NCBI RefSeq assembly: GCF_001593005.1
Contig: NZ_LQZQ01000002.1
Location: forward strand, 434,001-498,000
Direction: 5' to 3'
DNA: 64,000 bases
Source of the DNA: Roseivirga ehrenbergii
Lineage (GTDB): Bacteria > Bacteroidota > Bacteroidia > Cytophagales > Cyclobacteriaceae
The notes under the pieces were generated by a model that was not told where the DNA came from, did no database searches, and saw only the letters and a program-made list of their open reading frames with translations. The position numbers and the translations under genes were made by a program. Of this stretch, positions 1 to 64,000 are shown in pieces; within the stretch, counting starts at the first letter, position 1, and every line of letters begins with the position of its first letter.

Positions 1-2834
1 ATGGTGTCGCTTGTAAGGTTTACTTCCGAGTTAATGTTGATAAGTGTTTTTTGATTACTGATAATGTTGAAACGAGAAGTAACTGTACCTGCATCTACCT
101 TGCCCTGCAGTTTGGTTTTGTCAATTGTAACTGGGCCAGCACTTACCTGTGACCAACCCAAAAGGAAGTCTAAATAATCGTCTTTTCCATTTATTTTGAA
201 TCCCAAGCTGTCAATTTCGGTTCCTTGAAAATTGATGTATGGCGCCATTAGTTCTGCTGAAAGCTTGTTAGTCATCGCATCAAAATCAAATTCGAAAGCA
301 ATCGTATCCATGCGTTCTAAGCCTTGCAAAAACACTTCAGAAATTATGGCTGTTGGCCTTGCCACCATCGTCATTTTTAAGGTGGCATCAGTTTTCAGCG
401 AATCTTGGTCTGAAAAATTTCCACCATTTTCGAGGTAGCGGGTAAACTCTTTTTGCAATAGCGGAAGAATTTCCATTAGGCTTTTATTGGCCACAATTTT
501 TGCATCAATGGTTTGGCTGTCGATCATTATACCTAAAGTATCGGCAGCAGATTTAGCCACCAAATTGAAGCTTCCGAAAGTGTAAGCCTCTTGGTTATAA
601 ATTGCTATACCATCATTCAGTTTAGTTTTTAAATCGAAACTTGAAGCATTGCCTTCAAAGCTAGCATCTAAAACAAAGGCAGTTTTTATGTTTTGTGGAC
701 TCAAACCCAAGGCGTACAAATCGGCTCCTTTCACAGTTAGATTGGTATTGATTTTTGGCGCAACAGAATCAAGCGCTAGCTTAGTTTCCATGGCCATGTC
801 TAGGTTTTCGTCTTTAAAACGCAAATCGATATTGCCACTTCCGTTGGTGATTTTACCCGACAATTCCAGATTAGAAAAATCGTAGTCGTTGTATTTCAGT
901 CGCTCGAAATCTGTTTTTAGCTCTGCAGTTAAATCATTCAGACTGGCTCCGCTTCCTTTTAGGTCCAGAGTAAAACTTAGCGTATCGAGTTGTTCATTCT
1001 GAAGCAATCGATTGAGTTGAAGTTCTTTTACAGAAACCAATGCGTCAAACGTGATGGTTTCGTTTTGGCTGAATTGGCCTTTTACCTCAACATTTCCACT
1101 TGTGGTTTTGAGTGTGAGGTTGGTTTGTGCATCATTCAGCCCGCCCTTGAAAGATCCGGTTAAGGCCATGTTTTCTGGCAAACCCAAGCCCAAAGCTGTG
1201 GTGTCAATGATTTGAGAAATATCGATCCTGGTGGTTTTGGCGCTCAATGTGGGCAGGTCGAACCTCAACTGATAGGGGTCTGTTGGGTTGGTTACTCGGC
1301 CAGCAATATTGACAGTGGTCTGCTTCCCCCAATTCACCAAAGCCTCAGAAATTTGTAAGTCGGTTAGGCTGCCATTTACATTCAGCTGCCCAGTGATTTT
1401 CCTTTTGGAAAGCGACTGAAGGGATTCATTCTGAGTCAGCTCTGGACTAAAGACTGCTGCTTCGAGCAAGTCGATTCCAAACTTGTCTAAATCGGCAGAA
1501 ATTGAAGTCGCATCGGGCGAGTTTATCAAGTCCGTCAACGAGGCATATTGCAGACTCAAGTCACCCGACAGCATATTCTTTGGGGTGGCAAAGTCTAGCG
1601 ATTCAATTGAAAGTGATTCGTCAGTTACATTTAAATCAAAAGCCAGTTTATTAAGTGCAAGCCCGCTTCTTTCGGTAAAGGAAAAGCCATTGACGGACAT
1701 GCTGGCTTTGCCCGGCTGGTATGCAATGTCATCTGCGTCAAAATTGAAGTTTTCGACTTCTAGCCAATTGGGGTTGAAAACTCCATTTTCGGGTAAACTG
1801 TCTGTAGTTTGAAAGGTAATGTCATTCTTACTGAACGAAATTTCGTTGACCTCCACGTTCCAATTCGGCCATTCAAAACTGATGGGTTCTGATGTTGTTG
1901 AGTCCTGCGGAACTGCTTGGGTATTATTTGACAGCTGCTTTACAAAAACTTTGGAGTTATCTAAGCTCAATTCATCCAATACAATTCTTTGTTCTGCTAA
2001 GTTGGCTGTCGGCAGTTCAACCCGAAAATTTCCAATCTCAAGTTTTGCAGAAGTTCGGTCGGGAATTGCATTATAATCTAGGCTTACATTTTTCAGTACT
2101 AATGCACCTAGAGAAAGGGTGGGTAGGACAGAATCTTCAGTTTGGCTGTTATTGGTTTGGGCTGTGTCTACCGCAGTTGCTTTGCTGAGCTCATATTTGA
2201 TTTGACTATCGGCAATGGAGAGTTCATCAATTTCATAGATCATTTGCTCTAGGTCCAAGGCGTCTACTTCCAAATCGAGCTCACCTAGAAGCGCGGTGGC
2301 TTTGATGCCTAAAAGCTCATCGTTATACGATATATTAAAGTTGCTGAGCCTTATTTTTCCAATCACAATCTCAGGGCTGGCCGAGGGAGGAGTGTTGGCT
2401 GTTGTGGTAGTATCGGTAGAAGCAAAGGCCTCGATTAAGAAATTGTAGTTAAAATTTTCACTTGAAGCGGGTCGGTGAATATTGGCTTTCAATCCATCCC
2501 AGTCAACAGATTTCACATTGATGCGATCGCCTTTGATTAAGGGAAGTAGCGCCACCGACACTTCTAAATCCTTAGAATAAACAAGCGTGTCTTGCTGCTC
2601 GTCTTCCAAATAAAGCCCCTCTACATAGAGATTACCCGAGAATGTGAGGTACAGCCTATCGATGCTTACTTGGGTGCCTGTTTTGTCAGCGATAAAGCTT
2701 ACCGCCTTATTAACAATTATATTCTGGCCCCATGGGCTTCGAATAAAAAGAACCAGCAAACCGAAAAAAATAAGCACACCGATGATGACTCGGGTCAGTA
2801 TTCTTAAAAAACGATTCTTAATTAATCTCTTCAA
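1..2834 (-). CDS. TamB/DUF490-like translocation and assembly protein (N-terminal part; 3' end outside window)
   Basis: A minus-strand frame stays open from the left edge to about 2880; the C-terminus lies outside the window. The first residues from a TTG start at 2834 read MKRLIKNRFLRI, followed by a hydrophobic segment (LTRVIIGVLIFFGLLVLFI). Then comes the typical TamB opening: RSPWGQN, a short KAVSFIADKTGTQVSIDRL stretch and YVEGLYLEDEQQDTL. The rest is long, low-complexity beta-strand sequence (for example LININSEVNLTSDT at the edge), as expected for the TamB beta-taco. The family is an inner-membrane-anchored periplasmic protein that bridges to the outer membrane and is linked to lipid transport and barrel assembly. 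About 944 residues are visible; Bacteroidota TamB proteins are usually longer. No ATG is available in frame; a second TTG lies at 2855 behind a GGAG. Confidence 0.85.
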   Translation of the reverse strand, partial: MKRLIKNRFLRILTRVIIGVLIFFGLLVLFIRSPWGQNIIVNKAVSFIADKTGTQVSIDRLYLTFSGNLYVEGLYLEDEQQDTLVYSKDLEVSVALLPLIKGDRINVKSVDWDGLKANIHRPASSENFNYNFLIEAFASTDTTTTANTPPSASPEIVIGKIRLSNFNISYNDELLGIKATALLGELDLEVDALDLEQMIYEIDELSIADSQIKYELSKATAVDTAQTNNSQTEDSVLPTLSLGALVLKNVSLDYNAIPDRTSAKLEIGNFRVELPTANLAEQRIVLDELSLDNSKVFVKQLSNNTQAVPQDSTTSEPISFEWPNWNVEVNEISFSKNDITFQTTDSLPENGVFNPNWLEVENFNFDADDIAYQPGKASMSVNGFSFTERSGLALNKLAFDLNVTDESLSIESLDFATPKNMLSGDLSLQYASLTDLINSPDATSISADLDKFGIDLLEAAVFSPELTQNESLQSLSKRKITGQLNVNGSLTDLQISEALVNWGKQTTVNIAGRVTNPTDPYQLRFDLPTLSAKTTRIDISQIIDTTALGLGLPENMALTGSFKGGLNDAQTNLTLKTTSGNVEVKGQFSQNETITFDALVSVKELQLNRLLQNEQLDTLSFTLDLKGSGASLNDLTAELKTDFERLKYNDYDFSNLELSGKITNGSGNIDLRFKDENLDMAMETKLALDSVAPKINTNLTVKGADLYALGLSPQNIKTAFVLDASFEGNASSFDLKTKLNDGIAIYNQEAYTFGSFNLVAKSAADTLGIMIDSQTIDAKIVANKSLMEILPLLQKEFTRYLENGGNFSDQDSLKTDATLKMTMVARPTAIISEVFLQGLERMDTIAFEFDFDAMTNKLSAELMAPYINFQGTEIDSLGFKINGKDDYLDFLLGWSQVSAGPVTIDKTKLQGKVDAGTVTSRFNIISNQKTLININSEVNLTSDT

Positions 2835-3020
2835 TGTAAATTTTATCCTGTACAAATAACTCCATAATTCTCCATAGCGGTGATGAAATATGCTTTTTAA
2901 TTAACCAAGGAAGGAGGTTTTGGTTTATGAAGAATTAAGAATAAATCACTATTCACTTAAAGGGGTTTGGTGTATGCTGATTGACTAAGTAATTTATGAA
3001 GTGTGATTTTCCACCCCCTA

Positions 3021-3034
3021 CCCCGTCAGCGGGG
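3021..3034. repeat. Small G+C-rich hairpin
   Basis: CCCCG and CGGGG arms enclose a TCAG loop in an otherwise AT-rich gap between the TamB-like gene and the sulfatase 3' end. No T-run follows on either strand, so it is not a classical terminator. It could be a small dispersed palindromic element; only one copy is seen here. Confidence 0.35.
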
Positions 3035-3109
3035 GATATAAACCATTCCAGAATAGCCCTTGTCTGCAACTTTAAAACGAGACAAGCTAGCGCATTAGAG
3101 TTTGCTCAA

Positions 3110-4657
3110 TTATTTTCCTTCGGTTATTACATCGCCCAATTGTGTCATTTTAAAACGGTCGAGTTCGGCAGAGGTATGTTCCTTGATCATAATTTCCTCC
3201 ATGCGTTTGATAATGTCAGGATGAAGCGCGGCAATATCGGTTTGCTCGGCTGGGTCGGTTTTAAGGTTATAGAGCTCTATGGCCATATTCCCTTTTTTAA
3301 TGTCCTTTCTGATCCCTTTCCAATCACCCATTCGTATGGCCTGCTGACCTTGGTATTCAGGAAACTCCCAATACAAATATTCACGGTCTTGTTGGGTTCC
3401 TTTGCCCGTTAGGGTAGGAAGAAAGCTGATGCCATCGGTGTCTTTGGGTATTTCAGTATTGGTAAGTTCACCCACGGTAGCCATTACATCCCAAAACACA
3501 GAAACATGATTGGTTTTGGCGCCCGCCTCAATCTGACCTGGCCAAGCAGCAATCATTGGTACACGAATTCCACCTTCATAAGTAAAGCCTTTGGTGCGGC
3601 CATACTCCGTTTCGAAAGGAGACGCGCTTTCAAAATAGGGCGCATCTACTCCGCCAGTATAGGTGGGTCCATTATCGCTGGTGAACACGATGAGCGTATT
3701 TTCATACAGTCCGAGCTCCTTTAATTTGGCTACAATTTCGCCTACCTGATCATCCAAGTAAGTAATCATTCCTGCATAAGCTGCCTTTGGATATCGGTTA
3801 GGGAAGTAGCCTTTGTCGCCCACATATGGTTCTTCTTCTCCCCATAATTTCACATAGCGGTCGGTGTATTCTTGCGGTACCTGAATAGGTAAATGTGGGA
3901 TTGGCGTAGCGTAATACATAAAGAATGGCTGATCCTTATTTTGTTCAATAAAGTTGAGCACTTCGGTTTGCATTAGAGCAGGCGCATAGTCGGGCTGCTT
4001 GTTGAACATGTCGTAACTGGCCAAATCCATTGGGTCTAAATTGGCAGCCAACTTCTGACTAGGCTTCACCAAGTCATTGTCTAGCCATACTTTTTCTTCG
4101 TTTTTCCAGAGGTGTTTTGGATATAACTGATGGGCTTGACGCTGACAATTGTAGCCGTAAAAGAAATCGAAACCCATGTTGTTGGGAATTGATTCTGACA
4201 AGGGAGCACCCAAACCCCATTTACCAACGATGCCCGTTTTATAACCAGTGCTTTGTAATACCTTGCCTAAAGTGACAGTGTTTGTGGGAATAGGTCGTTG
4301 ACCTTCTAGATTAGGGTCATTCACTGCTTTTTCATAGTTCCAAACCTCCCCTCGTTCTGCCCATTCGTCATTCCCGCGGATATAAGCTTTACCTGGTTGT
4401 TTTCCGGTCATCAGCATGTAGCGGGCAGGGGCGCAGACGGGAGCGCCAGAATAATGCTGGGTAAACATCATGCCCGATTTGGCCAGCGCATCGATATTGG
4501 GCGTTTGGATTTTGGTTTGGCCATAAATACCCAGTTCACCATAGCCAAGGTCATCGGCTAAAATGTAAATGATATTGGGTTTGGAAGGAGCTTGTTCTGG
4601 CTTTTCACAACCAAAACAAATGGCGGAAATAAACAATAAGGCGAGGAGCTGTTTCAT
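3110..4657 (-). CDS. Lipoprotein type I sulfatase (arylsulfatase A family)
   Basis: 515 residues. The N-terminus MKQLLALLFISAICFGC is a lipoprotein signal with the lipidated Cys at 17, so the enzyme should sit in the periplasm or on the outer membrane. The sulfatase fold begins with PNIIYILADDLGYGELGIYG, where Asp35-Asp36 are expected metal ligands. The catalytic signature C-A-P-A-R starts at Cys75 and continues into YMLMTG; Cys75 is the residue converted to formylglycine. Later landmarks are VGKWGLG, TLIVFTSDNGPT and YEGGIRVPMIAAWPG, all typical of the family. It hydrolyses sulfate esters, probably on sulfated polysaccharides, but the substrate cannot be read from the sequence. It lies 35 bp downstream of an FGE-like gene on the same strand, so the two are probably co-transcribed. 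Confidence 0.93.
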   Translation of the reverse strand: MKQLLALLFISAICFGCEKPEQAPSKPNIIYILADDLGYGELGIYGQTKIQTPNIDALAKSGMMFTQHYSGAPVCAPARYMLMTGKQPGKAYIRGNDEWAERGEVWNYEKAVNDPNLEGQRPIPTNTVTLGKVLQSTGYKTGIVGKWGLGAPLSESIPNNMGFDFFYGYNCQRQAHQLYPKHLWKNEEKVWLDNDLVKPSQKLAANLDPMDLASYDMFNKQPDYAPALMQTEVLNFIEQNKDQPFFMYYATPIPHLPIQVPQEYTDRYVKLWGEEEPYVGDKGYFPNRYPKAAYAGMITYLDDQVGEIVAKLKELGLYENTLIVFTSDNGPTYTGGVDAPYFESASPFETEYGRTKGFTYEGGIRVPMIAAWPGQIEAGAKTNHVSVFWDVMATVGELTNTEIPKDTDGISFLPTLTGKGTQQDREYLYWEFPEYQGQQAIRMGDWKGIRKDIKKGNMAIELYNLKTDPAEQTDIAALHPDIIKRMEEIMIKEHTSAELDRFKMTQLGDVITEGK

Positions 4658-4692
4658 GGTCTAAAGTTGATTTATAGTTTAGGCTTCGATAA

Positions 4693-5517
4693 CTAAATAT
4701 CTTTTACACACCTAAAACCTGTGTGCATTAAGCTGGTTTCGGGAGTCGATTCGCTGGTGCCGGTAATTTGATAACCATGGCAAAAGCTTGGTTCGCAGAG
4801 AAAGGACCCTCCCCTTAATATTTTCTGACTGGTTTGGTTCGGTACAAAATTTTCTGGTTTAACTCCGTAAGGAATCAACCAATCGCTGGTCCATTCCCAA
4901 ACATTGCCCGCCATATCGGTAAGGCCAAGCTTGGTTTTTCCGAAGGCACCTACGGGCGAAGTAAGTGCGAAACCATCTTTGTTGAGGTTGACAAACGGAA
5001 AAGAACCCTGCCAAGTATTGGCCATGTATTTTCCTTCTACCACCAGCTGGTCGCCCCAATTGTAAATGGTGTTGATGTCATCCGCATCTTTAGCAGCATG
5101 CTGCCATTCGGCTTGAGAGGGAAGCCTTTTGCCAGCCCAGTTGGCATAGGCGAGCGCATCGTTATAAGATACTTGGGTAACGGGATGATCGTCATTGGCT
5201 TTTTCAGCATTTGCCCCTTGTGGATATTGCCAGTCGGCACCTTCTTCTAGAAACCAGTTTTGTTCAATGGTAAAGACTCCAGAGTTTCCAAATTTTTCGG
5301 CTTCGGTAACGTATTCGGTGGCTTCCACAAAGGCACGAAATTGAGCGACCGTTACAGGCGAGGTATCCATAAAAAACGCAGGAATTGATTTTCCTTTTGG
5401 AATGTACTGCATACCTTCTGGAGGCTGAATATACTCAGGGCTTGAGCAGCCCATTATTATTGTTACATAAATGAAATAGCTAGTAAGTAAGGAGTACGTT
5501 TTGCTTTTTTTCATCAT
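4693..5517 (-). CDS. Formylglycine-generating enzyme (SUMF1/FGE family), predicted lipoprotein
   Basis: 274 residues. The signal peptide ends with lipobox IMGC (Cys24). The FGE-sulfatase fold follows: [62 protein letters not shown] and RGGSF. The two cysteines that mark a true copper/oxygen-dependent FGE are present as C-E-P-S-F-C (Cys241 and Cys246), matching the spacing of the catalytic pair in human SUMF1. Many SUMF1-domain proteins lack them. The predicted reaction is oxidation of the sulfatase active-site Cys to formylglycine. It is the first gene of a two-gene operon with the sulfatase at 3110-4657. The oddity is export: as a lipoprotein it would act outside the cytoplasm. Confidence 0.85.
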   Translation of the reverse strand: [274 protein letters not shown]

Positions 5518-5625
5518 TCGCCTTTGAGTAAGTATTCAAGATATGAAAAAGAGCTAATTGCTTTCAGAAAATTTCAACCTTAAACACCCAAGCCTCTTTG
5601 TTCTTTATAGGTTTTTCCAAAAATT

Positions 5626-5658
5626 AATACCAATTGACTATTTTAACCAATTGGTATT
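5626..5658 (-). terminator. Probable intrinsic terminator of the 5681-6070 gene
   Basis: Arms AATACCAATTG and CAATTGGTATT form an 11-bp perfect stem with an 11-nt loop, 22 bp after the stop of the minus-strand gene. On the minus strand the stem is followed by AATTTTTGG, a short U-run. Confidence 0.6.
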
Positions 5659-5680
5659 AGTGTTGTTTTAATCAAAGTAG

Positions 5681-6070
5681 TTACCAGTTAAATATAACTT
5701 GGTTGAATTCAACGCACGCAATGAATAGGCAAACTTTTCCTTTTGCAATGACCCTTCTATTGTTGAAATCAGCACATACTTCTATTGAAACCTTGACCCC
5801 ATTTTTATCATAACTCCACCCAGCACATGGTTTTGTTTTGAGTAACGTTGCACTACCAACCTGAACTCCATAGATATAGAAATAAGCCCTAATTTTATCT
5901 CCTTCTTGTTTCATACAAATCCCTAATGGTCCGTAAGACCAACAGCTTTGCAATTGAAAATCGGCATAGTTATCCGCGTCCAAATTAAATTCTGGAATTT
6001 CAGACAAGTATTTAACTTCATCTAATTCCAAATTTTCAACTCTTTTGAAAAAAAACTCTTCTTGTTTCAT
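5681..6070 (-). CDS. Cysteine-rich hypothetical protein
   Basis: 129 residues starting MKQEEFFFKRVENLELDEV. I do not recognise a family. There is no signal peptide and no membrane segment. The region after residue 40 contains six cysteines (in QSCWSYG, GICMKQ, KPCAGW, EVCADF and KVCLFIAC) and alternating beta-strand patterns (AYFYIYGVQV, GVKVSIEVC, RRVIAKGKVCLFIA), so it may be a small beta-sandwich. The N-terminal 40 residues are acidic and may be a leader or linker region. It is a single-gene unit with its own terminator-like hairpin. The gene runs opposite to the two-component operon at 6327-8920 and shares its upstream gap. Confidence 0.6.
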   Translation of the reverse strand: MKQEEFFFKRVENLELDEVKYLSEIPEFNLDADNYADFQLQSCWSYGPLGICMKQEGDKIRAYFYIYGVQVGSATLLKTKPCAGWSYDKNGVKVSIEVCADFNNRRVIAKGKVCLFIACVEFNQVIFNW

Positions 6071-6326
6071 GACTTTATTGTTTTAATTAAAAATGTTTTT
6101 TCAAACTTAAAACCACTTCGATCCAGCTACAATACCCACCTAGCGGCATCTAAGGTTATTTTATAGGTATTTATTATTACCTTATTAGGAAAAAGATAGA
6201 GTCAGGACTTATTAAGGAAGGGATACTATAGCCTATAGCAATTTTTTTATACCAATTACCCCCAGATAGGTATTGAAGAGCATCATTTTTAAAGAGAATT
6301 TAGCAGTCAACCAAAACCAGTTTTTT

Positions 6327-6932
6327 ATGAAAAATCCTTACAAAACCTCCACCATTTTACTATTAATTGCCTTAATAGGTGTAGTGATTTATTATCAGAA
6401 TCTTCTCGAAAGGAAAACTAATCTTTATGCGAATCTTATGGATGATATTCCTGAAGAAGAACTAATTGAATTTTTTGATTTCTTAGATGTTGGGAATGAT
6501 TTTGACGGTGAGTGGCTATTGTCTGATTTAGACTCCATGACTGGGAAACCCCTACCTTATGTTCGTGCAAAAGATAAAAGAGATTCATTTGATACATGGA
6601 ACAATTGGCCATTAAGGGTTAGAAGAAAAATTAGACCTTATGGGTTTTATTTTGGCAAATATCGAATCAGAGAACTCTTAAATGACATCGACTCTGTTAA
6701 TGCCAATGGCAACGGGGATGAGATTATTGGCGTAAGGGCTTACCTATCAAGGAGAAAATCGAGAGATTTCAATGATCAATTAACGCATCATCTGGATTTG
6801 CAATTTATCCCTGTAAAAAACGGTGGTAAAGACTATTTCGATGAAACTTTTTACAACAGAACTATGGACACTGATTCGATTGATATGCTCCTAAACACCT
6901 CCGCCCCATGCCCTAACAATTGTCAAAATTAA
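6327..6932 (+). CDS. Membrane-anchored hypothetical protein
   Basis: 201 residues from the ATG at 6327 (MKNPYKTS). A TTG at 6273 would add 18 residues in front of the membrane anchor and is less likely. One hydrophobic segment (TILLLIALIGVVIYYQ) is followed by an acidic, soluble domain with no recognised family (YANLMDDIPEEELIEFFDFLDVG, WPLRVRRKIRPYGFYFGKYRIREL). It ends with a Cys pair (APCPNNCQN). It is the first gene of a four-gene plus-strand operon; the stop is one base from the start of the next membrane protein. The context suggests an accessory or ligand-sensing component for the kinase two genes downstream, which is inference only. Confidence 0.65.
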   Translation: MKNPYKTSTILLLIALIGVVIYYQNLLERKTNLYANLMDDIPEEELIEFFDFLDVGNDFDGEWLLSDLDSMTGKPLPYVRAKDKRDSFDTWNNWPLRVRRKIRPYGFYFGKYRIRELLNDIDSVNANGNGDEIIGVRAYLSRRKSRDFNDQLTHHLDLQFIPVKNGGKDYFDETFYNRTMDTDSIDMLLNTSAPCPNNCQN

Positions 6933-6933
6933 T

Positions 6934-7536
6934 ATGACCAATTGGGATTACTTTTTTGTTTATAGTTCGGTGTTTTCACCGCTTATACCCCTATTTTTTT
7001 TACTGAGAGGAAGGTATAATGCTCCTTTGAGGATCATTATACTTTTTATTTCCCTCTCATTTTTAACTGATTTGGTATCTGTGTTCTTGTTTGGGAATAA
7101 TTACACAGTGCTTCATCTGTATGGATTTTTAGAAGCGCTGATACTCTTTTGGTTTTTCAATACCGTAATAAAAAACCAAAAATGGATTCCTTTTTTGGCC
7201 ATAGCTTTCTCAGTATTCTACCTGATTAATTCTATTTGGTTTGAATGGGGTGTATTTAATACTATTGGTAGGTCAGTTGAATGTTTGATAATGATCTTTT
7301 TATCCCTCCGGTTGTTTTATCAATTCTTTAAACTGGAAGAAGATATTTTCATTGATCGATCTCCAATATTCTGGATCTCCATTGGGGTTTTAGTGTACTT
7401 TTCGGGCGCATTTTTCACTTTTACGCTTAGTAAATATATTTTGACAGATGCACCACTCTGGATTTTACACAATATATCAAATGTTCTAAAAAATGTGTTT
7501 TTAGCCATTGGCTTATGGAAAGCGAGCAAGAAATAG
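6934..7536 (+). CDS. Multi-spanning membrane protein linked to a two-component system
   Basis: 200 residues with about six hydrophobic helices: FFVYSSVFSPLIPLFFLL, IIILFISLSFLTDLVSVFLF, YGFLEALILFWFF, WIPFLAIAFSVFYLIN, CLIMIFLSLRLFYQF and IFWISIGVLVYFSGAFFTF. No family is recognised. The 3' end overlaps the histidine kinase start by 22 bp, which implies translational coupling. Because the kinase has just one transmembrane helix and no sensor domain, this protein is a good candidate for the missing membrane sensor. Confidence 0.7.
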   Translation: MTNWDYFFVYSSVFSPLIPLFFLLRGRYNAPLRIIILFISLSFLTDLVSVFLFGNNYTVLHLYGFLEALILFWFFNTVIKNQKWIPFLAIAFSVFYLINSIWFEWGVFNTIGRSVECLIMIFLSLRLFYQFFKLEEDIFIDRSPIFWISIGVLVYFSGAFFTFTLSKYILTDAPLWILHNISNVLKNVFLAIGLWKASKK

Positions 7537-8306
7537 CGTACAGGACTTTCGTCTATTTAGGCACATTGGGCATGCTATTATTGGCTAGCGCAGTGGTGCT
7601 CTTTATCTATTTATATCAACGTAAACTGCTCAAGAAAAAGATTGCATTTCAGGAGGTTGAAGACCTTTTAAAAGAGCAGGAATTAAAATCAACTTACGCA
7701 TTAATGCAGGGTCAAGACCTAGAGCGTAAGCGAATTGCCGAAGAGCTTCATGACAATTTGGGCAGCATACTGGTTACACTGAATATGTACACTGATACCG
7801 CTCTGTCTACTACCGACATAAAGCGTAAAAATGAACTAATCAACCGCATTAGTGAAATTGCAACGAAGGCCAGTGATGAAACACGTAAGTTATCGCATAG
7901 GCTTGACTCTGTTTCTTTAAAGCATTTTGGCCTCAAAACCGCACTCGATGATTTGGTGAGTGCTATCAAAGATACGCGGCATATTAAAGTAAAAAGCAGT
8001 ATTTTGATAGACAACTCTATCAGTGGAGAAATTTCTTTGAACGTTTACAGAATAACCCAAGAATTAATTAACAACACTTTAAAACATGCTGGAGCAAAAC
8101 ACATTAGTATTGAATTGCATGAGGTTGCTAATGAATATTTAAGCTTTATTTATACAGATGATGGTATTGGCTTTAATCAAAGCCAAACTGTTTCAGGAGC
8201 TGGGCTGATAAATATTAAATCAAGGGTACATAAAATGGGAGGAGATATTTCTATTGAGTCAGAGGAGAAAGGAATTAATGTAGTAATCGAAATCCCACTA
8301 AAATGA
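7515..8306 (+). CDS. Sensor histidine kinase, HisKA_3 (NarL-partner) type
   Basis: 263 residues. One transmembrane helix lies at about 13-34 (VYLGTLGMLLLASAVVLFIYLY), followed by a short coiled coil. The HisKA_3 dimerisation motif is RKRIAEELHDNLGSILVTLNM with phospho-acceptor His79. The C-terminal ATPase domain shows the N-box ELINNTLKHAG, the G1 motif DDGIGF and the G2 motif GAGLINIKSRV. There is no periplasmic sensor domain, so sensing probably depends on the co-encoded membrane proteins. The stop overlaps the response regulator start by 4 bp (ATGA), marking a stoichiometric kinase-regulator pair. Confidence 0.93.
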   Translation: MESEQEIAYRTFVYLGTLGMLLLASAVVLFIYLYQRKLLKKKIAFQEVEDLLKEQELKSTYALMQGQDLERKRIAEELHDNLGSILVTLNMYTDTALSTTDIKRKNELINRISEIATKASDETRKLSHRLDSVSLKHFGLKTALDDLVSAIKDTRHIKVKSSILIDNSISGEISLNVYRITQELINNTLKHAGAKHISIELHEVANEYLSFIYTDDGIGFNQSQTVSGAGLINIKSRVHKMGGDISIESEEKGINVVIEIPLK

Positions 8307-8920
8307 AAATCAAAGTTCTACTTGTAGATGATCATGCCATAGTTATTGAGGGATTAAAAGCCGTGCTTGATGGTCATGAAGAGATTGATATTTGCGGTGA
8401 AGCCAATAATGGAGAGGAGGCACTTAGTATCCTACAGGGTCGAAACGACATTAATGTTGTAGTGCTTGATATCAACATGCCTGTAATGGATGGGCTCACC
8501 TGCGCAAAACGGATTAAGACTTCTTATCCAGAAATTAAGATTATCATTCTTACCATGTATGCTCAAAAGTCATTTATTGAGGAGATGTTAAAAATTGGAA
8601 TAGATGGATCTTTATTAAAGAGTAATACTGGCAAAGAACTGAAAGAGGCCATTTTAAGGGTGAGTAGTGGGAAGTCTTACTATGATTTAATCCAGACTTT
8701 TAATGAGAACAAAAATCAAATAACCCAATACAAATTGGGAGATAGGGAAATTGAAGTTATCAAATTACTGGCTGAGGGACTTACTAGTCAGCAGATTGCT
8801 GAAAAACTGTTTATCTCTGAAAATACGGTTAAAACACATAGAAAGAATATTTTGAGAAAAACAGAGTTGCATAACACATCACAACTTGTGCAGTTTGCTT
8901 TGAACAACGCCTTAATATAG
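8303..8920 (+). CDS. NarL/FixJ-family response regulator
   Basis: 205 residues. The receiver domain spans 1-120, with acidic Asp9-Asp10, phospho-acceptor Asp56 in VVVLDINMPVMDG, Thr in IIILTMYAQ and Lys in SLLKSN. The C-terminal LuxR-type helix-turn-helix is LGDREIEVIKLLAEGLTSQQIAEKL followed by SENTVKTHRKNIL. It is expected to be phosphorylated by the overlapping kinase and to regulate transcription. It is the last gene of the operon, only 10 bp from the convergent end of the GH3 gene. Confidence 0.95.
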   Translation: MKIKVLLVDDHAIVIEGLKAVLDGHEEIDICGEANNGEEALSILQGRNDINVVVLDINMPVMDGLTCAKRIKTSYPEIKIIILTMYAQKSFIEEMLKIGIDGSLLKSNTGKELKEAILRVSSGKSYYDLIQTFNENKNQITQYKLGDREIEVIKLLAEGLTSQQIAEKLFISENTVKTHRKNILRKTELHNTSQLVQFALNNALI

Positions 8921-8930
8921 GTTTTACTAT

Positions 8931-11591
8931 TTAATTCTTCAGTTTAATCGTTGATTCTATAGTGAAAGTATCGCTTTGCCCTTCCTGAGAATTCTTTCCA
9001 ACCATAACTCGGAACTTGCCCGCTTCAACTACACGCTCCATTTTCCTGTTCCAAAGGGAGAGATCTTCAGGGTTTAGGTCGAAACTCACGCGCTTGCTTT
9101 CTCCAGCATTGAAGTGGATGCGTTGAAAACCTTTGAGTTCTTTTACCGCTGTGGTTACAGAGCTAATCAAGTCGCTTAGATAGAGTTGTACGACTTCTTC
9201 ACCCGATTGATTTCCGGTGTTGGTCACTGTTACTTCGATGTGAATTTTACCTTCTCCTTGATTCGTAACCTGAAGGTCTTTATAATCGAAAGAGGTATAA
9301 CTTAAACCGTAGCCAAAAGGGTAGAGTGGTGTAATTTTCTCATCGACATAGCGGTGGTTTCTGGTGGGTTTGGCACTGTAATACATGGGCAATTGGCCTA
9401 CGCTTCGGGCAACCGTAACAGGTAAACGACCCGCAGGATTATAGTCTCCAAATAGGGTTTGTGCCACCGCCAAGCCTCCTTTTTCTCCAGGAAACCAAGC
9501 CTCTAAAATGGCAGGCACTTTCTGATCTAAACTGTTAATGGATAAAGGGCGGCCGTTGAGCACAACGCACACCACGGGAGTTCCAGTAGCAAGAATGGCG
9601 TCTACAAATTCCTTCTGAAGGCCATAGAGCTCCAGACTGCTTACGTCTTTATTCTCTTCAACTAGTTCGTTCGATTCACCGACCACCACAATGGCCACAT
9701 CTGATGATTTTGCCTGCGCGATCGCTTCTGTTAAATCGGGCTTTAGCATGTTCCAGTTGAGATAGGCTTTGGCGCCATAACCACCTTCCCAAACGTCCAT
9801 TCTGATTTTGTATTCCTTGCCTTTTACAAAATCCATTGGCGTGGTTTCAATGCTTGTCGCTCCCTTTTGCCAATTGTCAATCACCAGTTTGTCGTCTACC
9901 CAAAGCCTTACGCCATCGTCTGAACTTACGGCCAACCATCCGCTAAATGATTCATCTGGTTGAAGGTAACCTTCCCATGTGACAGAGAAGTGATCTTCAC
10001 CGACTCCTTCGCCTGGAGAGCCCGGCCATTCAAACGCTACTTGCTTGTCAATTCTAGTGAGCACAGGTTCGCCCTCTACATTTCTATTGTTGAAGAAACT
10101 GGCATTCAATCCGTTTTGCGATTTGTCTTTGGTTTTAAAGTTGGCCATCGGAATGGGTTGACCTTTATAAATAAGGGGAACCCCTTCGGAATACACTACT
10201 TCCGTATTCGCTCCGAGCAATTGCTTCACCCCTTCATAAACCGTGATGGCTTTTTTGTTTTTTACAGAATAGCCACCCAAAACGGACTCATTCGCCAATG
10301 GCCCAAGCACCGCCACTTTCTTCAGGTTTTTACTGAAGGGTAATAAATCACCTTCATTTTTAAGCAATACCATCGATTTTAAGGCTGCTTCCAATGCCAG
10401 GTTTTGGTTTTCCTGATTGTGGTGCCTTTCGTCAATAAGTTTTTGTTCTGTATATGGATTTTCAAATAATCCCAACAAGAATTTCAACCTTAAAACCCCT
10501 GATACCGCTCTGTTCACTTTAGAAATATCAAGTGCTCCTTCGTTCACCAGTTCTATAATGGTTTGCTGAAATTGATCATTTGGAAAGTCGTAGAACTGCA
10601 TGTCGATGCCTGCGGAAATGGCTTGCCGGATAGATTCTTTAGGAGAATCGCTGGATTTGTGGCTGCTCTGCAAAAAGCGAATCGCGCCAAGGTCAGAAAC
10701 CACGATGCCTTTAAAGCCCCATTCGTTTCGGAGCACTTCCGTCATTAGCCATTCATTCGAGGCATTGGGAATTCCATCAATTTCGGAATACGCGGCCATG
10801 GTGCCCAAAGCGCCTCCTTCCATAAATGCTTTTCTAAATACGGGAAGGTAATTCTGTCTTACGGATCTTTCTCCCAACAAAACAGGTCCTGCATTGCCTC
10901 CCGATTGTGGAGATCCGTGGGCGGCAAAATGTTTGGGTTCTGCGACCATCGAGCGGTCAGAACTCAAGTCTTTTCCTTGGATGCCTTTGATCAAGGCGGT
11001 ACCGAGTACAGCAGATAAGTGGGTGTCTTCTCCCAGCGTTTCCGCAATTCTTCCCCAACGAGGTTCTCTGCCCAAATCGAGGTTGGGGCCTAAACCGAAA
11101 TGTACGCCATGCGCCCGGCCTTCAGTGCCAATGACCTGCCCCACCTTTTCCATTAAGGCTTTGTCCCAAGTAGCGCCAAGGCCAATATTCATGGGGAAAG
11201 CAGTGCTGCCCTCACCCATATAACCGTGCAAAAACTCAGACATGAGTAATGCGGGAATTCCCCAACGGTTATTCTTGATGATAAATTCTTGAAGTTGATT
11301 GGCTGCTTTGGCGTCTTTCGGATAGTAATCATGTACCGCGCCTGCACCCAATTTCTCTCCGATTAACTTTTTGGCCAACGTGAGTGAAAAGACTTCTCCT
11401 TCTTTAAGGTTTGCTCCGTTGTACATGTCCATCTGCCGTACCTTTTCTTCCAAACTCATTCTTGAAAGAAGGTCAGAAACTCTTTCTTCTACCGGAAGCT
11501 TAGCGTTTTGGTAAGGGTATTTTTGGGCAAATAGTGATATGCCCACTACTTGGCAAAGTATGATTAAACTGAAAATTCGTTTTTTGAGCAT
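8931..11591 (-). CDS. Secreted GH3 beta-glucosidase-type glycoside hydrolase with PA14 insert
   Basis: 886 residues with a signal peptide (MLKKRIFSLIILCQVVGISLFAQ). The GH3 N-terminal barrel is seen in LGLGPNLDLGREPRWGR-type sequence, KHFAAHG, and the nucleophile loop GFKGIVVSDLGA with Asp300. The second GH3 domain begins near 400 (KSMVLLKNEGDLLPF). A PA14 domain (about 490-620, including GWLAVSSDDGVRLWVDDKLVIDNW) is inserted into this domain, as in plant-cell-wall and oligosaccharide-binding GH3 enzymes. The C-terminus is a fibronectin-III-like domain (VTVTNTGNQSGEEVVQLYL). It likely removes terminal beta-linked sugars in the periplasm. No SusC/SusD pair adjoins it, so substrate is unknown. 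Transcribed alone. Confidence 0.94.
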   Translation of the reverse strand: MLKKRIFSLIILCQVVGISLFAQKYPYQNAKLPVEERVSDLLSRMSLEEKVRQMDMYNGANLKEGEVFSLTLAKKLIGEKLGAGAVHDYYPKDAKAANQLQEFIIKNNRWGIPALLMSEFLHGYMGEGSTAFPMNIGLGATWDKALMEKVGQVIGTEGRAHGVHFGLGPNLDLGREPRWGRIAETLGEDTHLSAVLGTALIKGIQGKDLSSDRSMVAEPKHFAAHGSPQSGGNAGPVLLGERSVRQNYLPVFRKAFMEGGALGTMAAYSEIDGIPNASNEWLMTEVLRNEWGFKGIVVSDLGAIRFLQSSHKSSDSPKESIRQAISAGIDMQFYDFPNDQFQQTIIELVNEGALDISKVNRAVSGVLRLKFLLGLFENPYTEQKLIDERHHNQENQNLALEAALKSMVLLKNEGDLLPFSKNLKKVAVLGPLANESVLGGYSVKNKKAITVYEGVKQLLGANTEVVYSEGVPLIYKGQPIPMANFKTKDKSQNGLNASFFNNRNVEGEPVLTRIDKQVAFEWPGSPGEGVGEDHFSVTWEGYLQPDESFSGWLAVSSDDGVRLWVDDKLVIDNWQKGATSIETTPMDFVKGKEYKIRMDVWEGGYGAKAYLNWNMLKPDLTEAIAQAKSSDVAIVVVGESNELVEENKDVSSLELYGLQKEFVDAILATGTPVVCVVLNGRPLSINSLDQKVPAILEAWFPGEKGGLAVAQTLFGDYNPAGRLPVTVARSVGQLPMYYSAKPTRNHRYVDEKITPLYPFGYGLSYTSFDYKDLQVTNQGEGKIHIEVTVTNTGNQSGEEVVQLYLSDLISSVTTAVKELKGFQRIHFNAGESKRVSFDLNPEDLSLWNRKMERVVEAGKFRVMVGKNSQEGQSDTFTIESTIKLKN

Positions 11592-11621
11592 CGGTTTTTT
11601 ATTCTCTTAATTCAAAAAAAT

Positions 11622-11719
11622 AGCCCTCCACTTTACGCTTTCTTTTGCCATGGACAGGGCTTGTTGAAAGGGTCAATTTACAGAAATGAGTTGGAATGTT
11701 TAGTCTATGGTGGAGGGCT
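11622..11719. promoter_or_regulatory. Long inverted repeat in the GH3 upstream region
   Basis: AGCCCTCCAC at 11622-11631 is exactly complementary to GTGGAGGGCT at 11710-11719. Read on the minus strand, the proximal arm is followed by ATTTTTTTG, only some 30 bp before the GH3 start. The shape (stem, then U-run, in a leader) would fit a transcriptional attenuator or a terminator of a short upstream transcript. The loop is long (78 nt), so this is tentative. Confidence 0.35.
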
Positions 11720-11777
11720 TTGACTTTACCTTACTTGCTTCAATTGACTTGATGACGAAAATCTTTATCTTTACTTC

Positions 11778-11987
11778 ATGACGATCGAACAAAAGAAAAT
11801 ATCGCTTATTAACTGGATAACAAACCTTGAAGACGAGGCGATAATTGATCAAATAACAGGGTTTCAAAAGTCTTCTTTGGATGAGCTTCCTAAAGCAATA
11901 GTAGAATTACTTAAAATGGCAGAAGCTGAGCCGGAGGAAAATCTCATTAAGCATACAAGTGTTAGGGATATTCTGAATATGCGATGA
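11778..11987 (+). CDS. Antitoxin of a ParE-type toxin-antitoxin pair
   Basis: 69 residues, MTIEQKKISLINWITNLEDEAIIDQITGFQ... and C-terminal KHTSVRDILNMR. It is small and acidic and is encoded immediately upstream of a RelE/ParE-fold toxin with an ATGA overlap, the standard antitoxin-first order. The N-terminal pattern (KKISLINWITNLEDEAIIDQI) is common among Bacteroidota ParE partners. It is expected to bind and neutralise the toxin and to repress the operon. No DNA-binding motif is obvious. Confidence 0.8.
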   Translation: MTIEQKKISLINWITNLEDEAIIDQITGFQKSSLDELPKAIVELLKMAEAEPEENLIKHTSVRDILNMR

Positions 11988-12298
11988 AAGAAGTTCAGTG
12001 GACTGAAACCGCCAAGAAAACCCTTCAAGAAACTTCAGATTTTATTCTCGAACTATGGAATTCCAACGTCAATGATGGTTTTGTTGAACAACTGGAATAT
12101 CGAATAAACCAGCTTCAAAACAACCCTGAACTTGGCACGGCTTTTCAAAATACTCAAATCAGGAAACTGGTAATACATAAAACGGTTTCTCTGTTTTATA
12201 CGAATACTCCCAAATATATCAAACTACTTGTGATCTGGGATAATCGGCAAAATTCAGATAAACTACTAGATAAGTTAACTGATGCCAACAAGCGCTAG
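11984..12298 (+). CDS. RelE/ParE-superfamily toxin
   Basis: 104 residues. The pattern MKEVQWTETAKKTLQETSDFILELWN followed by an amphipathic helix (VEQLEYRINQLQNNPELGTAF) and the central strands IRKLVIHKTVSLFYTN and IKLLVIWDNRQNSDKL matches the ParE/RelE fold, including the conserved WDNRQ-P/S motif near the C-terminus. The start overlaps the antitoxin stop by 4 bp. ParE toxins poison DNA gyrase whereas RelE toxins cut mRNA; the sequence does not settle which applies here. Confidence 0.88.
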   Translation: MKEVQWTETAKKTLQETSDFILELWNSNVNDGFVEQLEYRINQLQNNPELGTAFQNTQIRKLVIHKTVSLFYTNTPKYIKLLVIWDNRQNSDKLLDKLTDANKR

Positions 12299-12520
12299 CA
12301 GTGATGCGCATAGGGCCACTTACTGGCTTCTATTTTTCCGAATGTCTTTCCAGCTTATAGCAACTAAAAATTACCCCGATAAATGTATTGGACTTCCTCT
12401 GAAATATAGGAGTGACAGATGCGGCTTATCCCTTGTAAATATTCTCTTAAATGTCTTTCTTTATCATAGAAAAACATGCCTCCCGCTTACACCCATCATG
12501 CTTTTCTGGAAATTGTAAAA

Positions 12521-12545
12521 GTGGGCGTTATATAACGTTACCCAC
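12521..12545. repeat. Palindromic element downstream of the toxin-antitoxin pair
   Basis: A perfect 12-bp palindrome CGTTATATAACG is flanked by GTGGG on the left and, after three bases, CCCAC on the right. Together they form a bulged hairpin of about ten paired bases per arm. It lies in the 277-bp non-coding gap between the toxin and a membrane orphan. The GGGCGTTAT edge is reminiscent of the terminal part of integron attC sites, but a full attC is not seen. Confidence 0.4.
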
Positions 12546-12575
12546 ATCAAGATACCATTGAAGGTATAGACATAT

Positions 12576-13112
12576 ATGAACACAAATTACATGGATGAAA
12601 TACAAAAGAGAAGGATCTCGCTTCTGAACCAACACCTGGACAATACGAGAGCTTTCCAGTACAAGTATTTTGAACACCTATATTCATCATTAGCTAAGTC
12701 AGAAACCGCTATGATGGCAGCTTTTCTGTCATTTTCTTCACTCGGAATTAACTACTCAATAAATCATCGCACCTCATTTGAGATCTGGCTATTTTCAGTA
12801 GTAATTTTTATTAACCTTGGATGGCCTCTTATTTCTAATATTTACAAACAAAAGAAGTCCCAACATTTCCTGAATATAATTCGTGATTTAGAAGCACCTG
12901 TCCATGAATTTACAGATTCTATGAATCTAAAATCATGGAATGAAATTGAAATTAGCTATTCATCCAGATTCTCTAAATTCTCTCAACAAATTGACGAGGG
13001 TAATAGAATGTATAAGTGGATTGATATTTCCTACAACACTTTGCGGATAATTTCTTTTCTGTTATTAACTGCTGGATGGATCAAACTAATACTTCCATAT
13101 TTTAGTAAATAA
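12576..13112 (+). CDS. Membrane hypothetical protein
   Basis: 178 residues from ATG at 12576; a second Met is at residue 6. Two central hydrophobic segments (MMAAFLSFSSLGINYSI and IWLFSVVIFINLGWPLI) and a C-terminal one (LRIISFLLLTAGWIKLILPYF) flank a polar cytoplasmic-type region (KQKKSQHFLNIIRDLEAPVHEF). The layout resembles the many small membrane orphans found in accessory DNA. No family is recognised. It follows the toxin-antitoxin pair and the 12521 palindrome, and is followed by 271 bp without genes. Confidence 0.65.
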   Translation: MNTNYMDEIQKRRISLLNQHLDNTRAFQYKYFEHLYSSLAKSETAMMAAFLSFSSLGINYSINHRTSFEIWLFSVVIFINLGWPLISNIYKQKKSQHFLNIIRDLEAPVHEFTDSMNLKSWNEIEISYSSRFSKFSQQIDEGNRMYKWIDISYNTLRIISFLLLTAGWIKLILPYFSK

Positions 13113-13383
13113 AATATTCCTAAACACCGATAGTTTTCCGTAACACTACAACCCAAAAACCCTCTCCAACACCCATTTTTCACCTGGCTTTGCGAAGGGT
13201 AAGGCTTGTTGATATTTCTACCTATTGCCTTTTATTTTGATCACCTAAAACTCTCACATTGCAATTGGCAGTTTCGTAAAAGGCTGAGCTATTACTTAAG
13301 AAATATATTTAATAGAGGTAGAGCGAATTTAAGGTAAGGCCATGTAAATTGGCTTTTGATTTAACCACCATTAATCTAGTGCA

Positions 13384-13857
13384 ATGCCAAAGCATCACAG
13401 CTACAATGTAAAAATAGAATGGACTGGAAATAAAGGAACGGGCACCAGTTCATACCGAGCTTATGAAAGAAGCCATAGTATTCAGGTAGAAGGAAAACCA
13501 GAAATTTTAGGTTCGTCCGATCCTGCTTTTAGAGGCGACAACACCAAGCACAATCCAGAAGATATGCTGGTGGCTTCGCTGTCGGCCTGCCATATGCTAT
13601 TTTATTTGCACTTATGTGCGGACGCTGGAATTACGGTGGTAGATTATGTTGATAATGCTTCGGGTACAATGGAAGAAACGCCCAATGGCGGTGGCCGATT
13701 TACCAAAGTAATTCTTAGACCAACCGTTACGATTACAGACAAAAATAGAACTGAAGAAGCAAATCAGTTGCATTATAAAGCTAATGAGCTTTGCTTCATT
13801 GCCAATTCCTGTAATTTCCCTGTTCGGCACGAACCGAGTTGCCAAGTGAGGGAATAA
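13384..13857 (+). CDS. OsmC-family peroxiredoxin-like protein
   Basis: 157 residues. The family pattern is clear: NPEDMLVASLSACHMLFYLHLCADAGI with Cys69, and the C-terminal NSCNFPVRHEP with Cys143, the expected redox cysteine pair of OsmC/Ohr thiol peroxidases. The central SGTMEETPNGGGRFTKVILRPTVTI stretch corresponds to the OsmC/Ohr beta-sheet. It probably reduces organic hydroperoxides in the cytoplasm. It stands alone and convergent to the SDR gene. Ohr and OsmC subfamilies cannot be separated with confidence by eye; the SACHMLFYL form is common in the YhfA/SACOL1771-like group. Confidence 0.9.
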   Translation: MPKHHSYNVKIEWTGNKGTGTSSYRAYERSHSIQVEGKPEILGSSDPAFRGDNTKHNPEDMLVASLSACHMLFYLHLCADAGITVVDYVDNASGTMEETPNGGGRFTKVILRPTVTITDKNRTEEANQLHYKANELCFIANSCNFPVRHEPSCQVRE

Positions 13858-13945
13858 ACTGCTTTTCTCAATAATTACAAATTAACGGTCGGGACGGTCA
13901 TCTACATAATTGTGGCCATGCAAGAGACTGTTACACCTATCAGCG

Positions 13946-14818
13946 CTAATTCATTTTACTTAATTGGTCGACCTCTTTTTCGAAGAAACTTTCAATACGA
14001 TGAATTCCATAGCGCGGTGCTATATTATCTTGGGCCATCATGGTGAGAAAAAACTCATATGGCCCGTAGGTTTTTTGTGAGGTGAATGCTCTTAAGAACC
14101 CAATGAGCATTTTTCTTAAGTAGTTGGGTATATGGGTAATTTTAACAGGGTTTTTCCAAGCTTTAAGGGCTAGTTTTGCTATTTCGTTTTGAGTAAGAAT
14201 GTCTGGGCCACCGACTTCAATTTCCTTTTGATTAGAATAAGCTGCATCTACTACTACTTTAGCAAGGTCTGCTCCGTGGATAGGGTTAAGCTTAAACTCA
14301 CCGTTTCCGAATAAGTAGACTCTTCCTTTTCTAGCCATTTCTAAAAAGTCTTTCATGTCAGAAAAAAAGCCATTTGGCCGGATAATACAGTAATCGCCAC
14401 CCCAGTTTTTTAGGGCATTTACAAACTTTTCTTTAGCAGCCATAATTTTGAGGTGCTGCATTTGTTCGCCATTAATGGCTGAGATATAGATGAACTTTTT
14501 TATGCCAGCTTTTTTGGCCTCGATGAGCAGATTCATGTTGGCTTGATAGTCTACATCCATATAGGTAGCACCATCTTTTTGGCGAGTTATACCTACTGTT
14601 GAAATGAGTACGTCTGCTCCTTGAAGAACACCATTAAGAGTTGCTGGTTGGGTTACTTCAGCGGTTATAATTTGCTGAGGCTTTAACCCAAAAGCCTGTA
14701 GTTTTATTTCGTTTCGAGTGATTGCTTCAAAGTCAGCATTTCTAAACTGTAGCTCTTTAATAATATGTGTTCCCAAGTAGCCGGTCGATCCTGCTACGAT
14801 AATTCTTCTTGTATTCAT
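13946..14818 (-). CDS. Atypical SDR (NmrA/NAD-dependent epimerase-like)
   Basis: 290 residues. The N-terminal nucleotide-binding motif AGSTGYLGTHI fits a GxxGxxG Rossmann fold. Typical atypical-SDR landmarks follow: ADVLISTVGITRQ, KFIYISAING and NWGGDYCIIRPNGFFSDM. The active-site YxxxK is not in its classical form, so this is probably an NmrA-like or NADH:ubiquinone-oxidoreductase-subunit-like member rather than a sugar epimerase. It lies 13 bp after the serine hydrolase at 14832-15989 and seems to be the last gene of that run. Confidence 0.85.
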   Translation of the reverse strand: MNTRRIIVAGSTGYLGTHIIKELQFRNADFEAITRNEIKLQAFGLKPQQIITAEVTQPATLNGVLQGADVLISTVGITRQKDGATYMDVDYQANMNLLIEAKKAGIKKFIYISAINGEQMQHLKIMAAKEKFVNALKNWGGDYCIIRPNGFFSDMKDFLEMARKGRVYLFGNGEFKLNPIHGADLAKVVVDAAYSNQKEIEVGGPDILTQNEIAKLALKAWKNPVKITHIPNYLRKMLIGFLRAFTSQKTYGPYEFFLTMMAQDNIAPRYGIHRIESFFEKEVDQLSKMN

Positions 14819-14831
14819 TTTGCTAAATTTT

Positions 14832-15989
14832 CTAATTATTTGCTTTTAGCTTTGTCAGTAGTTCGGCAATAAAGACGATGTGATTTTGTAATAATTCAGT
14901 TTGATTAAATGTGCCGCTGAGGTAAGTATCCAATTCTGGGCAGTAGTACATAAACGACCCTGTAAGGCCCGAATGGCCAATAATTGTGAGTTTTGGTAGT
15001 TCACTAGAAAGCTCATTGAGCACCCATTTTCGTAAGCCATAACCATAATAAGTACCCTTGCTTTCGGGAATCCACTTTTGCATTTGGCTTAGGGTTATGC
15101 CTTTGATTAAATCGCCATTTAATAGCGCTTTTAGAAATGCATTTAAGTCTTTTCCAGTACTTCTTATCGCTCCACCAGCCCAATCGGTACTTAGGCTTTT
15201 GAAATGACTTATTTCCGTTGGGCCGACATAGATTTCAGCTAAAGGGAAATCAGGTTGTTGAATGGGTTCTGATCTTAAATTCATACTTGTTAATTCTAGA
15301 GAAAGGGGTTTGAACAATGATTCTTCAAAGTATTCGTGCAGCTTTTTTCCAGTGATTTTTTCAATAATCAAACCAAGGAGAACATATCCTGTATCGGTAT
15401 AATGGTAGCCCGACCCGGGTTTAAATAGTGCTGAAAAATTCTCTTTCGAAAAGGTTAGTAATTCTTGTGGCGTCCAAAAACGATTTGGTTCTACAAAGAG
15501 TCCTTGAATCATATTTGGTTGATCACCCTTAGGTCTATCCTCAAAATAATCGGCCAGCCCAGAAGTGTGGTTTAGCAAGTGATGTATTTTTAGCTCATTC
15601 GTGTAGTCTTGCTCATTAATTACATGAAGGCCACTAATCAAATCACCTAAATAATCTACAACTCTATCGTTAAAGCCGAGTTTTCCTGCGTCTACAAGTT
15701 GAGCTATGGCCGCAGCTGTGAATGTTTTACCAATACTGGCCGTATAGAATGGTGTATTGGAAGTAACCTTATTTCCATTTTTGAAAGCTCCAAAAACGAA
15801 GCCTTCATTTATTTCTAATTCGGCTGACTCAATTTGGAAGAAGGCATTATGCACGCCTTCTTCCTGAGTATATGTATGGAATACTTCCTTGATTAGCTTA
15901 GTTCTTGTTTGCGCTTCTTGTCCTTTTAAGTGGCTACTGATAAGAAAAACCGCTACGAGAATGCCTAAAATGAGTATTCTAATTTTCAT
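14832..15989 (-). CDS. Exported serine hydrolase, class C beta-lactamase/DD-peptidase fold
   Basis: 385 residues with an N-terminal signal peptide (MKIRILILGILVAVFLISS). The nucleophile motif is S85-I-G-K88 in FYTASIGKTFTAAAIAQL. The second motif appears as YHYTDTGYVLLGLI (Y-T-D in place of Y-S-N), and IIGHSGLTGSF supplies the HxG third motif. Members act on peptidoglycan-like or small ester/amide substrates, and true beta-lactamase activity is not implied. It is 10 bp from the TonB-receptor gene upstream. A second, separate hydrolase of the same fold sits on the other side of that receptor. Confidence 0.88.
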   Translation of the reverse strand: MKIRILILGILVAVFLISSHLKGQEAQTRTKLIKEVFHTYTQEEGVHNAFFQIESAELEINEGFVFGAFKNGNKVTSNTPFYTASIGKTFTAAAIAQLVDAGKLGFNDRVVDYLGDLISGLHVINEQDYTNELKIHHLLNHTSGLADYFEDRPKGDQPNMIQGLFVEPNRFWTPQELLTFSKENFSALFKPGSGYHYTDTGYVLLGLIIEKITGKKLHEYFEESLFKPLSLELTSMNLRSEPIQQPDFPLAEIYVGPTEISHFKSLSTDWAGGAIRSTGKDLNAFLKALLNGDLIKGITLSQMQKWIPESKGTYYGYGLRKWVLNELSSELPKLTIIGHSGLTGSFMYYCPELDTYLSGTFNQTELLQNHIVFIAELLTKLKANN

Positions 15990-15999
15990 GATTCTTTAC

Positions 16000-18399
16000 T
16001 TAAAAATAGATTCGGTACATCAGATTTGGTAGCAAACCGAACTGAGTGGTATAGCCAACTCCTCCTGGCTCACTTGCATCGTAATACTCTCTCAGTTTCC
16101 CTTTATTGTCGGTTATGTTTTCTAGGTTGACTAACAGTTCGTGGGTAGTTCTCTTTTTGTCCCATTTAAAGCTTGCGGAAAGTGTAAGGGCATAAAGGTC
16201 TTCTAAACTATTTTGGTAGGCTTTGCTATAATCCCAAAACTTATTATTGTCTGGGTCTACGTTTAAGCTGCCTGACTCAGTTCTAAGTAGGGGTAGTATT
16301 TTTTGTCCTCCTTGGAAAAAGAGTTTAGCGTTAATGGCAATCGTCTGGTTTTTCTTTTTACCTAAACCTGAAAACTCTCGTCCGCCTAAAATATTGATGC
16401 GGTAATCACTATCAAATCGAGTACTACGCTCCACACCGTCTAAAGCCGTATAGTGAGATTCGAAGACAGAGGTATTGGCCATAAAGTAGTAGCCATTGGC
16501 AAAGCTTCTGTTTATGGTAAGTTCAATACCGGTATTTGTTCCTTTGCCTTCATTTACTAGGGCTACATAGGTAACATCTAGGTCTTCATTAACGGTAGAA
16601 AAAATACTATTTACATTGTTTTCAACGGGTAGATCATAAAGATCTTGATAGTACATTTCTAGGGTGAAATCCCAGTTTTGATTGATTTTGTAGTTGTAAC
16701 CCAATACTAGATGATGTGCTTTTAAAAGATCAAGATTTAAATTGGGCTGTGTAAGGTTGCCATTCCCATCTCTTATTTGAGCGAAATAATGATTCACTCC
16801 TTCCATGGTGCTATGGTTTCCATAACCGAAATTAAGCTTGCTCTTTAGGCTCATTTGCCAGCTTAGGGCTAATCTTGGCTCAAGTGTGTGTTTTTTGTTG
16901 AAGAAAACGTTGGTATTATGTACCCCTGCTACAAGGGTAACATCCTGATTGAAACGATGTTTCCAGCTAATATAGCTTCTCATATTGCCCATGTTTTCGT
17001 TAAAATCTAACACCGGAGTAGCTTGGTTTTCGCCAAAATCTTGACGGATTTGTTGATTCTTATAATCAAAAAGTGTGTAGATCACTCCCGCCTGAATTTT
17101 ATTTTTTGCATTCAGTTTATGATGATAGTTTGCCTGCGCTCTATATGCCGATTTTTGTAAATCACTTTTCAAACTATGAATACGTTCTGTATCGCTTTCA
17201 TTGCGGAACACATCATCTTTTACTCCATCAAAAGTGGCCGAAAGCCCAGTTTCAATAAAGTTATCATCTGTAAAAAAGTAGGTATGGCTAACTCCTGTAT
17301 TGAGTAGGAAAGACTTTTTGTCAAATTCAGTTTGAAGGTTCGGAATCATTTCGTCTGATCCAGGAATATTCCAGTCGTCTGGTTGAACATCGTCAAAACC
17401 AAGGCTGCTTATTCCCCCTAAAGCGTATATTGAAAAGAGCCCAGCTCTCTTTGTAGGCAGGTGAAACTTAACCGCGGCATCTTGAAATTTAGGATTTCCC
17501 TCTACATCTAAAGCCCCCAATTGATTTAATACATCCGCAGTTGAGTAACGATAGTTGATTAGGTAAGAACCATTGTACCCTTTTTTTAGAGGCCCTTCTA
17601 AAGTAAGGTCTGTACCCAATAAACCAATACCAGCAATAGCTTCTTGCTTTTCGTTATTACCTTTTCTCAATTTGATGTCATAAATACCTCCAATTACGTT
17701 TCCGAATTCTGGTGAAAAAGCGCCCGTAAAGAAATCGGAATTGGCTAACAGATTACTGTTCAATATTCCGGTGGTACCATTAATCATTCCTTGATCACCA
17801 AAGTGATTGGGAGTGGTCATTGGCATACCTTCTAGTCTCCATTGCACATATTTTGGCGAGTTTCCTCTTACTATAATATCGTTTCCGCCATCTCCTGCGT
17901 TCGCAACACCAGCAAAGTTTGACGTGATCATAGCAGGATCGTTAAAACCTGTTGCCATTCGTGTTAGTTCTTCCATAGAAATAGACCGGCCACTGATCAA
18001 AACCATTTCATTAGCGGGCACGCCTTCTTCAATTTCTGGAGTAACCACTATGTCATCAAGGTCTATGGCCACTTCTTGCATTTGAAGTTCCAAGACCACT
18101 TCCTTGCCTACATTAACAATGATGTTTGATATGATTCTGCTTTCGTAACCTACAAAGCTTAACTGAAGCGAAACACGACCAACCGGTACATTTTCTATCC
18201 TAAAGTTTCCGTCTGGGTCTGTGATGGTTCCTTTTAATGGGTTACTGTCTACGATTTTGATATTCACCCCATAAATTCCTGATTTGCTGTCAGCATCTAC
18301 AATGGTGCCGCGAATGGTTTGGGTAGCGGAGCTATCTTGAGCGTTGACCGCTATGTTGGTGCATAGTAGCACCAACATAATTAATAATAAACGTTTCAT
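16000..18399 (-). CDS. TonB-dependent receptor with carboxypeptidase-regulatory-like domain
   Basis: About 799 residues from the ATG at 18399 (MKRLLLIMLVLLCTNIAVNAQ signal peptide). A longer frame to 18459 exists but puts 20 polar residues ahead of the signal. A CarboxypepD_reg-like domain follows (IRGTIVDADSKSGIYGVNIKI and LSFVGYESRI), then a plug (GNDIIVRGNSPKYVQWRLEGMPM and FSPEFGNVIGGIYDIKLRKG) and a beta-barrel to the end. It should import an unknown substrate in a TonB-powered way. No SusD partner is present; instead two beta-lactamase-fold hydrolases flank it, which suggests substrate processing at the cell surface or periplasm. Confidence 0.92.
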   Translation of the reverse strand: MKRLLLIMLVLLCTNIAVNAQDSSATQTIRGTIVDADSKSGIYGVNIKIVDSNPLKGTITDPDGNFRIENVPVGRVSLQLSFVGYESRIISNIIVNVGKEVVLELQMQEVAIDLDDIVVTPEIEEGVPANEMVLISGRSISMEELTRMATGFNDPAMITSNFAGVANAGDGGNDIIVRGNSPKYVQWRLEGMPMTTPNHFGDQGMINGTTGILNSNLLANSDFFTGAFSPEFGNVIGGIYDIKLRKGNNEKQEAIAGIGLLGTDLTLEGPLKKGYNGSYLINYRYSTADVLNQLGALDVEGNPKFQDAAVKFHLPTKRAGLFSIYALGGISSLGFDDVQPDDWNIPGSDEMIPNLQTEFDKKSFLLNTGVSHTYFFTDDNFIETGLSATFDGVKDDVFRNESDTERIHSLKSDLQKSAYRAQANYHHKLNAKNKIQAGVIYTLFDYKNQQIRQDFGENQATPVLDFNENMGNMRSYISWKHRFNQDVTLVAGVHNTNVFFNKKHTLEPRLALSWQMSLKSKLNFGYGNHSTMEGVNHYFAQIRDGNGNLTQPNLNLDLLKAHHLVLGYNYKINQNWDFTLEMYYQDLYDLPVENNVNSIFSTVNEDLDVTYVALVNEGKGTNTGIELTINRSFANGYYFMANTSVFESHYTALDGVERSTRFDSDYRINILGGREFSGLGKKKNQTIAINAKLFFQGGQKILPLLRTESGSLNVDPDNNKFWDYSKAYQNSLEDLYALTLSASFKWDKKRTTHELLVNLENITDNKGKLREYYDASEPGGVGYTTQFGLLPNLMYRIYF

Positions 18400-18477
18400 T
18401 TTTTTGAGTTTTATTGTTTGAGATTGAATTTGATTGTTGTCTGAATCGATTTTCGACAACCATGACCTGTTTTCTAA

Positions 18478-19530
18478 TTAAAATTCGTTGTTGATTAAGG
18501 CATCTAATACTTCATTAATCGGCTCCCAGCTATCTTGATTACTGAGCATAATGATCATGCTGTTGGTTTCTGGAAGTAGGGCGATGATTGAAGTGAAACC
18601 GTCAATATTTCCCCCATGGTTATAAATGAGCGTACCGTCTACTTTTATGGTGTACCAGCCTAAGCCTGGGGTAAAGAAATTATCTTCTGAATGTGGTTCG
18701 GCAAATATTTCTGCTTTCTCTGGTGCGGAAATAAAGCTGTCGCCCATCATTGCATCGGCCCATTTTTCAAGGTCACCAATGGTGCTTATTAAGTCGCCAG
18801 CGCTGTATGCAATTTGCATTTGATAAGGAGCTACCTCAACACCGTTTAGGTAGCCTTTTGCAAAGTTTTCACCTTCAATTTCATTTTCTCCTTTTCCTGT
18901 GTTTTCCATATCAAGCGGACCGAATACTTTGGATTGTAGGTATTCATGATAGCTCATATCGGAAAGGGCTTCTATCAATAAACCTAAAATGAGGTAGTTT
19001 GAATTTGAGTAGGCAAACTGTGAACCTGGCTCGAACAGAAGACCGTCTGTTTCGGCAGACTCTTTTAGTAAATCGTATATGTCATTTGGAGTGAAAAATA
19101 TGCTCGATTCTTCCACAGCACTTGTATAATCAGGAATACCTGAATAATGAGTGAGCAAGTGCCTTAAAGTAATTTTGTCTCCATTGGGAAACTCATCATC
19201 AAAATCGCTTATGGTCTGATCGTAGCTATCAATAAGTCCATCGCGTTTTAGAGCGGCAAGCCCCATGGCTGTGAAAGTTTTGGTTACAGAGCCAATTCGG
19301 TAAATTAGGCTAGGATCATTGGTGATGTTTTCTTGCGCATCGGCCATTCCAAATCCTTTTCTTAGAAAGTCGGTGTTTCCTTTTCTAATAAGTATACTTC
19401 CTTGAAAACCATTCTCTTCTAATAAGGCTTCAGCGTTTGTATAATCTGGTATTGGCTTATCGTCATCGCTGCATGCCGTAACCAATGCGATGATGACTAA
19501 AATGAATAATTGTTTAATTGTTGTTTTCAT
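18478..19530 (-). CDS. Lipoprotein serine hydrolase, class C beta-lactamase fold
   Basis: 350 residues. Lipobox VTAC with lipidated Cys20, then an acidic SDDDKP tether typical of surface or periplasmic lipoproteins in Bacteroidota. The nucleophile motif is S81-V-T-K84 (YRIGSVTKTFTAMGLAAL), the second motif is Y-S-N in QFAYSNSNYLILGLL, and the third motif is IYNHGGNIDGF. All three catalytic motifs are canonical, unlike the neighbour at 14832-15989. It lies upstream of the TonB receptor in the same run of minus-strand genes. Confidence 0.9.
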   Translation of the reverse strand: MKTTIKQLFILVIIALVTACSDDDKPIPDYTNAEALLEENGFQGSILIRKGNTDFLRKGFGMADAQENITNDPSLIYRIGSVTKTFTAMGLAALKRDGLIDSYDQTISDFDDEFPNGDKITLRHLLTHYSGIPDYTSAVEESSIFFTPNDIYDLLKESAETDGLLFEPGSQFAYSNSNYLILGLLIEALSDMSYHEYLQSKVFGPLDMENTGKGENEIEGENFAKGYLNGVEVAPYQMQIAYSAGDLISTIGDLEKWADAMMGDSFISAPEKAEIFAEPHSEDNFFTPGLGWYTIKVDGTLIYNHGGNIDGFTSIIALLPETNSMIIMLSNQDSWEPINEVLDALINNEF

Positions 19531-19615
19531 AGTTTTTGATCTTTAAAAATTTGATGGTTCAAAGTTGGGGAGCCAATCGACCGTAATCGTCCGAGGTTTT
19601 ATTTCAGGCCTTCAA

Positions 19616-20032
19616 TTATGAGAAGTCGGACTTTTTTATTTTATAAGTTGAATCCTCTTGTGCTTTTGGTGACAATAGGAAACAGAGTATAATTATAGAG
19701 ACCATACAGGCGGTTTCAATAATGGCAAACAACCAATATTCTGAATTCATAGACTCTAATTTGATGATGACTAACAGCGTGATACCCGCGCCAAGAATGT
19801 TGTTTAACTTGTTGATTTTCCCTTTTAAAAGTCTGCAAATGAAGAATGTGGCTACGGAAGCCTCTATGAACAAAACCAAAAAGAGAAGTTCTTTTAATGA
19901 AAATTCTTTCCCGCCAACCGTATTTAATATGGCTTGGAGAATCTTGGGAGTTGCATAAGTGATTGCTTCGGCTATTACCATATTCTCAAAGCCGATAAGC
20001 CAAATAATGCTAAGTGCTTTTTTAAGTTTCAT
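19616..20032 (-). CDS. Small four-helix membrane protein (DUF6326-like)
   Basis: 138 residues with four hydrophobic segments: SIIWLIGFENMVIAEAI, LLFLVLFIEASVATFFICRLL, ILGAGITLLVIIKL and WLFAIIETACMVSIIILCFLL. The spacing and the FENMVIAEAITY / FIEASVATFFICRLLKGKINKLNNI pattern recall the DUF6326 family, which has no known function; the match is from memory, not from a search. It lies between the esterase and the lipoprotein hydrolase in the same strand run. Confidence 0.65.
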   Translation of the reverse strand: MKLKKALSIIWLIGFENMVIAEAITYATPKILQAILNTVGGKEFSLKELLFLVLFIEASVATFFICRLLKGKINKLNNILGAGITLLVIIKLESMNSEYWLFAIIETACMVSIIILCFLLSPKAQEDSTYKIKKSDFS

Positions 20033-20065
20033 ACCTAAAGGTTAGCGTTGTTGCGATTCAGACTT

Positions 20066-20962
20066 TTACTTCAGGTTGCCTTGGAAGAATTCCCATAAGA
20101 ATGCGTTAAAGTCTAGGTCGTGTGTAGTTCGTCCCAAAGGAAAACCCACATTGAAGTCAGAGGCATTAGGCCAGGTATGTCCACCTTCAATAATTTTGAG
20201 GAAAACAACTTTTTTCTTTCCACAAAACTCCTCTAGCTCAATTTGTGTGGCGTCTTCTCGAGAATTGTGCTTGGTTACTTTCGCTTTCTGATTGAGGTTG
20301 AGTTTGGCCTTCCAAAAATTAATTGTTTCCTCGGCTGAGGAGTATGCACCTTTTTTACCATTAAAAGCTACAATTTGGTCTGCCGTACCGTGGGCAAGTA
20401 AAAAACCAGTATTGGTTTGCTCAGGAAACCTTTCAATCACTTTGTCAGAAATAGGAGCGCCAATGCTGGCAATGGCTGTAAAAGCATCTGGTAAATCAGT
20501 CGCCAATCGTTGAGCAAAGAAGCCTCCTCTTGATAAGCCAACGGCAAAAACTTCTTGGTCTTTAATATGGTAGTGTTTCTTTATTTTATTGATTAGAGAG
20601 TCGATAAATTCAACATCGTTTCCTGAATCATATTCTTGATCAAAACCTACATTCCAGTCGTTGTTTTTGCCCTGCGGATAAGCTACGATAAAGCCTTTTT
20701 TATCTGCAGTTTTGTTCATTTCAGTATAAAACATATGTTCTAAGGCTGTCATTCCCGAACCGTGTAAACTGATAACTAAAGCCGTGGGGTCAGTTTTTTC
20801 AATGCCTTCAGGAACATAAAGGGTAAATTGTCTTACCTCGTTGCTGAGACGGATGCCTTGTGTTTGCGCGTTAGTTTCATTGCTGGCTAAGCACATTATA
20901 ATTACTAAAGCCAGTTGTGTGAATAATGGTGTTGTTTTTCTCATTGCCTTTTTTTCTTTCAA
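20066..20962 (-). CDS. Secreted alpha/beta-hydrolase, PHB-depolymerase/feruloyl-esterase-like
   Basis: 298 residues. A signal peptide (TPLFTQLALVIIMCLASNETNA) follows a short Lys-rich start; an alternative ATG lies six codons in (20944). The fold shows ALVISLHGSGMTALEH, the polyhydroxybutyrate-depolymerase-type GFIVAYPQGKNNDWNVGF, the nucleophile elbow VGLSRGGFFAQ, LLAHGTADQIV (Asp) and EGGHTWPNA (His), so the Ser-Asp-His triad is complete. The GxSRGG elbow and the GGHTWP histidine motif are typical of the LpqC/esterase_PHB group. Expected activity is ester hydrolysis in the periplasm or outside. It lies 86 bp after the MFS transporter. Confidence 0.88.
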   Translation of the reverse strand: MKEKKAMRKTTPLFTQLALVIIMCLASNETNAQTQGIRLSNEVRQFTLYVPEGIEKTDPTALVISLHGSGMTALEHMFYTEMNKTADKKGFIVAYPQGKNNDWNVGFDQEYDSGNDVEFIDSLINKIKKHYHIKDQEVFAVGLSRGGFFAQRLATDLPDAFTAIASIGAPISDKVIERFPEQTNTGFLLAHGTADQIVAFNGKKGAYSSAEETINFWKAKLNLNQKAKVTKHNSREDATQIELEEFCGKKKVVFLKIIEGGHTWPNASDFNVGFPLGRTTHDLDFNAFLWEFFQGNLK

Positions 20963-21048
20963 ATGTCTGGCAAAGGCTTATGCCAATCGTCCGTACTAGC
21001 ATATACAGTACATTGGAATGAGATTTAGGACTTCTTTTAAAAGGAATT

Positions 21049-22275
21049 CTACGCCTTGTGAATAGTGCTTTGTATGCGTTGCATGAAAAATAGGGTAGTG
21101 AGCATAAAAGAAATTACGATAAGGCCTAGTAACCAATAGCGGCTTAGAGAACCGTCTGCAGTTGTGTAGAGAACCAAGCCAGCAAATGCTGCGGCTAGGG
21201 CACTGGCCAATTGTTGTACTGAAGAGTCAAAAGCCATAAAGGCACCTCGGTCTTTAAGTTTTGGCACTTCCATTCCTAGGGCTGTAGAAGATACCATTCG
21301 GGCATTGATACCGATAAATAGCAAGGCGTGAATGATTATTATCATTGCAAAAGTAGCTTCTTGCAGGTTAGAGTACATGGCAATCGCCCCGATTGAGAGC
21401 ACAGTTCCAATAGTAAAAACCTTCAACTTACCGAGTTTGTCAGAAAGCCTACCGAAAATGGGGCCAAATAGTAGAGTAACACCACCAGTAACTACATAAA
21501 CTAGTGGAATTTTTTCTAAACTTAACTTTAAGTTATTGGCCATGTAAGCAGCGTCAAAAGTGAGTATTAATACATCGCCTATTACAAGAAGGGCGTTATT
21601 CAAAAACACATTCCAATGGTTTTTTTTGTGAATAACTTGAAGCACTTTTTGCCAAGGCATTTGATTTTGAACTTGCTTTAAGTGCTCTTTTAGCGGCTGC
21701 ATAAAATAGAATAAGGCTAGACCTATTCCTAAGCCTAAAAAAGCGATAATCCAATATGGTGCTTGCCAAGTAAATTCATTTGCTGCGTACATGGCCAATG
21801 GCAAGCCACCGATTTGACCAGCAGCATACGACATTTGAACAAAGCCCATAACTCGCCCCCTTTGGTTTAGTAGAAAAAGGTCGGCTATAATTGCAAAACA
21901 GGTAGAACCTACTATTCCACCAAAAATGCCGGTTACTATTCTGGCTGCTAATAAAACCCAATATGAGGGAGCCAAGGCACAGCAAACGATACCTAGTATA
22001 AAACCAAAATAAAAGAAAAGCAGGTAAGATTTTCTATTAAACCGATCGGCAAAACCTGTTGAAATAAAACTGGAGATGGCAGCACTGAAAGCATAGGCGC
22101 TAGCCAAGGCCCCAAATTGTTCAGTACTTAAGTTAAGCGCAGGTAAAAGAATGGCGCTAAGGGCAGAAAGTAACATGTAGTCCACCACAATGGTAAACAG
22201 GAGTAGGACTATGATTACCGTTATTAGTACCTGATATCTGTTAAGTGGGGCTGCCTTAATGCTTGTATCAGTCAT
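21049..22275 (-). CDS. MFS transporter (DHA1-like)
   Basis: 408 residues with about 12 transmembrane helices. The MFS loop motifs are visible: STGFADRFNRKSYLLF between helices 2 and 3, and FGRLSDKLGKLKVFTIG between helices 8 and 9. ARIVTGIFGGIVGSTCFAII fits helix 5 of drug/metabolite:H+ antiporters. Substrate unknown. It lies only 4 bp from the upstream regulator gene, so it is very probably co-transcribed with it. Confidence 0.93.
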   Translation of the reverse strand: MTDTSIKAAPLNRYQVLITVIIVLLLFTIVVDYMLLSALSAILLPALNLSTEQFGALASAYAFSAAISSFISTGFADRFNRKSYLLFFYFGFILGIVCCALAPSYWVLLAARIVTGIFGGIVGSTCFAIIADLFLLNQRGRVMGFVQMSYAAGQIGGLPLAMYAANEFTWQAPYWIIAFLGLGIGLALFYFMQPLKEHLKQVQNQMPWQKVLQVIHKKNHWNVFLNNALLVIGDVLILTFDAAYMANNLKLSLEKIPLVYVVTGGVTLLFGPIFGRLSDKLGKLKVFTIGTVLSIGAIAMYSNLQEATFAMIIIIHALLFIGINARMVSSTALGMEVPKLKDRGAFMAFDSSVQQLASALAAAFAGLVLYTTADGSLSRYWLLGLIVISFMLTTLFFMQRIQSTIHKA

Positions 22276-22279
22276 TATA

Positions 22280-24055
22280 TTACTGCTTCATCCAAACTTT
22301 TGGAGTGGTGCCCATCTTCTTTTTAAAGAAATCATTAAAAACTGATTTTGAAGAAAATCCGCTTTCATAAGCAAGGCCGAGGATTGAAAAATGGCTGTTG
22401 GCGGGGTCTTTAGCTTTGTGTTGAAAAAGTGTTAATCTGTGTTCGTTGATAAACTCGTTAAAGTTCTTACCCATTTGATCGTTCAAAACCCATGATAACT
22501 TGTTGGGGTGGAGGTTGATTAACTCTGCCAGTTTTCTTAAAGATAATTCATGATCTGTAACATACTCTTCATGATTCATGGCTTCATTAAGAGCTGTCAT
22601 TATCTGCTCAATATCGCCCTCTGTTAGCCCATAGTTATTTACCGGAACCAACTGAGAGGTTTGTTGATGAGGTTTGTGCGTTTTTTGGTCGCCAAAATTC
22701 ATGGCTTTCACCACTTCTTTAAAACCTAGATCTTCACGAATATTATCCCAAATCCAATAATGTTTTAAGGTAACCAGCATGGTAGAGCGAGTTTCAAAGC
22801 CTTTCTTTAGAAGTGGAACCGCTTTTTCTGGCATTTTCAGAAGACTATATAACTGAGCCTTATCACAAGGATCTGGCGTGTTTAGGTTTTCAATATCCTC
22901 GATTACATTTTCTTTTTCGCCACTGAGAATGCGAATACTAAGGCGGTCTATATTAGCAAGACCTTGACCCTGCATTTTATTTAAGGCCATATTCACATAA
23001 TCAAAAGCGTTTTCGAAATCACCTAAACAGGCGTAAACTAGGCCAGCCCATCGCATAGACTCGGCAAAATTCTCGTCTAACCGAATGCTTGCTTTAAAGG
23101 CCTCCAATGCGGGTTGAAATTGTTGGGCAAAATAGTAGCATAAACCAAGTTGCCAATGGGTTATGGCATGTAGGGGGTCTTTGCTTACCGTTTCTTTTGC
23201 TATACTAATGGCCAGTTCATAATCTTTTTGAATGAAGATGTAATAGTAAGAAATGAAGTCATTATCTGAGGCCATTCCATATTTGATGGCCATATTATAT
23301 GCCGCGATGGACTCATCCCATTTCCAGTCGTAAAAAAGGTCAACATTGGCAATCACTTTATAGGCGCGTGCCTCTTCTTTATTGATTTCAATGGCCTTTT
23401 CGGCAGATTTTCGGGCATTTTTAAAACCTTCTTCTGGCGTCAACAAATTAAACCCGCTCAAATGAATGTATGTTTCACCCATGTAAGCGTAGGCTTCTGC
23501 ATAATTTGGATCGAGCGTAACGGCTTCTTCAAAAAGCTTTAAGGCCAGTTGAATGTCATCAAAATCCTTTCTTTTAAAATGGTAAGTTCCCTTTAAGAAA
23601 ACTTCGTAGGCTTTAATGTTTTGGGTTGAAGGAGAAACTAAATGCTCATTAATTTCAAGGTGACCGAAAGTCTCTCTGATTTTTTCTGCAATTAGTAAGC
23701 TAATTTCATCCTGAAGATCAAAAATATCTGTGAGGTTACGGTCAAAATTTTCTGACCAAATATGGAAGCCGTTATCCGTTCTTATCAGTTGAGAGGTAAT
23801 TCTAACTCGGTCGCCAGATTTGCGAATACTGCCCTCTAAAACCGTGGAAACGCCTAATTTATTTCCAATGTGCCGAACATCCTCCTTCTTGTTTTTGAAT
23901 AGAAATGAAGAAGTGCGAGCAGTTACTTGTAAGCCTTCTACTTTGCTTAGCGCATTGATTATTTCTTCCGTCATACCATCCGAAAAATATTCATTCTCAG
24001 GATCAGAGCTTAGGTTGTCGAACGGAAGAACAGCTATAGATTTTTGGTTAATCAA
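22280..24055 (-). CDS. FlgO/TPR/AraC fusion transcriptional regulator
   Basis: 591 residues in three parts. Residues 1-130 match the FlgO/TolB-like domain seen in bacterial adenylate-cyclase-associated proteins (SIAVLPFDNLSSDPENEYFSDGMTEEIINAL and LGVSTVLEGSIRKSGDRVRIT). Residues about 140-430 are TPR repeats (for example EEAVTLDPNYAEAYAYMGETYIHL and ACLGDFENAFDYVNMALNKM). The C-terminal 100 residues are an AraC-type DNA-binding domain (LSLRKLAELINLHPNKLSWVLNDQMGKNFNEFINEHRL and LGLAYESGFSSKSVFNDFFKKKMGTTPKVW). There is no membrane helix. The context suggests control of the downstream MFS, esterase and perhaps TonB receptor genes. Confidence 0.9.
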   Translation of the reverse strand: MINQKSIAVLPFDNLSSDPENEYFSDGMTEEIINALSKVEGLQVTARTSSFLFKNKKEDVRHIGNKLGVSTVLEGSIRKSGDRVRITSQLIRTDNGFHIWSENFDRNLTDIFDLQDEISLLIAEKIRETFGHLEINEHLVSPSTQNIKAYEVFLKGTYHFKRKDFDDIQLALKLFEEAVTLDPNYAEAYAYMGETYIHLSGFNLLTPEEGFKNARKSAEKAIEINKEEARAYKVIANVDLFYDWKWDESIAAYNMAIKYGMASDNDFISYYYIFIQKDYELAISIAKETVSKDPLHAITHWQLGLCYYFAQQFQPALEAFKASIRLDENFAESMRWAGLVYACLGDFENAFDYVNMALNKMQGQGLANIDRLSIRILSGEKENVIEDIENLNTPDPCDKAQLYSLLKMPEKAVPLLKKGFETRSTMLVTLKHYWIWDNIREDLGFKEVVKAMNFGDQKTHKPHQQTSQLVPVNNYGLTEGDIEQIMTALNEAMNHEEYVTDHELSLRKLAELINLHPNKLSWVLNDQMGKNFNEFINEHRLTLFQHKAKDPANSHFSILGLAYESGFSSKSVFNDFFKKKMGTTPKVWMKQ

Positions 24056-24222
24056 GGGGAAATTAATTGATCCTTGACCGAAAATACAAAAGTGTTTTTT
24101 TAAACTCTAAATACCTTCTGTATTTTCTCTTTATCCCGTCTGAAGAAAGTGGCGATAAGTAGTTTTTGTGGCTTGAAAAGCAACTTGGTGTTACTGCAAA
24201 CCCTTTTGTTTATGGTTTTTTG

Positions 24223-24264
24223 AACAGGTAGTTAAAATCAACTAATGAGTTTAACTACCTGTTT
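24223..24264. terminator. Stable hairpin after the small lipoprotein gene
   Basis: ACAGGTAGTTAAA and TTTAACTACCTGT form a 13-bp perfect stem with a 13-nt loop, starting 15 bp beyond the 3' end of the gene at 24279. The T-run is weak on the plus side (TTTTG) and missing on the minus side. It may stop or stabilise the minus-strand transcript. Confidence 0.45.
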
Positions 24265-24278
24265 TGTGAATAAATGCA

Positions 24279-24680
24279 CTACTGATATTTGATCAGTTTA
24301 ACTTTGAATACTTTTACTCGATTGACGAAACCGGAGTTGAGCCCAAGAACGTCACCGTTTCCTATTTTTTCTCCAAAGCCTATACCATCAGTGCTGTTTA
24401 TAAGCTCTTGGTAACCATCGCCAAAAAGAATCGCATCTGCGCCTCTTTTTTTTGCTTCTTCGATTAGCGCAACCTTAATGTCTTCTGGGTCATTAGCGAA
24501 TTCTCGACCTTCATTTTGCATAAAACCCATGACCGTATATTCACGCTTTATGTCTTTTGAGTCAAAAAATAATTCAACTTCTGAGGTGGGGTTGTATTGA
24601 TTACCGATGTAATTGATTTTTGGTGAGCACGCACTGATGAAGATGATAAGCACCACACTTAGTTTGAACGTTGTTTTCAT
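24279..24680 (-). CDS. Small lipoprotein of unknown function
   Basis: 133 residues from the ATG at 24680 (MKTTFKLSVVLIIFISAC); an upstream in-frame start at 24731 would put 17 polar residues before the signal. The lipobox ISAC is followed by SPKINYIG. The mature part contains YTVMGFMQNEG and a KVALIEEAKKRGADAILFGDGYQ segment, which resembles the small lipoproteins in which a 'move the label to a heavy-metal-like YbjQ/DUF' fold is repeated; I do not assign it to a family. It ends in basic beta strands (VNRVKVFKVKLIKYQ). It is a single-gene unit. Confidence 0.65.
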   Translation of the reverse strand: MKTTFKLSVVLIIFISACSPKINYIGNQYNPTSEVELFFDSKDIKREYTVMGFMQNEGREFANDPEDIKVALIEEAKKRGADAILFGDGYQELINSTDGIGFGEKIGNGDVLGLNSGFVNRVKVFKVKLIKYQ

Positions 24681-24804
24681 AATGTTTTTGTTTTTGAGTT
24701 TGAAATAGCCTTCGGGCTGATTGTGACTCAAAAATGGAATGGATGAAGGGGCTTATCGTCTTGATTTACCTTTTCGTACTTTTTTAGCGTAATTCCGCAC
24801 CTTA

Positions 24805-25917
24805 TTAGAGTAAAAGGTTAGGCTTAGGAAGGTTTACAGCATAGAGTTCGGTGAGCTCTGATTTACCTCTTAGGTTGAGTGAGGCCAAGGATGTGAACTT
24901 GAAGGCTTGATATGAGTTCAGATTTAATTTCAAATCGCCAGAAATTATTAAGTCGTGCTTATATTCATTGCATAAGGACTGAATTCGTGCTGTAGTATTG
25001 AGTACATCGCCAGTAAAAACAATCTCCTTCTTTAGTGCACCTACCTCACCTATGGTTACTTCTCCCAAATGAAGGCCTCCCTTAAAACTAGGAACTAAAC
25101 CAAACTGACTTTGAAATTTATCTTTTAGACTTTGAATACTTTTCTGAATAGCGAAAAAACAGGCGATACAGTTAGCGTTGTTCAGTCCAACCTCTTTTTT
25201 CCAAGTAACCACTACCTCATCTCCAATGTATTGATAAACAGTTCCCTCATGGTCGATGATGGGTCGAGCCATTGCTTGGTAGTACATTTTCAGCAGTTCG
25301 AAGTACTTTTCATGCCCTAGTTTTTCGGCAATTGAAGTAGATGAACGCATGTCTAAAAACATAAAGATGCGTTGCTCTTTAATGGGCTTATGATATTTTC
25401 CTGAAAAGAAGTTGAGTAGAACGTTATGACCTAAGTGGTCGCTGACGGCTGCGTACAATAAGCTTAATATGAGCGAAAAGGATATTTGGACTATGTTGCT
25501 TAGAAAGACAATACTCAAAAGATACTTCTTGAATTTAAGCCAAACTTGCTTGTCAAGTGGGCTTAAATTTAGCTCTATACTTGCGGCCAGTGGGTAAAGA
25601 ATAACTACTACTAGAAATAAGGAAGATAGGTAAAAAGCGAATTTCAGCAGAATTTTAGTAGATAGGCTGTATCGATCAAAGAGTTTGTGAAGGAGCATGA
25701 CTTCGGCAATTCCCACTAATAGCCCAACTACGGTAATGGTTATACTAGCAAAAACGAATACTTTAGGACTGAGCGTAATTACTTCTTCTGGATTCAAATT
25801 CTGGTTTCCAGTTGCAGCAGACTCAATCAAAAGAAAAACCCAACCCGTGATAAGCCAAATTATCCCGAATGGAGCAATTCTTTGAATATTGCGTTTAGTA
25901 TTTGGTGTTAAAGTCAT
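24805..25917 (-). CDS. Membrane adenylate/guanylate cyclase, class III
   Basis: 370 residues. The N-terminal half has four transmembrane helices (GIIWLITGWVFLLIE, VFVFASITITVVGLLVGI, FAFYLSSLFLVVVILYPLA, VFLSNIVQISFSLILSLLY). From residue 180 there is a class III catalytic domain: IFMFLDMRSST with metal-binding Asp189, YIGDEVVVTW with Asp233, and GDVLNTTARIQSLC carrying the Asn and Arg of the active site. All core catalytic residues are present, so it should be active. Product (cAMP or cGMP) cannot be decided here. It follows a Vat-like acetyltransferase by 19 bp and is probably co-transcribed with it. Confidence 0.9.
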   Translation of the reverse strand: MTLTPNTKRNIQRIAPFGIIWLITGWVFLLIESAATGNQNLNPEEVITLSPKVFVFASITITVVGLLVGIAEVMLLHKLFDRYSLSTKILLKFAFYLSSLFLVVVILYPLAASIELNLSPLDKQVWLKFKKYLLSIVFLSNIVQISFSLILSLLYAAVSDHLGHNVLLNFFSGKYHKPIKEQRIFMFLDMRSSTSIAEKLGHEKYFELLKMYYQAMARPIIDHEGTVYQYIGDEVVVTWKKEVGLNNANCIACFFAIQKSIQSLKDKFQSQFGLVPSFKGGLHLGEVTIGEVGALKKEIVFTGDVLNTTARIQSLCNEYKHDLIISGDLKLNLNSYQAFKFTSLASLNLRGKSELTELYAVNLPKPNLLL

Positions 25918-25936
25918 GATACCAACTCAAAACCTA

Positions 25937-26623
25937 TTATTCCTTTTTTGATGATGTCTTCAATGTGTGGTTTTGCATAAAATCCTTACCTGTTAGCTCA
26001 GATACATGAGCGCTGATTTTTTCAATGGGCCAGTTCCACCAAGCCATTTTTAGCAATTCTTTAATGCGTTCATCACTAAACCTCATTTTAATAATGTTTG
26101 CCGGATTGCCCCCAACTATACTATAAGCAGGAACATCTTTGGTTACTACAGAATTTGCCCCTACAATGGCTCCGTCTCCTATTGTCACTCCGGGCATAAT
26201 GGTTACGTCATTACCTAACCAAACATCATTTCCAATATGGGTATCTCCTTTATAGGGATATGCCTTTCCGTCCATAGCGTGTTCCCAGCCTTCGAAAATA
26301 GCAAAAGGGAAGGAGCTGATGGCCTCTGATAGGTGGTTTGCTCCGTTCATTATAAACTTCACTCCTGAGGCAATCATGCAGAATTTTCCTATAAACAATT
26401 TATCGCCCGTGAAATCGAAATGGTACTTTACGTTTCGCTCAAAGTTTTTTACATCCTCAAAGTCGTGATAGTAGGTAAAGTCGCCTACAATAATATTTGG
26501 GTTTCGAATTATGTTTTTTAAGAAGCATAGTTGTTCGTACCCTTTGAGTGGAAATGTTTGATTTGGATCAGGGAATTTTTTTTGATTAATCGTTGATTCT
26601 GTCTTTGTTTTTGAATCCTTCAT
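25937..26623 (-). CDS. Vat-family/CatB-related xenobiotic O-acetyltransferase (hexapeptide repeat)
   Basis: 228 residues. The sequence closely follows the VatD/VatA layout: [44 protein letters not shown] with catalytic His97, [15 protein letters not shown], then the left-handed beta-helix turns [37 protein letters not shown] and [12 protein letters not shown], ending with WWNWPIEKI. Vat enzymes acetylate streptogramin A; CatB relatives acetylate chloramphenicol. Whether this protein confers resistance in its host is unknown; many chromosomal copies are intrinsic and silent. Confidence 0.9.
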
Positions 26624-26981
26624 TTTTACAAGTTATCGGTAATAAGTTTTAATGTTTAAGCAAAGGTAGATTGCTTACAAAAAACGGTCGTACTGTAATG
26701 TAATTCAGGTCGTAAAAATACCTTTTTATGAAATATGGGACTTTTTGGGTGATACGGTTTAACTGAGGGCAGTTGAAAGTAGAAAATGCACAAGTGTGCT
26801 TATCCTTTAAAGAAAGCCCGAAGTAATAAAGGCATTAAGCTGATCATTTGATGTGCCTGATTTAGACTCTATGTTTCTTGCTTTACCGTAAAGTTGGCTT
26901 TCCAAAAATTATACTACTTAACTACTTATCGATGAGGCAATTAGTTCTACATTTATCATAACCATTGATTTTGCCTTTGAC
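26624..26981. other. Gene-free gap of 358 bp
   Basis: No convincing ORF, tRNA or strong hairpin is seen. The gap holds the upstream region of the acetyltransferase-cyclase pair and the 3' side of the thioredoxin-reductase-like gene. Confidence 0.6.
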
Positions 26982-27890
26982 TTAAAATTGTTCGTCCACC
27001 AACTCTTTATTTACCATAGCGCCTGCAAGGTTTCCGCCATATACTGCAGTAGCAACAGAACGCATCATGGCTGAGTTATCACCACAAGCAAATACACCTT
27101 CAATAGTGGTTTTTTGTAAGAAGTTGACCTCTATATATCCATTTTCATTGAGCTCACATCCTAATGAAGCCGGAATGTCTGAATGCTGTGTGAATGGGAT
27201 AGCGGCATAAATACCAGTAAATGGAGCTTTATCGCCATTAGTGAAAATCACATTCTTGACGTAACCATTGTCATGCTCAATTTCGGATATCTCAGCTTCT
27301 ATGATTTTTATATTATGCTGCTTAAATTTTTCTCTTTGTTCAGAATCAAAACTCGCCTTTTCAGAAGTTAGAATAGTAAGGTCGTCTGTCAAGTTTCTGA
27401 CCAACGAAGCTAAGTGAAAGGCACGATCTGCGTTGGCTATAATGCCAGTTTTTTGATTACGCAATTCATAACCATGGCAGTATGGGCAGTGGACCATAGA
27501 AATCCCCCAAGATTCAGCAAATCCCTTAATTTCGGGTATGGTGTCTTTAATGCCTGTGGCAAAAATCAATTTCTTGGCGGTAAATTCTTTTCCCGATGCT
27601 GTGGCAATTTGAAATCCATTGTCAATTTTCTTTCCAGTTACGGCCAGATCGTTATAGAATTTAACAGTACTGTACTTCAGAACTTGAGCCTTCGCTTTTG
27701 CGCTTATTTCGGCTGGCGTTGCCCCATCTTGCGTAAGAAAATTATGTGAATGAGGTGTTTGGCGGTTGCAGGGCAAGCCACTATCAATAATTAGAACATT
27801 CCGTAAAGAGCGCCCTAATGCCATGGCGGCAGAAAGGCCAGCATAACTGCCTCCGATAATGATTACTTCAAAATGACTATTGTCTTCCAT
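26982..27890 (-). CDS. FAD-dependent thioredoxin-reductase-like oxidoreductase
   Basis: 302 residues. FAD-binding motif VIIGGSYAGLSAAMALGRSLRNVLIID, a redox Cys pair in HCPYCHGYE, an NAD(P)-domain remnant NQKTGIIANADRAFHL and the second FAD motif GVFACGDNSAM. The CPYCHGYE form is that of the TrxR-like group (relatives include the GliT dithiol oxidases and bacterial low-molecular-weight reductases) rather than the classical CATC of TrxB. It is transcribed divergently from the Fur-family regulator. The two putative operators in the shared gap may control it too. Confidence 0.9.
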   Translation of the reverse strand: MEDNSHFEVIIIGGSYAGLSAAMALGRSLRNVLIIDSGLPCNRQTPHSHNFLTQDGATPAEISAKAKAQVLKYSTVKFYNDLAVTGKKIDNGFQIATASGKEFTAKKLIFATGIKDTIPEIKGFAESWGISMVHCPYCHGYELRNQKTGIIANADRAFHLASLVRNLTDDLTILTSEKASFDSEQREKFKQHNIKIIEAEISEIEHDNGYVKNVIFTNGDKAPFTGIYAAIPFTQHSDIPASLGCELNENGYIEVNFLQKTTIEGVFACGDNSAMMRSVATAVYGGNLAGAMVNKELVDEQF

Positions 27891-27996
27891 TGTATTGGTA
27901 TTTCGAATGTTAGTGAGTAAAAAAGGTTGAGTAAGTGCTAATTACTCATGGTTATTGTGTTTTACTACCAACAGTGTTTTCAATTTTTGCTTGTTA

Positions 27997-28019
27997 TTAA
28001 TGCAACACTGTTGCGTTAA
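27997..28019. promoter_or_regulatory. Putative Fur-family operator 1 (palindrome)
   Basis: Arms TTAATGCAAC and GTTGCGTTAA surround the spacer ACT; nine of ten positions pair (one A/G difference). It lies in the divergent gap between the TrxR-like gene and the regulator gene. A possible Bacteroidota-type promoter (TTG at 28011, TAATCTTT at 28036) overlaps it, which would fit repression. Confidence 0.7.
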
Positions 28020-28051
28020 TGTGTTTTGCAAATGTATAATCTTTTTACAAA

Positions 28052-28070
28052 ATTGCAACAGTGTTGCAAT
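28052..28070. promoter_or_regulatory. Putative Fur-family operator 2 (perfect palindrome)
   Basis: ATTGCAAC-AGT-GTTGCAAT is a perfect 19-bp palindrome ending 14 bp before the start of the Fur-family gene. Autoregulation is likely. The centre is 53 bp from operator 1. Confidence 0.75.
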
Positions 28071-28084
28071 GAAATAGCTCTGAT

Positions 28085-28462
28085 TTGAAAAGAAGGAATA
28101 CCATAGCGAAAGAAGCTGTATTGTCCGCTTTGATGAATTCTAGAAAGGCAATGAGTCAAAGTGCGATTGAAAAGAAAATATCAGTGAATGCTGATAGAGC
28201 TACCATTTACAGAATATTAAATAGTTTTTGTGAAGATGGAGTAATTCATAAAATCGTAGCAGATGATGGTAAGCAGTATTTTGCATTGTGCGTAAAATGT
28301 AAAGAAGAAAATAAACTACCTGATAACCATTTCCATTTTCGCTGCACAGCTTGTGAAACCATCGAATGTCTTCCCGTGATGGTCAATTTTTCACTTCCTA
28401 AAGATTATAATGTTGAAAGGCTGAATTGTGTTCTTGTTGGAGTATGCAAGGATTGTTCTTAG
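28085..28462 (+). CDS. Fur-family metalloregulator (Zur-like candidate)
   Basis: 125 residues from a TTG start at 28085 (MKRRNTIAKEAVLSALMNSR); no ATG is available upstream. A winged-helix N-terminus (AMSQSAIEKKISVNADRATIYRILNSFCEDGVIHKI) is followed by the Fur dimerisation domain HFHFRCTACETIECLPV and the structural zinc motif CVGVCKDC. Two CxxC-type pairs (CVKC, CTAC) and the final CKDC indicate a zinc site. Seven copies of one palindrome lie nearby, two of them in its own promoter. I infer repression under metal sufficiency, most likely zinc: the regulon looks like uptake of a metal complex, and MerC-like and His-rich proteins are included. Iron (Fur) or manganese (Mur) cannot be excluded. 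Confidence 0.85.
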   Translation: MKRRNTIAKEAVLSALMNSRKAMSQSAIEKKISVNADRATIYRILNSFCEDGVIHKIVADDGKQYFALCVKCKEENKLPDNHFHFRCTACETIECLPVMVNFSLPKDYNVERLNCVLVGVCKDCS

Positions 28463-28629
28463 TGATTTAGTTTTCTATACCTGAATCCAGAAGTAGGCTA
28501 AATAAGAGTTCTATTTCGACCTCCTAGCCCTAATGCTTTGATGTTAGCTTAACTCTAATATAAATCTCAATTTTTAATCACTCTCCATAAGTCAAAAAGG
28601 TGTGTCGAAAACAGAATTGACATTTGTTT

Positions 28630-28646
28630 ATGCAACAACGTTGCAT
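28630..28646. promoter_or_regulatory. Putative Fur-family operator 3
   Basis: ATGCAAC-AAC-GTTGCAT is a perfect 17-bp palindrome, 29 bp upstream of the MerC-like start. It would control the three-gene MerC operon. Confidence 0.7.
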
Positions 28647-28674
28647 TTATTAAAATTACTCCCTAACATTGGCC

Positions 28675-29058
28675 ATGGTTAGAACAACAAAAGGCCCTTC
28701 GTTTTTAGATAATTGGGGTATAGCTATATCGCTGGTTTGCTTAATTCATTGCGCGGCCATTCCTTTCCTGTTTATTTCATCAGTAATTATAGGGGCGCAA
28801 ATGGAGTATTTGGAGAAGATGGAGTCGCCTATGTTTATACTAGCTGCAATTATTGGTTCCGTATCTATTTTTCATACCTACTTCAATTTGAAGAGAAGGC
28901 AAGCGGTCATTTTTTTAATGTTGGGTCTCCTGCTGATAATTGCTGGTGGTATGGTTGAAATTTTTTGGCTTGAATCCCTATTGAGGGTTCTTGGTTCCGC
29001 AATGGTAATAACGAGTCACATTATTAATAAAAAACTTCAGAAACAATCATCGGTATGA
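28675..29058 (+). CDS. MerC-domain membrane protein
   Basis: 127 residues from the ATG at 28675 (a TTG two codons upstream is also in frame). Four hydrophobic helices. The first carries ISLVCLIHCAAIPFLF, the MerC signature with a Cys-x3-Cys pair (also known in Bacteroidota MerC-domain proteins without mercury resistance). The helix FILAAIIGSVSIFHTYF and the C-terminal helix LLRVLGSAMVITSHII follow. MerC proteins transport Hg(II); in zinc-related loci a role in metal transport is plausible but unproven. It overlaps the next gene by 4 bp. Confidence 0.85.
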   Translation: MVRTTKGPSFLDNWGIAISLVCLIHCAAIPFLFISSVIIGAQMEYLEKMESPMFILAAIIGSVSIFHTYFNLKRRQAVIFLMLGLLLIIAGGMVEIFWLESLLRVLGSAMVITSHIINKKLQKQSSV

Positions 29059-29483
29059 AAACGGTACTCACTTTGGTCCTGGTTTTATTTGTAAATACAG
29101 GGCTCAATCAAAAACCAGAAGGTTGGGAAATATTTGATAAGGTGATTTTCAAACCCAAGTACTTCGAGGAAGTGGGTGCATATTTTGAAGTGCCTACTTT
29201 TAATAAGGAACTGCTAGCCTTAGAAAATAGTGAGGTGATACTTTCAGGATATTATATTCCTTTAGATTTTGACTCTATGTTTATGCTCTCTGCATTGCCT
29301 TTTAGTTCTTGTTTCTTTTGTGGAGGTGCCGGCCCTGAATCGATTGCTGAAATCCAGTTTAAAGAATTCCCAAAGCAGCTTGAACCTGATGAATTTGTAA
29401 AGATTAAAGGCCTGCTAAAATTGAATGAATTGGATATCGATCATATGAATTTTATTCTTCAAGAAGCTAAACTCATTAAGTAA
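29055..29483 (+). CDS. Exported OB-fold-like protein (DUF3299-like)
   Basis: 142 residues with a short signal peptide (MKTVLTLVLVLFVNTG). The mature part has a strand pattern like the small periplasmic OB-fold family: VILSGYYIPLDFDSMFMLSALPFSSCFFCGGAGPESIAEIQF and VKIKGLLKLNELDIDHMNFILQEAKLI. The CFFCGGAG cysteine motif resembles DUF3299-type proteins (which have a Cys pair in GxCxHVPPP-like form), so the fold is plausible and the family is tentative. It overlaps the MerC-like gene by 4 bp and the next lipoprotein starts one base after its stop, so the three form one operon. Confidence 0.7.
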   Translation: MKTVLTLVLVLFVNTGLNQKPEGWEIFDKVIFKPKYFEEVGAYFEVPTFNKELLALENSEVILSGYYIPLDFDSMFMLSALPFSSCFFCGGAGPESIAEIQFKEFPKQLEPDEFVKIKGLLKLNELDIDHMNFILQEAKLIK

Positions 29484-29484
29484 A

Positions 29485-29865
29485 ATGCAAAGCAGATTCA
29501 TTATAGGAATTTTCATTTTCGCGATTTTAAACTCATGCAAATCGGGGAATCAAGAAGATAATCAGTTACTGGAGCGTGCATATCAAAAGCAAAAGGAGGC
29601 TATTGAAATGATGGAACACTTGGAGCAGATGTTGGAACAATCAAACCACCAAAAGAAAGATAGCCTTTCTAGGATTGTTGAAGAGCTTGAAGAGGGGCTT
29701 TTTGAGATTCCAGGTTATTCACTTGAACTCTCAGGGCATGAGAGGCATGAGGGGCATGATCATGGCCACACTAAAATTGAACTTAGTGAAGAGGAGATTT
29801 ATAAAGTGCAAGAAGAGTTGGTAAATCAGCTCAACCAAATTCAACTCTTGCTCCAAAATCAATGA
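29485..29865 (+). CDS. Lipoprotein with a His-rich metal-binding-like patch
   Basis: 126 residues. Lipobox LNSC (Cys18). Residues 25-75 form a coiled coil with many Glu and Gln (YQKQKEAIEMMEHLEQMLEQSNH). Then SGHERHEGHDHGHTKIEL contains six His in twelve residues, typical of zinc-binding loops in zinc lipoproteins and CDF/ZIP proteins. The C-terminal part is again helical. It is the third gene of the MerC operon. I infer a periplasmic zinc store or chaperone. Confidence 0.75.
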   Translation: MQSRFIIGIFIFAILNSCKSGNQEDNQLLERAYQKQKEAIEMMEHLEQMLEQSNHQKKDSLSRIVEELEEGLFEIPGYSLELSGHERHEGHDHGHTKIELSEEEIYKVQEELVNQLNQIQLLLQNQ

Positions 29866-30028
29866 AAAGATTCCCCCTTGACCTTACTTTCTAAATTTTT
29901 AGGGGCGAGTAATAAATGTGCAAAACTAGAGGGTCTAACCTGGATTGCAATAACACCTATAAAACCTTGCAGATAGGGCTGACTTTAACAGAATAAATTA
30001 GCTGACCTGAGTAGATCTATTGATTAGA

Positions 30029-30913
30029 ATGAAAAAAGTATTTTTATCAACCCTCATCTTGCTGGTATTGGTGTCGTGTACCACCACCAAGCGCCTTGGT
30101 TACGTTTCAAAAATTAGTGATTGGAATCTTTCTCATCTTACCGAAGCGGAGTTAAAAATGGCTAATGATTTACTTAGCTATGGTTTAGAACATGAGGCTT
30201 TATACACTTTAATGGATACTTTAAAACCAATCAGTAGCCTTGGCTTTTCTCTATCCTACCCAATAGCTAAAGCCAGTGAAATGAAAGATGGACAAGCAAA
30301 TGTAGTTGATTTAAAAGCCGACTCAGTTAAAATGGCTTTAGAAGAGTTGAGCAGTTGGAACAAAGTATTAAAGGCACTTAGCAATGACAATCTAGAGTTT
30401 CTTTTGATTCCCTATAAACAGAGTTGGCAAGGCAAGCGAAACCTTCAAATGCTTGTTTGTAGAAAGGACTTATTTGCTAAGGTGATTTCCGAAAAGGCAA
30501 ATTTCTTTGGACAGTGGGGATTTACAGCCAATTCAGATCCGGCTACAGTTTTAACAACTATAGAATTTGAGAGTAAAAATGATCGCTATAGAGCTTATGG
30601 ATACCTATTCGGTTACCCAGATTATGCTGTTGATTTTTTTGTGGAAGCTTCTAGCGCTGAAGATGAAAGTGGTGCTTTCGTAAAGCGTGACTTCTTCAGC
30701 ATTCCTGTTAAGGCAGGTAAGAGTGGTTATTTCACTTATGCAATTCCTAAGGGCTATGTACCCACCCAAACCGATTCCGCAATCTTTTATGCTGCTTCCA
30801 CTACTTTACAATATTATGAAGTGCAGAAGAGTAATTACGGCAATTCAGAAGATGGGATAAATGCCATTAGGATGATTTCGGACTATTGGGCTCGCAGTTT
30901 ATCTAACCAATAG
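30029..30913 (+). CDS. Lipoprotein of unknown function
   Basis: 294 residues from the ATG at 30029 (MKKVFLSTLILLVLVSC); a TTG at 30020 would add three residues. The lipobox is LVSC, followed by TTTKRL. The mature part has no family I recognise: helices in 45-120 (HLTEAELKMANDLLSYGLEH) and a C-terminal beta-rich region (RAYGYLFGYPDYAVDFFVEA, KRDFFSIPVKAGKSGYFTYAIPKG). It sits between the MerC operon and the TonB-receptor promoter, with no palindrome in its own upstream gap (29866-30028), so its regulation is unclear. Confidence 0.7.
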   Translation: MKKVFLSTLILLVLVSCTTTKRLGYVSKISDWNLSHLTEAELKMANDLLSYGLEHEALYTLMDTLKPISSLGFSLSYPIAKASEMKDGQANVVDLKADSVKMALEELSSWNKVLKALSNDNLEFLLIPYKQSWQGKRNLQMLVCRKDLFAKVISEKANFFGQWGFTANSDPATVLTTIEFESKNDRYRAYGYLFGYPDYAVDFFVEASSAEDESGAFVKRDFFSIPVKAGKSGYFTYAIPKGYVPTQTDSAIFYAASTTLQYYEVQKSNYGNSEDGINAIRMISDYWARSLSNQ

Positions 30914-30950
30914 AATTAATATTCAGCCACTCTTCAATTCGTACCAAATC

Positions 30951-30975
30951 ATATTTGCAACCTTGTTGCAAATAT
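30951..30975. promoter_or_regulatory. Putative Fur-family operator 4 (strong, 25-bp perfect palindrome)
   Basis: Left arm ATATTTGCAAC, spacer CTT, and a right arm that is the exact complement: eleven pairs. It lies 88 bp before the TonB-receptor start and 38 bp (centre to centre) before operator 5. Confidence 0.8.
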
Positions 30976-30992
30976 GTGTAAATAATTCATAC

Positions 30993-31009
30993 TTGCATCG
31001 TTGTTGCAA
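30993..31009. promoter_or_regulatory. Putative Fur-family operator 5 (weak)
   Basis: TTGCATC-GTT-GTTGCAA: same core with one mismatch (GCATC in place of GCAAC). The same mismatch recurs in operator 7. Confidence 0.7.
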
Positions 31010-31062
31010 AAATGTAATAAAGGTTTGGTTTACCGCGACAGGTTAAAACTCAATTTCTATCC

Positions 31063-33396
31063 ATGAAGTCCCTCCTAATATTCTTCTTCAGCTGTATAAT
31101 GCTTTCACCTTCATTATATGCGCAATTGCCAATACTTGAGGGTATGGTTTATTCAAATGATGGGGGAGTTATTCCGGGTGCCCATGTGAGCTTAAACGAT
31201 AGTCTATTTACTGTCTCAAGTGCTGAGGGCAAATATAGTTTTACTCAGTTACAGCCAGGGGCTTATAGGTTAAGGGCTTCGTTTATAGGTTTTAATGAAG
31301 TTCAAAAATCAATTACCATTCAAAAGTCTCAGAAACTGAAAATTGACTTAACGCTTGAGGAGTTGATTACTGAGCTAACTGAAGTTACTGTAACAGGTAA
31401 ATCAGAAGCTAGTGAATTGAAAGAGAGCGTAGCTGCAGTAGCTTTGTTAGAAGCCAAACTATTGTATTCTCAAAGCAATAATACCAGTGATGTTATTAAG
31501 CAGATTTCTGGAGTGAATGTACGCCAAACTGGCGGCTTTGGTAGTGATGCAGAGGTCTATATAAATGGCATGTCTGGCAAACAGGTCAAATTCTTTCTTG
31601 ACGGAATTCCCTTATCATATTTTGGTTCAGGTATGGGTCTCAACGTGCTTCCTGTAAACCTGATGAAGCAAATTGAGGTGTATAAAGGTGTCGTACCGGT
31701 AAACCTTGGTGCTGACGCACTGGGTGGAGCAATTAACATTGTGCCAAGGAAAGAGTACCGCAACTATTTAGATGTGGCCTATTCATACGGCTCTTTCAAT
31801 AGCCATAAACTTAATCTGAATGGGCAGCTTGTTCAACCAGACAAGGGTTTACTGGTTGGAATTAATTCCTTCTATAATCATTCAGATAATAATTACACTG
31901 TTGATATTGAGATTCCGAATGAGTTTGGAAACCCACAGCCCGCTACAGTTGAGCGCTTTCATGATAAGTATTCAAACCACCTAATTAACCTTTATGCAGG
32001 AGTTGTTGATAAAAACTGGACGGATAGGCTCATTCTTAGTCTTAGACTTTCTGGCTTAGATGATGATGTACAACATAATGCTGTAATGTCTCAGCCTTAT
32101 GGTGAGGCAGTGTATAGCGAGGCCACTACTGGCTTCTCTGTAGAATATGAAAAAGAAGAAATTCTCCCAAAAACAGGATTGAAGTGGTATGGAGGAATGA
32201 ACTTTACCAAAGGTGAATTCACAGATACTACACTCAATGCTTATACCTGGGACGGTGAAATTTATCGAAGGAGAACGGACGGAGGCGAAATTTCAACCTC
32301 TCGTAACTTGCTTGAATTAAACTCCAAAAATGCCGTCAGTCGGTTCAACATTGTTTCTGATCCATGGAATAATGGAAAAGTGATTTTTAATGTTTTCTCA
32401 TCTTGGTTTAGGCGTACAGGAGAAGATCCAATTGCAGCAGAATTCTATGGTCAGGATTTCTACCAGAATCCAACCGTGCTCATTAAAAATGCTACTGGTT
32501 TAGCCTATGAACACACTTTCTTAAACGGGATAAGTAGCTACACAGCATTAAAGCATTTTGCCTATCAGGCGGATGGATATGCCATTCAAAATTTAGAGTT
32601 TGTTCCCAATAAACAGCGTGTTTCTAATATTGGTTACTCTCAATCGTTTAGAGCTAATCTTCTCTCTAATTTTATTGCTAAAGCCTCCTATGAGTATGCC
32701 ACTCGTTTACCTGATGAATTTGAGCTTTTTGGGGACTTTACTCTCGTAAGACCCAATCCTTTTCTAAAACCCGAGCAAAGCCACAATGCCAATCTAGGCC
32801 TACTTTATACGCAAGGAAAAATAAAGTTGGATATCAACGGCTTTTACCGACACACCGATAACATTATTTGGTTAAGGACATCACAGTTTTTTGCCCAATA
32901 TCAAAACCTTCTTGAAGCCTCGGTAAAGGGGTTCGATGTTGACTTAAGTTTTCAGGCTTTTCCTTTTCTAAGTGCTAAAGCAAACCTGACTTTTCAGGAC
33001 ATCAGAAATCGCTCTCCAAAAAGTGTGACTGGGTCAATAGATGACAAATATTTCAATGCTCGTTTACCTAACATTCCTTATTTATTCGGCAATGCCGAAG
33101 TGAAATTTTCTGAAGACAATTTTTTGGGAACAAAAAGTAAGTTCTCAGCCTGGTGGTCGGGGGCATACGTTAATGAGTTTTACCTTTTCTGGGCTGTAGA
33201 TGGCAATCGGGATTTAAAAAATGTAATTCCTAATCAGTTTATTCAAAATGCAGGAATATCATATATCTGGCCAGATAACCGCCTTTCCATTACCCTAGAA
33301 TCAACCAATATTTTCGACACTAAAGCTTACGACAACTTTAGCGTTCAGCGTCCAGGTAGGGCATTCTACCTCACTCTCAGAACTTTTATCAACTAA
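31063..33396 (+). CDS. TonB-dependent receptor of the palindrome-controlled locus
   Basis: 777 residues. Signal peptide MKSLLIFFFSCIMLSPSLYAQ, a carboxypeptidase-regulatory-like domain (LEGMVYSNDGGVIPGAHVSL and YRLRASFIGFNEVQ), a plug (NTSDVIKQISGVNVRQTGGFGSDAEVYINGMSG and VNLGADALGGAINIVPRKEY) and a barrel ending in RPGRAFYLTLRTFIN. The terminal Phe-containing strand suits BamA-type assembly. It follows two operator palindromes and is 19 bp ahead of a DUF4374 lipoprotein, the same receptor/binder pairing as XusA/XusB in Bacteroides. The substrate is therefore probably a metal-metallophore complex, in this case under a Zur-like regulator. Confidence 0.93.
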   Translation: MKSLLIFFFSCIMLSPSLYAQLPILEGMVYSNDGGVIPGAHVSLNDSLFTVSSAEGKYSFTQLQPGAYRLRASFIGFNEVQKSITIQKSQKLKIDLTLEELITELTEVTVTGKSEASELKESVAAVALLEAKLLYSQSNNTSDVIKQISGVNVRQTGGFGSDAEVYINGMSGKQVKFFLDGIPLSYFGSGMGLNVLPVNLMKQIEVYKGVVPVNLGADALGGAINIVPRKEYRNYLDVAYSYGSFNSHKLNLNGQLVQPDKGLLVGINSFYNHSDNNYTVDIEIPNEFGNPQPATVERFHDKYSNHLINLYAGVVDKNWTDRLILSLRLSGLDDDVQHNAVMSQPYGEAVYSEATTGFSVEYEKEEILPKTGLKWYGGMNFTKGEFTDTTLNAYTWDGEIYRRRTDGGEISTSRNLLELNSKNAVSRFNIVSDPWNNGKVIFNVFSSWFRRTGEDPIAAEFYGQDFYQNPTVLIKNATGLAYEHTFLNGISSYTALKHFAYQADGYAIQNLEFVPNKQRVSNIGYSQSFRANLLSNFIAKASYEYATRLPDEFELFGDFTLVRPNPFLKPEQSHNANLGLLYTQGKIKLDINGFYRHTDNIIWLRTSQFFAQYQNLLEASVKGFDVDLSFQAFPFLSAKANLTFQDIRNRSPKSVTGSIDDKYFNARLPNIPYLFGNAEVKFSEDNFLGTKSKFSAWWSGAYVNEFYLFWAVDGNRDLKNVIPNQFIQNAGISYIWPDNRLSITLESTNIFDTKAYDNFSVQRPGRAFYLTLRTFIN

Positions 33397-33415
33397 AAAT
33401 AATCAAAATCACAAG

Positions 33416-34621
33416 ATGAAAAATTTATCAAAATATTACCTGGCTAGCTTTCTACTGGCAACAGGCTTTCTATTCTCTGGCTGTTCAGATGATAACCCAG
33501 AACCAAGCGAAACTAATGAACCGATTGAAACGGGTTATGCAATTTCTACAGTTAGTGGTGCTTGGCCAGACCAGACTACTTATCTCCAATGGGCAAATGA
33601 ATTAAACTTTAGTAGTATAGATAATGAAAACGCGATAGAGCTAACAGGAAGTGCCTCTACAGTTACTTATAATGGAGCCGTTTTTGCAACTCCGCATGGA
33701 GCACCCGCCAACCTAGTTAAGTATATCATCAACAGCGATGGAATACCAGAAGAGGAAGAGCGAATTGTTGTTCCAGGAGCTAATACTTTCTCAACGCTTT
33801 ACTTTAAAAGTGAAACGGTTGCGTACGGAACAGTGGCGGGCGGAATTTCTAAACTTATCGTTTTTGATCCTTCTTCAATGAGAATTACTAGTGAAATCTC
33901 ATTATCAACCATAACGAGTCTGATACCAGAAGCGGATAGAACCTATTATTTAGATATGATTGAGAGAGATGGTAAACTTTTTATGGGGGTTCATTATGAG
34001 AACAATTTTTCACCTGTAAATGACAATGCTTATATAGCTGTTATTAACCTAAATACGAATGAAGTAGAAAAAGTAATTTCGGATGATAGAACCGGCATGT
34101 TGTTCGGTGGACCTTCTGCTAATTCAGGAATGGTAAAAGCAGCTAACGGAGATATTTACGTTCAGGCTTTAGGAACCACAAATGCTGGAGGCGCTGCCCC
34201 AAGCGGTGTTTTGCGTATAAAGGCTGGTGAAACAGAGTTTGACACCGATTACTTCTTTAACCTAGAAGAAACGGTTGGTAATATTTGCTACGGAATTTAC
34301 TACACTTCAGGAGGAAAAGCATTCACCGCAAACGTTCAGAATGAATCTGATTTTTGGGAATACGCTACAGGTGAGCCACAGTTTAAATATGTGGAAATAG
34401 ATTTAGGAGCAAAAACGAGTAGCGGTCCAGTTGCAGGTTTACCAACTACTTATGCCTCAAGAACCATGTTAATTTATGAGGCAGATGATAACACTTTGTA
34501 TTTTTCTACTGCTACCAACAATGAGAATGCAGTGTATGAGTATAATGTATCGAACAATAGCTCTTCTAAATTTTTTGGGTCAACAGGAGGCTACCTCACT
34601 GGATTTTCAAAACTAGACTAA
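33416..34621 (+). CDS. DUF4374 (XusB-like) surface lipoprotein
   Basis: 401 residues. Lipobox FSGC (Cys23) followed by SDDNPEPSE, an acidic tether typical of surface-exposed Bacteroidota lipoproteins. The mature sequence follows DUF4374: GYAISTVSGAWPDQTTYL, LFMGVHYENNFSPVNDNAYIAVINL, and the diagnostic PSGVLRIKAGETEFDTDYFFNLEETVG. The DUF4374 member XusB of Bacteroides is a beta-propeller that binds siderophores on the cell surface and works with the receptor XusA. By analogy this protein should bind the metallophore cargo of the receptor just upstream. It is directly followed by the ABC ATPase. Confidence 0.88.
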   Translation: MKNLSKYYLASFLLATGFLFSGCSDDNPEPSETNEPIETGYAISTVSGAWPDQTTYLQWANELNFSSIDNENAIELTGSASTVTYNGAVFATPHGAPANLVKYIINSDGIPEEEERIVVPGANTFSTLYFKSETVAYGTVAGGISKLIVFDPSSMRITSEISLSTITSLIPEADRTYYLDMIERDGKLFMGVHYENNFSPVNDNAYIAVINLNTNEVEKVISDDRTGMLFGGPSANSGMVKAANGDIYVQALGTTNAGGAAPSGVLRIKAGETEFDTDYFFNLEETVGNICYGIYYTSGGKAFTANVQNESDFWEYATGEPQFKYVEIDLGAKTSSGPVAGLPTTYASRTMLIYEADDNTLYFSTATNNENAVYEYNVSNNSSSKFFGSTGGYLTGFSKLD

Positions 34622-34624
34622 AGT

Positions 34625-35326
34625 ATGTTAAAGTCTGTAAACCTGACCAAGAAGTATGGCAACTTCACAGCGTTGAATGAGTTGAACCTTTCTGTTAAGG
34701 AAGGGGACATATTTTGCCTTTTAGGGGCAAATGGTGCTGGAAAATCTACCACCATCAACTTATTCCTGAATTTTATTTCTCCATCCGCTGGTTCAGCCAC
34801 CATTAATGGTTTGGATGTATCAAAACATGATAAAGAAACGAAGCAGTTGCTGTCGTACATTCCAGAAAATTTGATGCTCTACCCCAACCTGACTGGCATG
34901 GAAAATCTGGATTTTTTCTGTGGCTTAGGAAATAAAAATTACTCCAAACAGGAATTGGAAAACCTTCTTTTACAGTCGGGTTTACAGGCCGATTTTATGA
35001 ACCGAAGAGTAAGCAGCTACTCAAAAGGAATGCGTCAGAAAGTGGGAATTGCACTAGCACGAGCAAGGGAAGCTAAGGTGTTGTTACTTGACGAACCAAC
35101 TTCTGGCTTAGATCCAAAGGCGAGCAATGAATTCTCAGAACTACTGTTGGAAATGAAAGGAAATGGAGTGGCTACATTGATGGCCACTCACGACCTTTTC
35201 AGGGCCAAAGAAACAGGTACACACATAGGAATAATGAAGCAGGGCGTGCTCATTGAGCACTTCGAATCAGATGAAGTGAGCTTTCAAGACTTGGAGAAAA
35301 TGTATCTAAAACACATGCACAACTAG
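34625..35326 (+). CDS. ABC-2-type ATPase, copy 1 (NosF/NatA-like)
   Basis: 233 residues. Walker A GANGAGKST, ABC signature SKGMRQK, Walker B VLLLDEPTSGLDP and switch-His region LMATHDLF are all intact. The C-terminus (ETGTHIGIMKQGVLIEHF) matches the NatA/NosF group. It is near-identical in design to the ATPase at 38325-39026 (both contain the LLGANGAGKSTTINLFLNF and TSGLDPKASNEFSELLL stretches). The gene starts 3 bp after the DUF4374 lipoprotein and 4 bp precede the permease start, so it belongs to the same operon. Confidence 0.95.
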   Translation: MLKSVNLTKKYGNFTALNELNLSVKEGDIFCLLGANGAGKSTTINLFLNFISPSAGSATINGLDVSKHDKETKQLLSYIPENLMLYPNLTGMENLDFFCGLGNKNYSKQELENLLLQSGLQADFMNRRVSSYSKGMRQKVGIALARAREAKVLLLDEPTSGLDPKASNEFSELLLEMKGNGVATLMATHDLFRAKETGTHIGIMKQGVLIEHFESDEVSFQDLEKMYLKHMHN

Positions 35327-35330
35327 ACTT

Positions 35331-36767
35331 ATGAGTGCCTTATTGCATATTGCTAAAAAGGAAATCAGAATAGCCTTCCGTGAGCGACTGATCGTTTTTC
35401 TGGGTATAATCATTATGGTGCTGCTTGGTATTTCACTTTTTGCTGGTTTTGTATCTTACGAGCAACAAAAAGAGATAATAACGAAAACGGAAAATGATAA
35501 ACGTCAGGAGTGGCTCAATCAAGGTGATAAGCATCCGCATATAGCTGCCCACTATGGCACCTTTGCATTCAAACCTAAAACAGTACTAAGCCTATTCGAT
35601 TTTGGGCTAGATGCTTATACTGGTACATCTGTTTATTTGGAAGCACACAATCAGCATGAGTTTATGTTCAGACCTGCACAAGATCATAGTAGCATGATCA
35701 GGTTTGGTGAGTTAAGCTCTTCCTTGGTACTACAGGTTTTACTTCCATTGCTAATTATCTTTCTTTCTTTTTCTTCTTATACCAAAGAAAAAGAAAGCGG
35801 AACACTCAAGTTATTAATGAGTCAAGGGGTATCGGCTAATGCTATTACTTGGGGAAAAATCTTGGCCTATTGCATCATTCTTTTAATTATGTTGATGCCA
35901 TTTTTTGTAGGCCTAATTTTAATTGCCAATGCTACAGCTAACAACGATTCCCTGCCCGATGTAGCTAGTAGAACAGCCCTTCTTATTACCATTTATGCTA
36001 TTTATTTATTCCTGGTAATCACTATTGCAGTATGGATTTCAATGAAATCTCTGACGGGTAGGAATGCACTTTTAACACTACTTACCTTTTGGACTTTCTT
36101 TGTTATTCTGATGCCAAAAACAGTGGCCAACTTGAGCGAGAGTTTTTATCCATTGCCTTCCATGAGAGAGTTCAAGGCAGGAATTGAAGAAAGTAAACTG
36201 AATGGGTTAGATGGACAAACCCCGCGTTCTGTTCGCATGGCAGAATTAGAAACAGAGTATTTAGAAAAGTATAAGGTGGACTCACTGAGTCAATTGCCTT
36301 TCAATTTTGAGGGAGTAAGCATGCAAGCGGGCGAAGATTATGGGAATATGGTTTATGACCATCATTATGAAGGAATTCGGGCTATTTTCAGCAAGCAGAA
36401 TAGATTAGGAAGCATTGCTAGCATTTTCAACCCTTTCATTGCTACTCAACACCTTTCAATGTCTTTGAGTGGAACGGATTTACACACTTTCAACCATTTT
36501 GAGAACGAGGTGGAAGAGTATAGACGAATGCTTGTAAGACGAATGAATAATGATATGGCTGAAAACTCAAAGTATGGTGAGTTTTATGAGTACGCAGCAG
36601 GGGAAGAATTGTGGGAAGAGATTGACGGGTTTTATTATACGGCACCTACATTTTTTTTTGCCTTAAGGCCGTATTACTTAGAACTTTTGTCACTGTTGGC
36701 TTGGGTGGTTTTTACCATATTCTTATTGAAGAGAAGTAATAAAAAACTAAAACCAATACATGGATAA
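35331..36767 (+). CDS. ABC permease, DUF3526 family, copy 1 first subunit
   Basis: 478 residues. Transmembrane helix at 20-45 (LIVFLGIIIMVLLGISLF), then a large external domain with the family block HPHIAAHYGTFAFKPKTVLSLFDFG-DAYTG and SVYLEAHNQHEF, then several further helices (VLQVLLPLLIIFLSFSSYTKEKESGTLKLL and so on). The KEKESGTLKLL loop is the ATPase-contact motif of ABC-2 permeases. DUF3526 permeases are related to NosY. The conserved His residues in the external block suggest metal or ligand contact. The 3' end overlaps the next permease by 8 bp. Confidence 0.9.
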   Translation: MSALLHIAKKEIRIAFRERLIVFLGIIIMVLLGISLFAGFVSYEQQKEIITKTENDKRQEWLNQGDKHPHIAAHYGTFAFKPKTVLSLFDFGLDAYTGTSVYLEAHNQHEFMFRPAQDHSSMIRFGELSSSLVLQVLLPLLIIFLSFSSYTKEKESGTLKLLMSQGVSANAITWGKILAYCIILLIMLMPFFVGLILIANATANNDSLPDVASRTALLITIYAIYLFLVITIAVWISMKSLTGRNALLTLLTFWTFFVILMPKTVANLSESFYPLPSMREFKAGIEESKLNGLDGQTPRSVRMAELETEYLEKYKVDSLSQLPFNFEGVSMQAGEDYGNMVYDHHYEGIRAIFSKQNRLGSIASIFNPFIATQHLSMSLSGTDLHTFNHFENEVEEYRRMLVRRMNNDMAENSKYGEFYEYAAGEELWEEIDGFYYTAPTFFFALRPYYLELLSLLAWVVFTIFLLKRSNKKLKPIHG

Positions 36768-38205
36768 CAGGGTGAAAACACTTATTCGTTACGAATGGAA
36801 GTCGTTTATACGCAACAAATTTCAGCTTTTGCTTTTGTGTATCACATTCGGTTTTGGAATTTATGGGATTTACTATGGTAATGCTGAAATCGAAGCCCAG
36901 CGAGAGACCATAAGAATAGTTACAGCTTTAGAAGAAAGCGAATTTGCTCAGTACAGGGCCAGCTTTGACAATACAAACTCCTCACCTGACCTAGAACAGA
37001 TTCATGACATCGCTGCCCAACCTTCCTTTGCCTGGTTTAGGCATGGTTACCATGCCATTATTCACCCTCATGATTACGCCTCTTTGGCTATAGGCCAAAG
37101 AGATTTGTTTCGATACTACTATAGACTTACAGGTATGAGTCTACATTATCAGTTATTTGAAAATGAATTGGCTAACCCTGTGAACTTGATGGCGGGCAAT
37201 TTCGACCTTTCTTTTGTAATTATCTACCTGTTTCCACTCATAATCATAGCCTTTTGTTATGGGTTATTTTCTTCTGAAAAGGAGAACGGAACTTTGCCAT
37301 TGTTGCAAATACAGACTATGAGCATTCAAAAAATTACTTTGATCAGATTAGGCTTCTATTTTGTAATTATTACGGGCTTGGCCCTGCTTATTTCGTTTTT
37401 AGGCCTTCTCTATTCGGGGAACGTACTAGCACAAGGCAATTTGTTAGCCGCCTTGGTATGGCTCCTTGCTGTACTTGTCTATTGCTCTTTTTGGTTTGGG
37501 CTATTATTCCTGATTATTGGCCTTAGAAAAAACTCTGCCTTTAATGCCATTAGCGCGGCAGGCTGTTGGATTTTTCTACTTATCATTATTCCTTCGGTAC
37601 TCAATGTTTTGGTGACTGTAAAATACCCTTTGAATAGCTCCACACTTGCTGGACTTACTAGAAGAACGGGTCTTGAAAATGAAAATGATCAAGAAGAAAG
37701 TAGAGAGGTGATTAGAGAGTTTTTAGCTTATCGCCCCGATTTGGAGGGCACGGATAGTCTGATACAGAACAACTTGATGCCGAAAGCTTATGCTGCTTAT
37801 ACTACACTTAAAGGCATGGAGAGTCAGAAAGTTGTAGATGATTATAACGAACAGGTTGAAAGAAGAAGTAAGTGGACTTCGAAGTTTCATTGGCTTAGTC
37901 CATCTGTAAGTTTACAAGAGGTTTTCTCTCAGACTACCGAAACGGACTTAGCTACGTTAGTGCGTTTTCAAAATGCTTTAAGTGATTTTCATGGGGAAAT
38001 AACGGACTTCTACTTTACGAGACTGTTCTGGGATAAACCAATATTGGAGAAAGATTATGACAATTTACCCCAGTTCTCTATGCCTCAAACTGCCGACAAA
38101 TGGAGGCCAATATTAACTTCGTTGGCAGGAGTTTCACTCTATACAATTTGCTTGTTTTCCGTAGGGCTAATTCAAATGCGTAGAAGAATAGAAGGGGTTA
38201 AATAG
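36760..38205 (+). CDS. ABC permease, DUF3526 family, copy 1 second subunit
   Basis: 481 residues. N-terminal helix NKFQLLLLCITFGFGIYGIYYG, an external domain with HAIIHPHDYASLAIGQRDLFRYYYRL and LANPVNLMAGNFDLSFVIIYLFPLIIIAFCYG, and a SSEKENGTLPLLQIQTM loop that resembles the ABC-2 ATPase contact. A longer C-terminal external segment precedes the last helix (LAGVSLYTICLFSVGLI). It starts 8 bp inside the first permease, and with it probably forms a heterodimer served by the ATPase at 34625-35326. Its paralog is 40420-41820. Confidence 0.9.
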   Translation: MDNRVKTLIRYEWKSFIRNKFQLLLLCITFGFGIYGIYYGNAEIEAQRETIRIVTALEESEFAQYRASFDNTNSSPDLEQIHDIAAQPSFAWFRHGYHAIIHPHDYASLAIGQRDLFRYYYRLTGMSLHYQLFENELANPVNLMAGNFDLSFVIIYLFPLIIIAFCYGLFSSEKENGTLPLLQIQTMSIQKITLIRLGFYFVIITGLALLISFLGLLYSGNVLAQGNLLAALVWLLAVLVYCSFWFGLLFLIIGLRKNSAFNAISAAGCWIFLLIIIPSVLNVLVTVKYPLNSSTLAGLTRRTGLENENDQEESREVIREFLAYRPDLEGTDSLIQNNLMPKAYAAYTTLKGMESQKVVDDYNEQVERRSKWTSKFHWLSPSVSLQEVFSQTTETDLATLVRFQNALSDFHGEITDFYFTRLFWDKPILEKDYDNLPQFSMPQTADKWRPILTSLAGVSLYTICLFSVGLIQMRRRIEGVK

Positions 38206-38223
38206 TGTACCTTTTATATGGAG

Positions 38224-38313
38224 ATTCAGCCACTCTTCAACTTGAGCACATCTATTTATGCAACACTGTTGCATAAATGAATTAAATCATCATATTTGCA
38301 TCATTGTTGCAAA
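38224..38313. repeat. Paralogous promoter segment, copy 2
   Basis: It aligns without gaps to 30921-31010 and starts with the same 17 bases. It places operators 6 and 7 at the offsets held by operators 4 and 5. Confidence 0.85.
38254..38278. promoter_or_regulatory. Putative Fur-family operator 6 (strong, 25-bp perfect palindrome)
   Basis: Left arm ATTTATGCAAC, spacer ACT, and a right arm that is the exact complement. It lies 47 bp before the second ABC ATPase start and 38 bp before operator 7, centre to centre. Confidence 0.8.
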
Positions 38314-38314
38314 T
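38294..38314. promoter_or_regulatory. Putative Fur-family operator 7 (weak)
   Basis: ATTTGCATC-ATT-GTTGCAAAT: one mismatch, the same GCATC as in operator 5. It ends 11 bp before the ATPase start. Confidence 0.75.
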
Positions 38315-38324
38315 GGAATAAGAT

Positions 38325-39026
38325 ATGCTACACGCTGTTAACCTTACTAAAAAATATCAGGAGAGTTTAGCGCTTGATAACCTGAACCTGTCCATTGAAC
38401 CTGGAGACATTTATTGTCTTCTAGGTGCCAATGGCGCAGGAAAGTCTACTACTATTAACCTCTTTCTTAATTTCATTGCTCCAACCAGCGGCAAGGCGAT
38501 TATCAATCAGATTGAGGTATCAAAGGATCCACAAGCAATCAAGAAACTAATTGCCTATATCCCGGAAAACTTGGTTTTATATAATGAACTCAGCGGTTTA
38601 GAAAACCTTGAGTACTTCGTTGGTCTGGCGGGTATGAAGTATCATGAAGATGAAATGGTAAATTTTCTTCAAGAAGCAGGATTGCAAGATGAAGCTTTCA
38701 AGAAAAGAGTAAAAACCTATTCTAAAGGAATGAGGCAAAAGATTGGAGTAGCAATGGCCATAGCCAAAAAGGCCAGAGTGCTATTGTTAGATGAACCGAC
38801 TTCGGGTCTGGACCCAAAAGCGAGCAATGAGTTCTCGGAATTGTTGCTTCGTTTAAGCCAACAAAACGTGGCCACGTTAATGGCTACTCACGATTTATTT
38901 AGGGCTAAAGAAACAGGTACAGACATTGGAATAATGAAGTCAGGCAAATTGGTTGAACAACTTTCTACAGAACAAATCAACCATAGCGATTTAGAAAAGC
39001 TTTATCTCAACCACATGAACAGTTGA
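38325..39026 (+). CDS. ABC-2-type ATPase, copy 2 (NosF/NatA-like)
   Basis: 233 residues, the same length as copy 1, with Walker A GANGAGKST, signature SKGMRQKIG, Walker B VLLLDEPTSGLDP and switch His LMATHDLF. The ETGTDIGIMKSGKLVEQL ending matches copy 1 nearly word for word. It starts the second module, with its own operator pair directly upstream, and is 3 bp from the permease that follows. The duplication of a whole module with its promoter points to a tandem duplication and divergence. Confidence 0.95.
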   Translation: MLHAVNLTKKYQESLALDNLNLSIEPGDIYCLLGANGAGKSTTINLFLNFIAPTSGKAIINQIEVSKDPQAIKKLIAYIPENLVLYNELSGLENLEYFVGLAGMKYHEDEMVNFLQEAGLQDEAFKKRVKTYSKGMRQKIGVAMAIAKKARVLLLDEPTSGLDPKASNEFSELLLRLSQQNVATLMATHDLFRAKETGTDIGIMKSGKLVEQLSTEQINHSDLEKLYLNHMNS

Positions 39027-39029
39027 TCT

Positions 39030-40418
39030 ATGATTTTCCATGTAGCCAAAAAAGAGATTAAAGAGACATTCCGTTCGGGTCAGTTTAAATGGATGTTCGG
39101 TATTGTGGCAATCCTTAGCTTAGTGGCCGTTTTTATTAGCCATAAGCACTGGCAAGAGAAAAATCTTCAGCGTGAACAGGCGCAAGAACATGCTAGGGAG
39201 TTATGGTTGGCACAAGGCGCTACCAATCCGCATAATGCCGCTCATTATGGTACTTATGCCTTTAAGCCCCAGTTCCCTCTTTCACTAATTGATCCAGGAG
39301 TAGAAAAATATACTGGAATTTCGATTTTCTTAGAAGCACATAGCAGAAATGAAGCAGACAATGTAGCCGCTGCGGACCAAACTGGCCTTTCTCGTTTTGG
39401 AGATTTGACACCTGATTTTATACTGCTGTTTATCGTTCCTTTAATGATTATTGCCTTGGGCCATCATTCGATAACAAGAGAGAAGGAACAAGGTACTATT
39501 AGAATTATTAAGACCCAGGGAATTAGCAATGGACAGTTAGTTTGGGGCAAATGGTTTGGGAACTACATTCCTATTGCGCTGCTAACCACCTTTCTATTTA
39601 TTCTAGCCGCTGTATTTATTCAAGATTTTAATTGGAAATTTTTGGCAACTATGTGGCTAGTTTATCTAGTCTATTTTGCCATAATTAACGCTATTACCCT
39701 TGTAGTCTCCTCATTGACAAGTAACTCGGGTATTTCATTGGTTATGTTGCTAACCATTTGGATTGTAAGCTGTCTGGCGGTCCCAAAGATCGCCAGCAGT
39801 TATACCAATGAAAAGTATCCTTACCCCACCCGGCAAGAGTTTGAGTCTGCGGTAGCAGAAGATAAAAAGCAAGGCATAGACGGACATGACCCATGGAGTG
39901 AGGCTTCAAAGAAATTGGAACAGGAAACCCTAAAGACTTATCAGGTAAATAGGCTGGAAGATTTGCCCTTTAACTTTGATGCTTTTAGAATGCAAAAAGG
40001 AGAAGAACACGATGCTGAAATTTATTTCAAGCACAACGAAAAACTAAGAGAGGTTTACCAAGCACAATCAAAAGTTTATAAGAATCTGGCATTCCTGTCT
40101 CCTTTCTTACCTACCCGATTTATGTCCATGTCGCTGGCCAATACAGATTATGCTACACACTGGAATTTTGCAGATTTGGCCGAAAAACACCGAGTAGAAA
40201 TGCAACGCATTCTGAACGACAACTTTGCCGAAAACTCTAAGCTAGGAGAATGGAACTATAGGGCGGATGCTTCATTATTATCGGAAGTTCCTGACTTTCA
40301 ATTCGATGCTCCTAAATTCAATGAAGTAATGAGTAGTAACCAAAGCAACCTGCTTATTCTCACGGTTTGGCTACTCTTCTCCTTTGGTCTTTTGTTTTTC
40401 GTTTCAACCCGTATTTAA
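39030..40418 (+). CDS. ABC permease, DUF3526 family, copy 2 first subunit
   Basis: 462 residues. It has the same block as copy 1 (NPHNAAHYGTYAFKPQFPLSLIDPG-EKYTG and IFLEAHSRNEA), the ATPase-contact loop TREKEQGTIRIIKTQGI, and a central external domain that ends near residue 380 with WNFADLAEKHRVEM. The protein is 16 residues shorter than its paralog at 35331-36767. The external loops differ most, which suggests different substrates. Confidence 0.9.
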   Translation: MIFHVAKKEIKETFRSGQFKWMFGIVAILSLVAVFISHKHWQEKNLQREQAQEHARELWLAQGATNPHNAAHYGTYAFKPQFPLSLIDPGVEKYTGISIFLEAHSRNEADNVAAADQTGLSRFGDLTPDFILLFIVPLMIIALGHHSITREKEQGTIRIIKTQGISNGQLVWGKWFGNYIPIALLTTFLFILAAVFIQDFNWKFLATMWLVYLVYFAIINAITLVVSSLTSNSGISLVMLLTIWIVSCLAVPKIASSYTNEKYPYPTRQEFESAVAEDKKQGIDGHDPWSEASKKLEQETLKTYQVNRLEDLPFNFDAFRMQKGEEHDAEIYFKHNEKLREVYQAQSKVYKNLAFLSPFLPTRFMSMSLANTDYATHWNFADLAEKHRVEMQRILNDNFAENSKLGEWNYRADASLLSEVPDFQFDAPKFNEVMSSNQSNLLILTVWLLFSFGLLFFVSTRI

Positions 40419-40419
40419 A

Positions 40420-41820
40420 ATGCTTTCTCTCAATATTCTTCACGAAACAAGGCTACTCAGTCGTAATTATTGGTTTATTTCGTTGTCTATGATGCTGTTA
40501 GCGCTCTGTTTATATGCAGGCCATAATGGTATGAAACACTTTGAAAGAAGACAGCTAGATTTACAAGCAGCCATTGAGAATCAAGTTGCTAAAGAACAAG
40601 TAGTTCAAGAAGTGGCTCTCGCTTTGAGTAAAGGAGAAGAACACCCTAGTTCTTTTAGGCTTTCTCCAACCAACGTGGCAATAGCTACTGGCCGACTGGC
40701 CACTATGCCAGCTACTGAAATGAGTAAGTTGGGCATTGGCCAAAGCGACCTCTACGCTCATCAATTAAAAATAACATCCAGAGAAGATTTGGCCACCATG
40801 AGTTTCAATGAGCTCACCAATCCGGTGCAATTACTCTTTGGTAACTTCGATCTGGTCTTTGTTATTACCTACCTAGTTCCGCTTATAATTATTGCATTTT
40901 CATATAATTTGCGATCACAAGAACTCGAGTCGGGCCGGCTCAAATTGTTAGCTTCAAGCCCAATACGCACCAATTTATGGCTGTTGCAGCGGTTTATTAT
41001 CAGGTGTTGTTCATTAACAGCAATTCTAACGGTAGCACTTATTGTCACAGCGTTATGGATAGGAGTTGCGTTAAGTAGCCAATTGTTGGTTTTCTTTCTT
41101 ATTACTTATGCTTATCTGGCTTTTTGGTTTGCAATTTCCTATTTGGTTAATATTCTAGGTTCATCTTCTGCTAGAAACTCTATTTCATTGCTTTCATTTT
41201 GGATTGTGATAGTTTTAATCCTTCCGGCAGTTATAAACCAGGCAGCAAATAGTATATACCCTACACCTTCAAGGGTTTCGCTGCTAAATGAAATAAGGGA
41301 AACCAAAAAGGAGTTGAGTGAAGCACAAGATCAAGTGCTAGATGAATATTTAAGAAACCATCCTGAATTGATTAGAAATGAAGGTGAAAATGCCTTCGGA
41401 TACTGGCAGGGCTACTTTGCCAGTCAGGAAATTATGGAGAAGACCCTTGCTCCTCTGGTTGATGCATACGATCAGCAATTGGAGAAGCAACAAAAATGGA
41501 TAGATGCATGGCGCTATTTAAGCCCAGCTGTTCTATTCCAAGATGGAGCTACACAATTGGCTGGCACTTCTTCTAAAAATTACAATGAGTTTAAAGGTTA
41601 TGTAAAATCATTCAGTTTAAACTGGAGGGCACATTTCATGCCCTTTGTTTTTGACAACAAAATGCTCGATCTCGATGATCTCGATAATATTCCAGAGTTT
41701 GAATACCGCTCTTCGATTGGAGCTTCTGGTATATGGATCAATATATCTGTATTACTCATTTTATCTGTGTTAATGGCCTTGAGAGGGCTTGGGTTGGAAG
41801 GAAAGCGACAACTTTTGTAA
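40420..41820 (+). CDS. ABC permease, DUF3526 family, copy 2 second subunit
   Basis: 466 residues from the ATG at 40420, one base after the previous stop; an in-frame ATG at 40384 lies inside the preceding gene and is unlikely. It mirrors the permease at 36760-38205: LATMSFNELTNPVQLLFGNFDLVFVITYLVPLIIIAFSYN corresponds to the LANPVNLMAGNFDLSFVIIYLFPLIIIAFCYG stretch of the paralog. It contains about six helices and a long external loop. Together with the gene at 39030 it should form the membrane part of the second ABC system. Confidence 0.9.
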   Translation: MLSLNILHETRLLSRNYWFISLSMMLLALCLYAGHNGMKHFERRQLDLQAAIENQVAKEQVVQEVALALSKGEEHPSSFRLSPTNVAIATGRLATMPATEMSKLGIGQSDLYAHQLKITSREDLATMSFNELTNPVQLLFGNFDLVFVITYLVPLIIIAFSYNLRSQELESGRLKLLASSPIRTNLWLLQRFIIRCCSLTAILTVALIVTALWIGVALSSQLLVFFLITYAYLAFWFAISYLVNILGSSSARNSISLLSFWIVIVLILPAVINQAANSIYPTPSRVSLLNEIRETKKELSEAQDQVLDEYLRNHPELIRNEGENAFGYWQGYFASQEIMEKTLAPLVDAYDQQLEKQQKWIDAWRYLSPAVLFQDGATQLAGTSSKNYNEFKGYVKSFSLNWRAHFMPFVFDNKMLDLDDLDNIPEFEYRSSIGASGIWINISVLLILSVLMALRGLGLEGKRQLL

Positions 41821-41830
41821 ATGGGCTAAG

Positions 41831-44038
41831 ATGAAAAAGGTTCTACAATTACTCTTTATTTTAACTTGTTTTCAAACTTTGAAAGGTCAAGAAACGGGGG
41901 GAAACTTTCCCCCACCTGAAATAAGAAAAGAAGTTAGAGCTGTAAGGAGTACTGGCATAATAAAGATAGATGGCAAGCTAGAAGAAGCCGACTGGCAACG
42001 GGCTATTCCTGTTACTGATTTCTTCAGAATGGAACCTCGTCAAGGTGGCGACTATCAGTACAAGACAGAAGTTCGCTTACTTTTTGATGATAAGAACTTA
42101 TATGTAGGTGCGTTTTGTGCTGATAGTTTAGGAAGGAAAGGAATCCGTGTTCAAGATCTCAGGCGCGATTTCAATTGGGGCGAAAATGATGCTTTTGGAA
42201 TACAGTTAGATCCTCAAAACTTGAAACAGTATGCTGTTGCTTTTCAAACTACACCCTATGGCAACCAAAGAGACTTACAGAACTTCAATGATCAAAGTAC
42301 CGACAACGACTGGAATGCCCTTTGGAATGTAAGAACTTCTCAAACCAAAGAGGGCTACTATATAGAATTTGCCATTCCTTTTAAATCACTTCGTTATGAT
42401 TTGTCTTCAGAAGACGAAGAAACTGCTTGGGGGGTCACTTTTACAAGGCTGGCCAGAAGAGACTATGAACAAACCGTTTTTCCTGCCATTCCGCAATCTT
42501 TTAGCCCTTATCGAATGACTTATGCGGCTCAGTTAAAAGGACTGGAGTTGCCAGAACCAAGTGCTAATGTACGAGTTGAGCCATATGCCTTGTTTCAGTA
42601 TGAAAGTCAAAAGGAGGGTGGAGTTTCTACTTCTACAAATGAATTTAAAGTAGGAGGTGACGCAAAGTGGGCTGTGAACCCAAATACTGTGGTTGACCTT
42701 ACCTTCAATACAGATTTTGCTCAAGCTGATGTAGATAGAGCAGTTAACAACCTCGAACGGTTTAATATTTTCTTTCCAGAACGAAGACAGTTCTTTCTTG
42801 AAAATTCTGGCATTTGGTCTGGTAGCGATCAATCTTCAATTCGACCATTTTTCAGTAGAAAAGTAGGTTTGGCTGGAAACTTCAATGCCCAACCCGCCCC
42901 GATAGATATCGGAGCACGATATACCCAGAGGGATGAAAATCAGACACTGGCTGGCATGTATATCCATCAGGCCGAAACCAACATTTCACAGGCGGGTAAT
43001 TTTGGTGTTTTTAGGTATTCCAGAAATTATGGAAAAGAGAATAATGTAGGATTTATGCTCACCCATCGTTTGGATGAAACCTCAGAGTCTTTAAATGCCG
43101 ATAGCCAAAACAACTCTACTTTCACTGTGGATGGCCTTATTCGTCCTTCTGATATGTGGACGGTCAATTACCTCGCCTCATTCTCTGCTAATTATGAGCA
43201 GAATGATATAGGTTTTGCGGGGCGTGTTTTTGCTGGAAGACAATCCAATAAAGCGTATTTTGGTTGGGTGACAGAGTATATCGATCAGTCCTATAACCCA
43301 GCGATGGGTTTTATTAGCCAGAGTGATGTTATGAAACACAATCCCGGTGGGTATTTTATCGTTCGGCCAGAAAAGTTGAAATGGATTAGGAGATGGGACC
43401 CCGGTGTATTTGTAAACTACTATCACGATGCTAGCAATCCAGGCAATTTTCAGCAAGCGAGCCTCTATTTTTTTCCGGTTTATGTATTTTTTACGGATGG
43501 CAGCTTTATAGAATATGCCGTTACACCAACTTGGCAGAACATTAACTTTAACTTTGCTCCTCTGGGTGTTGATATTTCGCAGGATGATTACTTCTATGTT
43601 CGAAACGACATTAACTTCAACACCGACAGGTCTAAGAAATGGTCTTTGAGCGGAAGTTATGAGTGGGGTGACTTTTATAACGGGAAACAGCAAAAGGTTG
43701 TCGGTGGAGGAAGGTTAGCACCGTCACCTCATTTTGCGCTGAATTTTGATTACGAATATATCAGACTCCAAAACTTGGGGACGCTTCGACAAGATTTAGA
43801 AACACATTTAACCACGCTTGGTGGTAGGGTAGCCGTGAACCCGAGAATTCAGCTTTCATCTTTTTATCAATACAATACATTCGATGATCAAGGCCGCTGG
43901 AATGTACGTTTCAGCTGGGAATACCAACCGCTATCATTCCTTTATCTTGTCTTTAATAGTAATTCTATAGATACTACGGAAAGAGACTTTCAACAGCAGC
44001 AAACCATTGCTAAGATTACCTTTTTGAAGCAGTTTTAG
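41831..44038 (+). CDS. DUF5916 outer-membrane protein with CBM9-like N-terminal domain
   Basis: 735 residues from the ATG at 41831 (MKKVLQLLFILTCFQTLKG signal peptide); a 14-residue longer start at 41789 would overlap the permease. Residues about 50-250 form a carbohydrate-binding-module-9-like domain (IKIDGKLEEADWQRAIPVTDF and the WNALWNVRTSQTKEGYYIEFAIPFKSLRY stretch). The rest is a DUF5916 beta-barrel (ADVDRAVNNLERFNIFFPERRQFFLENSGIW). DUF5916 proteins are common in Bacteroidota and have no firm role. It is the last gene of the second ABC module. Confidence 0.88.
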   Translation: MKKVLQLLFILTCFQTLKGQETGGNFPPPEIRKEVRAVRSTGIIKIDGKLEEADWQRAIPVTDFFRMEPRQGGDYQYKTEVRLLFDDKNLYVGAFCADSLGRKGIRVQDLRRDFNWGENDAFGIQLDPQNLKQYAVAFQTTPYGNQRDLQNFNDQSTDNDWNALWNVRTSQTKEGYYIEFAIPFKSLRYDLSSEDEETAWGVTFTRLARRDYEQTVFPAIPQSFSPYRMTYAAQLKGLELPEPSANVRVEPYALFQYESQKEGGVSTSTNEFKVGGDAKWAVNPNTVVDLTFNTDFAQADVDRAVNNLERFNIFFPERRQFFLENSGIWSGSDQSSIRPFFSRKVGLAGNFNAQPAPIDIGARYTQRDENQTLAGMYIHQAETNISQAGNFGVFRYSRNYGKENNVGFMLTHRLDETSESLNADSQNNSTFTVDGLIRPSDMWTVNYLASFSANYEQNDIGFAGRVFAGRQSNKAYFGWVTEYIDQSYNPAMGFISQSDVMKHNPGGYFIVRPEKLKWIRRWDPGVFVNYYHDASNPGNFQQASLYFFPVYVFFTDGSFIEYAVTPTWQNINFNFAPLGVDISQDDYFYVRNDINFNTDRSKKWSLSGSYEWGDFYNGKQQKVVGGGRLAPSPHFALNFDYEYIRLQNLGTLRQDLETHLTTLGGRVAVNPRIQLSSFYQYNTFDDQGRWNVRFSWEYQPLSFLYLVFNSNSIDTTERDFQQQQTIAKITFLKQF

Positions 44039-44126
44039 AGAGTCTCTTACGCTGATTATCCATCCATTGATATCTAGATTCGATCACTCTGTCCTCGTCT
44101 TAGGAAAGGGAAAAATCGGCTTTTTG

Positions 44127-44216
44127 TACTAGGGGCGGCCTCCGAAGCTTCGAAGTGAACCCGCACGACCAGATGCACACAAGATTTTTAAGTCTTGCGT
44201 GTATATAAGTTCTATT
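44127..44216 (-). pseudogene. Decayed tRNA-Leu copy
   Basis: Positions 44157-44200 match the tRNA-Leu at 44291-44374 almost base for base: the T-arm to anticodon region GAACCCGCACGACCAGATG, then an anticodon-loop copy with one extra T. The acceptor, D-arm and T-arm entry are degraded, and an extra self-complementary CGAAGCTTCG stretch interrupts the 5' part. It cannot fold as a functional tRNA. Confidence 0.75.
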
Positions 44217-44260
44217 ACTTGGATGGAAAATCAGTTTGGGTAATGGGTTGGATAAAATAC

Positions 44261-44289
44261 AAAAAGCCTCAGATTGCTCCGAGGCTTTT
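44261..44289 (-). terminator. Intrinsic terminator of tRNA-Leu
   Basis: On the minus strand, AAAAGCCTC and GAGGCTTTTT arms around a short loop are followed by a U-run. It starts 1-2 bp after the tRNA-Leu 3' end. Confidence 0.8.
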
Positions 44290-44290
44290 G

Positions 44291-44374
44291 TACCAGAGGC
44301 GGGACTTGAACCCGCACGACCAGATGGTCACAAGATTTTAAGTCTTGCGTGTCTACCAGTTCCACCACTCCGGC
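44291..44374 (-). tRNA. tRNA-Leu (anticodon TAA)
   Basis: 84 nt. Acceptor arms GCCGGAG and CTCTGGT pair with two G-U pairs and discriminator A. The D-loop has TGGTAGACACG, the anticodon loop reads CTTAAAATC with TAA, a long variable arm (GTGACCATCTGGTCGTG) marks a class II tRNA, and the T-arm is CGGGTTCAAGTCCCG. It reads UUA codons. Confidence 0.95.
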
Positions 44375-44434
44375 ATCGACTATCAGATAGTCAAGTTTTT
44401 TGGTAGTCTTTAAAACCTATTGGCTCTAAAGTAA

Positions 44435-44459
44435 AAAAGCGCGATCATGATCACGCTTT
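44435..44459 (-). terminator. Intrinsic terminator after tRNA-Gly
   Basis: On the minus strand, AAAGCG-TGATC and GATCG-CGCTTT arms are followed by TTTTTT. It lies about 100 bp after the tRNA-Gly 3' end, between the two tRNA genes. Confidence 0.75.
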
Positions 44460-44555
44460 GATATTATTGAGTGAAAAGACGATCCCGACACTTCGGGACA
44501 AATCTTGCGACTCATTGTAAATGACTTGATTAAATATCCGCGTCTTTACATAATG

Positions 44556-44628
<73 letters not shown>

Positions 44629-44865
44629 TTATTTCAGTACTTGTTTATCGCTCTTGTAGCGAATTGGAGTGCAAATTTAACTAAGGCCGTTAAATATGCA
44701 ATGCGTTTGGCAAAAAAATAAATGTATTTCTTCTTCTGTCTAGTTGTCAGCGGTTTAAGGCTAACAAAATTTTCCATAGTGTGCAACCTAAGTTACTTTT
44801 TTGTGTCTGTGGAGTAATGAATTACAAATAAACGAGTCTCATAAGTAACTCAAATCAACAAAACC

Positions 44866-47229
44866 ATGGTCAAGAACATTATCACCACTGCGCTGCGTGT
44901 CTTTTGGAAAGAACGCGGCTATTCCCTTTTAAACATTTCGGGGCTTACGGTTGGCATTGCTACAAGCCTAATGCTGTTTCTTTATATTCAAGATGAAAAG
45001 TCGGTCAATCTCTTTCATAAAGATGTGGATCGAATTTATCAGGTAATGGAGCATCAGCGCTATTCTGGTGGTTATGTGCTTACTACCACAGCAAATCCAG
45101 GTCCTTTGAAAGATGCTTTTAAGGCCGAAATGCCCGAAGTGGAATACATCACTCAGCTAGTTTGGGAGGAGGAGCGTTTATTTATAGTAAATGACCAATC
45201 TTATAAGTCTCGTGGCAGGGTCGCCAGTGAAGACTTTTTCCATGTTTTCGACTTTCCCTTTATTGAAGGCAGTCAGCAAAACAGTTTAACTGCACCAGAT
45301 GTAGTGTACATTTCTGAATCTTTGGCAGAACGCATATTTAAGACCACTGCGGTTTTAGACAAAATGGTTCAGGTAAATGGCTGGGGCGAATATAAAATTG
45401 GTGGTGTGTTTAAAGACCCTCCAATAAACTCAACCCTTGATTTTGAATTTGTGTTGCCCATTGAGCCTTGGCTTAGAAACAACGAATGGTTGGAGAATTG
45501 GGGAAACAATGGGATAAGAGACTATATCAAACTTCATGAAGGTGTAGATGCTCAGGCCTTCAATGCAAAAATTAAGGATTATGTAAAAACCAAAAACGAA
45601 GGCTCGGTAGTTGATCTTTTTATACAAAATATAGGAGAGCAGTACTTGCACGGAAGATACAAAGATGGTGTTCAGGCTGGGGGAAGAATTACCTACGTGA
45701 GGCTGTTTGGTTATGTGGCTATTTTTATTTTGGTGATTGCCTGTATCAATTTTATGAATTTGGCTACGGCTCGTTCTTCAAAAAGGGCAAAAGAAGTAGG
45801 TGTGAAGAAAGCGGTGGGTTCTACCCGAGGTCAGCTGATTGCTCAGTTTATGGGAGAATCCATAATTATGGCTTTGGCGTCTACCTTGCTGGCTGGCTTG
45901 GTGATTATGTACTTGTTGCCCTCTCTGAATGATTTTACGGGTAAGGCCATGACTTTCTCTCTTCTAAACCTCAATAACCTACTTTTACTTGTGGGGATTG
46001 CTTTGGTAGTGGGTGTTTTAGCGGGTAGTTATCCTTCCTTATTTCTTTCCTCTTTTTCACCCATAAAAGTATTGAGGGGCAGTTTTCGCTCTTCGGGTTG
46101 GTCCAATGGCATTCGAAAAGGCTTGGTAGTTTTTCAGTTTCTGATTTCCATTTTTTTGATCATCAGTACTTTGGCAGTGCATAAGCAGATTTCTTATGTA
46201 AAGAACATCAACTTAGGGTATAACAAAGAGAGCATCATTTACCTTCCGTTGGAAGGTGAACTTCAGAATGAAAGTAAGATTGAGCTTTTTAAGGCTAAAA
46301 TGCTCGAAAACCCTAATATTCTGAATGTATCTACGGCCAGTAATTCCCCGATTAATATTGGAAGTTCTACTTCAGGAGGTTTTTCATGGGAAGGAAAAGA
46401 CCCTGAAAGTGAAGTGCTATTTACGGTTTTGCAGGTGAGCACAGATTTTATTGAAACTTTGGGTATGGAAATGAAAGAGGGGCGTTCCTTTGACCCTAAT
46501 CTGGTAAGCGATACCCTCAATGTGATTATTAATGAGCAAACAGCTAAGAATATGAACGTTGACAACCCTCTGAATCAGCCTATCACTTTTTGGGACAGGC
46601 AAGGTAAGGTGGTTGGTATTGTAAAGGATTTCCATTTTGCATCGCTGCACAATAAAATTGATCCTTTGGTGATCAGTTTAAGGCCAGAGTCATCGAATGT
46701 AATGTTTCTGAAAACAACTACGGCAAATACCAAAACCACTTTAGATTATGTAGAAAAGGTATTTAAAGAAGTGAATGGTCAGTATCCGTTTGAGTACCAA
46801 TTCTTGGATGAACAATATGAAAACCTCTACCGCAGAGAATCCGATATTGGTACTTTGGCCAATATTTTCACCCTGATTGCTGTGTTTATTTCCCTGTTAG
46901 GACTTTTCGGCTTGGCTTCTTTTGCGGCAGAACAACGCATCAAGGAAATTGGTATCCGCAAAGTGTTGGGGGCTGGAATTGGCAATTTGATTATGCTTTT
47001 AGCCAAAAATTTTCTGCTGCTGGTGCTTTTGGGTTTTGGAATTGCTGTGCCTTTGTCTTACTTCTTCTTGTCCGATTTCTTGTCGGCTTTCGAATATCAG
47101 GCAACCATAGGTGTAGGAGTATATATTATTGCAGGTTTTGCGTCTGTAATTATTGCTTTGCTTACAGTAAGCTACCATTCGTTCCGTGCCGCAGCGGCAA
47201 ACCCTGTAAAGAGCTTGAAGTATGAGTAA
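44866..47229 (+). CDS. MacB/FtsX-family ABC permease, no adjacent ATPase
   Basis: 787 residues. Four core transmembrane helices: one at residues 20-40 (YSLLNISGLTVGIATSLMLFLYI), FGYVAIFILVIACINFMNLATARSSKRAKEVGVKKAVGS near 290-320, and further pairs toward the end (ISLLGLFGLASFAAEQRIKEIGIRKVLGAGIGNL is the second FtsX motif). The MacB-like periplasmic core lies between helix 1 and 2. In Bacteroidota such tandem FtsX permeases form cell-envelope or efflux complexes; the ATPase is encoded elsewhere. It is transcribed alone, 48 bp short of a convergent gene, with a hairpin between them. Confidence 0.92.
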   Translation: MVKNIITTALRVFWKERGYSLLNISGLTVGIATSLMLFLYIQDEKSVNLFHKDVDRIYQVMEHQRYSGGYVLTTTANPGPLKDAFKAEMPEVEYITQLVWEEERLFIVNDQSYKSRGRVASEDFFHVFDFPFIEGSQQNSLTAPDVVYISESLAERIFKTTAVLDKMVQVNGWGEYKIGGVFKDPPINSTLDFEFVLPIEPWLRNNEWLENWGNNGIRDYIKLHEGVDAQAFNAKIKDYVKTKNEGSVVDLFIQNIGEQYLHGRYKDGVQAGGRITYVRLFGYVAIFILVIACINFMNLATARSSKRAKEVGVKKAVGSTRGQLIAQFMGESIIMALASTLLAGLVIMYLLPSLNDFTGKAMTFSLLNLNNLLLLVGIALVVGVLAGSYPSLFLSSFSPIKVLRGSFRSSGWSNGIRKGLVVFQFLISIFLIISTLAVHKQISYVKNINLGYNKESIIYLPLEGELQNESKIELFKAKMLENPNILNVSTASNSPINIGSSTSGGFSWEGKDPESEVLFTVLQVSTDFIETLGMEMKEGRSFDPNLVSDTLNVIINEQTAKNMNVDNPLNQPITFWDRQGKVVGIVKDFHFASLHNKIDPLVISLRPESSNVMFLKTTTANTKTTLDYVEKVFKEVNGQYPFEYQFLDEQYENLYRRESDIGTLANIFTLIAVFISLLGLFGLASFAAEQRIKEIGIRKVLGAGIGNLIMLLAKNFLLLVLLGFGIAVPLSYFFLSDFLSAFEYQATIGVGVYIIAGFASVIIALLTVSYHSFRAAAANPVKSLKYE

Positions 47230-47238
47230 ATGGAATTA

Positions 47239-47274
47239 TGAGCTTGTTTGGGTTCTTTAGTCTAAGCAAGCTCA
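47239..47274. terminator. Possible bidirectional terminator between convergent genes
   Basis: TGAGCTTG at 47239-47246 and CAAGCTCA at 47267-47274 form an 8-bp stem with a 20-nt loop in the 47-bp gap between two convergent genes. There is no strong T-run, so this is tentative. Confidence 0.4.
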
Positions 47275-47276
47275 AA

Positions 47277-47726
47277 TTACTTCACAGGTGCATAAGGATT
47301 AATTTCTCTTAGCTTTTCTTCTAAAGCGCGAAGGTCTTTAATGCGCAACCAGCTAATGCGCAGTTTGTGTTTTTGAAGTTTGTCGTCTTTGTCTAAAAGA
47401 TTTAGCCCTATGTGGAGGTGATCGGTTTCGTAATAACTATCAAAGTTGTACTTAGTCACCAAAATAGATTTCTCCTTTTTAGAGAATAGTTTTTTAGTAC
47501 TGATGGCCACTCCATTTTCAGTTTCAATAGCCGTAACGTATAGCGGCCAATTGACCAAACTAGACAAAAAGCCAAAAACAGGGGCAAAGCCAACCAATAA
47601 GATCAGGCTTGGTAAATCGGGCCTGATTATATATTTGTACACAAAAATAAACACCACAAAAAGCAGGTAGAAGTACAGCAAGTACTTAAAACGGTTTACT
47701 TTTCCTTTGTTGCTAATTTGCTTCAT
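47277..47726 (-). CDS. Two-helix membrane hypothetical protein
   Basis: 149 residues. Two N-terminal hydrophobic segments (YLLYFYLLFVVFIFVYKYII and LILLVGFAPVFGFLSSLV) are followed by a polar, probably cytoplasmic, domain of about 85 residues (NGVAISTKKLFSKKEKSILVTKYNFDSYYETDHLHIGLNL and KLRISWLRIKDLRALEEKLREI). The arrangement resembles the bPH-2-type or PH-like membrane-anchored domains, but no family is assigned. It lies 41 bp after the SpoU methyltransferase stop. Confidence 0.65.
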   Translation of the reverse strand: MKQISNKGKVNRFKYLLYFYLLFVVFIFVYKYIIRPDLPSLILLVGFAPVFGFLSSLVNWPLYVTAIETENGVAISTKKLFSKKEKSILVTKYNFDSYYETDHLHIGLNLLDKDDKLQKHKLRISWLRIKDLRALEEKLREINPYAPVK

Positions 47727-47767
47727 ATGATCAGGCTTTTCGAAAGGTGAATTTAAGCAAAAATGAG

Positions 47768-48301
47768 TTACCCAAACTTTATTTTACGGGTCAAATCCCA
47801 TAACACCACACCAATGCTAACCGAAATGTTTAGCGAATGTTTGGTGCCAAATTGAGGGATTTCGAGGCAGCCATCAGCAACTTCGATTACTTCATCTTCT
47901 ACCCCAAAAACTTCGTTTCCGAAAACAAGTGCATATTTCTGGCCTTCTTCAATTTTAAAGTTCTCTAATGAAGTACTGTTATCGGCTTGTTCTACAGCCA
48001 ATACTTTGTAGCCCTGTTGCTGTAGGTCTTTGCAAAGTGTTGCCGTGTTTTCTGCATGTTCCCAATCTACGGATTCGGTAGCACCCAAGGCGGTTTTGTT
48101 GATTTCCCTATGGGGAGGTTGGGCAGTAATGCCGCAGAGGTAAATTTTTTCTACTGCGAAAGCATCGGAAGTACGAAAGGCCGAACCGACATTGTTCATG
48201 CTACGGACATTATCCAGAATAAGCACAAGCGGAAGTTTTTCGGTGGTTTTGAATTCTTCGAGCGTCAGCCTGTCGAGTTCGTCATTTTTTAATTTTCGCA
48301 T
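47768..48301 (-). CDS. SpoU/TrmH-family RNA 2'-O-methyltransferase
   Basis: 177 residues from the ATG at 48301; an in-frame TTG at 48307 would add two residues. The SPOUT trefoil-knot fold is clear: LVLILDNVRSMNNVGSAFRTSDAFAV (motif 1), YALVFGNEVFGVEDEVIE (motif 2) and IPQFGTKHSLNISVSIGVVLWDLTR (motif 3). It lacks an extra N-terminal RNA-binding extension, which fits TrmL/TrmH-type short members. The likely target is a tRNA ribose; which position cannot be told. Confidence 0.9.
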   Translation of the reverse strand: MRKLKNDELDRLTLEEFKTTEKLPLVLILDNVRSMNNVGSAFRTSDAFAVEKIYLCGITAQPPHREINKTALGATESVDWEHAENTATLCKDLQQQGYKVLAVEQADNSTSLENFKIEEGQKYALVFGNEVFGVEDEVIEVADGCLEIPQFGTKHSLNISVSIGVVLWDLTRKIKFG

Positions 48302-48350
48302 GGTCAAAATTAAAAAACTATAACTGATAAGAACGATAGTTTTTGGGCAT

Positions 48351-48379
48351 AAAAAAAGAGTAGAGTCCTAAGACCCTAC
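48351..48379 (-). terminator. Intrinsic terminator of the barrel gene
   Basis: On the minus strand, GTAGGGTC and GACTCTAC arms (one G-U pair) around a TTAG loop are followed by a run of T. It lies just after the 48408-49025 gene and before the SpoU gene. Confidence 0.75.
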
Positions 48380-48407
48380 CCTACACATATGGCTTTCAAA
48401 AGAACCA

Positions 48408-49025
48408 TCAAAAATGAAAGCCGATATAGACTGTTAATGCCGAGTTTTTAGCTTCGCTTGTGGCTTCTCCAGCGAAGGATCCTGATTTACCGATTTCTCG
48501 GAAACCGTAGTTATATCTTACTCCCAAAATACCTCCGTCAAAGTCGTAGCCTAAACCTGCTACTCCACCATAGTCTAAAGTGTTGAAGTCGTCTCGGTCT
48601 AGTTCCTGGATGCTGTTTATAGAACCATCTCCGTCTACATCTTTGATTTTAACACCAGCCAAAAAGCCTACATAAGGGCCCGCATGTAAGTTAAGCTTGC
48701 CCAAATTGGCGCTAAGCATAACCGGCATTTTGATATAATTAAGATTGTATTTGTATGTACCGCTGCCCGAAAGAAAATTATCGTATTGCAGGGCTGCTCC
48801 TTTTTGAGCGTATAGGAATTCATGCTGAATGCCTAAGAAGTTTGTGATTTTGATTCGGTTATAAATACCAATGTTTAAACCGACTTTTGCATTTTCGTCA
48901 TCTACATCATCTACATATAGATTTGAAATGTTAGCGCCTACAGTAAAACCTGTTTGGGCCTTTGCCGCTGATGCCATAAGTAACATCAATAGGGCAATTA
49001 TGTATAGTTTATTTGTCTTTTTCAT
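48408..49025 (-). CDS. Outer-membrane beta-barrel (porin-family) protein
   Basis: 205 residues. Signal peptide KLYIIALLMLLMASAAKA, then amphipathic strands of the eight-stranded PorT/outer-membrane type (TGFTVGANISNLYVD, GLNIGIYNRIKI, LNYIKMPVMLSANLGKLNLHAGPYVGFLAGV) and a terminal aromatic residue (YIGFHF). No known binding site. The ligand or role is unknown. It is followed by a good terminator, so it is a single-gene unit. Confidence 0.85.
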   Translation of the reverse strand: MKKTNKLYIIALLMLLMASAAKAQTGFTVGANISNLYVDDVDDENAKVGLNIGIYNRIKITNFLGIQHEFLYAQKGAALQYDNFLSGSGTYKYNLNYIKMPVMLSANLGKLNLHAGPYVGFLAGVKIKDVDGDGSINSIQELDRDDFNTLDYGGVAGLGYDFDGGILGVRYNYGFREIGKSGSFAGEATSEAKNSALTVYIGFHF

Positions 49026-49127
49026 GGTTCTCGATTTTTAGTATGGTTGTATTTTTTAGCTTTTAAAGTAAGCTCCGGTTAAGGAGCCTACTTTTCTTGC
49101 TGGCTATTGCTCAGTTGAGGAGGGGCA

Positions 49128-50051
49128 TTAGCTTTTTGTTGAAATCACTAAGTATTTAGATACTTGCCAGAATTTCTTAGGGTCAGTAATTTCTAAGTAC
49201 TTAATGTTTGATTCGTTTTCGTCTTGTACGATTACATAAGAATCGGCAGGGTGTTCGGTAACCAATTCAATTTTATCTGCTTCTATTGGGAGTTTAGAAA
49301 ACTCACGAATATCAGTTTCAATATACTCATCGCCTAAGGCAGATTCGTTTAAATCAATTGTTCTTCCGAACCATAAAAAACCACCTTCTCTAGAAACTAA
49401 ACCTCTTTCTTTAAGGTCTTTGAAGCTACCCACAGCATAGTGAACAGTATTCAAATCGTCATTTACAGATGTTAGTAATTCGATTTCTTGATCTTTAGTA
49501 TTGATTTCTCTTACCTGACTTGTTGATATCACTTGAATGGAGTCATATCTGCTTGCAATCATATTGATTTGCTCATCTTTTCTAAGCACTTCGCTTCGTA
49601 AGTCGGCAATCATAACGCTTCGTTGTTCCAAATCCTCAGTCAACTGATTGATTCGTTTTTGAAACCCAGATAACTTCAAATCGGTGTTTCTCAACTTTCC
49701 TTTTAGGTTTTCTATCGTTTCGTTCGACTGCGCTACCAAATTATCGATCAAAGTAAGTTCTTTTAGAAGCTTGTCTTTGTTATCGGCATTGTCTCCTGTT
49801 TGGGCGTTAGCAATTAGGTTTTCCTTTTCAACAATCGTTGCTACCTGATCTTCTACCTGACTAAGCATATTTAATACTTCGTTAAAGGCGGAATCCCTAG
49901 AAGCAATCTCGCTTTTCATTTCTTGAATAGAAACGGTTTGTTCTTCGATTACTTTTTGTTTTTCACCATTACTGCAAGACGCCAGACCTACAGTGGCGAA
50001 CGCTGCTAGCACTAAAAGCGCTTTGCTTGTTTTTGAATTTTGAATTTTCAT
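49128..50051 (-). CDS. Coiled-coil lipoprotein
   Basis: 307 residues from the ATG at 50051 (MKIQNSKTSKALLVLAAFATVGLASC); a longer frame to 50120 puts 23 residues before the signal. The lipobox is LASC. Residues about 35-190 are a long coiled coil (VQEMKSEIAS-, EDLEQRSVMIADLRSEVLRKDEQINMIASRY). The last 110 residues look globular (LTSVNDDLNTVHYAVGSFKDLKERGLVSREGGFLWFGRTIDLN...). It may be a periplasmic structural protein of unknown partner. It lies 81 bp beyond an NtrC-type regulator and its terminator. Confidence 0.8.
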   Translation of the reverse strand: MKIQNSKTSKALLVLAAFATVGLASCSNGEKQKVIEEQTVSIQEMKSEIASRDSAFNEVLNMLSQVEDQVATIVEKENLIANAQTGDNADNKDKLLKELTLIDNLVAQSNETIENLKGKLRNTDLKLSGFQKRINQLTEDLEQRSVMIADLRSEVLRKDEQINMIASRYDSIQVISTSQVREINTKDQEIELLTSVNDDLNTVHYAVGSFKDLKERGLVSREGGFLWFGRTIDLNESALGDEYIETDIREFSKLPIEADKIELVTEHPADSYVIVQDENESNIKYLEITDPKKFWQVSKYLVISTKS

Positions 50052-50174
50052 GGCTACTGATTTATATGTGTTAATACTAATTTTTCTCTTGTGCTTGGTA
50101 TTATGCCAAAACAAAGCCACGATGAGAATTAGTTATAAGTAATTGTAAATCAGTATGATGTGGTGGATTAAAAT

Positions 50175-50204
50175 AAAAAACGCTCTACTTTTGAGAGCGT
50201 TTTT
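50175..50204 (-). terminator. Intrinsic terminator (bidirectional) after the NtrC-type gene
   Basis: AACGCTCT and AGAGCGTT arms with a T-run on both sides, in the gap between the NtrC-type gene and the coiled-coil lipoprotein. Confidence 0.85.
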
Positions 50205-50236
50205 GTCAAAATGAATAAAGTTTGAAGCGTTTTTGG

Positions 50237-51592
50237 CTAATTCTTTTCTTCGATTTCTTTGAGCATTCGGTAAATGGTGGACTGACCGATATCTAATTTT
50301 TGGGCTACCAGCTTGATGTCATTATCGTAGTTCTTCAAATACAACTGAATGATGCGCTGGTTGTATTCTTTTAAACTCATTTCTTCACCCGACATTTCAG
50401 CAATTACATCTTTAGTGCCGAAGGTGATGTCATCAGGTTGGATGGTTTCGCCTTCAGACATTACCACTGCAAGTTCCACCACAGATTTTAGTTCTCTGAT
50501 ATTTCCTGGGTAACCATAACCCAACAGTTTTTTAGAAGCGTCTGACGATAAGATTTTCTTACTCAAACCATTCTCTTTACAAAATTCATCAATAAAGTGT
50601 TTGGCCAGAACAATGATGTCTTTTCCGCGTTCGCGCAAAGGAGGAAGGTGGATGGTGAGTCCGAAAAGGCGATAATATAAATCTTCTCTAAAATTGCCAG
50701 CCTTAACTTCTTCCAGTAAATCGCGGTGGGTAGCGGCTACAATCCTACAATTGATTTTAACCACCTCTTTTCCTCCCACTCGGGTAATTTCTTTTTCTTG
50801 AAGTGCCCTTAGTATTTTGGCCTGAAGAGTTTTGTCCATTTCACCCATTTCATCCAAAAAGAGCGTTCCGCCATTGGCCTGCTCAAACTTTCCAATATGT
50901 CGATTGGCTGCCCCCGTGAATGCTCCTTTTTCATGACCAAAGAGTTCGCTTTCTGCTAGTTCTTTCGGAATAGCACTCATGTTTACGGCTACAAATGGGC
51001 TTTCTTTCTTTTCCGAATTATAATGAACGGCCTTGGCTACAAGTTCTTTACCAGTACCAGTTTCGCCATTAATGATTACAGAGATATTGGTGATTGTAGC
51101 TTTTTTAATTAGCCCAAAGACCTTTTTCAGAGGTTCACTTTGCCCAATAATTGAGTTCTGGAAATCGTATTTCTTCTCAACTTCTGATTGAAGGGTCTCT
51201 ATTCTTTCTTGTAAGGAAGAATGCTCACGAATGTGTTTAATTACATTGTGTAGCCTATCCTTTATGTCTTTGGTTTTGGTAATGTAATCGTAAGCGCCAT
51301 TTTTAAGCAGCTCTACGGCAGTATCTATTTCGCTTTGCTCGGAAATGATGATTACCTTGATTTCAGGAGCGATCTCCTTTATCTTTTTCAAAAGATCTTC
51401 TCCATTGGTATCTGGCAGGCGATAATCCAGAGTTATTACCTGTGGCTTTTCTTTAAGAGCGTCCAATAAAGATTTTCCGTCTTCAAAAGCTACTACGCGG
51501 TAGTCTGGGTTTAACTCAAGGGTATACACCAGAAGTTTTCGGTACCATTCATCATCTTCAACTACGAAAATGGTAAAAGAGGCTTTATTCAT
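50237..51592 (-). CDS. NtrC-type sigma-54-dependent response regulator
   Basis: 451 residues. Receiver domain 1-120 with phospho-acceptor Asp56 (VITLDYRLPDTNG), AAA+ domain with Walker A GETGTGKEL, the sigma-54 contact loop ELFGHEKGAFTGA, Walker B GTLFLDEMGEM and sensor II region LRERGKDI. The Fis-type helix-turn-helix is at the C-terminus (LVAQKLDIGQSTIYRMLKEIEE). It should drive transcription from sigma-54 promoters. No histidine kinase is adjacent, so the partner is elsewhere. It is a single-gene unit ended by the terminator at 50175-50204. Confidence 0.95.
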   Translation of the reverse strand: MNKASFTIFVVEDDEWYRKLLVYTLELNPDYRVVAFEDGKSLLDALKEKPQVITLDYRLPDTNGEDLLKKIKEIAPEIKVIIISEQSEIDTAVELLKNGAYDYITKTKDIKDRLHNVIKHIREHSSLQERIETLQSEVEKKYDFQNSIIGQSEPLKKVFGLIKKATITNISVIINGETGTGKELVAKAVHYNSEKKESPFVAVNMSAIPKELAESELFGHEKGAFTGAANRHIGKFEQANGGTLFLDEMGEMDKTLQAKILRALQEKEITRVGGKEVVKINCRIVAATHRDLLEEVKAGNFREDLYYRLFGLTIHLPPLRERGKDIIVLAKHFIDEFCKENGLSKKILSSDASKKLLGYGYPGNIRELKSVVELAVVMSEGETIQPDDITFGTKDVIAEMSGEEMSLKEYNQRIIQLYLKNYDNDIKLVAQKLDIGQSTIYRMLKEIEEKN

Positions 51593-52223
51593 GCGACCAA
51601 TTTACAAAATGAAATTAAGCTTGTGTGTGCAATTTGACTTTTCACAAATAACATGTTTTTAAAACAGATGATTGTCACCAGATGTTTACATATGATTTTT
51701 AACTATTCGAATTTAGCATGTTATGTGGTTATTGAATAATGGAGGAGGGCATGTACCAAAAAGAGCCTTCCGAATAGAGCATAAAAAAACCCGAGGTTAA
51801 CTACTCCTCGGGTTTTAAACAAATAAACTACTAACTTAATGAAGATGATCACACGTTTGTGATCGAATTCTTTGAAACCTGAGGGTTACTACTTCTCATT
51901 GATTTCTAATACAAAGATCGTTTTTTTAAGAGAAAGGTTGTGTTTCTTAAATTAATTTAACGTTAATTAACTGGTTGGTTCATATCCTATTTGAGAGGTA
52001 ACCTGCTTCTTTGAACCAATTCACCCCTTCATTTATGCGTTCACGGGCTCTAATCAATGTTTTTAGGATCGTAGACATTTAGAATACCCAACCGAATTTT
52101 TTATGATTTGTTAATTATCAATTGCTGATTGGGAATGGCGGGAGAATAATCAGCCCAAATGTTTTTCAACTTATTATTTAGTTGTAGATTTATTCGATAG
52201 GTCAAAACAACAAACAACAAACA
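51593..52223. other. Divergent intergenic region of 631 bp
   Basis: It separates the divergent NtrC-type gene and the MacB-like permease. It holds a strong terminator-like hairpin (51786-51816) and a second hairpin (GATCACA and TGTGATC arms, 51847-51864). No convincing gene is seen. Confidence 0.6.
51786..51816 (-). terminator. Orphan intrinsic-terminator hairpin
   Basis: AAAACCCGAGG and CCTCGGGTTTT arms pair over 11 bp around a 9-nt loop; on the minus strand TTTTTTT follows. No annotated gene ends here: both flanking genes point away, so an unannotated short RNA may stop at this point. Confidence 0.6.
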
Positions 52224-54623
52224 ATGAACTTCATTAACTTAAAATTTACCCTTCGTTTCTTATGGAGAAATAAGTTCTTCACGCTTCTTAACCTTCTAGG
52301 ACTTACTCTCGGGCTAACAGCCTCGATTTGGTTAATGCTTTATTTGAAGAATGAGCTTTCTTATGATAAATACCATGAAAATGGAGATCGGGTTTATCGC
52401 TTTAGTCACCTCATTAAGGCGCCTGGAGTAGAGTTCAATACTGCATTTTCGGCCCCAGAGTTATCTCCAATGTTGGCAGAAGAATTTCCGGAAATTGAAA
52501 CCTATGCTAGGTTTAGTCCGGCAAACAGAAGAGAGGTTACCTTAAAAAATGAAACCTTTAGAGAGCGAGATATTTTCTATACGGATTCCGATGTTACTAA
52601 AGTTTTCACCTTGAATTTTATAGAGGGAAATTTGGAATCTGCACTATCAGAGCCTCATTCTGTAATTATTTCGGAGAATATTAAAGAAAGACTTTTTGGT
52701 AATGATTCGGCAATAAATCAAATCATTGAAATTGACGGAAACAATCTGAAAATTACTGGAGTGTTCGAGAATCAACCTGAAAACACTCATTTTAAATTTC
52801 AAGTACTTATCTCTGGAATTGCACAAAGGGAATTTGCTTTTCAGGATGGTGTATTTAATTCTGAGGCGTTATGGAATCCGAGTTGTGCGAATTATATATT
52901 GATGAAGCCAGGCTTTGACAAAGCTCGGTTTCTGGAGAAGTTCAAGGCGTTTAATGAGAAGTACTTCATGCCATTCGGTAATAAAATTAATGGAGAGCAT
53001 CATTTGCGTATTCAAAAATTAGCTGAGATCCATTACGATAAGGATAAAATTGAAGATGATTTTGCGAAGGGAAACCCAAATAACCTTATTGTCTTTAGCA
53101 TCATTGGGTTTTCGATTCTCTTTTTGGCTTGCATTAACTACATGAATTTGTCAACGGCTCGCGCTGGCCTTCGTGCTAGAGAAATTGGGATTAGAAAAGT
53201 ATTAGGCTCGGATTCCATAAGCCTTAGAATGGCACTTCTTTTCGAGTCTCTTGTTCAGGTTTCTGTGGCCTTAATCTTGAGTGTAACTATGGCTTGGTTG
53301 CTTATCGAATATTCGGGTTTTCAGTCATTGTTGAACGTGAATTTTTCATTCAACTTGTTTGCGCACCCTGATTTGATTGGCCTACTTCTGGTCTTGGTAA
53401 TCTGCACTGGTTTGATTTCAGGGCTGTATCCAGCATTATATTTAGCCAAAATAAAACCTGTTAAAGCCCTAAAGGGGAATTGGGTTGCAGACAGAAGCGG
53501 TAGTTGGATTAGAAGGGGCCTAGTGCTTTTTCAGTTTGTAATTTCAATTGGCGTTTTAACAGGGACTTTGCTTATGAAAGACCAACTGAACTTCTTACAA
53601 GACAAGGAATTAGGTTATGATAAAGACCAAATTCTTGTTATCAACAGCCAGGATAGTTTAGCAAGAACCAAGTTTAAGGTATTAAAAGAGGTGTTTGAGC
53701 AAAACCCACAAATAGAAGCAGTAAGTTCTTCCAATTTTTTACCCGGTACTGATGTCGGTCAAACTGTTTTTATGGTTGAAAAAGACGGAGAAATGCAGCA
53801 GCAGGAATTCAAAACATTGCAGGGCGATGCAAATTACTTGGAGACCTTTGGGATGACATTAAAGGAAGGCACATTCTACCGAGGGGATGAGACCAGAGGC
53901 AATGCCTATTTTGTGGTTAATGAAACCGCGGCAAGAATGCTTGGCTGGGAGAACGCAATTGATAAAAAGATGGGCTTTTTTCATCAAGAAGAGTTTGGGA
54001 GGGTAATTGGAGTGGTAGGTGATTTCAATTTTTTCTCACTGCACAACCCTATTGAACCTTTAGTGATTGTTTTTAATAACCAGCCCGGTAGCTACTTGAT
54101 TGTAAGGTTCAGACCAGGAAATGAGGAGAACTTAATAGCGAGCATAAAAAGTACTTGGGAGAAAACTATCCCAAATTATCCGCTCAATTACTCTTTCTTA
54201 AACCAAAGTTTACGTGATCAATATGAAGCGGACAAGAATCAAAACACCTTGATCACTTCCATGTCAATACTCTGTATCTTCATCTCTTTAATAGGGCTTT
54301 CAGGACTTTCTGCTTTTAATGTGAGTCAACGTAGAAAAGAGATCGGTATACGAAAAGTACTTGGGGCCATGACGCGCCAAATTATACAAATCATTTTTTC
54401 TGATACCCTAAAAATCATTGTTCTGGCAGGCATAATTTCTGCCCCTATCTCATATTGGGTCATCAATAAGTGGACAGAAAACTTTGCTTATCAAGCTCCT
54501 GTCAGCTTCTTCTCCATGGTGATTTCTGTGATTGTGGCAGTTCTTTTGACACTGAGCATTGTCAGTATTATTGTATGGTTTACCTCGCGAAAAAACCCAT
54601 CGGAAACCTTAAGGTATGAATAA
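52224..54623 (+). CDS. MacB/FtsX-family ABC permease, second copy in the window
   Basis: 799 residues. Same layout as 44866-47229: first helix [23 protein letters not shown], MacB-like periplasmic core, FtsX motifs [42 protein letters not shown]-type and [40 protein letters not shown], ending in NPSETLRYE, as the first copy ends in NPVKSLKYE. It has no ATPase neighbour. It is convergent with the hybrid kinase, leaving just 2 bp between them. Confidence 0.92.
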   Translation: [799 protein letters not shown]

Positions 54624-54625
54624 GG

Positions 54626-56509
54626 CTAAATGTATGTTTTCAAGTCATTTAATGCGAAGGCGGTACCTGTTGTAAATTCTTTGATTTGCTGCTTTGTGGA
54701 TTCGTTTACTTTACCTGTTTCTACCTGATGATGTATAGACTTACGGGCTTCGCTTAGAAAGGGAATTCCTAAATAGTCTATACTAGGGCGTATTTTATGC
54801 AAAACTTTTCTTACTTCGATCCAGTCTTTTCTGGCTGTTTTTTCTTTCAGTATATTCAGTTCCATTGGGAGGTTTAAGAGAACCACCTCAATCATCTCTT
54901 TCAAAAAGCTTTCGTCTTCCTGAACCGTGCGTTTAAGTATACTCAAGTCGACTTTGAACTTGTTTTTCAAGGATAGAACTTGAAGAATGCTCTCTTCTAG
55001 AAAAGGCAGATCCACGGGTTTTTGCAATAACTGCCAATTGCTGAAAAGTTCTAAGGAACTGAATTCTTCAACTTCGCTTCCGCTTACAAAAATGAAGGGC
55101 ACAAAATCGTTTACGCTTCTTCTCTGCTCTATTACTTTAATGCCACTCATGCCCTTGAGTTGGATATCGGAAATAACAATATCGAAAGTGTTATCAGTTA
55201 AATTTGAAATCAGCTCTTCGCCAGAAGCTACTACCGTGAGTTGCGCTTTTCGCGACTCTAAAAATGCAGCAATTACCGCACGACTTACGGGGTCGTCTTC
55301 CCCAAAAAGAATTTTAAATTCGGCAAGAGAGGGGGTTGGTTTCGAATCTGGTTGCTTCTTTTTTTCTTTCTTGGCTTGTCCTTTATCAAAAGCAAGGTCG
55401 AAGCTCATGGTGGTGCCTTTTTGTGGCTTACTAATAATATTGAGGTTTCCCCCAAAAGCTTCAATAAGCTTTAAAGCAATGTTTAGGCCTAAGCCAGTTC
55501 CTCCAAAAATTCTGGAGGTGCTTTGGTCGGCTTGAGAATAAGGTTCCAAAACACTTTTAACTTGCTCTGGAGTCATTCCAATTCCCGTGTCGGTCAATTC
55601 AAAATGAATATTGACTTGATTGTTTTTCAGTGCAGTTGGCTTTACTGTAAGCGTTACTTTACCTTCTGAAGTAAATTTTAGAGCATTCCCTATCAGGTTA
55701 TATAATACTTGACTTAAGCGCGTTGGGTCACTTTTGAGAAGAATAGGCTCATTAGGAATGTTGAGCTTTACTTGGGTGTTTTTTCTTTCTGCTTCAAATT
55801 CAAAACCAGCAATAATGTTGTTAATGCATTCTGTTAGGTTAAAATCTATTTGCTCAAAACGAAGCTTGCGGGCTTCAATTTTAGAAATATCTAAAATATC
55901 GTTGATGATGGAGTTAAGGTGGTCAGAAGTAGCCTTTAGCGATGGTAAATAATCGTTCAGTTTTGATTTGTCGTCTTGAATAAGGCTGACTAAACCTGCA
56001 ATGCTATTTAATGGAGTTCTTACCTCGTGGCTTACGTTGGCAAAAAATTGATTTTTAAAAACTTGAATTCTCTTCAACTCCTCGTTTTGATACCCAAGAA
56101 GCTGGTTTTCCATTTCAGCCACTTTATTCTGAAGTAGTGCTACTTCTTCATTAATAACGCTATTGTTTCTGCTTTGCTGATTTAAAAGAATTCGCGGATA
56201 ATCACTCGTTTTGTCAAGTATAACTAACTGAATTTGTCCGTTTTCTAGCTTCTCAAAAGTTAGGCTCAATAAACCTTGTCGCTGTTCTTCCCATTCTACT
56301 TCAGGAAATTCATGGCTTTCACCACGAGCCATAGTTACGAACACTTCTTGTAGGCTTTGTAGAAAAATGAACTGGTTGAAAATAGGTTCACTACTATTAG
56401 TTTTTAGCAATGTGTCGCAGCTCTCGAGTATTTTTCCAGCCTCATCAAAAATTATTACCTGAATTTTTGATGCTACTTGCTGAAGTTTGACTTTATCGAG
56501 CTTATTCAT
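54626..56509 (-). CDS. Soluble hybrid histidine kinase with receiver and Hpt domains
   Basis: 627 residues with no transmembrane helix. N-terminal about 130 residues may be a PAS-like sensor followed by a short coiled coil. HisKA: FFANVSHEVRTPLNSIAGLV. The ATPase domain has N-box LSQVLYNLIGNALKF, G1 DTGIGMT, G2 GGTGLGLNIALKLI. The receiver (ILFGEDDPVSRAVIAAFLE) has Asp in IVISDIQLKGMSG. The C-terminal Hpt-like domain carries the His of EVRKVLHKIRPSIDYLG. It is the last gene of the operon that contains the Ras-like GTPase, and starts directly at the GTPase stop. It could be the output or input stage of that GTPase system. Confidence 0.92.
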   Translation of the reverse strand: MNKLDKVKLQQVASKIQVIIFDEAGKILESCDTLLKTNSSEPIFNQFIFLQSLQEVFVTMARGESHEFPEVEWEEQRQGLLSLTFEKLENGQIQLVILDKTSDYPRILLNQQSRNNSVINEEVALLQNKVAEMENQLLGYQNEELKRIQVFKNQFFANVSHEVRTPLNSIAGLVSLIQDDKSKLNDYLPSLKATSDHLNSIINDILDISKIEARKLRFEQIDFNLTECINNIIAGFEFEAERKNTQVKLNIPNEPILLKSDPTRLSQVLYNLIGNALKFTSEGKVTLTVKPTALKNNQVNIHFELTDTGIGMTPEQVKSVLEPYSQADQSTSRIFGGTGLGLNIALKLIEAFGGNLNIISKPQKGTTMSFDLAFDKGQAKKEKKKQPDSKPTPSLAEFKILFGEDDPVSRAVIAAFLESRKAQLTVVASGEELISNLTDNTFDIVISDIQLKGMSGIKVIEQRRSVNDFVPFIFVSGSEVEEFSSLELFSNWQLLQKPVDLPFLEESILQVLSLKNKFKVDLSILKRTVQEDESFLKEMIEVVLLNLPMELNILKEKTARKDWIEVRKVLHKIRPSIDYLGIPFLSEARKSIHHQVETGKVNESTKQQIKEFTTGTAFALNDLKTYI

Positions 56510-56986
56510 TTACAGCATTGCTTTAGCGAGGTCGATAAATGCTTCTTCAACATGTTCCCCTGTTTTGGCACTTGTGGCTTTAAAGGGAAGCGTGATGCTT
56601 TCTTTAACACTGTTAAACTCTTCTTCAGAAATCAAGTCTTTTTTGTTTCCTAAAATTTGAATGGGAGCATTGGGTAATAGCGTTTTTAAATATTCTATCT
56701 GCCCTTCGAGGTTTTCGTAGGTAGAAGGGCGTGTGAGGTCAAAAACATAGATAATACCATGTGAGCCCAGCTTATAGCTTTTTGATACGCTGTTCTGCTC
56801 GGTTTCACCGGCAATGTCCCAAATGAGTAGGGTCATTTGATATCCATCGAACTTAACTAGTTTCTTATCTATTTTTACTCCAATAGTAGTGAGGTATTTT
56901 TCGGAAAATTTACTGTATACGAATTGTTGTACTACAGAGGTTTTCCCTACTCCAAAATGGCCAACAAGAATTACCTTTTTATTCAT
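56510..56986 (-). CDS. Ras-like small GTPase
   Basis: 158 residues from the ATG at 56986, which overlaps the previous gene's stop by 8 bp (ATGAATAA). The Ras-family boxes are complete: P-loop GHFGVGKTS (Lys15, Thr16), switch I Thr34 in TTIGVK, G3 WDIAGE with Asp57, G4 NKKD (114-117) and G5 SAK (139-141). Glu61 replaces the catalytic Gln61 of Ras, so intrinsic hydrolysis should be slow unless a partner protein supplies a residue. There is no C-terminal Cys for prenylation; membrane attachment, if any, must come from partners. It resembles Rab/Ras-like bacterial GTPases (MglA-related), not the classical large translational GTPases. Confidence 0.92.
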   Translation of the reverse strand: MNKKVILVGHFGVGKTSVVQQFVYSKFSEKYLTTIGVKIDKKLVKFDGYQMTLLIWDIAGETEQNSVSKSYKLGSHGIIYVFDLTRPSTYENLEGQIEYLKTLLPNAPIQILGNKKDLISEEEFNSVKESITLPFKATSAKTGEHVEEAFIDLAKAML

Positions 56987-57815
56987 TCTTGTCAAAGTTA
57001 TCAAAGTATTGCTCAAGACCAGAGGTTATTCTTTCTTGCTTTACTTCTTCATCGGCATCTTTGGCCTTTCTAAGTACTTTTTCGGCAAAATCTAGCAATG
57101 TGTCGTCCAGTTTGTCACGGAAAGCCATGCTCATTCCGCCCGAAGTAACCACAGCAATAAAGAATGATTTGAAGTTCTTTATTACGATTTTATAGTTGTC
57201 GTAATCAATGCTGTCCAGCTCCTGAGTTTCGCCTTTGAAAGCATCTTCTACAAAGGCTTTAATGGCAGTGAGCATTGCCGCAATCATGTCTTGATCTACC
57301 GAATGGTTTTTAGAGAAGCTCCCCATAAGCATGCCGGATTGCTTTTCAACAATAAATATTTCCTCAATTTTAGGCTCAATGAGCTTAGAAATAATCATGT
57401 TTTTTTGAGGCGTGCCGGTAAACCAAGCTTTGATTCGAATTTTCCAAGCCTCCCAAGAAAAAGCAAGCTTCATTTGCTCATCTACTTTTTCAGAAAGCTT
57501 TTCTATTTCGCTGGTAATGTATTTTTTGATCATTCTACCCAAAATAGGATAGAGTGCTTCTACCACTTCATCTTGCGATTCGCGAATCTGTTTGCTAATG
57601 GTTTCGGTAATTTGAGGGCCGAAAAGATCTGGAAAACGATGTCTTAGGCTTTCGCGTTCATCGTCCAAAATAGGCTGAATTTTTTCTTCCAGCCTGTTTC
57701 TAGAGTTTAACTGATCATCGAGGTCGCTTAGCTTTTGGGCAAACTCTTCCCTTTCCTCCCAGTCTTTCTCCAGAAGGATTTCTCTAAGTTTATCAAAAGC
57801 CAAGCCTTTGCTCAT
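56979..57815 (-). CDS. Putative GTPase partner with longin/roadblock-like domain
   Basis: 278 residues. The N-terminal half is a long amphipathic helix and coiled-coil region (LREILLEKDWEEREEFAQKLSDLDDQLNSRNRLEEKIQPILDD) that includes a helical motif QITETISKQIRESQDEVVEALYPILGRMIKKYI. From about 150 the pattern IEEIFIVEKQSGMLMGSFS, VDQDMIAAMLTAIKAFVEDAF and DNYKIVIKNFKSFFIAVVTSGG resembles longin/roadblock folds, which act as GAP or GEF for Ras-like GTPases in bacteria (MglB) and archaea. This identification is by eye. The 8-bp overlap with the GTPase supports a direct interaction. Confidence 0.75.
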   Translation of the reverse strand: MSKGLAFDKLREILLEKDWEEREEFAQKLSDLDDQLNSRNRLEEKIQPILDDERESLRHRFPDLFGPQITETISKQIRESQDEVVEALYPILGRMIKKYITSEIEKLSEKVDEQMKLAFSWEAWKIRIKAWFTGTPQKNMIISKLIEPKIEEIFIVEKQSGMLMGSFSKNHSVDQDMIAAMLTAIKAFVEDAFKGETQELDSIDYDNYKIVIKNFKSFFIAVVTSGGMSMAFRDKLDDTLLDFAEKVLRKAKDADEEVKQERITSGLEQYFDNFDKNE

Positions 57816-57825
57816 GAATGGTTAC

Positions 57826-58176
57826 TTATTCAGCGATTTGTTTACCCATTTCTTGCAATAGGGCACCGAGTAGCTTTCTGTTTACTTTTCTATTGTCAAG
57901 GTCGGTAACAGCTTCATCCATATCAGACCTAAGCTGAGTAACCTTCTTATTCATGTCGGTTCTTAGCTCGTTGATGATGTTGTTGAGCTGATCGCGGGTG
58001 TCATTTAATTCGCTTTCAATTTCGTTGCGCGTACGCTTGATTAACGCTTTGATTTCGTTGAACTCAGCATCGTACTGCTGCATGCTTTCACCAAAAATCA
58101 ATTGTTTAACCGCGTCAATTTTTGGGTCGCCTGAAGAAACAGGTTGTTTCTTTTCTTCTTCTTTTTCCTTAGCCAT
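57826..58176 (-). CDS. Coiled-coil protein
   Basis: 116 residues. It begins with a Lys/Glu-rich tract (AKEKEEEKKQP) and then has continuous helix with heptads (YDAEFNEIKALIKRTRNEIESELNDTRDQLNNIINELRTDMNKKVTQLRSDMDEAVTDLDNRKV). There is no membrane helix. It may tether the GTPase partner to other proteins. It lies between the peptidoglycan-binding-like protein and the longin-like protein, with gaps of 3 and 10 bp. Confidence 0.75.
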   Translation of the reverse strand: MAKEKEEEKKQPVSSGDPKIDAVKQLIFGESMQQYDAEFNEIKALIKRTRNEIESELNDTRDQLNNIINELRTDMNKKVTQLRSDMDEAVTDLDNRKVNRKLLGALLQEMGKQIAE

Positions 58177-58179
58177 GAT

Positions 58180-58809
58180 TTATTTAATTAAAGCTTTAAG
58201 TGTTTTTTCGTCTACTTCGCCCGAAGGGAAAAGACCATTGTTTTGTTGAAAAGTCTTAAGCCTATTGGCAGTAATTAGGTTAAATATTCCGTCTTGAGGA
58301 ATGCTGTCTGAATCGGTGTTTAATAACTTTTGAAGTTCCCAAACGGCCGCACCTTTTGCTCCGATTTTTAGATCGAGTAAATGGTAATTTCTTTCAAAGT
58401 TAATGTCTTCTCGAGTCAAGCCTTGTTCAAAATACATTCGGACTTCGTAGTCATTATAACCTTTAGATTTTAGTTCGGCAGACAGCTCAAGTTTAGTTTC
58501 GAGCATTTTGGCTGTGGCAATCATTTCATTATACACTTCTGTTGCTCTGGTAGATTCAAAATCTTCGTTGTTGATAAATCGAACATCTATTTGATCGTTT
58601 CTCCACAATGAACGGGCGTAAGAACCCACTTCTAAAGCAGTTTTATAGTATTCTTTAAGCACAGCGCGATCGTAAAAATCGGTATCGATATTTTGGCTTA
58701 GTTCATAATCGTAAGCCGATGGCGGATTGAATCTACGATCTTTTAGATACTGAACTGCGATATAGGCAACTACACCTATGAGTATTACAATAACAAGAAG
58801 ACGCTTCAT
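58180..58809 (-). CDS. Membrane-anchored protein with C-terminal peptidoglycan-binding-like domain
   Basis: 209 residues. N-terminal transmembrane helix (LLVIVILIGVVAYIAVQYL), then a helical domain of about 110 residues, then a PG_binding_1-type repeat (GAKGAAVWELQKLLNTDSDSIPQDGIFNLITANRLKTFQQNNGLFPSGEVDEKTLKALI). The orientation suggests a periplasmic domain contacting peptidoglycan. It is the first gene of the five-gene GTPase operon, so it could tie envelope state to the cytosolic GTPase and kinase. Confidence 0.85.
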   Translation of the reverse strand: MKRLLVIVILIGVVAYIAVQYLKDRRFNPPSAYDYELSQNIDTDFYDRAVLKEYYKTALEVGSYARSLWRNDQIDVRFINNEDFESTRATEVYNEMIATAKMLETKLELSAELKSKGYNDYEVRMYFEQGLTREDINFERNYHLLDLKIGAKGAAVWELQKLLNTDSDSIPQDGIFNLITANRLKTFQQNNGLFPSGEVDEKTLKALIK

Positions 58810-58945
58810 GACTGTATGGATTAAAAAATCTCAGCCATAAAAATAGCAGAAATTATTGATCGGATAACATTGTGGCGGGGGATAAAACTGCAAGACTGTT
58901 AAACACGATAAGATTTTGATAATAATGCTGTTATGAGAAAGGCAT

Positions 58946-58973
58946 AAAAAATGCCGCTCAAAACCGAGCGGCA
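58946..58973 (-). terminator. Intrinsic terminator of the outer-membrane barrel gene
   Basis: TGCCGCTC (58952-58959) and GAGCGGCA (58966-58973) form an 8-bp G+C-rich stem with loop AAAACC; TTTTTTA follows on the minus strand. It ends the 59003-61696 transcript. Confidence 0.88.
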
Positions 58974-59002
58974 CAGAATAGAATTTAATATAATGTATTT
59001 TG

Positions 59003-61696
59003 TTATAAGTCGTAATTCACTGAAAATAAGAAATATCGCTTTTGAATAAAGTACTCGTAAGTGCTGATTAAGCTTTCCGAAAATGAATCTCTTCTAATTC
59101 CCGTGGTGTTCAGCAGGTTCATGGCGGTGGTTTTAAACTCCCATTTGCTGCCTTCTTTTCTGTAACTCAATTTGGCATTTAGCAGGTCGTAAGTGCTTTT
59201 TGTTCCGTTAGAAGTGTTTTTATAAGTGTTATACTCATAGTCGGTATCGAAACGGAAATCTTTTAAGAAATTGATGTACAAACGAGCCGTAGGTTTGTGA
59301 TTTTCGAACTTACTGCTAGTGCTGCTGGCAGTGTAATTATTGAATGAAACTTCATAACCAAAATTGAACTCTAAAGCTTTTAAAACCGTGGTAGAAAGCC
59401 CCGCTTTATAGCCTTGTTGAAAGCTTACATTTTCATTGGTCAGATCGCTAATGCGGTTATTCGTTACCGACCGCGACCAGTTTCCGGAAAGACTAACCCT
59501 GTAATGGTCGAACCTTTTGTCGATACTGGCATTCCCCGACATGCTTTCATTGGCAAAATCAATGTTAGTAGGTGTATTTACCCTTTCCAATCCGCTGAAA
59601 TCTATAATGTTGGTGATGTCGTCATAGCGTTTTTGGTAGTTTACTCCGCCCGAAACGTTAAGGAAATTATACATGTTGAAATTGAAATAGTTGAGGTTTA
59701 TATTATGATACCAACTATTGTCTAACACTGGGTTTCCAGCAAATAACGAGTTATAACCCCTTACAATTATGCCTTGCGCAGCGTTTTGAATATCTGTAAA
59801 ACTGGCTGACATTCCATAATTCAGATTCAGTGAATGTGAATTTCTGAAATTGTATTTCGCATTTAACGAAGGAAGTAAAAGTGTTTTATCGAAACCTTCG
59901 GTGATGCCGTTTTGCTGATTTTCGATGGAATATTGATGTAGGTTAAGCCCTGGGTTCAATACCAACTTTCCAAACTTCACTTTGTAGTAAAGCCCGAAAT
60001 AATAATCACTGAAACTATAATCAACCAAGTTATTTAAGTCCGGATCGTTGAACTCATTCGTAGTCCCGATGTCGAGCCTTTCCATAATACTGGAGCTTAA
60101 ATCCTGACTCGTTTGGTTCACCCCAAGTTTGAAATTGATATGGTTGGTGTTGTTCAGAATTCTATAATAGTTAATGGCGGCTTCGGCTTGCTCGGTACCT
60201 ATATTTTTGAATTGAAGCAGGTTGTAAGGGCTGTTGCCCGTCATAGGAATGATTGCCGCAAAAGGCCTTTGCGTTGTCGACAAGTCGTATGTTGGGTCTT
60301 GTTCTTGATTTTTATAGGTGACTTCGGCCGAAAAAACGTTCTTTTCATCTGGGGCATAGAATGCCCTCAGTTGCTGTTCAATAGAAAATGGCTGTTGAGT
60401 GCTTAAGCTGTTAATATCATTCGATGTATTATTGAAAAGCGAATTTTGAAGGTCTGAATTTTCAATATTAGAAAGTCGAGAGAACACATTATAATCCAAT
60501 TGCAAACTTGTGTTTGGCGAATAGGTAATGCCCAATTTGAACAAACCCGAAGTACTCTGCACATTCGATTCAGTGGTTAGTGTTTCTGTTTCTCCTGATT
60601 GTAAAACATACTGGCGTTCCGATATTGAACCCAAAGTGTTGTCTACTTTAGAGCCAATGGCAAAACCTGAAAATCTGATTTTGCTGCTAGGCGTGTAATT
60701 GAAATTGAGTGCACCCAGTTGGTTATTCAATTCCTTTGCGCTGTTTCTTTCTGCCATTGGAATACCCAACTGGTCGGAGCTTACGCGGAAGTTTGAACCT
60801 GATCGGCTTGCTAAACTCGCTAAGCCACCGCTAAACCTAAAGTAATCACCCATGCTAAAGGCCAAATCGCCTACATTGTTGGCATCACCAATAAAGTTGA
60901 TGTTGGTTTTCTTATCATAATAGAAAACGTTGGCGTGCGCTTTATACCTTTCTTCAGGGCCGCCAGCAAGTTCCAAATCGCCAAAAACCATGTTCTTCAT
61001 GTCTTCTTTGAGTTGAATATTCAATGCCAATTGTTCACTGTTATTCACCCCGCTTAAAGGGCCAACGTCATTGAAATTCTGCAATACCTGAACTTTGTCT
61101 ACTGCTTTAGCAGGTAGGTTTTTCGTGGCCAACTTGGTGTCACCCTCAAAGAATTCTTTGCCATCAACCAATAGCTTGTCCACTTTTTTACCTTGTACCT
61201 TGACTTGTCCATCTTCATCTACTTCAAAACCAGGTAAATCTTTGAGCACGTCTTCTAGCTTGCGCTCGTTGCCTTGGGTAAATACATCGGTTTTATAAGT
61301 AATGGTATCGCCTTGAATGAGAATGGGCATTTCAGAAACCACTTCTACAGCACCCAAATTTCTTTCGTCATTATTCAACTGAATTGAAACGGGTAGAGCT
61401 TGGGTGTCTTTGGCAGTGAAATACTTTTCGAAAGGAACGAAGCCAATAAAACTGACTTTGAGCTGATAGACCTTTTGGTCTTCTAGCAGTAATCTAAACT
61501 GGCCTTGTTTATTAGTGACTCCAAACGAAGCAATCGTTTTTTTAGTGGTGTCCATGGCCATTACATTGGCATATTCAAGAGGCAAGCCTAATGAATCTCT
61601 TACCTCGCCAAGGTAAACTACTTTTTGTTGGGCATTTGCTTGTTGTATTGCTCCACATAGAAATGCGAGCAGAAAAATAAAGCCTATTCTTTTCAT
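59003..61696 (-). CDS. TonB-receptor-like outer-membrane beta-barrel protein
   Basis: 897 residues. Signal peptide MKRIGFIFLLAFLCGAIQQANA, a carboxypeptidase-regulatory-like domain (YLGEVRDSLGLPLEYANVMAMD and QLKVSFIGFVPFEKYF), a plug-like region (NERKLEDVLKDLPGFEVDEDGQVKVQGKKVDKLLVDGKEFF, typical of the outer membrane beta-barrel family) and a long barrel ending in YFLFSVNYDL. The GLPGLI gene lies 32 bp upstream. Members of this group have no proven substrate. Confidence 0.9.
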   Translation of the reverse strand: MKRIGFIFLLAFLCGAIQQANAQQKVVYLGEVRDSLGLPLEYANVMAMDTTKKTIASFGVTNKQGQFRLLLEDQKVYQLKVSFIGFVPFEKYFTAKDTQALPVSIQLNNDERNLGAVEVVSEMPILIQGDTITYKTDVFTQGNERKLEDVLKDLPGFEVDEDGQVKVQGKKVDKLLVDGKEFFEGDTKLATKNLPAKAVDKVQVLQNFNDVGPLSGVNNSEQLALNIQLKEDMKNMVFGDLELAGGPEERYKAHANVFYYDKKTNINFIGDANNVGDLAFSMGDYFRFSGGLASLASRSGSNFRVSSDQLGIPMAERNSAKELNNQLGALNFNYTPSSKIRFSGFAIGSKVDNTLGSISERQYVLQSGETETLTTESNVQSTSGLFKLGITYSPNTSLQLDYNVFSRLSNIENSDLQNSLFNNTSNDINSLSTQQPFSIEQQLRAFYAPDEKNVFSAEVTYKNQEQDPTYDLSTTQRPFAAIIPMTGNSPYNLLQFKNIGTEQAEAAINYYRILNNTNHINFKLGVNQTSQDLSSSIMERLDIGTTNEFNDPDLNNLVDYSFSDYYFGLYYKVKFGKLVLNPGLNLHQYSIENQQNGITEGFDKTLLLPSLNAKYNFRNSHSLNLNYGMSASFTDIQNAAQGIIVRGYNSLFAGNPVLDNSWYHNINLNYFNFNMYNFLNVSGGVNYQKRYDDITNIIDFSGLERVNTPTNIDFANESMSGNASIDKRFDHYRVSLSGNWSRSVTNNRISDLTNENVSFQQGYKAGLSTTVLKALEFNFGYEVSFNNYTASSTSSKFENHKPTARLYINFLKDFRFDTDYEYNTYKNTSNGTKSTYDLLNAKLSYRKEGSKWEFKTTAMNLLNTTGIRRDSFSESLISTYEYFIQKRYFLFSVNYDL

Positions 61697-61728
61697 GTTG
61701 TGAGTTTTTGACCTTTGGGTTCGAAAAA

Positions 61729-62574
61729 TTAGTTGCCGCCTATTTTTATGGTAAAGCTCTTACCATCTCCGTTGCTACCTTGGCTATACTTTTCCATCAT
61801 CTCTTTGGTTTTTTCGTCTCGAATAACCTTTAATTCTTCAGGAGTAACTTTTTTACCTTTCGATGGCTTCTTGATTTTCACACCTTCTTCTGGATTCAGA
61901 ATTACTTTGGTGCAGAGGTAAGTGATTTTGCCGTCAGTAATTTCCATGATTAAACCCGGTAGACCCCAAAAATCATCGGGTCCTTGTGATACTGGAATTT
62001 CAGGAGTGAACCAAGCCTCGATATTGATGGTATCGGAGGTTACTGTTGATTCTTTATCGTCATTGTTGAATGAAATAACGGTGCGCTCTACTATTTCAGA
62101 AAAAATGGCTTTTTGGGCAGTGTAATTGCCAATTTTCTTGGTTTCGTTGGTCAATTGCCATTCTCGGTTTTTAAGCTCACTCTCAACTAAAAAAGGTTTG
62201 CTAAACACTTCGGTTTCGTTTAAAAATAGATTGTCGGCAGTGTTTTTATACTTAGTGCCCGAATTAGAAGATATTCTCATTACTACACCCCCAGCGGCTG
62301 CCGCAGGTGCCCCTTCAAGACTTTCCACTTCGGCCCAAGTAGATTCAGTTAAGTTGAATTTCAATTCATATTCTTTTTGCATTTGTTTTTTAAGGCTTTC
62401 CTGAATTTGCTTTTCCATTTCTGGCGACATCCCATCTCCTTTAATACTTAACCCGCCCATTTTGCGAGCAGACTGATATGTAGCAATTCCTTGAAAATTC
62501 TGGGCATTTAGGGTCAGCGTTCCTGCTGTTATAATGCCCAATACGAGCATAATTGTTTTTTTGAGCTTTTTCAT
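61729..62574 (-). CDS. GLPGLI-family protein
   Basis: 281 residues with signal peptide MLVLGIITAGTLTLNA. The eponymous motif is literally present as WGLPGLIMEITDGK, followed by the family's YLCTKVILNPEEGV. GLPGLI proteins are exported Bacteroidota proteins of unknown function, often next to TonB-receptor-like barrels, as here. Residues 25-80 contain the GIATYQSARK opening seen in many members. It is the first gene of an operon with the barrel at 59003-61696. Confidence 0.93.
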   Translation of the reverse strand: MKKLKKTIMLVLGIITAGTLTLNAQNFQGIATYQSARKMGGLSIKGDGMSPEMEKQIQESLKKQMQKEYELKFNLTESTWAEVESLEGAPAAAAGGVVMRISSNSGTKYKNTADNLFLNETEVFSKPFLVESELKNREWQLTNETKKIGNYTAQKAIFSEIVERTVISFNNDDKESTVTSDTINIEAWFTPEIPVSQGPDDFWGLPGLIMEITDGKITYLCTKVILNPEEGVKIKKPSKGKKVTPEELKVIRDEKTKEMMEKYSQGSNGDGKSFTIKIGGN

Positions 62575-62691
62575 TTTTGATCTGTTTTATGGAATACAAA
62601 AAAGCTTGAATTCAATTAAACCGATAGTTAACCAGTGTTAACGAGTGTTAACCTTTGATGCTCAGGCATTACGAATGCGTATATTTGAACC

Positions 62692-64000
62692 GTGAAAAAA
62701 CGCAAGTTCAAGGCTATTATCTATCTGATTTCCTTTACGGTATTTATTACTGTGGGCATTCAAGTGTATAGAAATGTTCAGAATTATAACCTGAACAAGC
62801 AGCGCTTTATCAACGATGTGCAAGTAGCTTTAGACAACGGAGTTGAAGGCTATTTTTCTTCTTTGGCCAAGAACTTTGTGTTTCTAGATAGAAACGACAG
62901 TGGCGCTTTTGATACCAGTGAAATCAAAGCGTTTTTTCAGCATAATATTGAAGGAAAGAAGAGTGATTCTCTAAAAAGGTTTGAGTTTTCGACCAATGCA
63001 GCCTTTAACTCAGACACTTCAATTGGTGGACTAACGATTCGGAGCACGGGCAAAGGAGATTCAAGAGTTCGTTTACTTGGTACTGCCAAACTTAATAATC
63101 CAGCTGCCATTAAAAGCATTTCGATTACCAAAGACACCATTCCTTCTACCAAATTATATGAGTTAGAAGCTTTTACTACCAAAATTATGATTTCGATGGT
63201 GCAAGACTCCATCGACTTTGAAAACCTGACAAAGTATGTTCAGAAAGAATTGGGCCGAAAGAAAATAGACATTGATTTCGCTTTTGCCTCTTTACAAAAC
63301 AGCGAGGTGGTTGAACGATCTAGGGAATTTAGCGATGATGAGTTTTCGCTTTCCACCCTTTCAAAAGCCAGCTATTTACCCAAAAAGGAGTTGAAAATGT
63401 ATTTCGATAATGCCTCTTTAATTATTCTGAAAAGAGGTATGGTGGATTTGCTGATTTCTCTACTTATCTCGGTTTCTGTGGTGGGTTCGCTCTTGTACCT
63501 CTATAAAATCATCAATCAGCAAAAGCAGTTGGCTGAAATTAAGAACGACTTGATCAGCAACATTACCCACGAATTTAAAACCCCAATAGCTACGGTTACT
63601 TCAGCCCTTGAAGGTATTGCAAATTTCAATAAACAAAACGACCCTGAAAAAACGGCCAAGTATTTAGATATGTCGAATGATCAGTTGAAAAAACTTAATC
63701 TGATGGTGGAGAAACTACTGGAAACAGCCACGCTCGACAGTGATGAATTGAGTTTGAGGAAAGAGCCTGTGAATTTAACACAGCTACTTTCTACCATGGT
63801 TGAAAAGTATAAAATGCTATCGGGCGATAAACTACTTTCATTTGTTGCGCCTGCTGCTGATGTGATTATAGAAGCAGATCCTTTCCATCTTGAAAACGCG
63901 CTCTCCAATTTGGTAGACAATGCCATAAAGTATGGAGGAAACGAAATACAGGTGATTTTGACCAAGCTAGGTACACGAGTACAAGTGGCGGTTCAAGACA
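62692..64000 (+). CDS. Sensor histidine kinase (3' end outside window)
   Basis: 436 residues visible from a GTG start at 62692 (KKRKFKAIIYLISFTVFITVGIQVY, first helix); the gene runs off the right edge. A periplasmic domain of about 200 residues (NDVQVALDNGVEGYFSSLAKNF ... VQKELGRKKIDIDFAFASL) follows, then a second helix (MVDLLISLLISVSVVGSLLYLY) and HisKA with LISNITHEFKTPIATVTSAL. The ATPase N-box (LENALSNLVDNAIKYGG) is present before the end. It is divergent from the GLPGLI operon, whose transcription it may control with a downstream regulator outside the window. Confidence 0.93.
   Translation, partial: MKKRKFKAIIYLISFTVFITVGIQVYRNVQNYNLNKQRFINDVQVALDNGVEGYFSSLAKNFVFLDRNDSGAFDTSEIKAFFQHNIEGKKSDSLKRFEFSTNAAFNSDTSIGGLTIRSTGKGDSRVRLLGTAKLNNPAAIKSISITKDTIPSTKLYELEAFTTKIMISMVQDSIDFENLTKYVQKELGRKKIDIDFAFASLQNSEVVERSREFSDDEFSLSTLSKASYLPKKELKMYFDNASLIILKRGMVDLLISLLISVSVVGSLLYLYKIINQQKQLAEIKNDLISNITHEFKTPIATVTSALEGIANFNKQNDPEKTAKYLDMSNDQLKKLNLMVEKLLETATLDSDELSLRKEPVNLTQLLSTMVEKYKMLSGDKLLSFVAPAADVIIEADPFHLENALSNLVDNAIKYGGNEIQVILTKLGTRVQVAVQD

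Follow-up and report, generated by a model that had tools for sequence, protein, structure and literature searches.

Predicted Zur boxes of a zinc-starvation regulon in Roseivirga ehrenbergii, with a second Zur-type paralog beside a probable dithiol oxidase gene

The inverted repeats that recur around a Fur-family gene in Roseivirga ehrenbergii are very probably Zur (zinc) boxes and the switch of a set of zinc-starvation genes. As expected of a Zur regulon, the same box lies in the promoters of zinc genes across the genome. We give a probability of about 0.9 to the whole model, in which a gene on contig C9 would be the general regulator of a zinc-starvation regulon, the Fur-family gene of the locus a second paralog divergent from an oxidase gene, and ABC-2 transporters a replacement for ZnuABC. 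The boxes, the genes that they precede, their conservation and the paralogy of the regulators are direct observations of the analysis.

Palindromes of the locus

The window (the whole stretch of 64 kb that was analysed) comes from a marine bacterium. When it was scanned with the pattern TGCAACNNNGTTGCA, allowing at most one mismatch, exactly seven sites were found, all inside the region first reported (starts at 28001, 28054, 28631, 30956, 30994, 38259 and 38297). The chance expectation was 0.14, with a maximum of 3 in 100 dinucleotide shuffles, and the seven palindromes described around the Fur-family gene in a first-pass annotation are thus confirmed. With up to three mismatches 32 sites were observed against 29.3 expected by chance, which is no excess in the window; only tight sites are therefore meaningful and loose matching was dropped. 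The core is exact at four of the seven sites (28054, 28631, 30956 and 38259) and the remaining three have one change. With the middle three bases excluded, exact inverted repeats extend over 19 bp at 28052-28070 and 17 bp at 28630-28646, and over the longer spans of 27 bp at 30950-30976 and 25 bp at 38254-38278. Three perfect copies of 19 to 25 bp had been claimed; that at 30950-30976 is longer than was stated.

The first two palindromes, at 28001..28015 (one mismatch) and 28054..28068 (exact core), lie in the gap between the Fur-family gene (28085..28462, plus strand; 125 aa, TTG start) and a divergent FAD oxidoreductase gene (26982..27890, minus strand), 110 bp separating the former from the oxidoreductase start and 16 bp the latter from the TTG codon. 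They had been assigned to the Fur-family gene's own promoter; both are indeed upstream of that gene but, being placed between divergent genes, they do not belong solely to it. The exact site at 28631..28645 is upstream of the MerC operon. Here a MerC-domain membrane protein (28669..29058; Pfam MerC 1.7e-19), a 142-aa protein with a CFFC motif (29055..29483) and a small lipoprotein with a His-rich stretch (29485..29865; no match in a Pfam search) are encoded in succession on the plus strand. The 142-aa protein belongs to a recurrent unnamed family, and in other genomes boxes are followed first by genes of this family. Its pattern suggested a DUF3299 protein (ZrgE-like, as in excerpts of PMC9817125); as the protein has no Pfam match we do not claim this identity, and a ZrgABCDE system was likewise dropped. 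The lipoprotein at 30029..30913 (plus strand) has no box, as had been stated. In a genome of the same genus (G057) the MerC cluster ends with the counterpart of this lipoprotein gene, preceded by a COG0523 gene; no match to this COG0523 gene was found in the R. ehrenbergii genome (G000) by a search that had no positive control.

The last four palindromes form two 38-bp pairs. One precedes the TonB receptor operon, with its upstream member at 30956..30970 (exact over the 27 bp of 30950-30976) and its downstream member at 30994..31008 (one mismatch). This operon, on the plus strand, encodes a siderophore-receptor-like TonB-dependent receptor (31063..33396; Pfam Plug and barrel), a DUF4374 lipoprotein of the XusB family (33416..34621), and the ATPase (34625..35326; NCBIfam search) and two DUF3526-containing permeases (35331..36767 and 36760..38205; Pfam) of a first ABC-2 transporter. 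The other pair, at 38259..38273 (exact over the 25 bp of 38254-38278) and 38297..38311 (one mismatch), precedes the second ABC operon, also on the plus strand, with an ATPase (38325..39026; sequence search) and two more ABC-2 permeases with DUF3526 (39030..40418, from a DUF3526 search, and 40396..41820, from the same search and Pfam). A DUF5916 protein (41822..44038, plus strand; Pfam DUF5916 2.6e-14) probably belongs to this operon, its gene having the same position in G057 and at many permease loci.

The -7 element of Bacteroidetes promoters is TAnnTTTG. It was overlapped by the palindrome in 14 of 63 oriented boxes, compared with 5 of 63 in reverse, which is modest support for such an arrangement.

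The box across the genome and the family

A genome-wide scan, which the first-pass annotation had proposed as a check, found 16 copies of the box where the control gave none; 13 are spread over nine promoter regions, including those of zinc genes, and three lie within genes. Outside the window the box precedes genes for an AztD-like zinc chaperone, a ZIP transporter, MerC-FolE, a TonB receptor and a lipoprotein. The AztD-like lipoprotein matches AztD in the PDB (2.6e-15) and, below the cut-off, in NCBIfam (2.6e-22), and a check for the zinc ligands of AztD was partly borne out. The ZIP target was recognised by Pfam (1.7e-15), as was MerC, and FolE beside MerC by NCBIfam. The AztD-like, ZIP and MerC-FolE targets support the metal regulon that had been proposed and, together with an identical predicted Zur box in print, zinc as its metal. 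That box, a 17-bp palindrome predicted for Desulfovibrio (ATGCAACnnnGTTGCAT; Rodionov 2004, PMC545781, in excerpt), has a core identical to the window palindromes. The description of the regulon as unannotated is therefore only partly right. According to the same excerpt the Desulfovibrio box lies before znuABC-zur, unlike the boxes of the present genome, a member of the Bacteroidota, which precede ABC-2, TonB-receptor, MerC, AztD-like, ZIP and oxidase genes. Searches of open papers showed no zinc regulon or box for this branch of the phylum (RegPrecise was outside the search and may hold one), and a predicted regulon with its box is supplied for it here.

In 98 genomes of the family 164 exact boxes were counted, against 3 for a reversed control. 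They are present in 59 of the genomes. A Zur-like match was found in 86 genomes, which contain 160 of the boxes. Comparing exact-box counts in these 86 with those in the other 12 favoured a link (p 0.004, kinship ignored). The exact box is absent from 30 of the 86, so its sequence varies within the family. In G015 the box, at one mismatch, was rarer than the control (10 and 16 copies). G091, which was counted as having no Zur-like match, contains a weak Fur-family match and two exact boxes, before an oxidoreductase gene and a MerC-like gene. The first gene downstream was a homolog of the zinc set at 38 of the 60 exact boxes that were fetched from the 164, and at 32 of 60 once TonB matches below 30% identity were excluded, the values for baseline ORFs being 2 of 37 and, when strict, 0. 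Since the genes used as reference themselves carry boxes in related genomes, the comparison is evidence of conservation and not an entirely independent test. Fourteen of the 22 fetched boxes with no zinc-set gene downstream are in one genome, G002. A ZigA-like COG0523 gene is among the targets in relatives.

The regulators and the probable dithiol oxidase

The regulator encoded in the window carries a Fur-family domain (Pfam FUR 7.7e-8, above cut-off) and looks like a rarer, second Zur-type paralog. A tree separated it, together with the Zur-type proteins, from the others by a 100/99 branch; this tree omitted 9 of 29 Fur/PerR-type rows, carried a long-branch warning and pooled C9-type and outlying rows as 'zur'. 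The four-cysteine structural zinc site (C87, C90, C121 and C124) is nearly invariant among 11 aligned rows. Such CxxC sites had been taken to make Zur the best fit; they are insufficient on their own to make a Zur, and database searches did not return that name. It has been shown that a cysteine of the sensory site is essential in Zur (C79 in ScZur and C88 in EcZur; PMC6103462). In our alignment C69 of the window protein aligns with the ALC cysteine of the C9 protein, which in turn falls on C76 of M. tuberculosis Zur (HMMER alignment, E 1.4e-4), a residue that we take to be a ligand. Naming either regulator by sequence did not succeed, as PDB and NCBIfam fail to separate Zur, Fur and PerR here. 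The window regulator matched no solved Zur in the PDB (only an unrelated chain, E 0.007) and no Zur model in NCBIfam, where weak Fur/Irr scores were far below cut-off. The best PDB match of the C9 protein was Zur of M. tuberculosis with PerR and Fur close behind, and the NCBIfam Zur model scored below its cut-off and under the Fur and PerR models.

The divergent gene at 26982-27890, a box target missed by the first-pass annotation, encodes an oxidoreductase of the DepH/GliT dithiol-oxidase group. No function is attached to its very best PDB match, 3fbs ('Oxidoreductase'), or to 4fk1 ('Putative thioredoxin reductase', 3.2e-45). The closest solved relatives with a function appear to be dithiol oxidases: DepH (4.3e-53), with which its CPYC motif aligns, 4ntd (3.4e-41), labelled a thioredoxin reductase in the PDB and presumably HlmI, and GliT (1.2e-36), the next thioredoxin reductase following at 7.8e-20. 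Boxes lie upstream of 22 of 29 scored homologs in the family. The enzyme may disarm zinc-grabbing antibiotics. According to excerpts of PMC11317636, DnoP of Pseudomonas aeruginosa, likewise a DepH-group FAD enzyme with a CxxC motif, detoxifies dithiols that chelate zinc, and zinc starvation induces it through a signalling route stated as not yet elucidated; the oxidase described here differs from DnoP, as presented there, in having Zur-type boxes and a divergent Zur-type paralog.

Paralog and oxidase genes also occur as a pair in two Flavobacteriaceae genomes and, within the family, in three further genera. We tentatively suggest, at somewhat less than even odds, that the two genes form a mobile Bacteroidota module that senses zinc starvation caused by dithiol antibiotics and re-oxidises them, with the oxidase promoter as a direct target of Zur. 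The antibiotics meant are zinc-chelating dithiols, holomycin- or gliotoxin-like. If true, the module would represent, in another phylum, the regulatory link stated as missing for Pseudomonas DnoP. Through its promoter box a dithiol-oxidase gene is connected with predicted control by zinc, which bears on how bacteria notice antibiotics that steal zinc. An unlikely alternative has the paralog as a private regulator of the oxidase that answers another signal, thiols or dithiols sensed through its many cysteines, and leaves the transport operons untouched. This would agree with the conserved divergent arrangement with a box between the genes (in G000, G037, G025, G075 and the two Flavobacteriaceae loci) and with a GTCGCA half-site, one per box, in all five pairs outside G000; yet the paralog retains the Zur-type cysteine and histidine positions, and most box-bearing scored oxidase homologs have no Fur-family gene within the fetched locus.

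It had also been proposed that the window gene defines the regulon, as its one Zur, and this we consider improbable. The gene does sit inside the locus with two boxes upstream, and in four of the five clade members that the family scan supplied a box lies 24-31 bp before the gene. However, the Fur-family genes of G057 number only two and the window gene has no close ortholog between them, yet that genome carries 14 boxes (against 1 for the control), of which 11 precede mostly the same genes, so a regulon-defining role is not supported. Close orthologs (at least 52% identity) occur in just 4 of the 97 other family genomes, as against exact boxes in 59 of 98. The housekeeping or general Zur is probably the C9 gene, which has no box within reach in R. 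ehrenbergii; among 37 C9-type rows a box at a distance of up to 300 bp was seen in only 4.

Proposed mechanism and zinc transport

In the mechanism that we propose, binding, the metal, the direction of regulation, transport with its direction and the substrate of the enzyme are all inferred. When zinc is present a dimer of a Zur-type Fur-family protein, in general probably the C9 product, would occupy the 15-bp inverted repeat and block RNA polymerase; under zinc scarcity the dimer would be released and the regulon genes switched on. The window paralog would probably use the same box and control itself. Zinc or a zinc complex would be captured at the surface by the TonB receptor and the DUF4374 lipoprotein and moved inwards by the ABC-2/DUF3526 transporters in place of ZnuABC, with MerC, the His-rich lipoprotein and, from elsewhere in the genome, ZIP, the AztD-like chaperone and FolE as helpers. 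The DnoP/DepH-type oxidase would re-oxidise zinc-chelating dithiol compounds.

Neither ZnuA nor ABC-3 (ZnuB) was found in the genome by searches that were positive in 11 and 13 of 14 controls, respectively. A genome seemingly devoid of ZnuABC points to the ABC-2/DUF3526 transporters as its substitute. DUF3526 was positive in one of the 14 controls, Caulobacter, which was also the sole control with no ABC-3; it is the presence of DUF3526 that links the transporters to Caulobacter. In Caulobacter crescentus, as excerpts of PMC4176598 describe, a Zur-repressed TonB receptor gene, znuK, adjoins the Zur-repressed ABC-2 system znuGHI, with an ATPase and two permeases. The same layout, one ATPase and two ABC-2 permeases adjoining a TonB receptor with Zur-type boxes upstream, is found in the window, where the ABC transporter is by analogy a ZnuGHI-like ABC-2 system with a putative role in zinc transport. 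The present genome differs from that described system in its box sequence, in having two ABC-2 sets and in its DUF4374 and DUF5916 proteins. Of 251 permease relatives the 80 that were kept come, going by their titles, from Bacteroidota or Balneolaceae, with no Caulobacter among them.

That the regulon answers to iron (Fur) or another metal, and that the receptor and the DUF4374 protein import a siderophore, is very improbable: the receptor resembles MxcH (NCBIfam 2.4e-161, below cut-off) and XusB, a DUF4374 protein, binds ferric siderophores in both B. thetaiotaomicron and B. fragilis (PMC13142918, in excerpt), but the zinc proteins among the targets elsewhere, the box before none of 29 Fur/PerR-type genes and its identity with the Desulfovibrio Zur box argue against it. 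The DUF4374 protein matched no solved XusB in the PDB (best E 0.71, unrelated). The lipoprotein, assigned by Pfam (2.8e-11), is encoded next to the receptor as in Bacteroides XusAB; unlike XusAB, as far as the excerpt describes it, the pair lies under zinc-type boxes and is accompanied by an ABC-2 transporter.

Palindromes of the window and their targets

A search of the 64-kb window for the palindrome TGCAACNNNGTTGCA with no more than one mismatch gave exactly seven copies (0.14 expected), all at the positions reported in the first-pass annotation, and the four exact cores form perfect inverted repeats of 19, 17, 27 and 25 bp. We consider that the palindromes and their targets constitute a zinc (Zur) regulon with a probability of about 0.9. 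The motif itself is already known, as ATGCAACnnnGTTGCAT, the same motif, has been published as a predicted Zur box upstream of znuABC-zur in two Desulfovibrio species (Rodionov et al., PMC545781, in the portion of the text available); in the published literature searched it was not found for Bacteroidota.

A genome-wide scan, proposed in the first-pass annotation, located 16 such boxes (at most one mismatch; reversed control, 0) in the 4.24-Mb genome containing the window. Seven lie in the window, and of the nine outside it three are inside genes and six before genes: MerC plus FolE (C45:589350), a 190-aa lipoprotein (C49:15794), an AztD-like lipoprotein with a box pair (PDB AztD, 2.6e-15; NCBIfam, 2.6e-22, below cut-off), a TonB receptor (C2:33793; in NCBIfam closest to a heme receptor, 1.3e-37, with ZnuD at 1.6e-30, both below cut-off) and a ZIP transporter (C5:51607; Pfam, 1.7e-15). 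These targets favour zinc, as the annotation had supposed, and make it, rather than iron, the likely metal of the regulon. Site 1 of AztD consists of His124, His167 and His218 (PMC6689063). In the PDB-search alignment the first two align, with an offset of two, with histidines of the AztD-like protein; opposite His218 there is no histidine by number, and a conserved one (GLHG vs GIHG) lies four positions away. At the level of sequence the likeness to AztD is clear and a zinc site likely.

Among fetched loci, the AztD-like zinc chaperone at L018 9070-10332 is a lipoprotein preceded by a box pair at 38 bp, and at L016 7253-8355 MerC and FolE adjoin with one box in front; in genome G090 one box is followed by MerC-like, FolE-like and Fur-family genes. 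The 190-200 aa lipoprotein (L017 6142-6795) and 800-aa TonB receptor (L020 5794-8207) families are both preceded by boxes and adjoin each other in several relatives. A small unnamed protein family (window 29055-29483, L098 6705-7208), for which no Pfam match above chance was found, is the first gene after boxes in several genomes, and at 5 of the 60 fetched boxes described below, two of the five being one pair.

Boxes and transporters across relatives

In 98 genomes of the family, 164 exact boxes were counted as against three control matches, with at least one box in 59 genomes. The 86 genomes with a Zur-like hit (a match to the window Fur-family protein at 1e-10) hold 160 of the 164, 30 of them having none, and the 12 without such a hit hold four (one in G017, inside a gene, two in G091 and one in G044); G091 has a weak Fur-family match despite being counted here. 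A further 60 of the 164 boxes were fetched, from 15 genomes; the first downstream gene was a homolog of the zinc set, the reference genes from box-bearing loci of related genomes, at 38/60, compared with 2/37 window ORFs taken as baseline. Dropping TonB matches below 30% identity gave 32/60 against 0/37. Fourteen of the 22 misses came from a single fragmented genome, G002, which has 20 exact boxes; at one of these misses (L165) the oxidoreductase is present behind a spurious ORF.

The spacing within box pairs tends to be constant: of 33 close pairs in fetched loci (boxes within 120 bp of each other) 14 are spaced by exactly 38 bp and 23 by 36-40 bp. The sequence TAnnTTTG, which we take to be a promoter element (the Bacteroidetes -7 element), overlaps the left half of 14/63 oriented boxes as against five in reverse, and lies 34-35 bp further down at seven of the 63. 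This is a modest indication that boxes overlie promoter elements.

DUF3526 was found in four proteins of the window's genome, namely the permeases of the window, and a search of that genome, with control genomes alongside, found neither ZnuA nor ABC-3. Among the 14 control genomes DUF3526 was matched in Caulobacter only and ABC-3 in the 13 others. As described in the accessible part of PMC4176598, the Zur-repressed ABC system of Caulobacter is the ABC-2 type znuGHI, adjoining the TonB receptor znuK; the window set is likewise of ABC-2 type beside a TonB receptor, the DUF3526 link being the presence of that family in the Caulobacter genome. Because of this parallel and the failure to find ZnuA and ABC-3, the ABC-2/DUF3526 set would be a likely stand-in for ZnuABC. 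In the best 80 of 251 permease relatives (Bacteroidota and Balneolaceae; one, L198, is again the locus of the same-genus genome G057), the surroundings of the permease repeatedly include MerC, FolE, COG0523, Zur-type, receptor, lipoprotein and DUF5916 genes, and 36/80 loci carry 75 boxes (at most one mismatch) as against two control matches.

The Fur-family regulator

The window's genome has three Fur-family genes. In a midpoint-rooted tree of 67 proteins the Fur/PerR type was split from the remainder by a 100/99 branch, and the window protein (gene 28085-28462, + strand) and six relatives formed a single group (100/100) on the other side. The window protein keeps the Zur-type metal positions in alignment and was not named Zur by sequence models in NCBIfam and PDB searches. 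Two Flavobacteriaceae proteins nest among the family's own sequences in this group, which suggests that this regulator type may have been transferred between families. In the family scan a box lies 24-31 bp upstream of 4/5 window-group genes, within 300 bp upstream of 4/37 genes of the type of the other Zur-type gene (contig C9), and upstream of 0/29 Fur/PerR-type genes.

The first-pass annotation had the window Fur-family gene define the regulon, and this was not borne out by G057. A family scan with the window protein found no close ortholog there, the two Fur-family genes being one of Fur/PerR type and one of Zur type syntenic with the C9 gene, yet G057 has 14 boxes (control, 1), 11 of them upstream of genes. 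The window gene is therefore dispensable for the existence of boxes. It is probably an accessory Zur paralog. In G057 box pairs stand before the ABC operon, the AztD-like gene and the lipoprotein, and further boxes before the orthologous MerC cluster, ZIP, the oxidoreductase, the TonB receptor and a gene with uncertain start (C2:704753); of the remaining three boxes two are within ORFs and one is between lipoprotein-like and Ppx/GppA-like genes, both named by eye. Between the His-rich and the next lipoprotein, G057 also carries a gene for a 398-aa COG0523 protein, which matches NCBIfam ZigA at 1.4e-170, narrowly missing the cut-off. The corresponding place in the window (29866-30019) is just some 150 bp, and a search run without a positive control found no match elsewhere in the window's genome.

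The divergent oxidoreductase

The two left-most palindromes sit between the Fur-family gene and a divergent oxidoreductase (26982-27890, - strand), and so may serve both. The oxidoreductase has a CPYC motif, and its closest PDB entries are 3fbs, DepH, 4fk1, 4ntd (presumably HlmI) and GliT, with other thioredoxin reductases far behind. Its 39 homologs at 1e-60 are spread over 36/98 family genomes; 30 had loci, and with one left out for an internal stop, 22/29 have a box (at most one mismatch) in the 250 bp before the gene. Of the seven lacking one, two belong to genomes that gave no Zur-like hit (G044, G046). Including seven loci chosen otherwise, the count was 25/36 upstream against 0/36 in an equal downstream stretch (1/36 at two mismatches). 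Boxes before the oxidase suggest that it may be under direct Zur control in Bacteroidota. DnoP of P. aeruginosa, likewise of the DepH group, is a dithiol oxidase induced on zinc starvation, by a signalling route that its authors describe as still to be elucidated (PMC11317636, in the part available). Somewhat short of even odds, the oxidase could provide defence against zinc-chelating dithiols as putative substrates.

The divergent pair of oxidoreductase and Zur-type paralog with a box between is found in the window's genome, G037, G025, G075 and two Flavobacteriaceae loci. Outside the window's genome one half-site is altered to GTCGCA (L057 1747, L058 8414, L059 8808, L217 2017, L268 2069). 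At L300 (G019) an oxidoreductase homolog with an internal stop has an exact box upstream.
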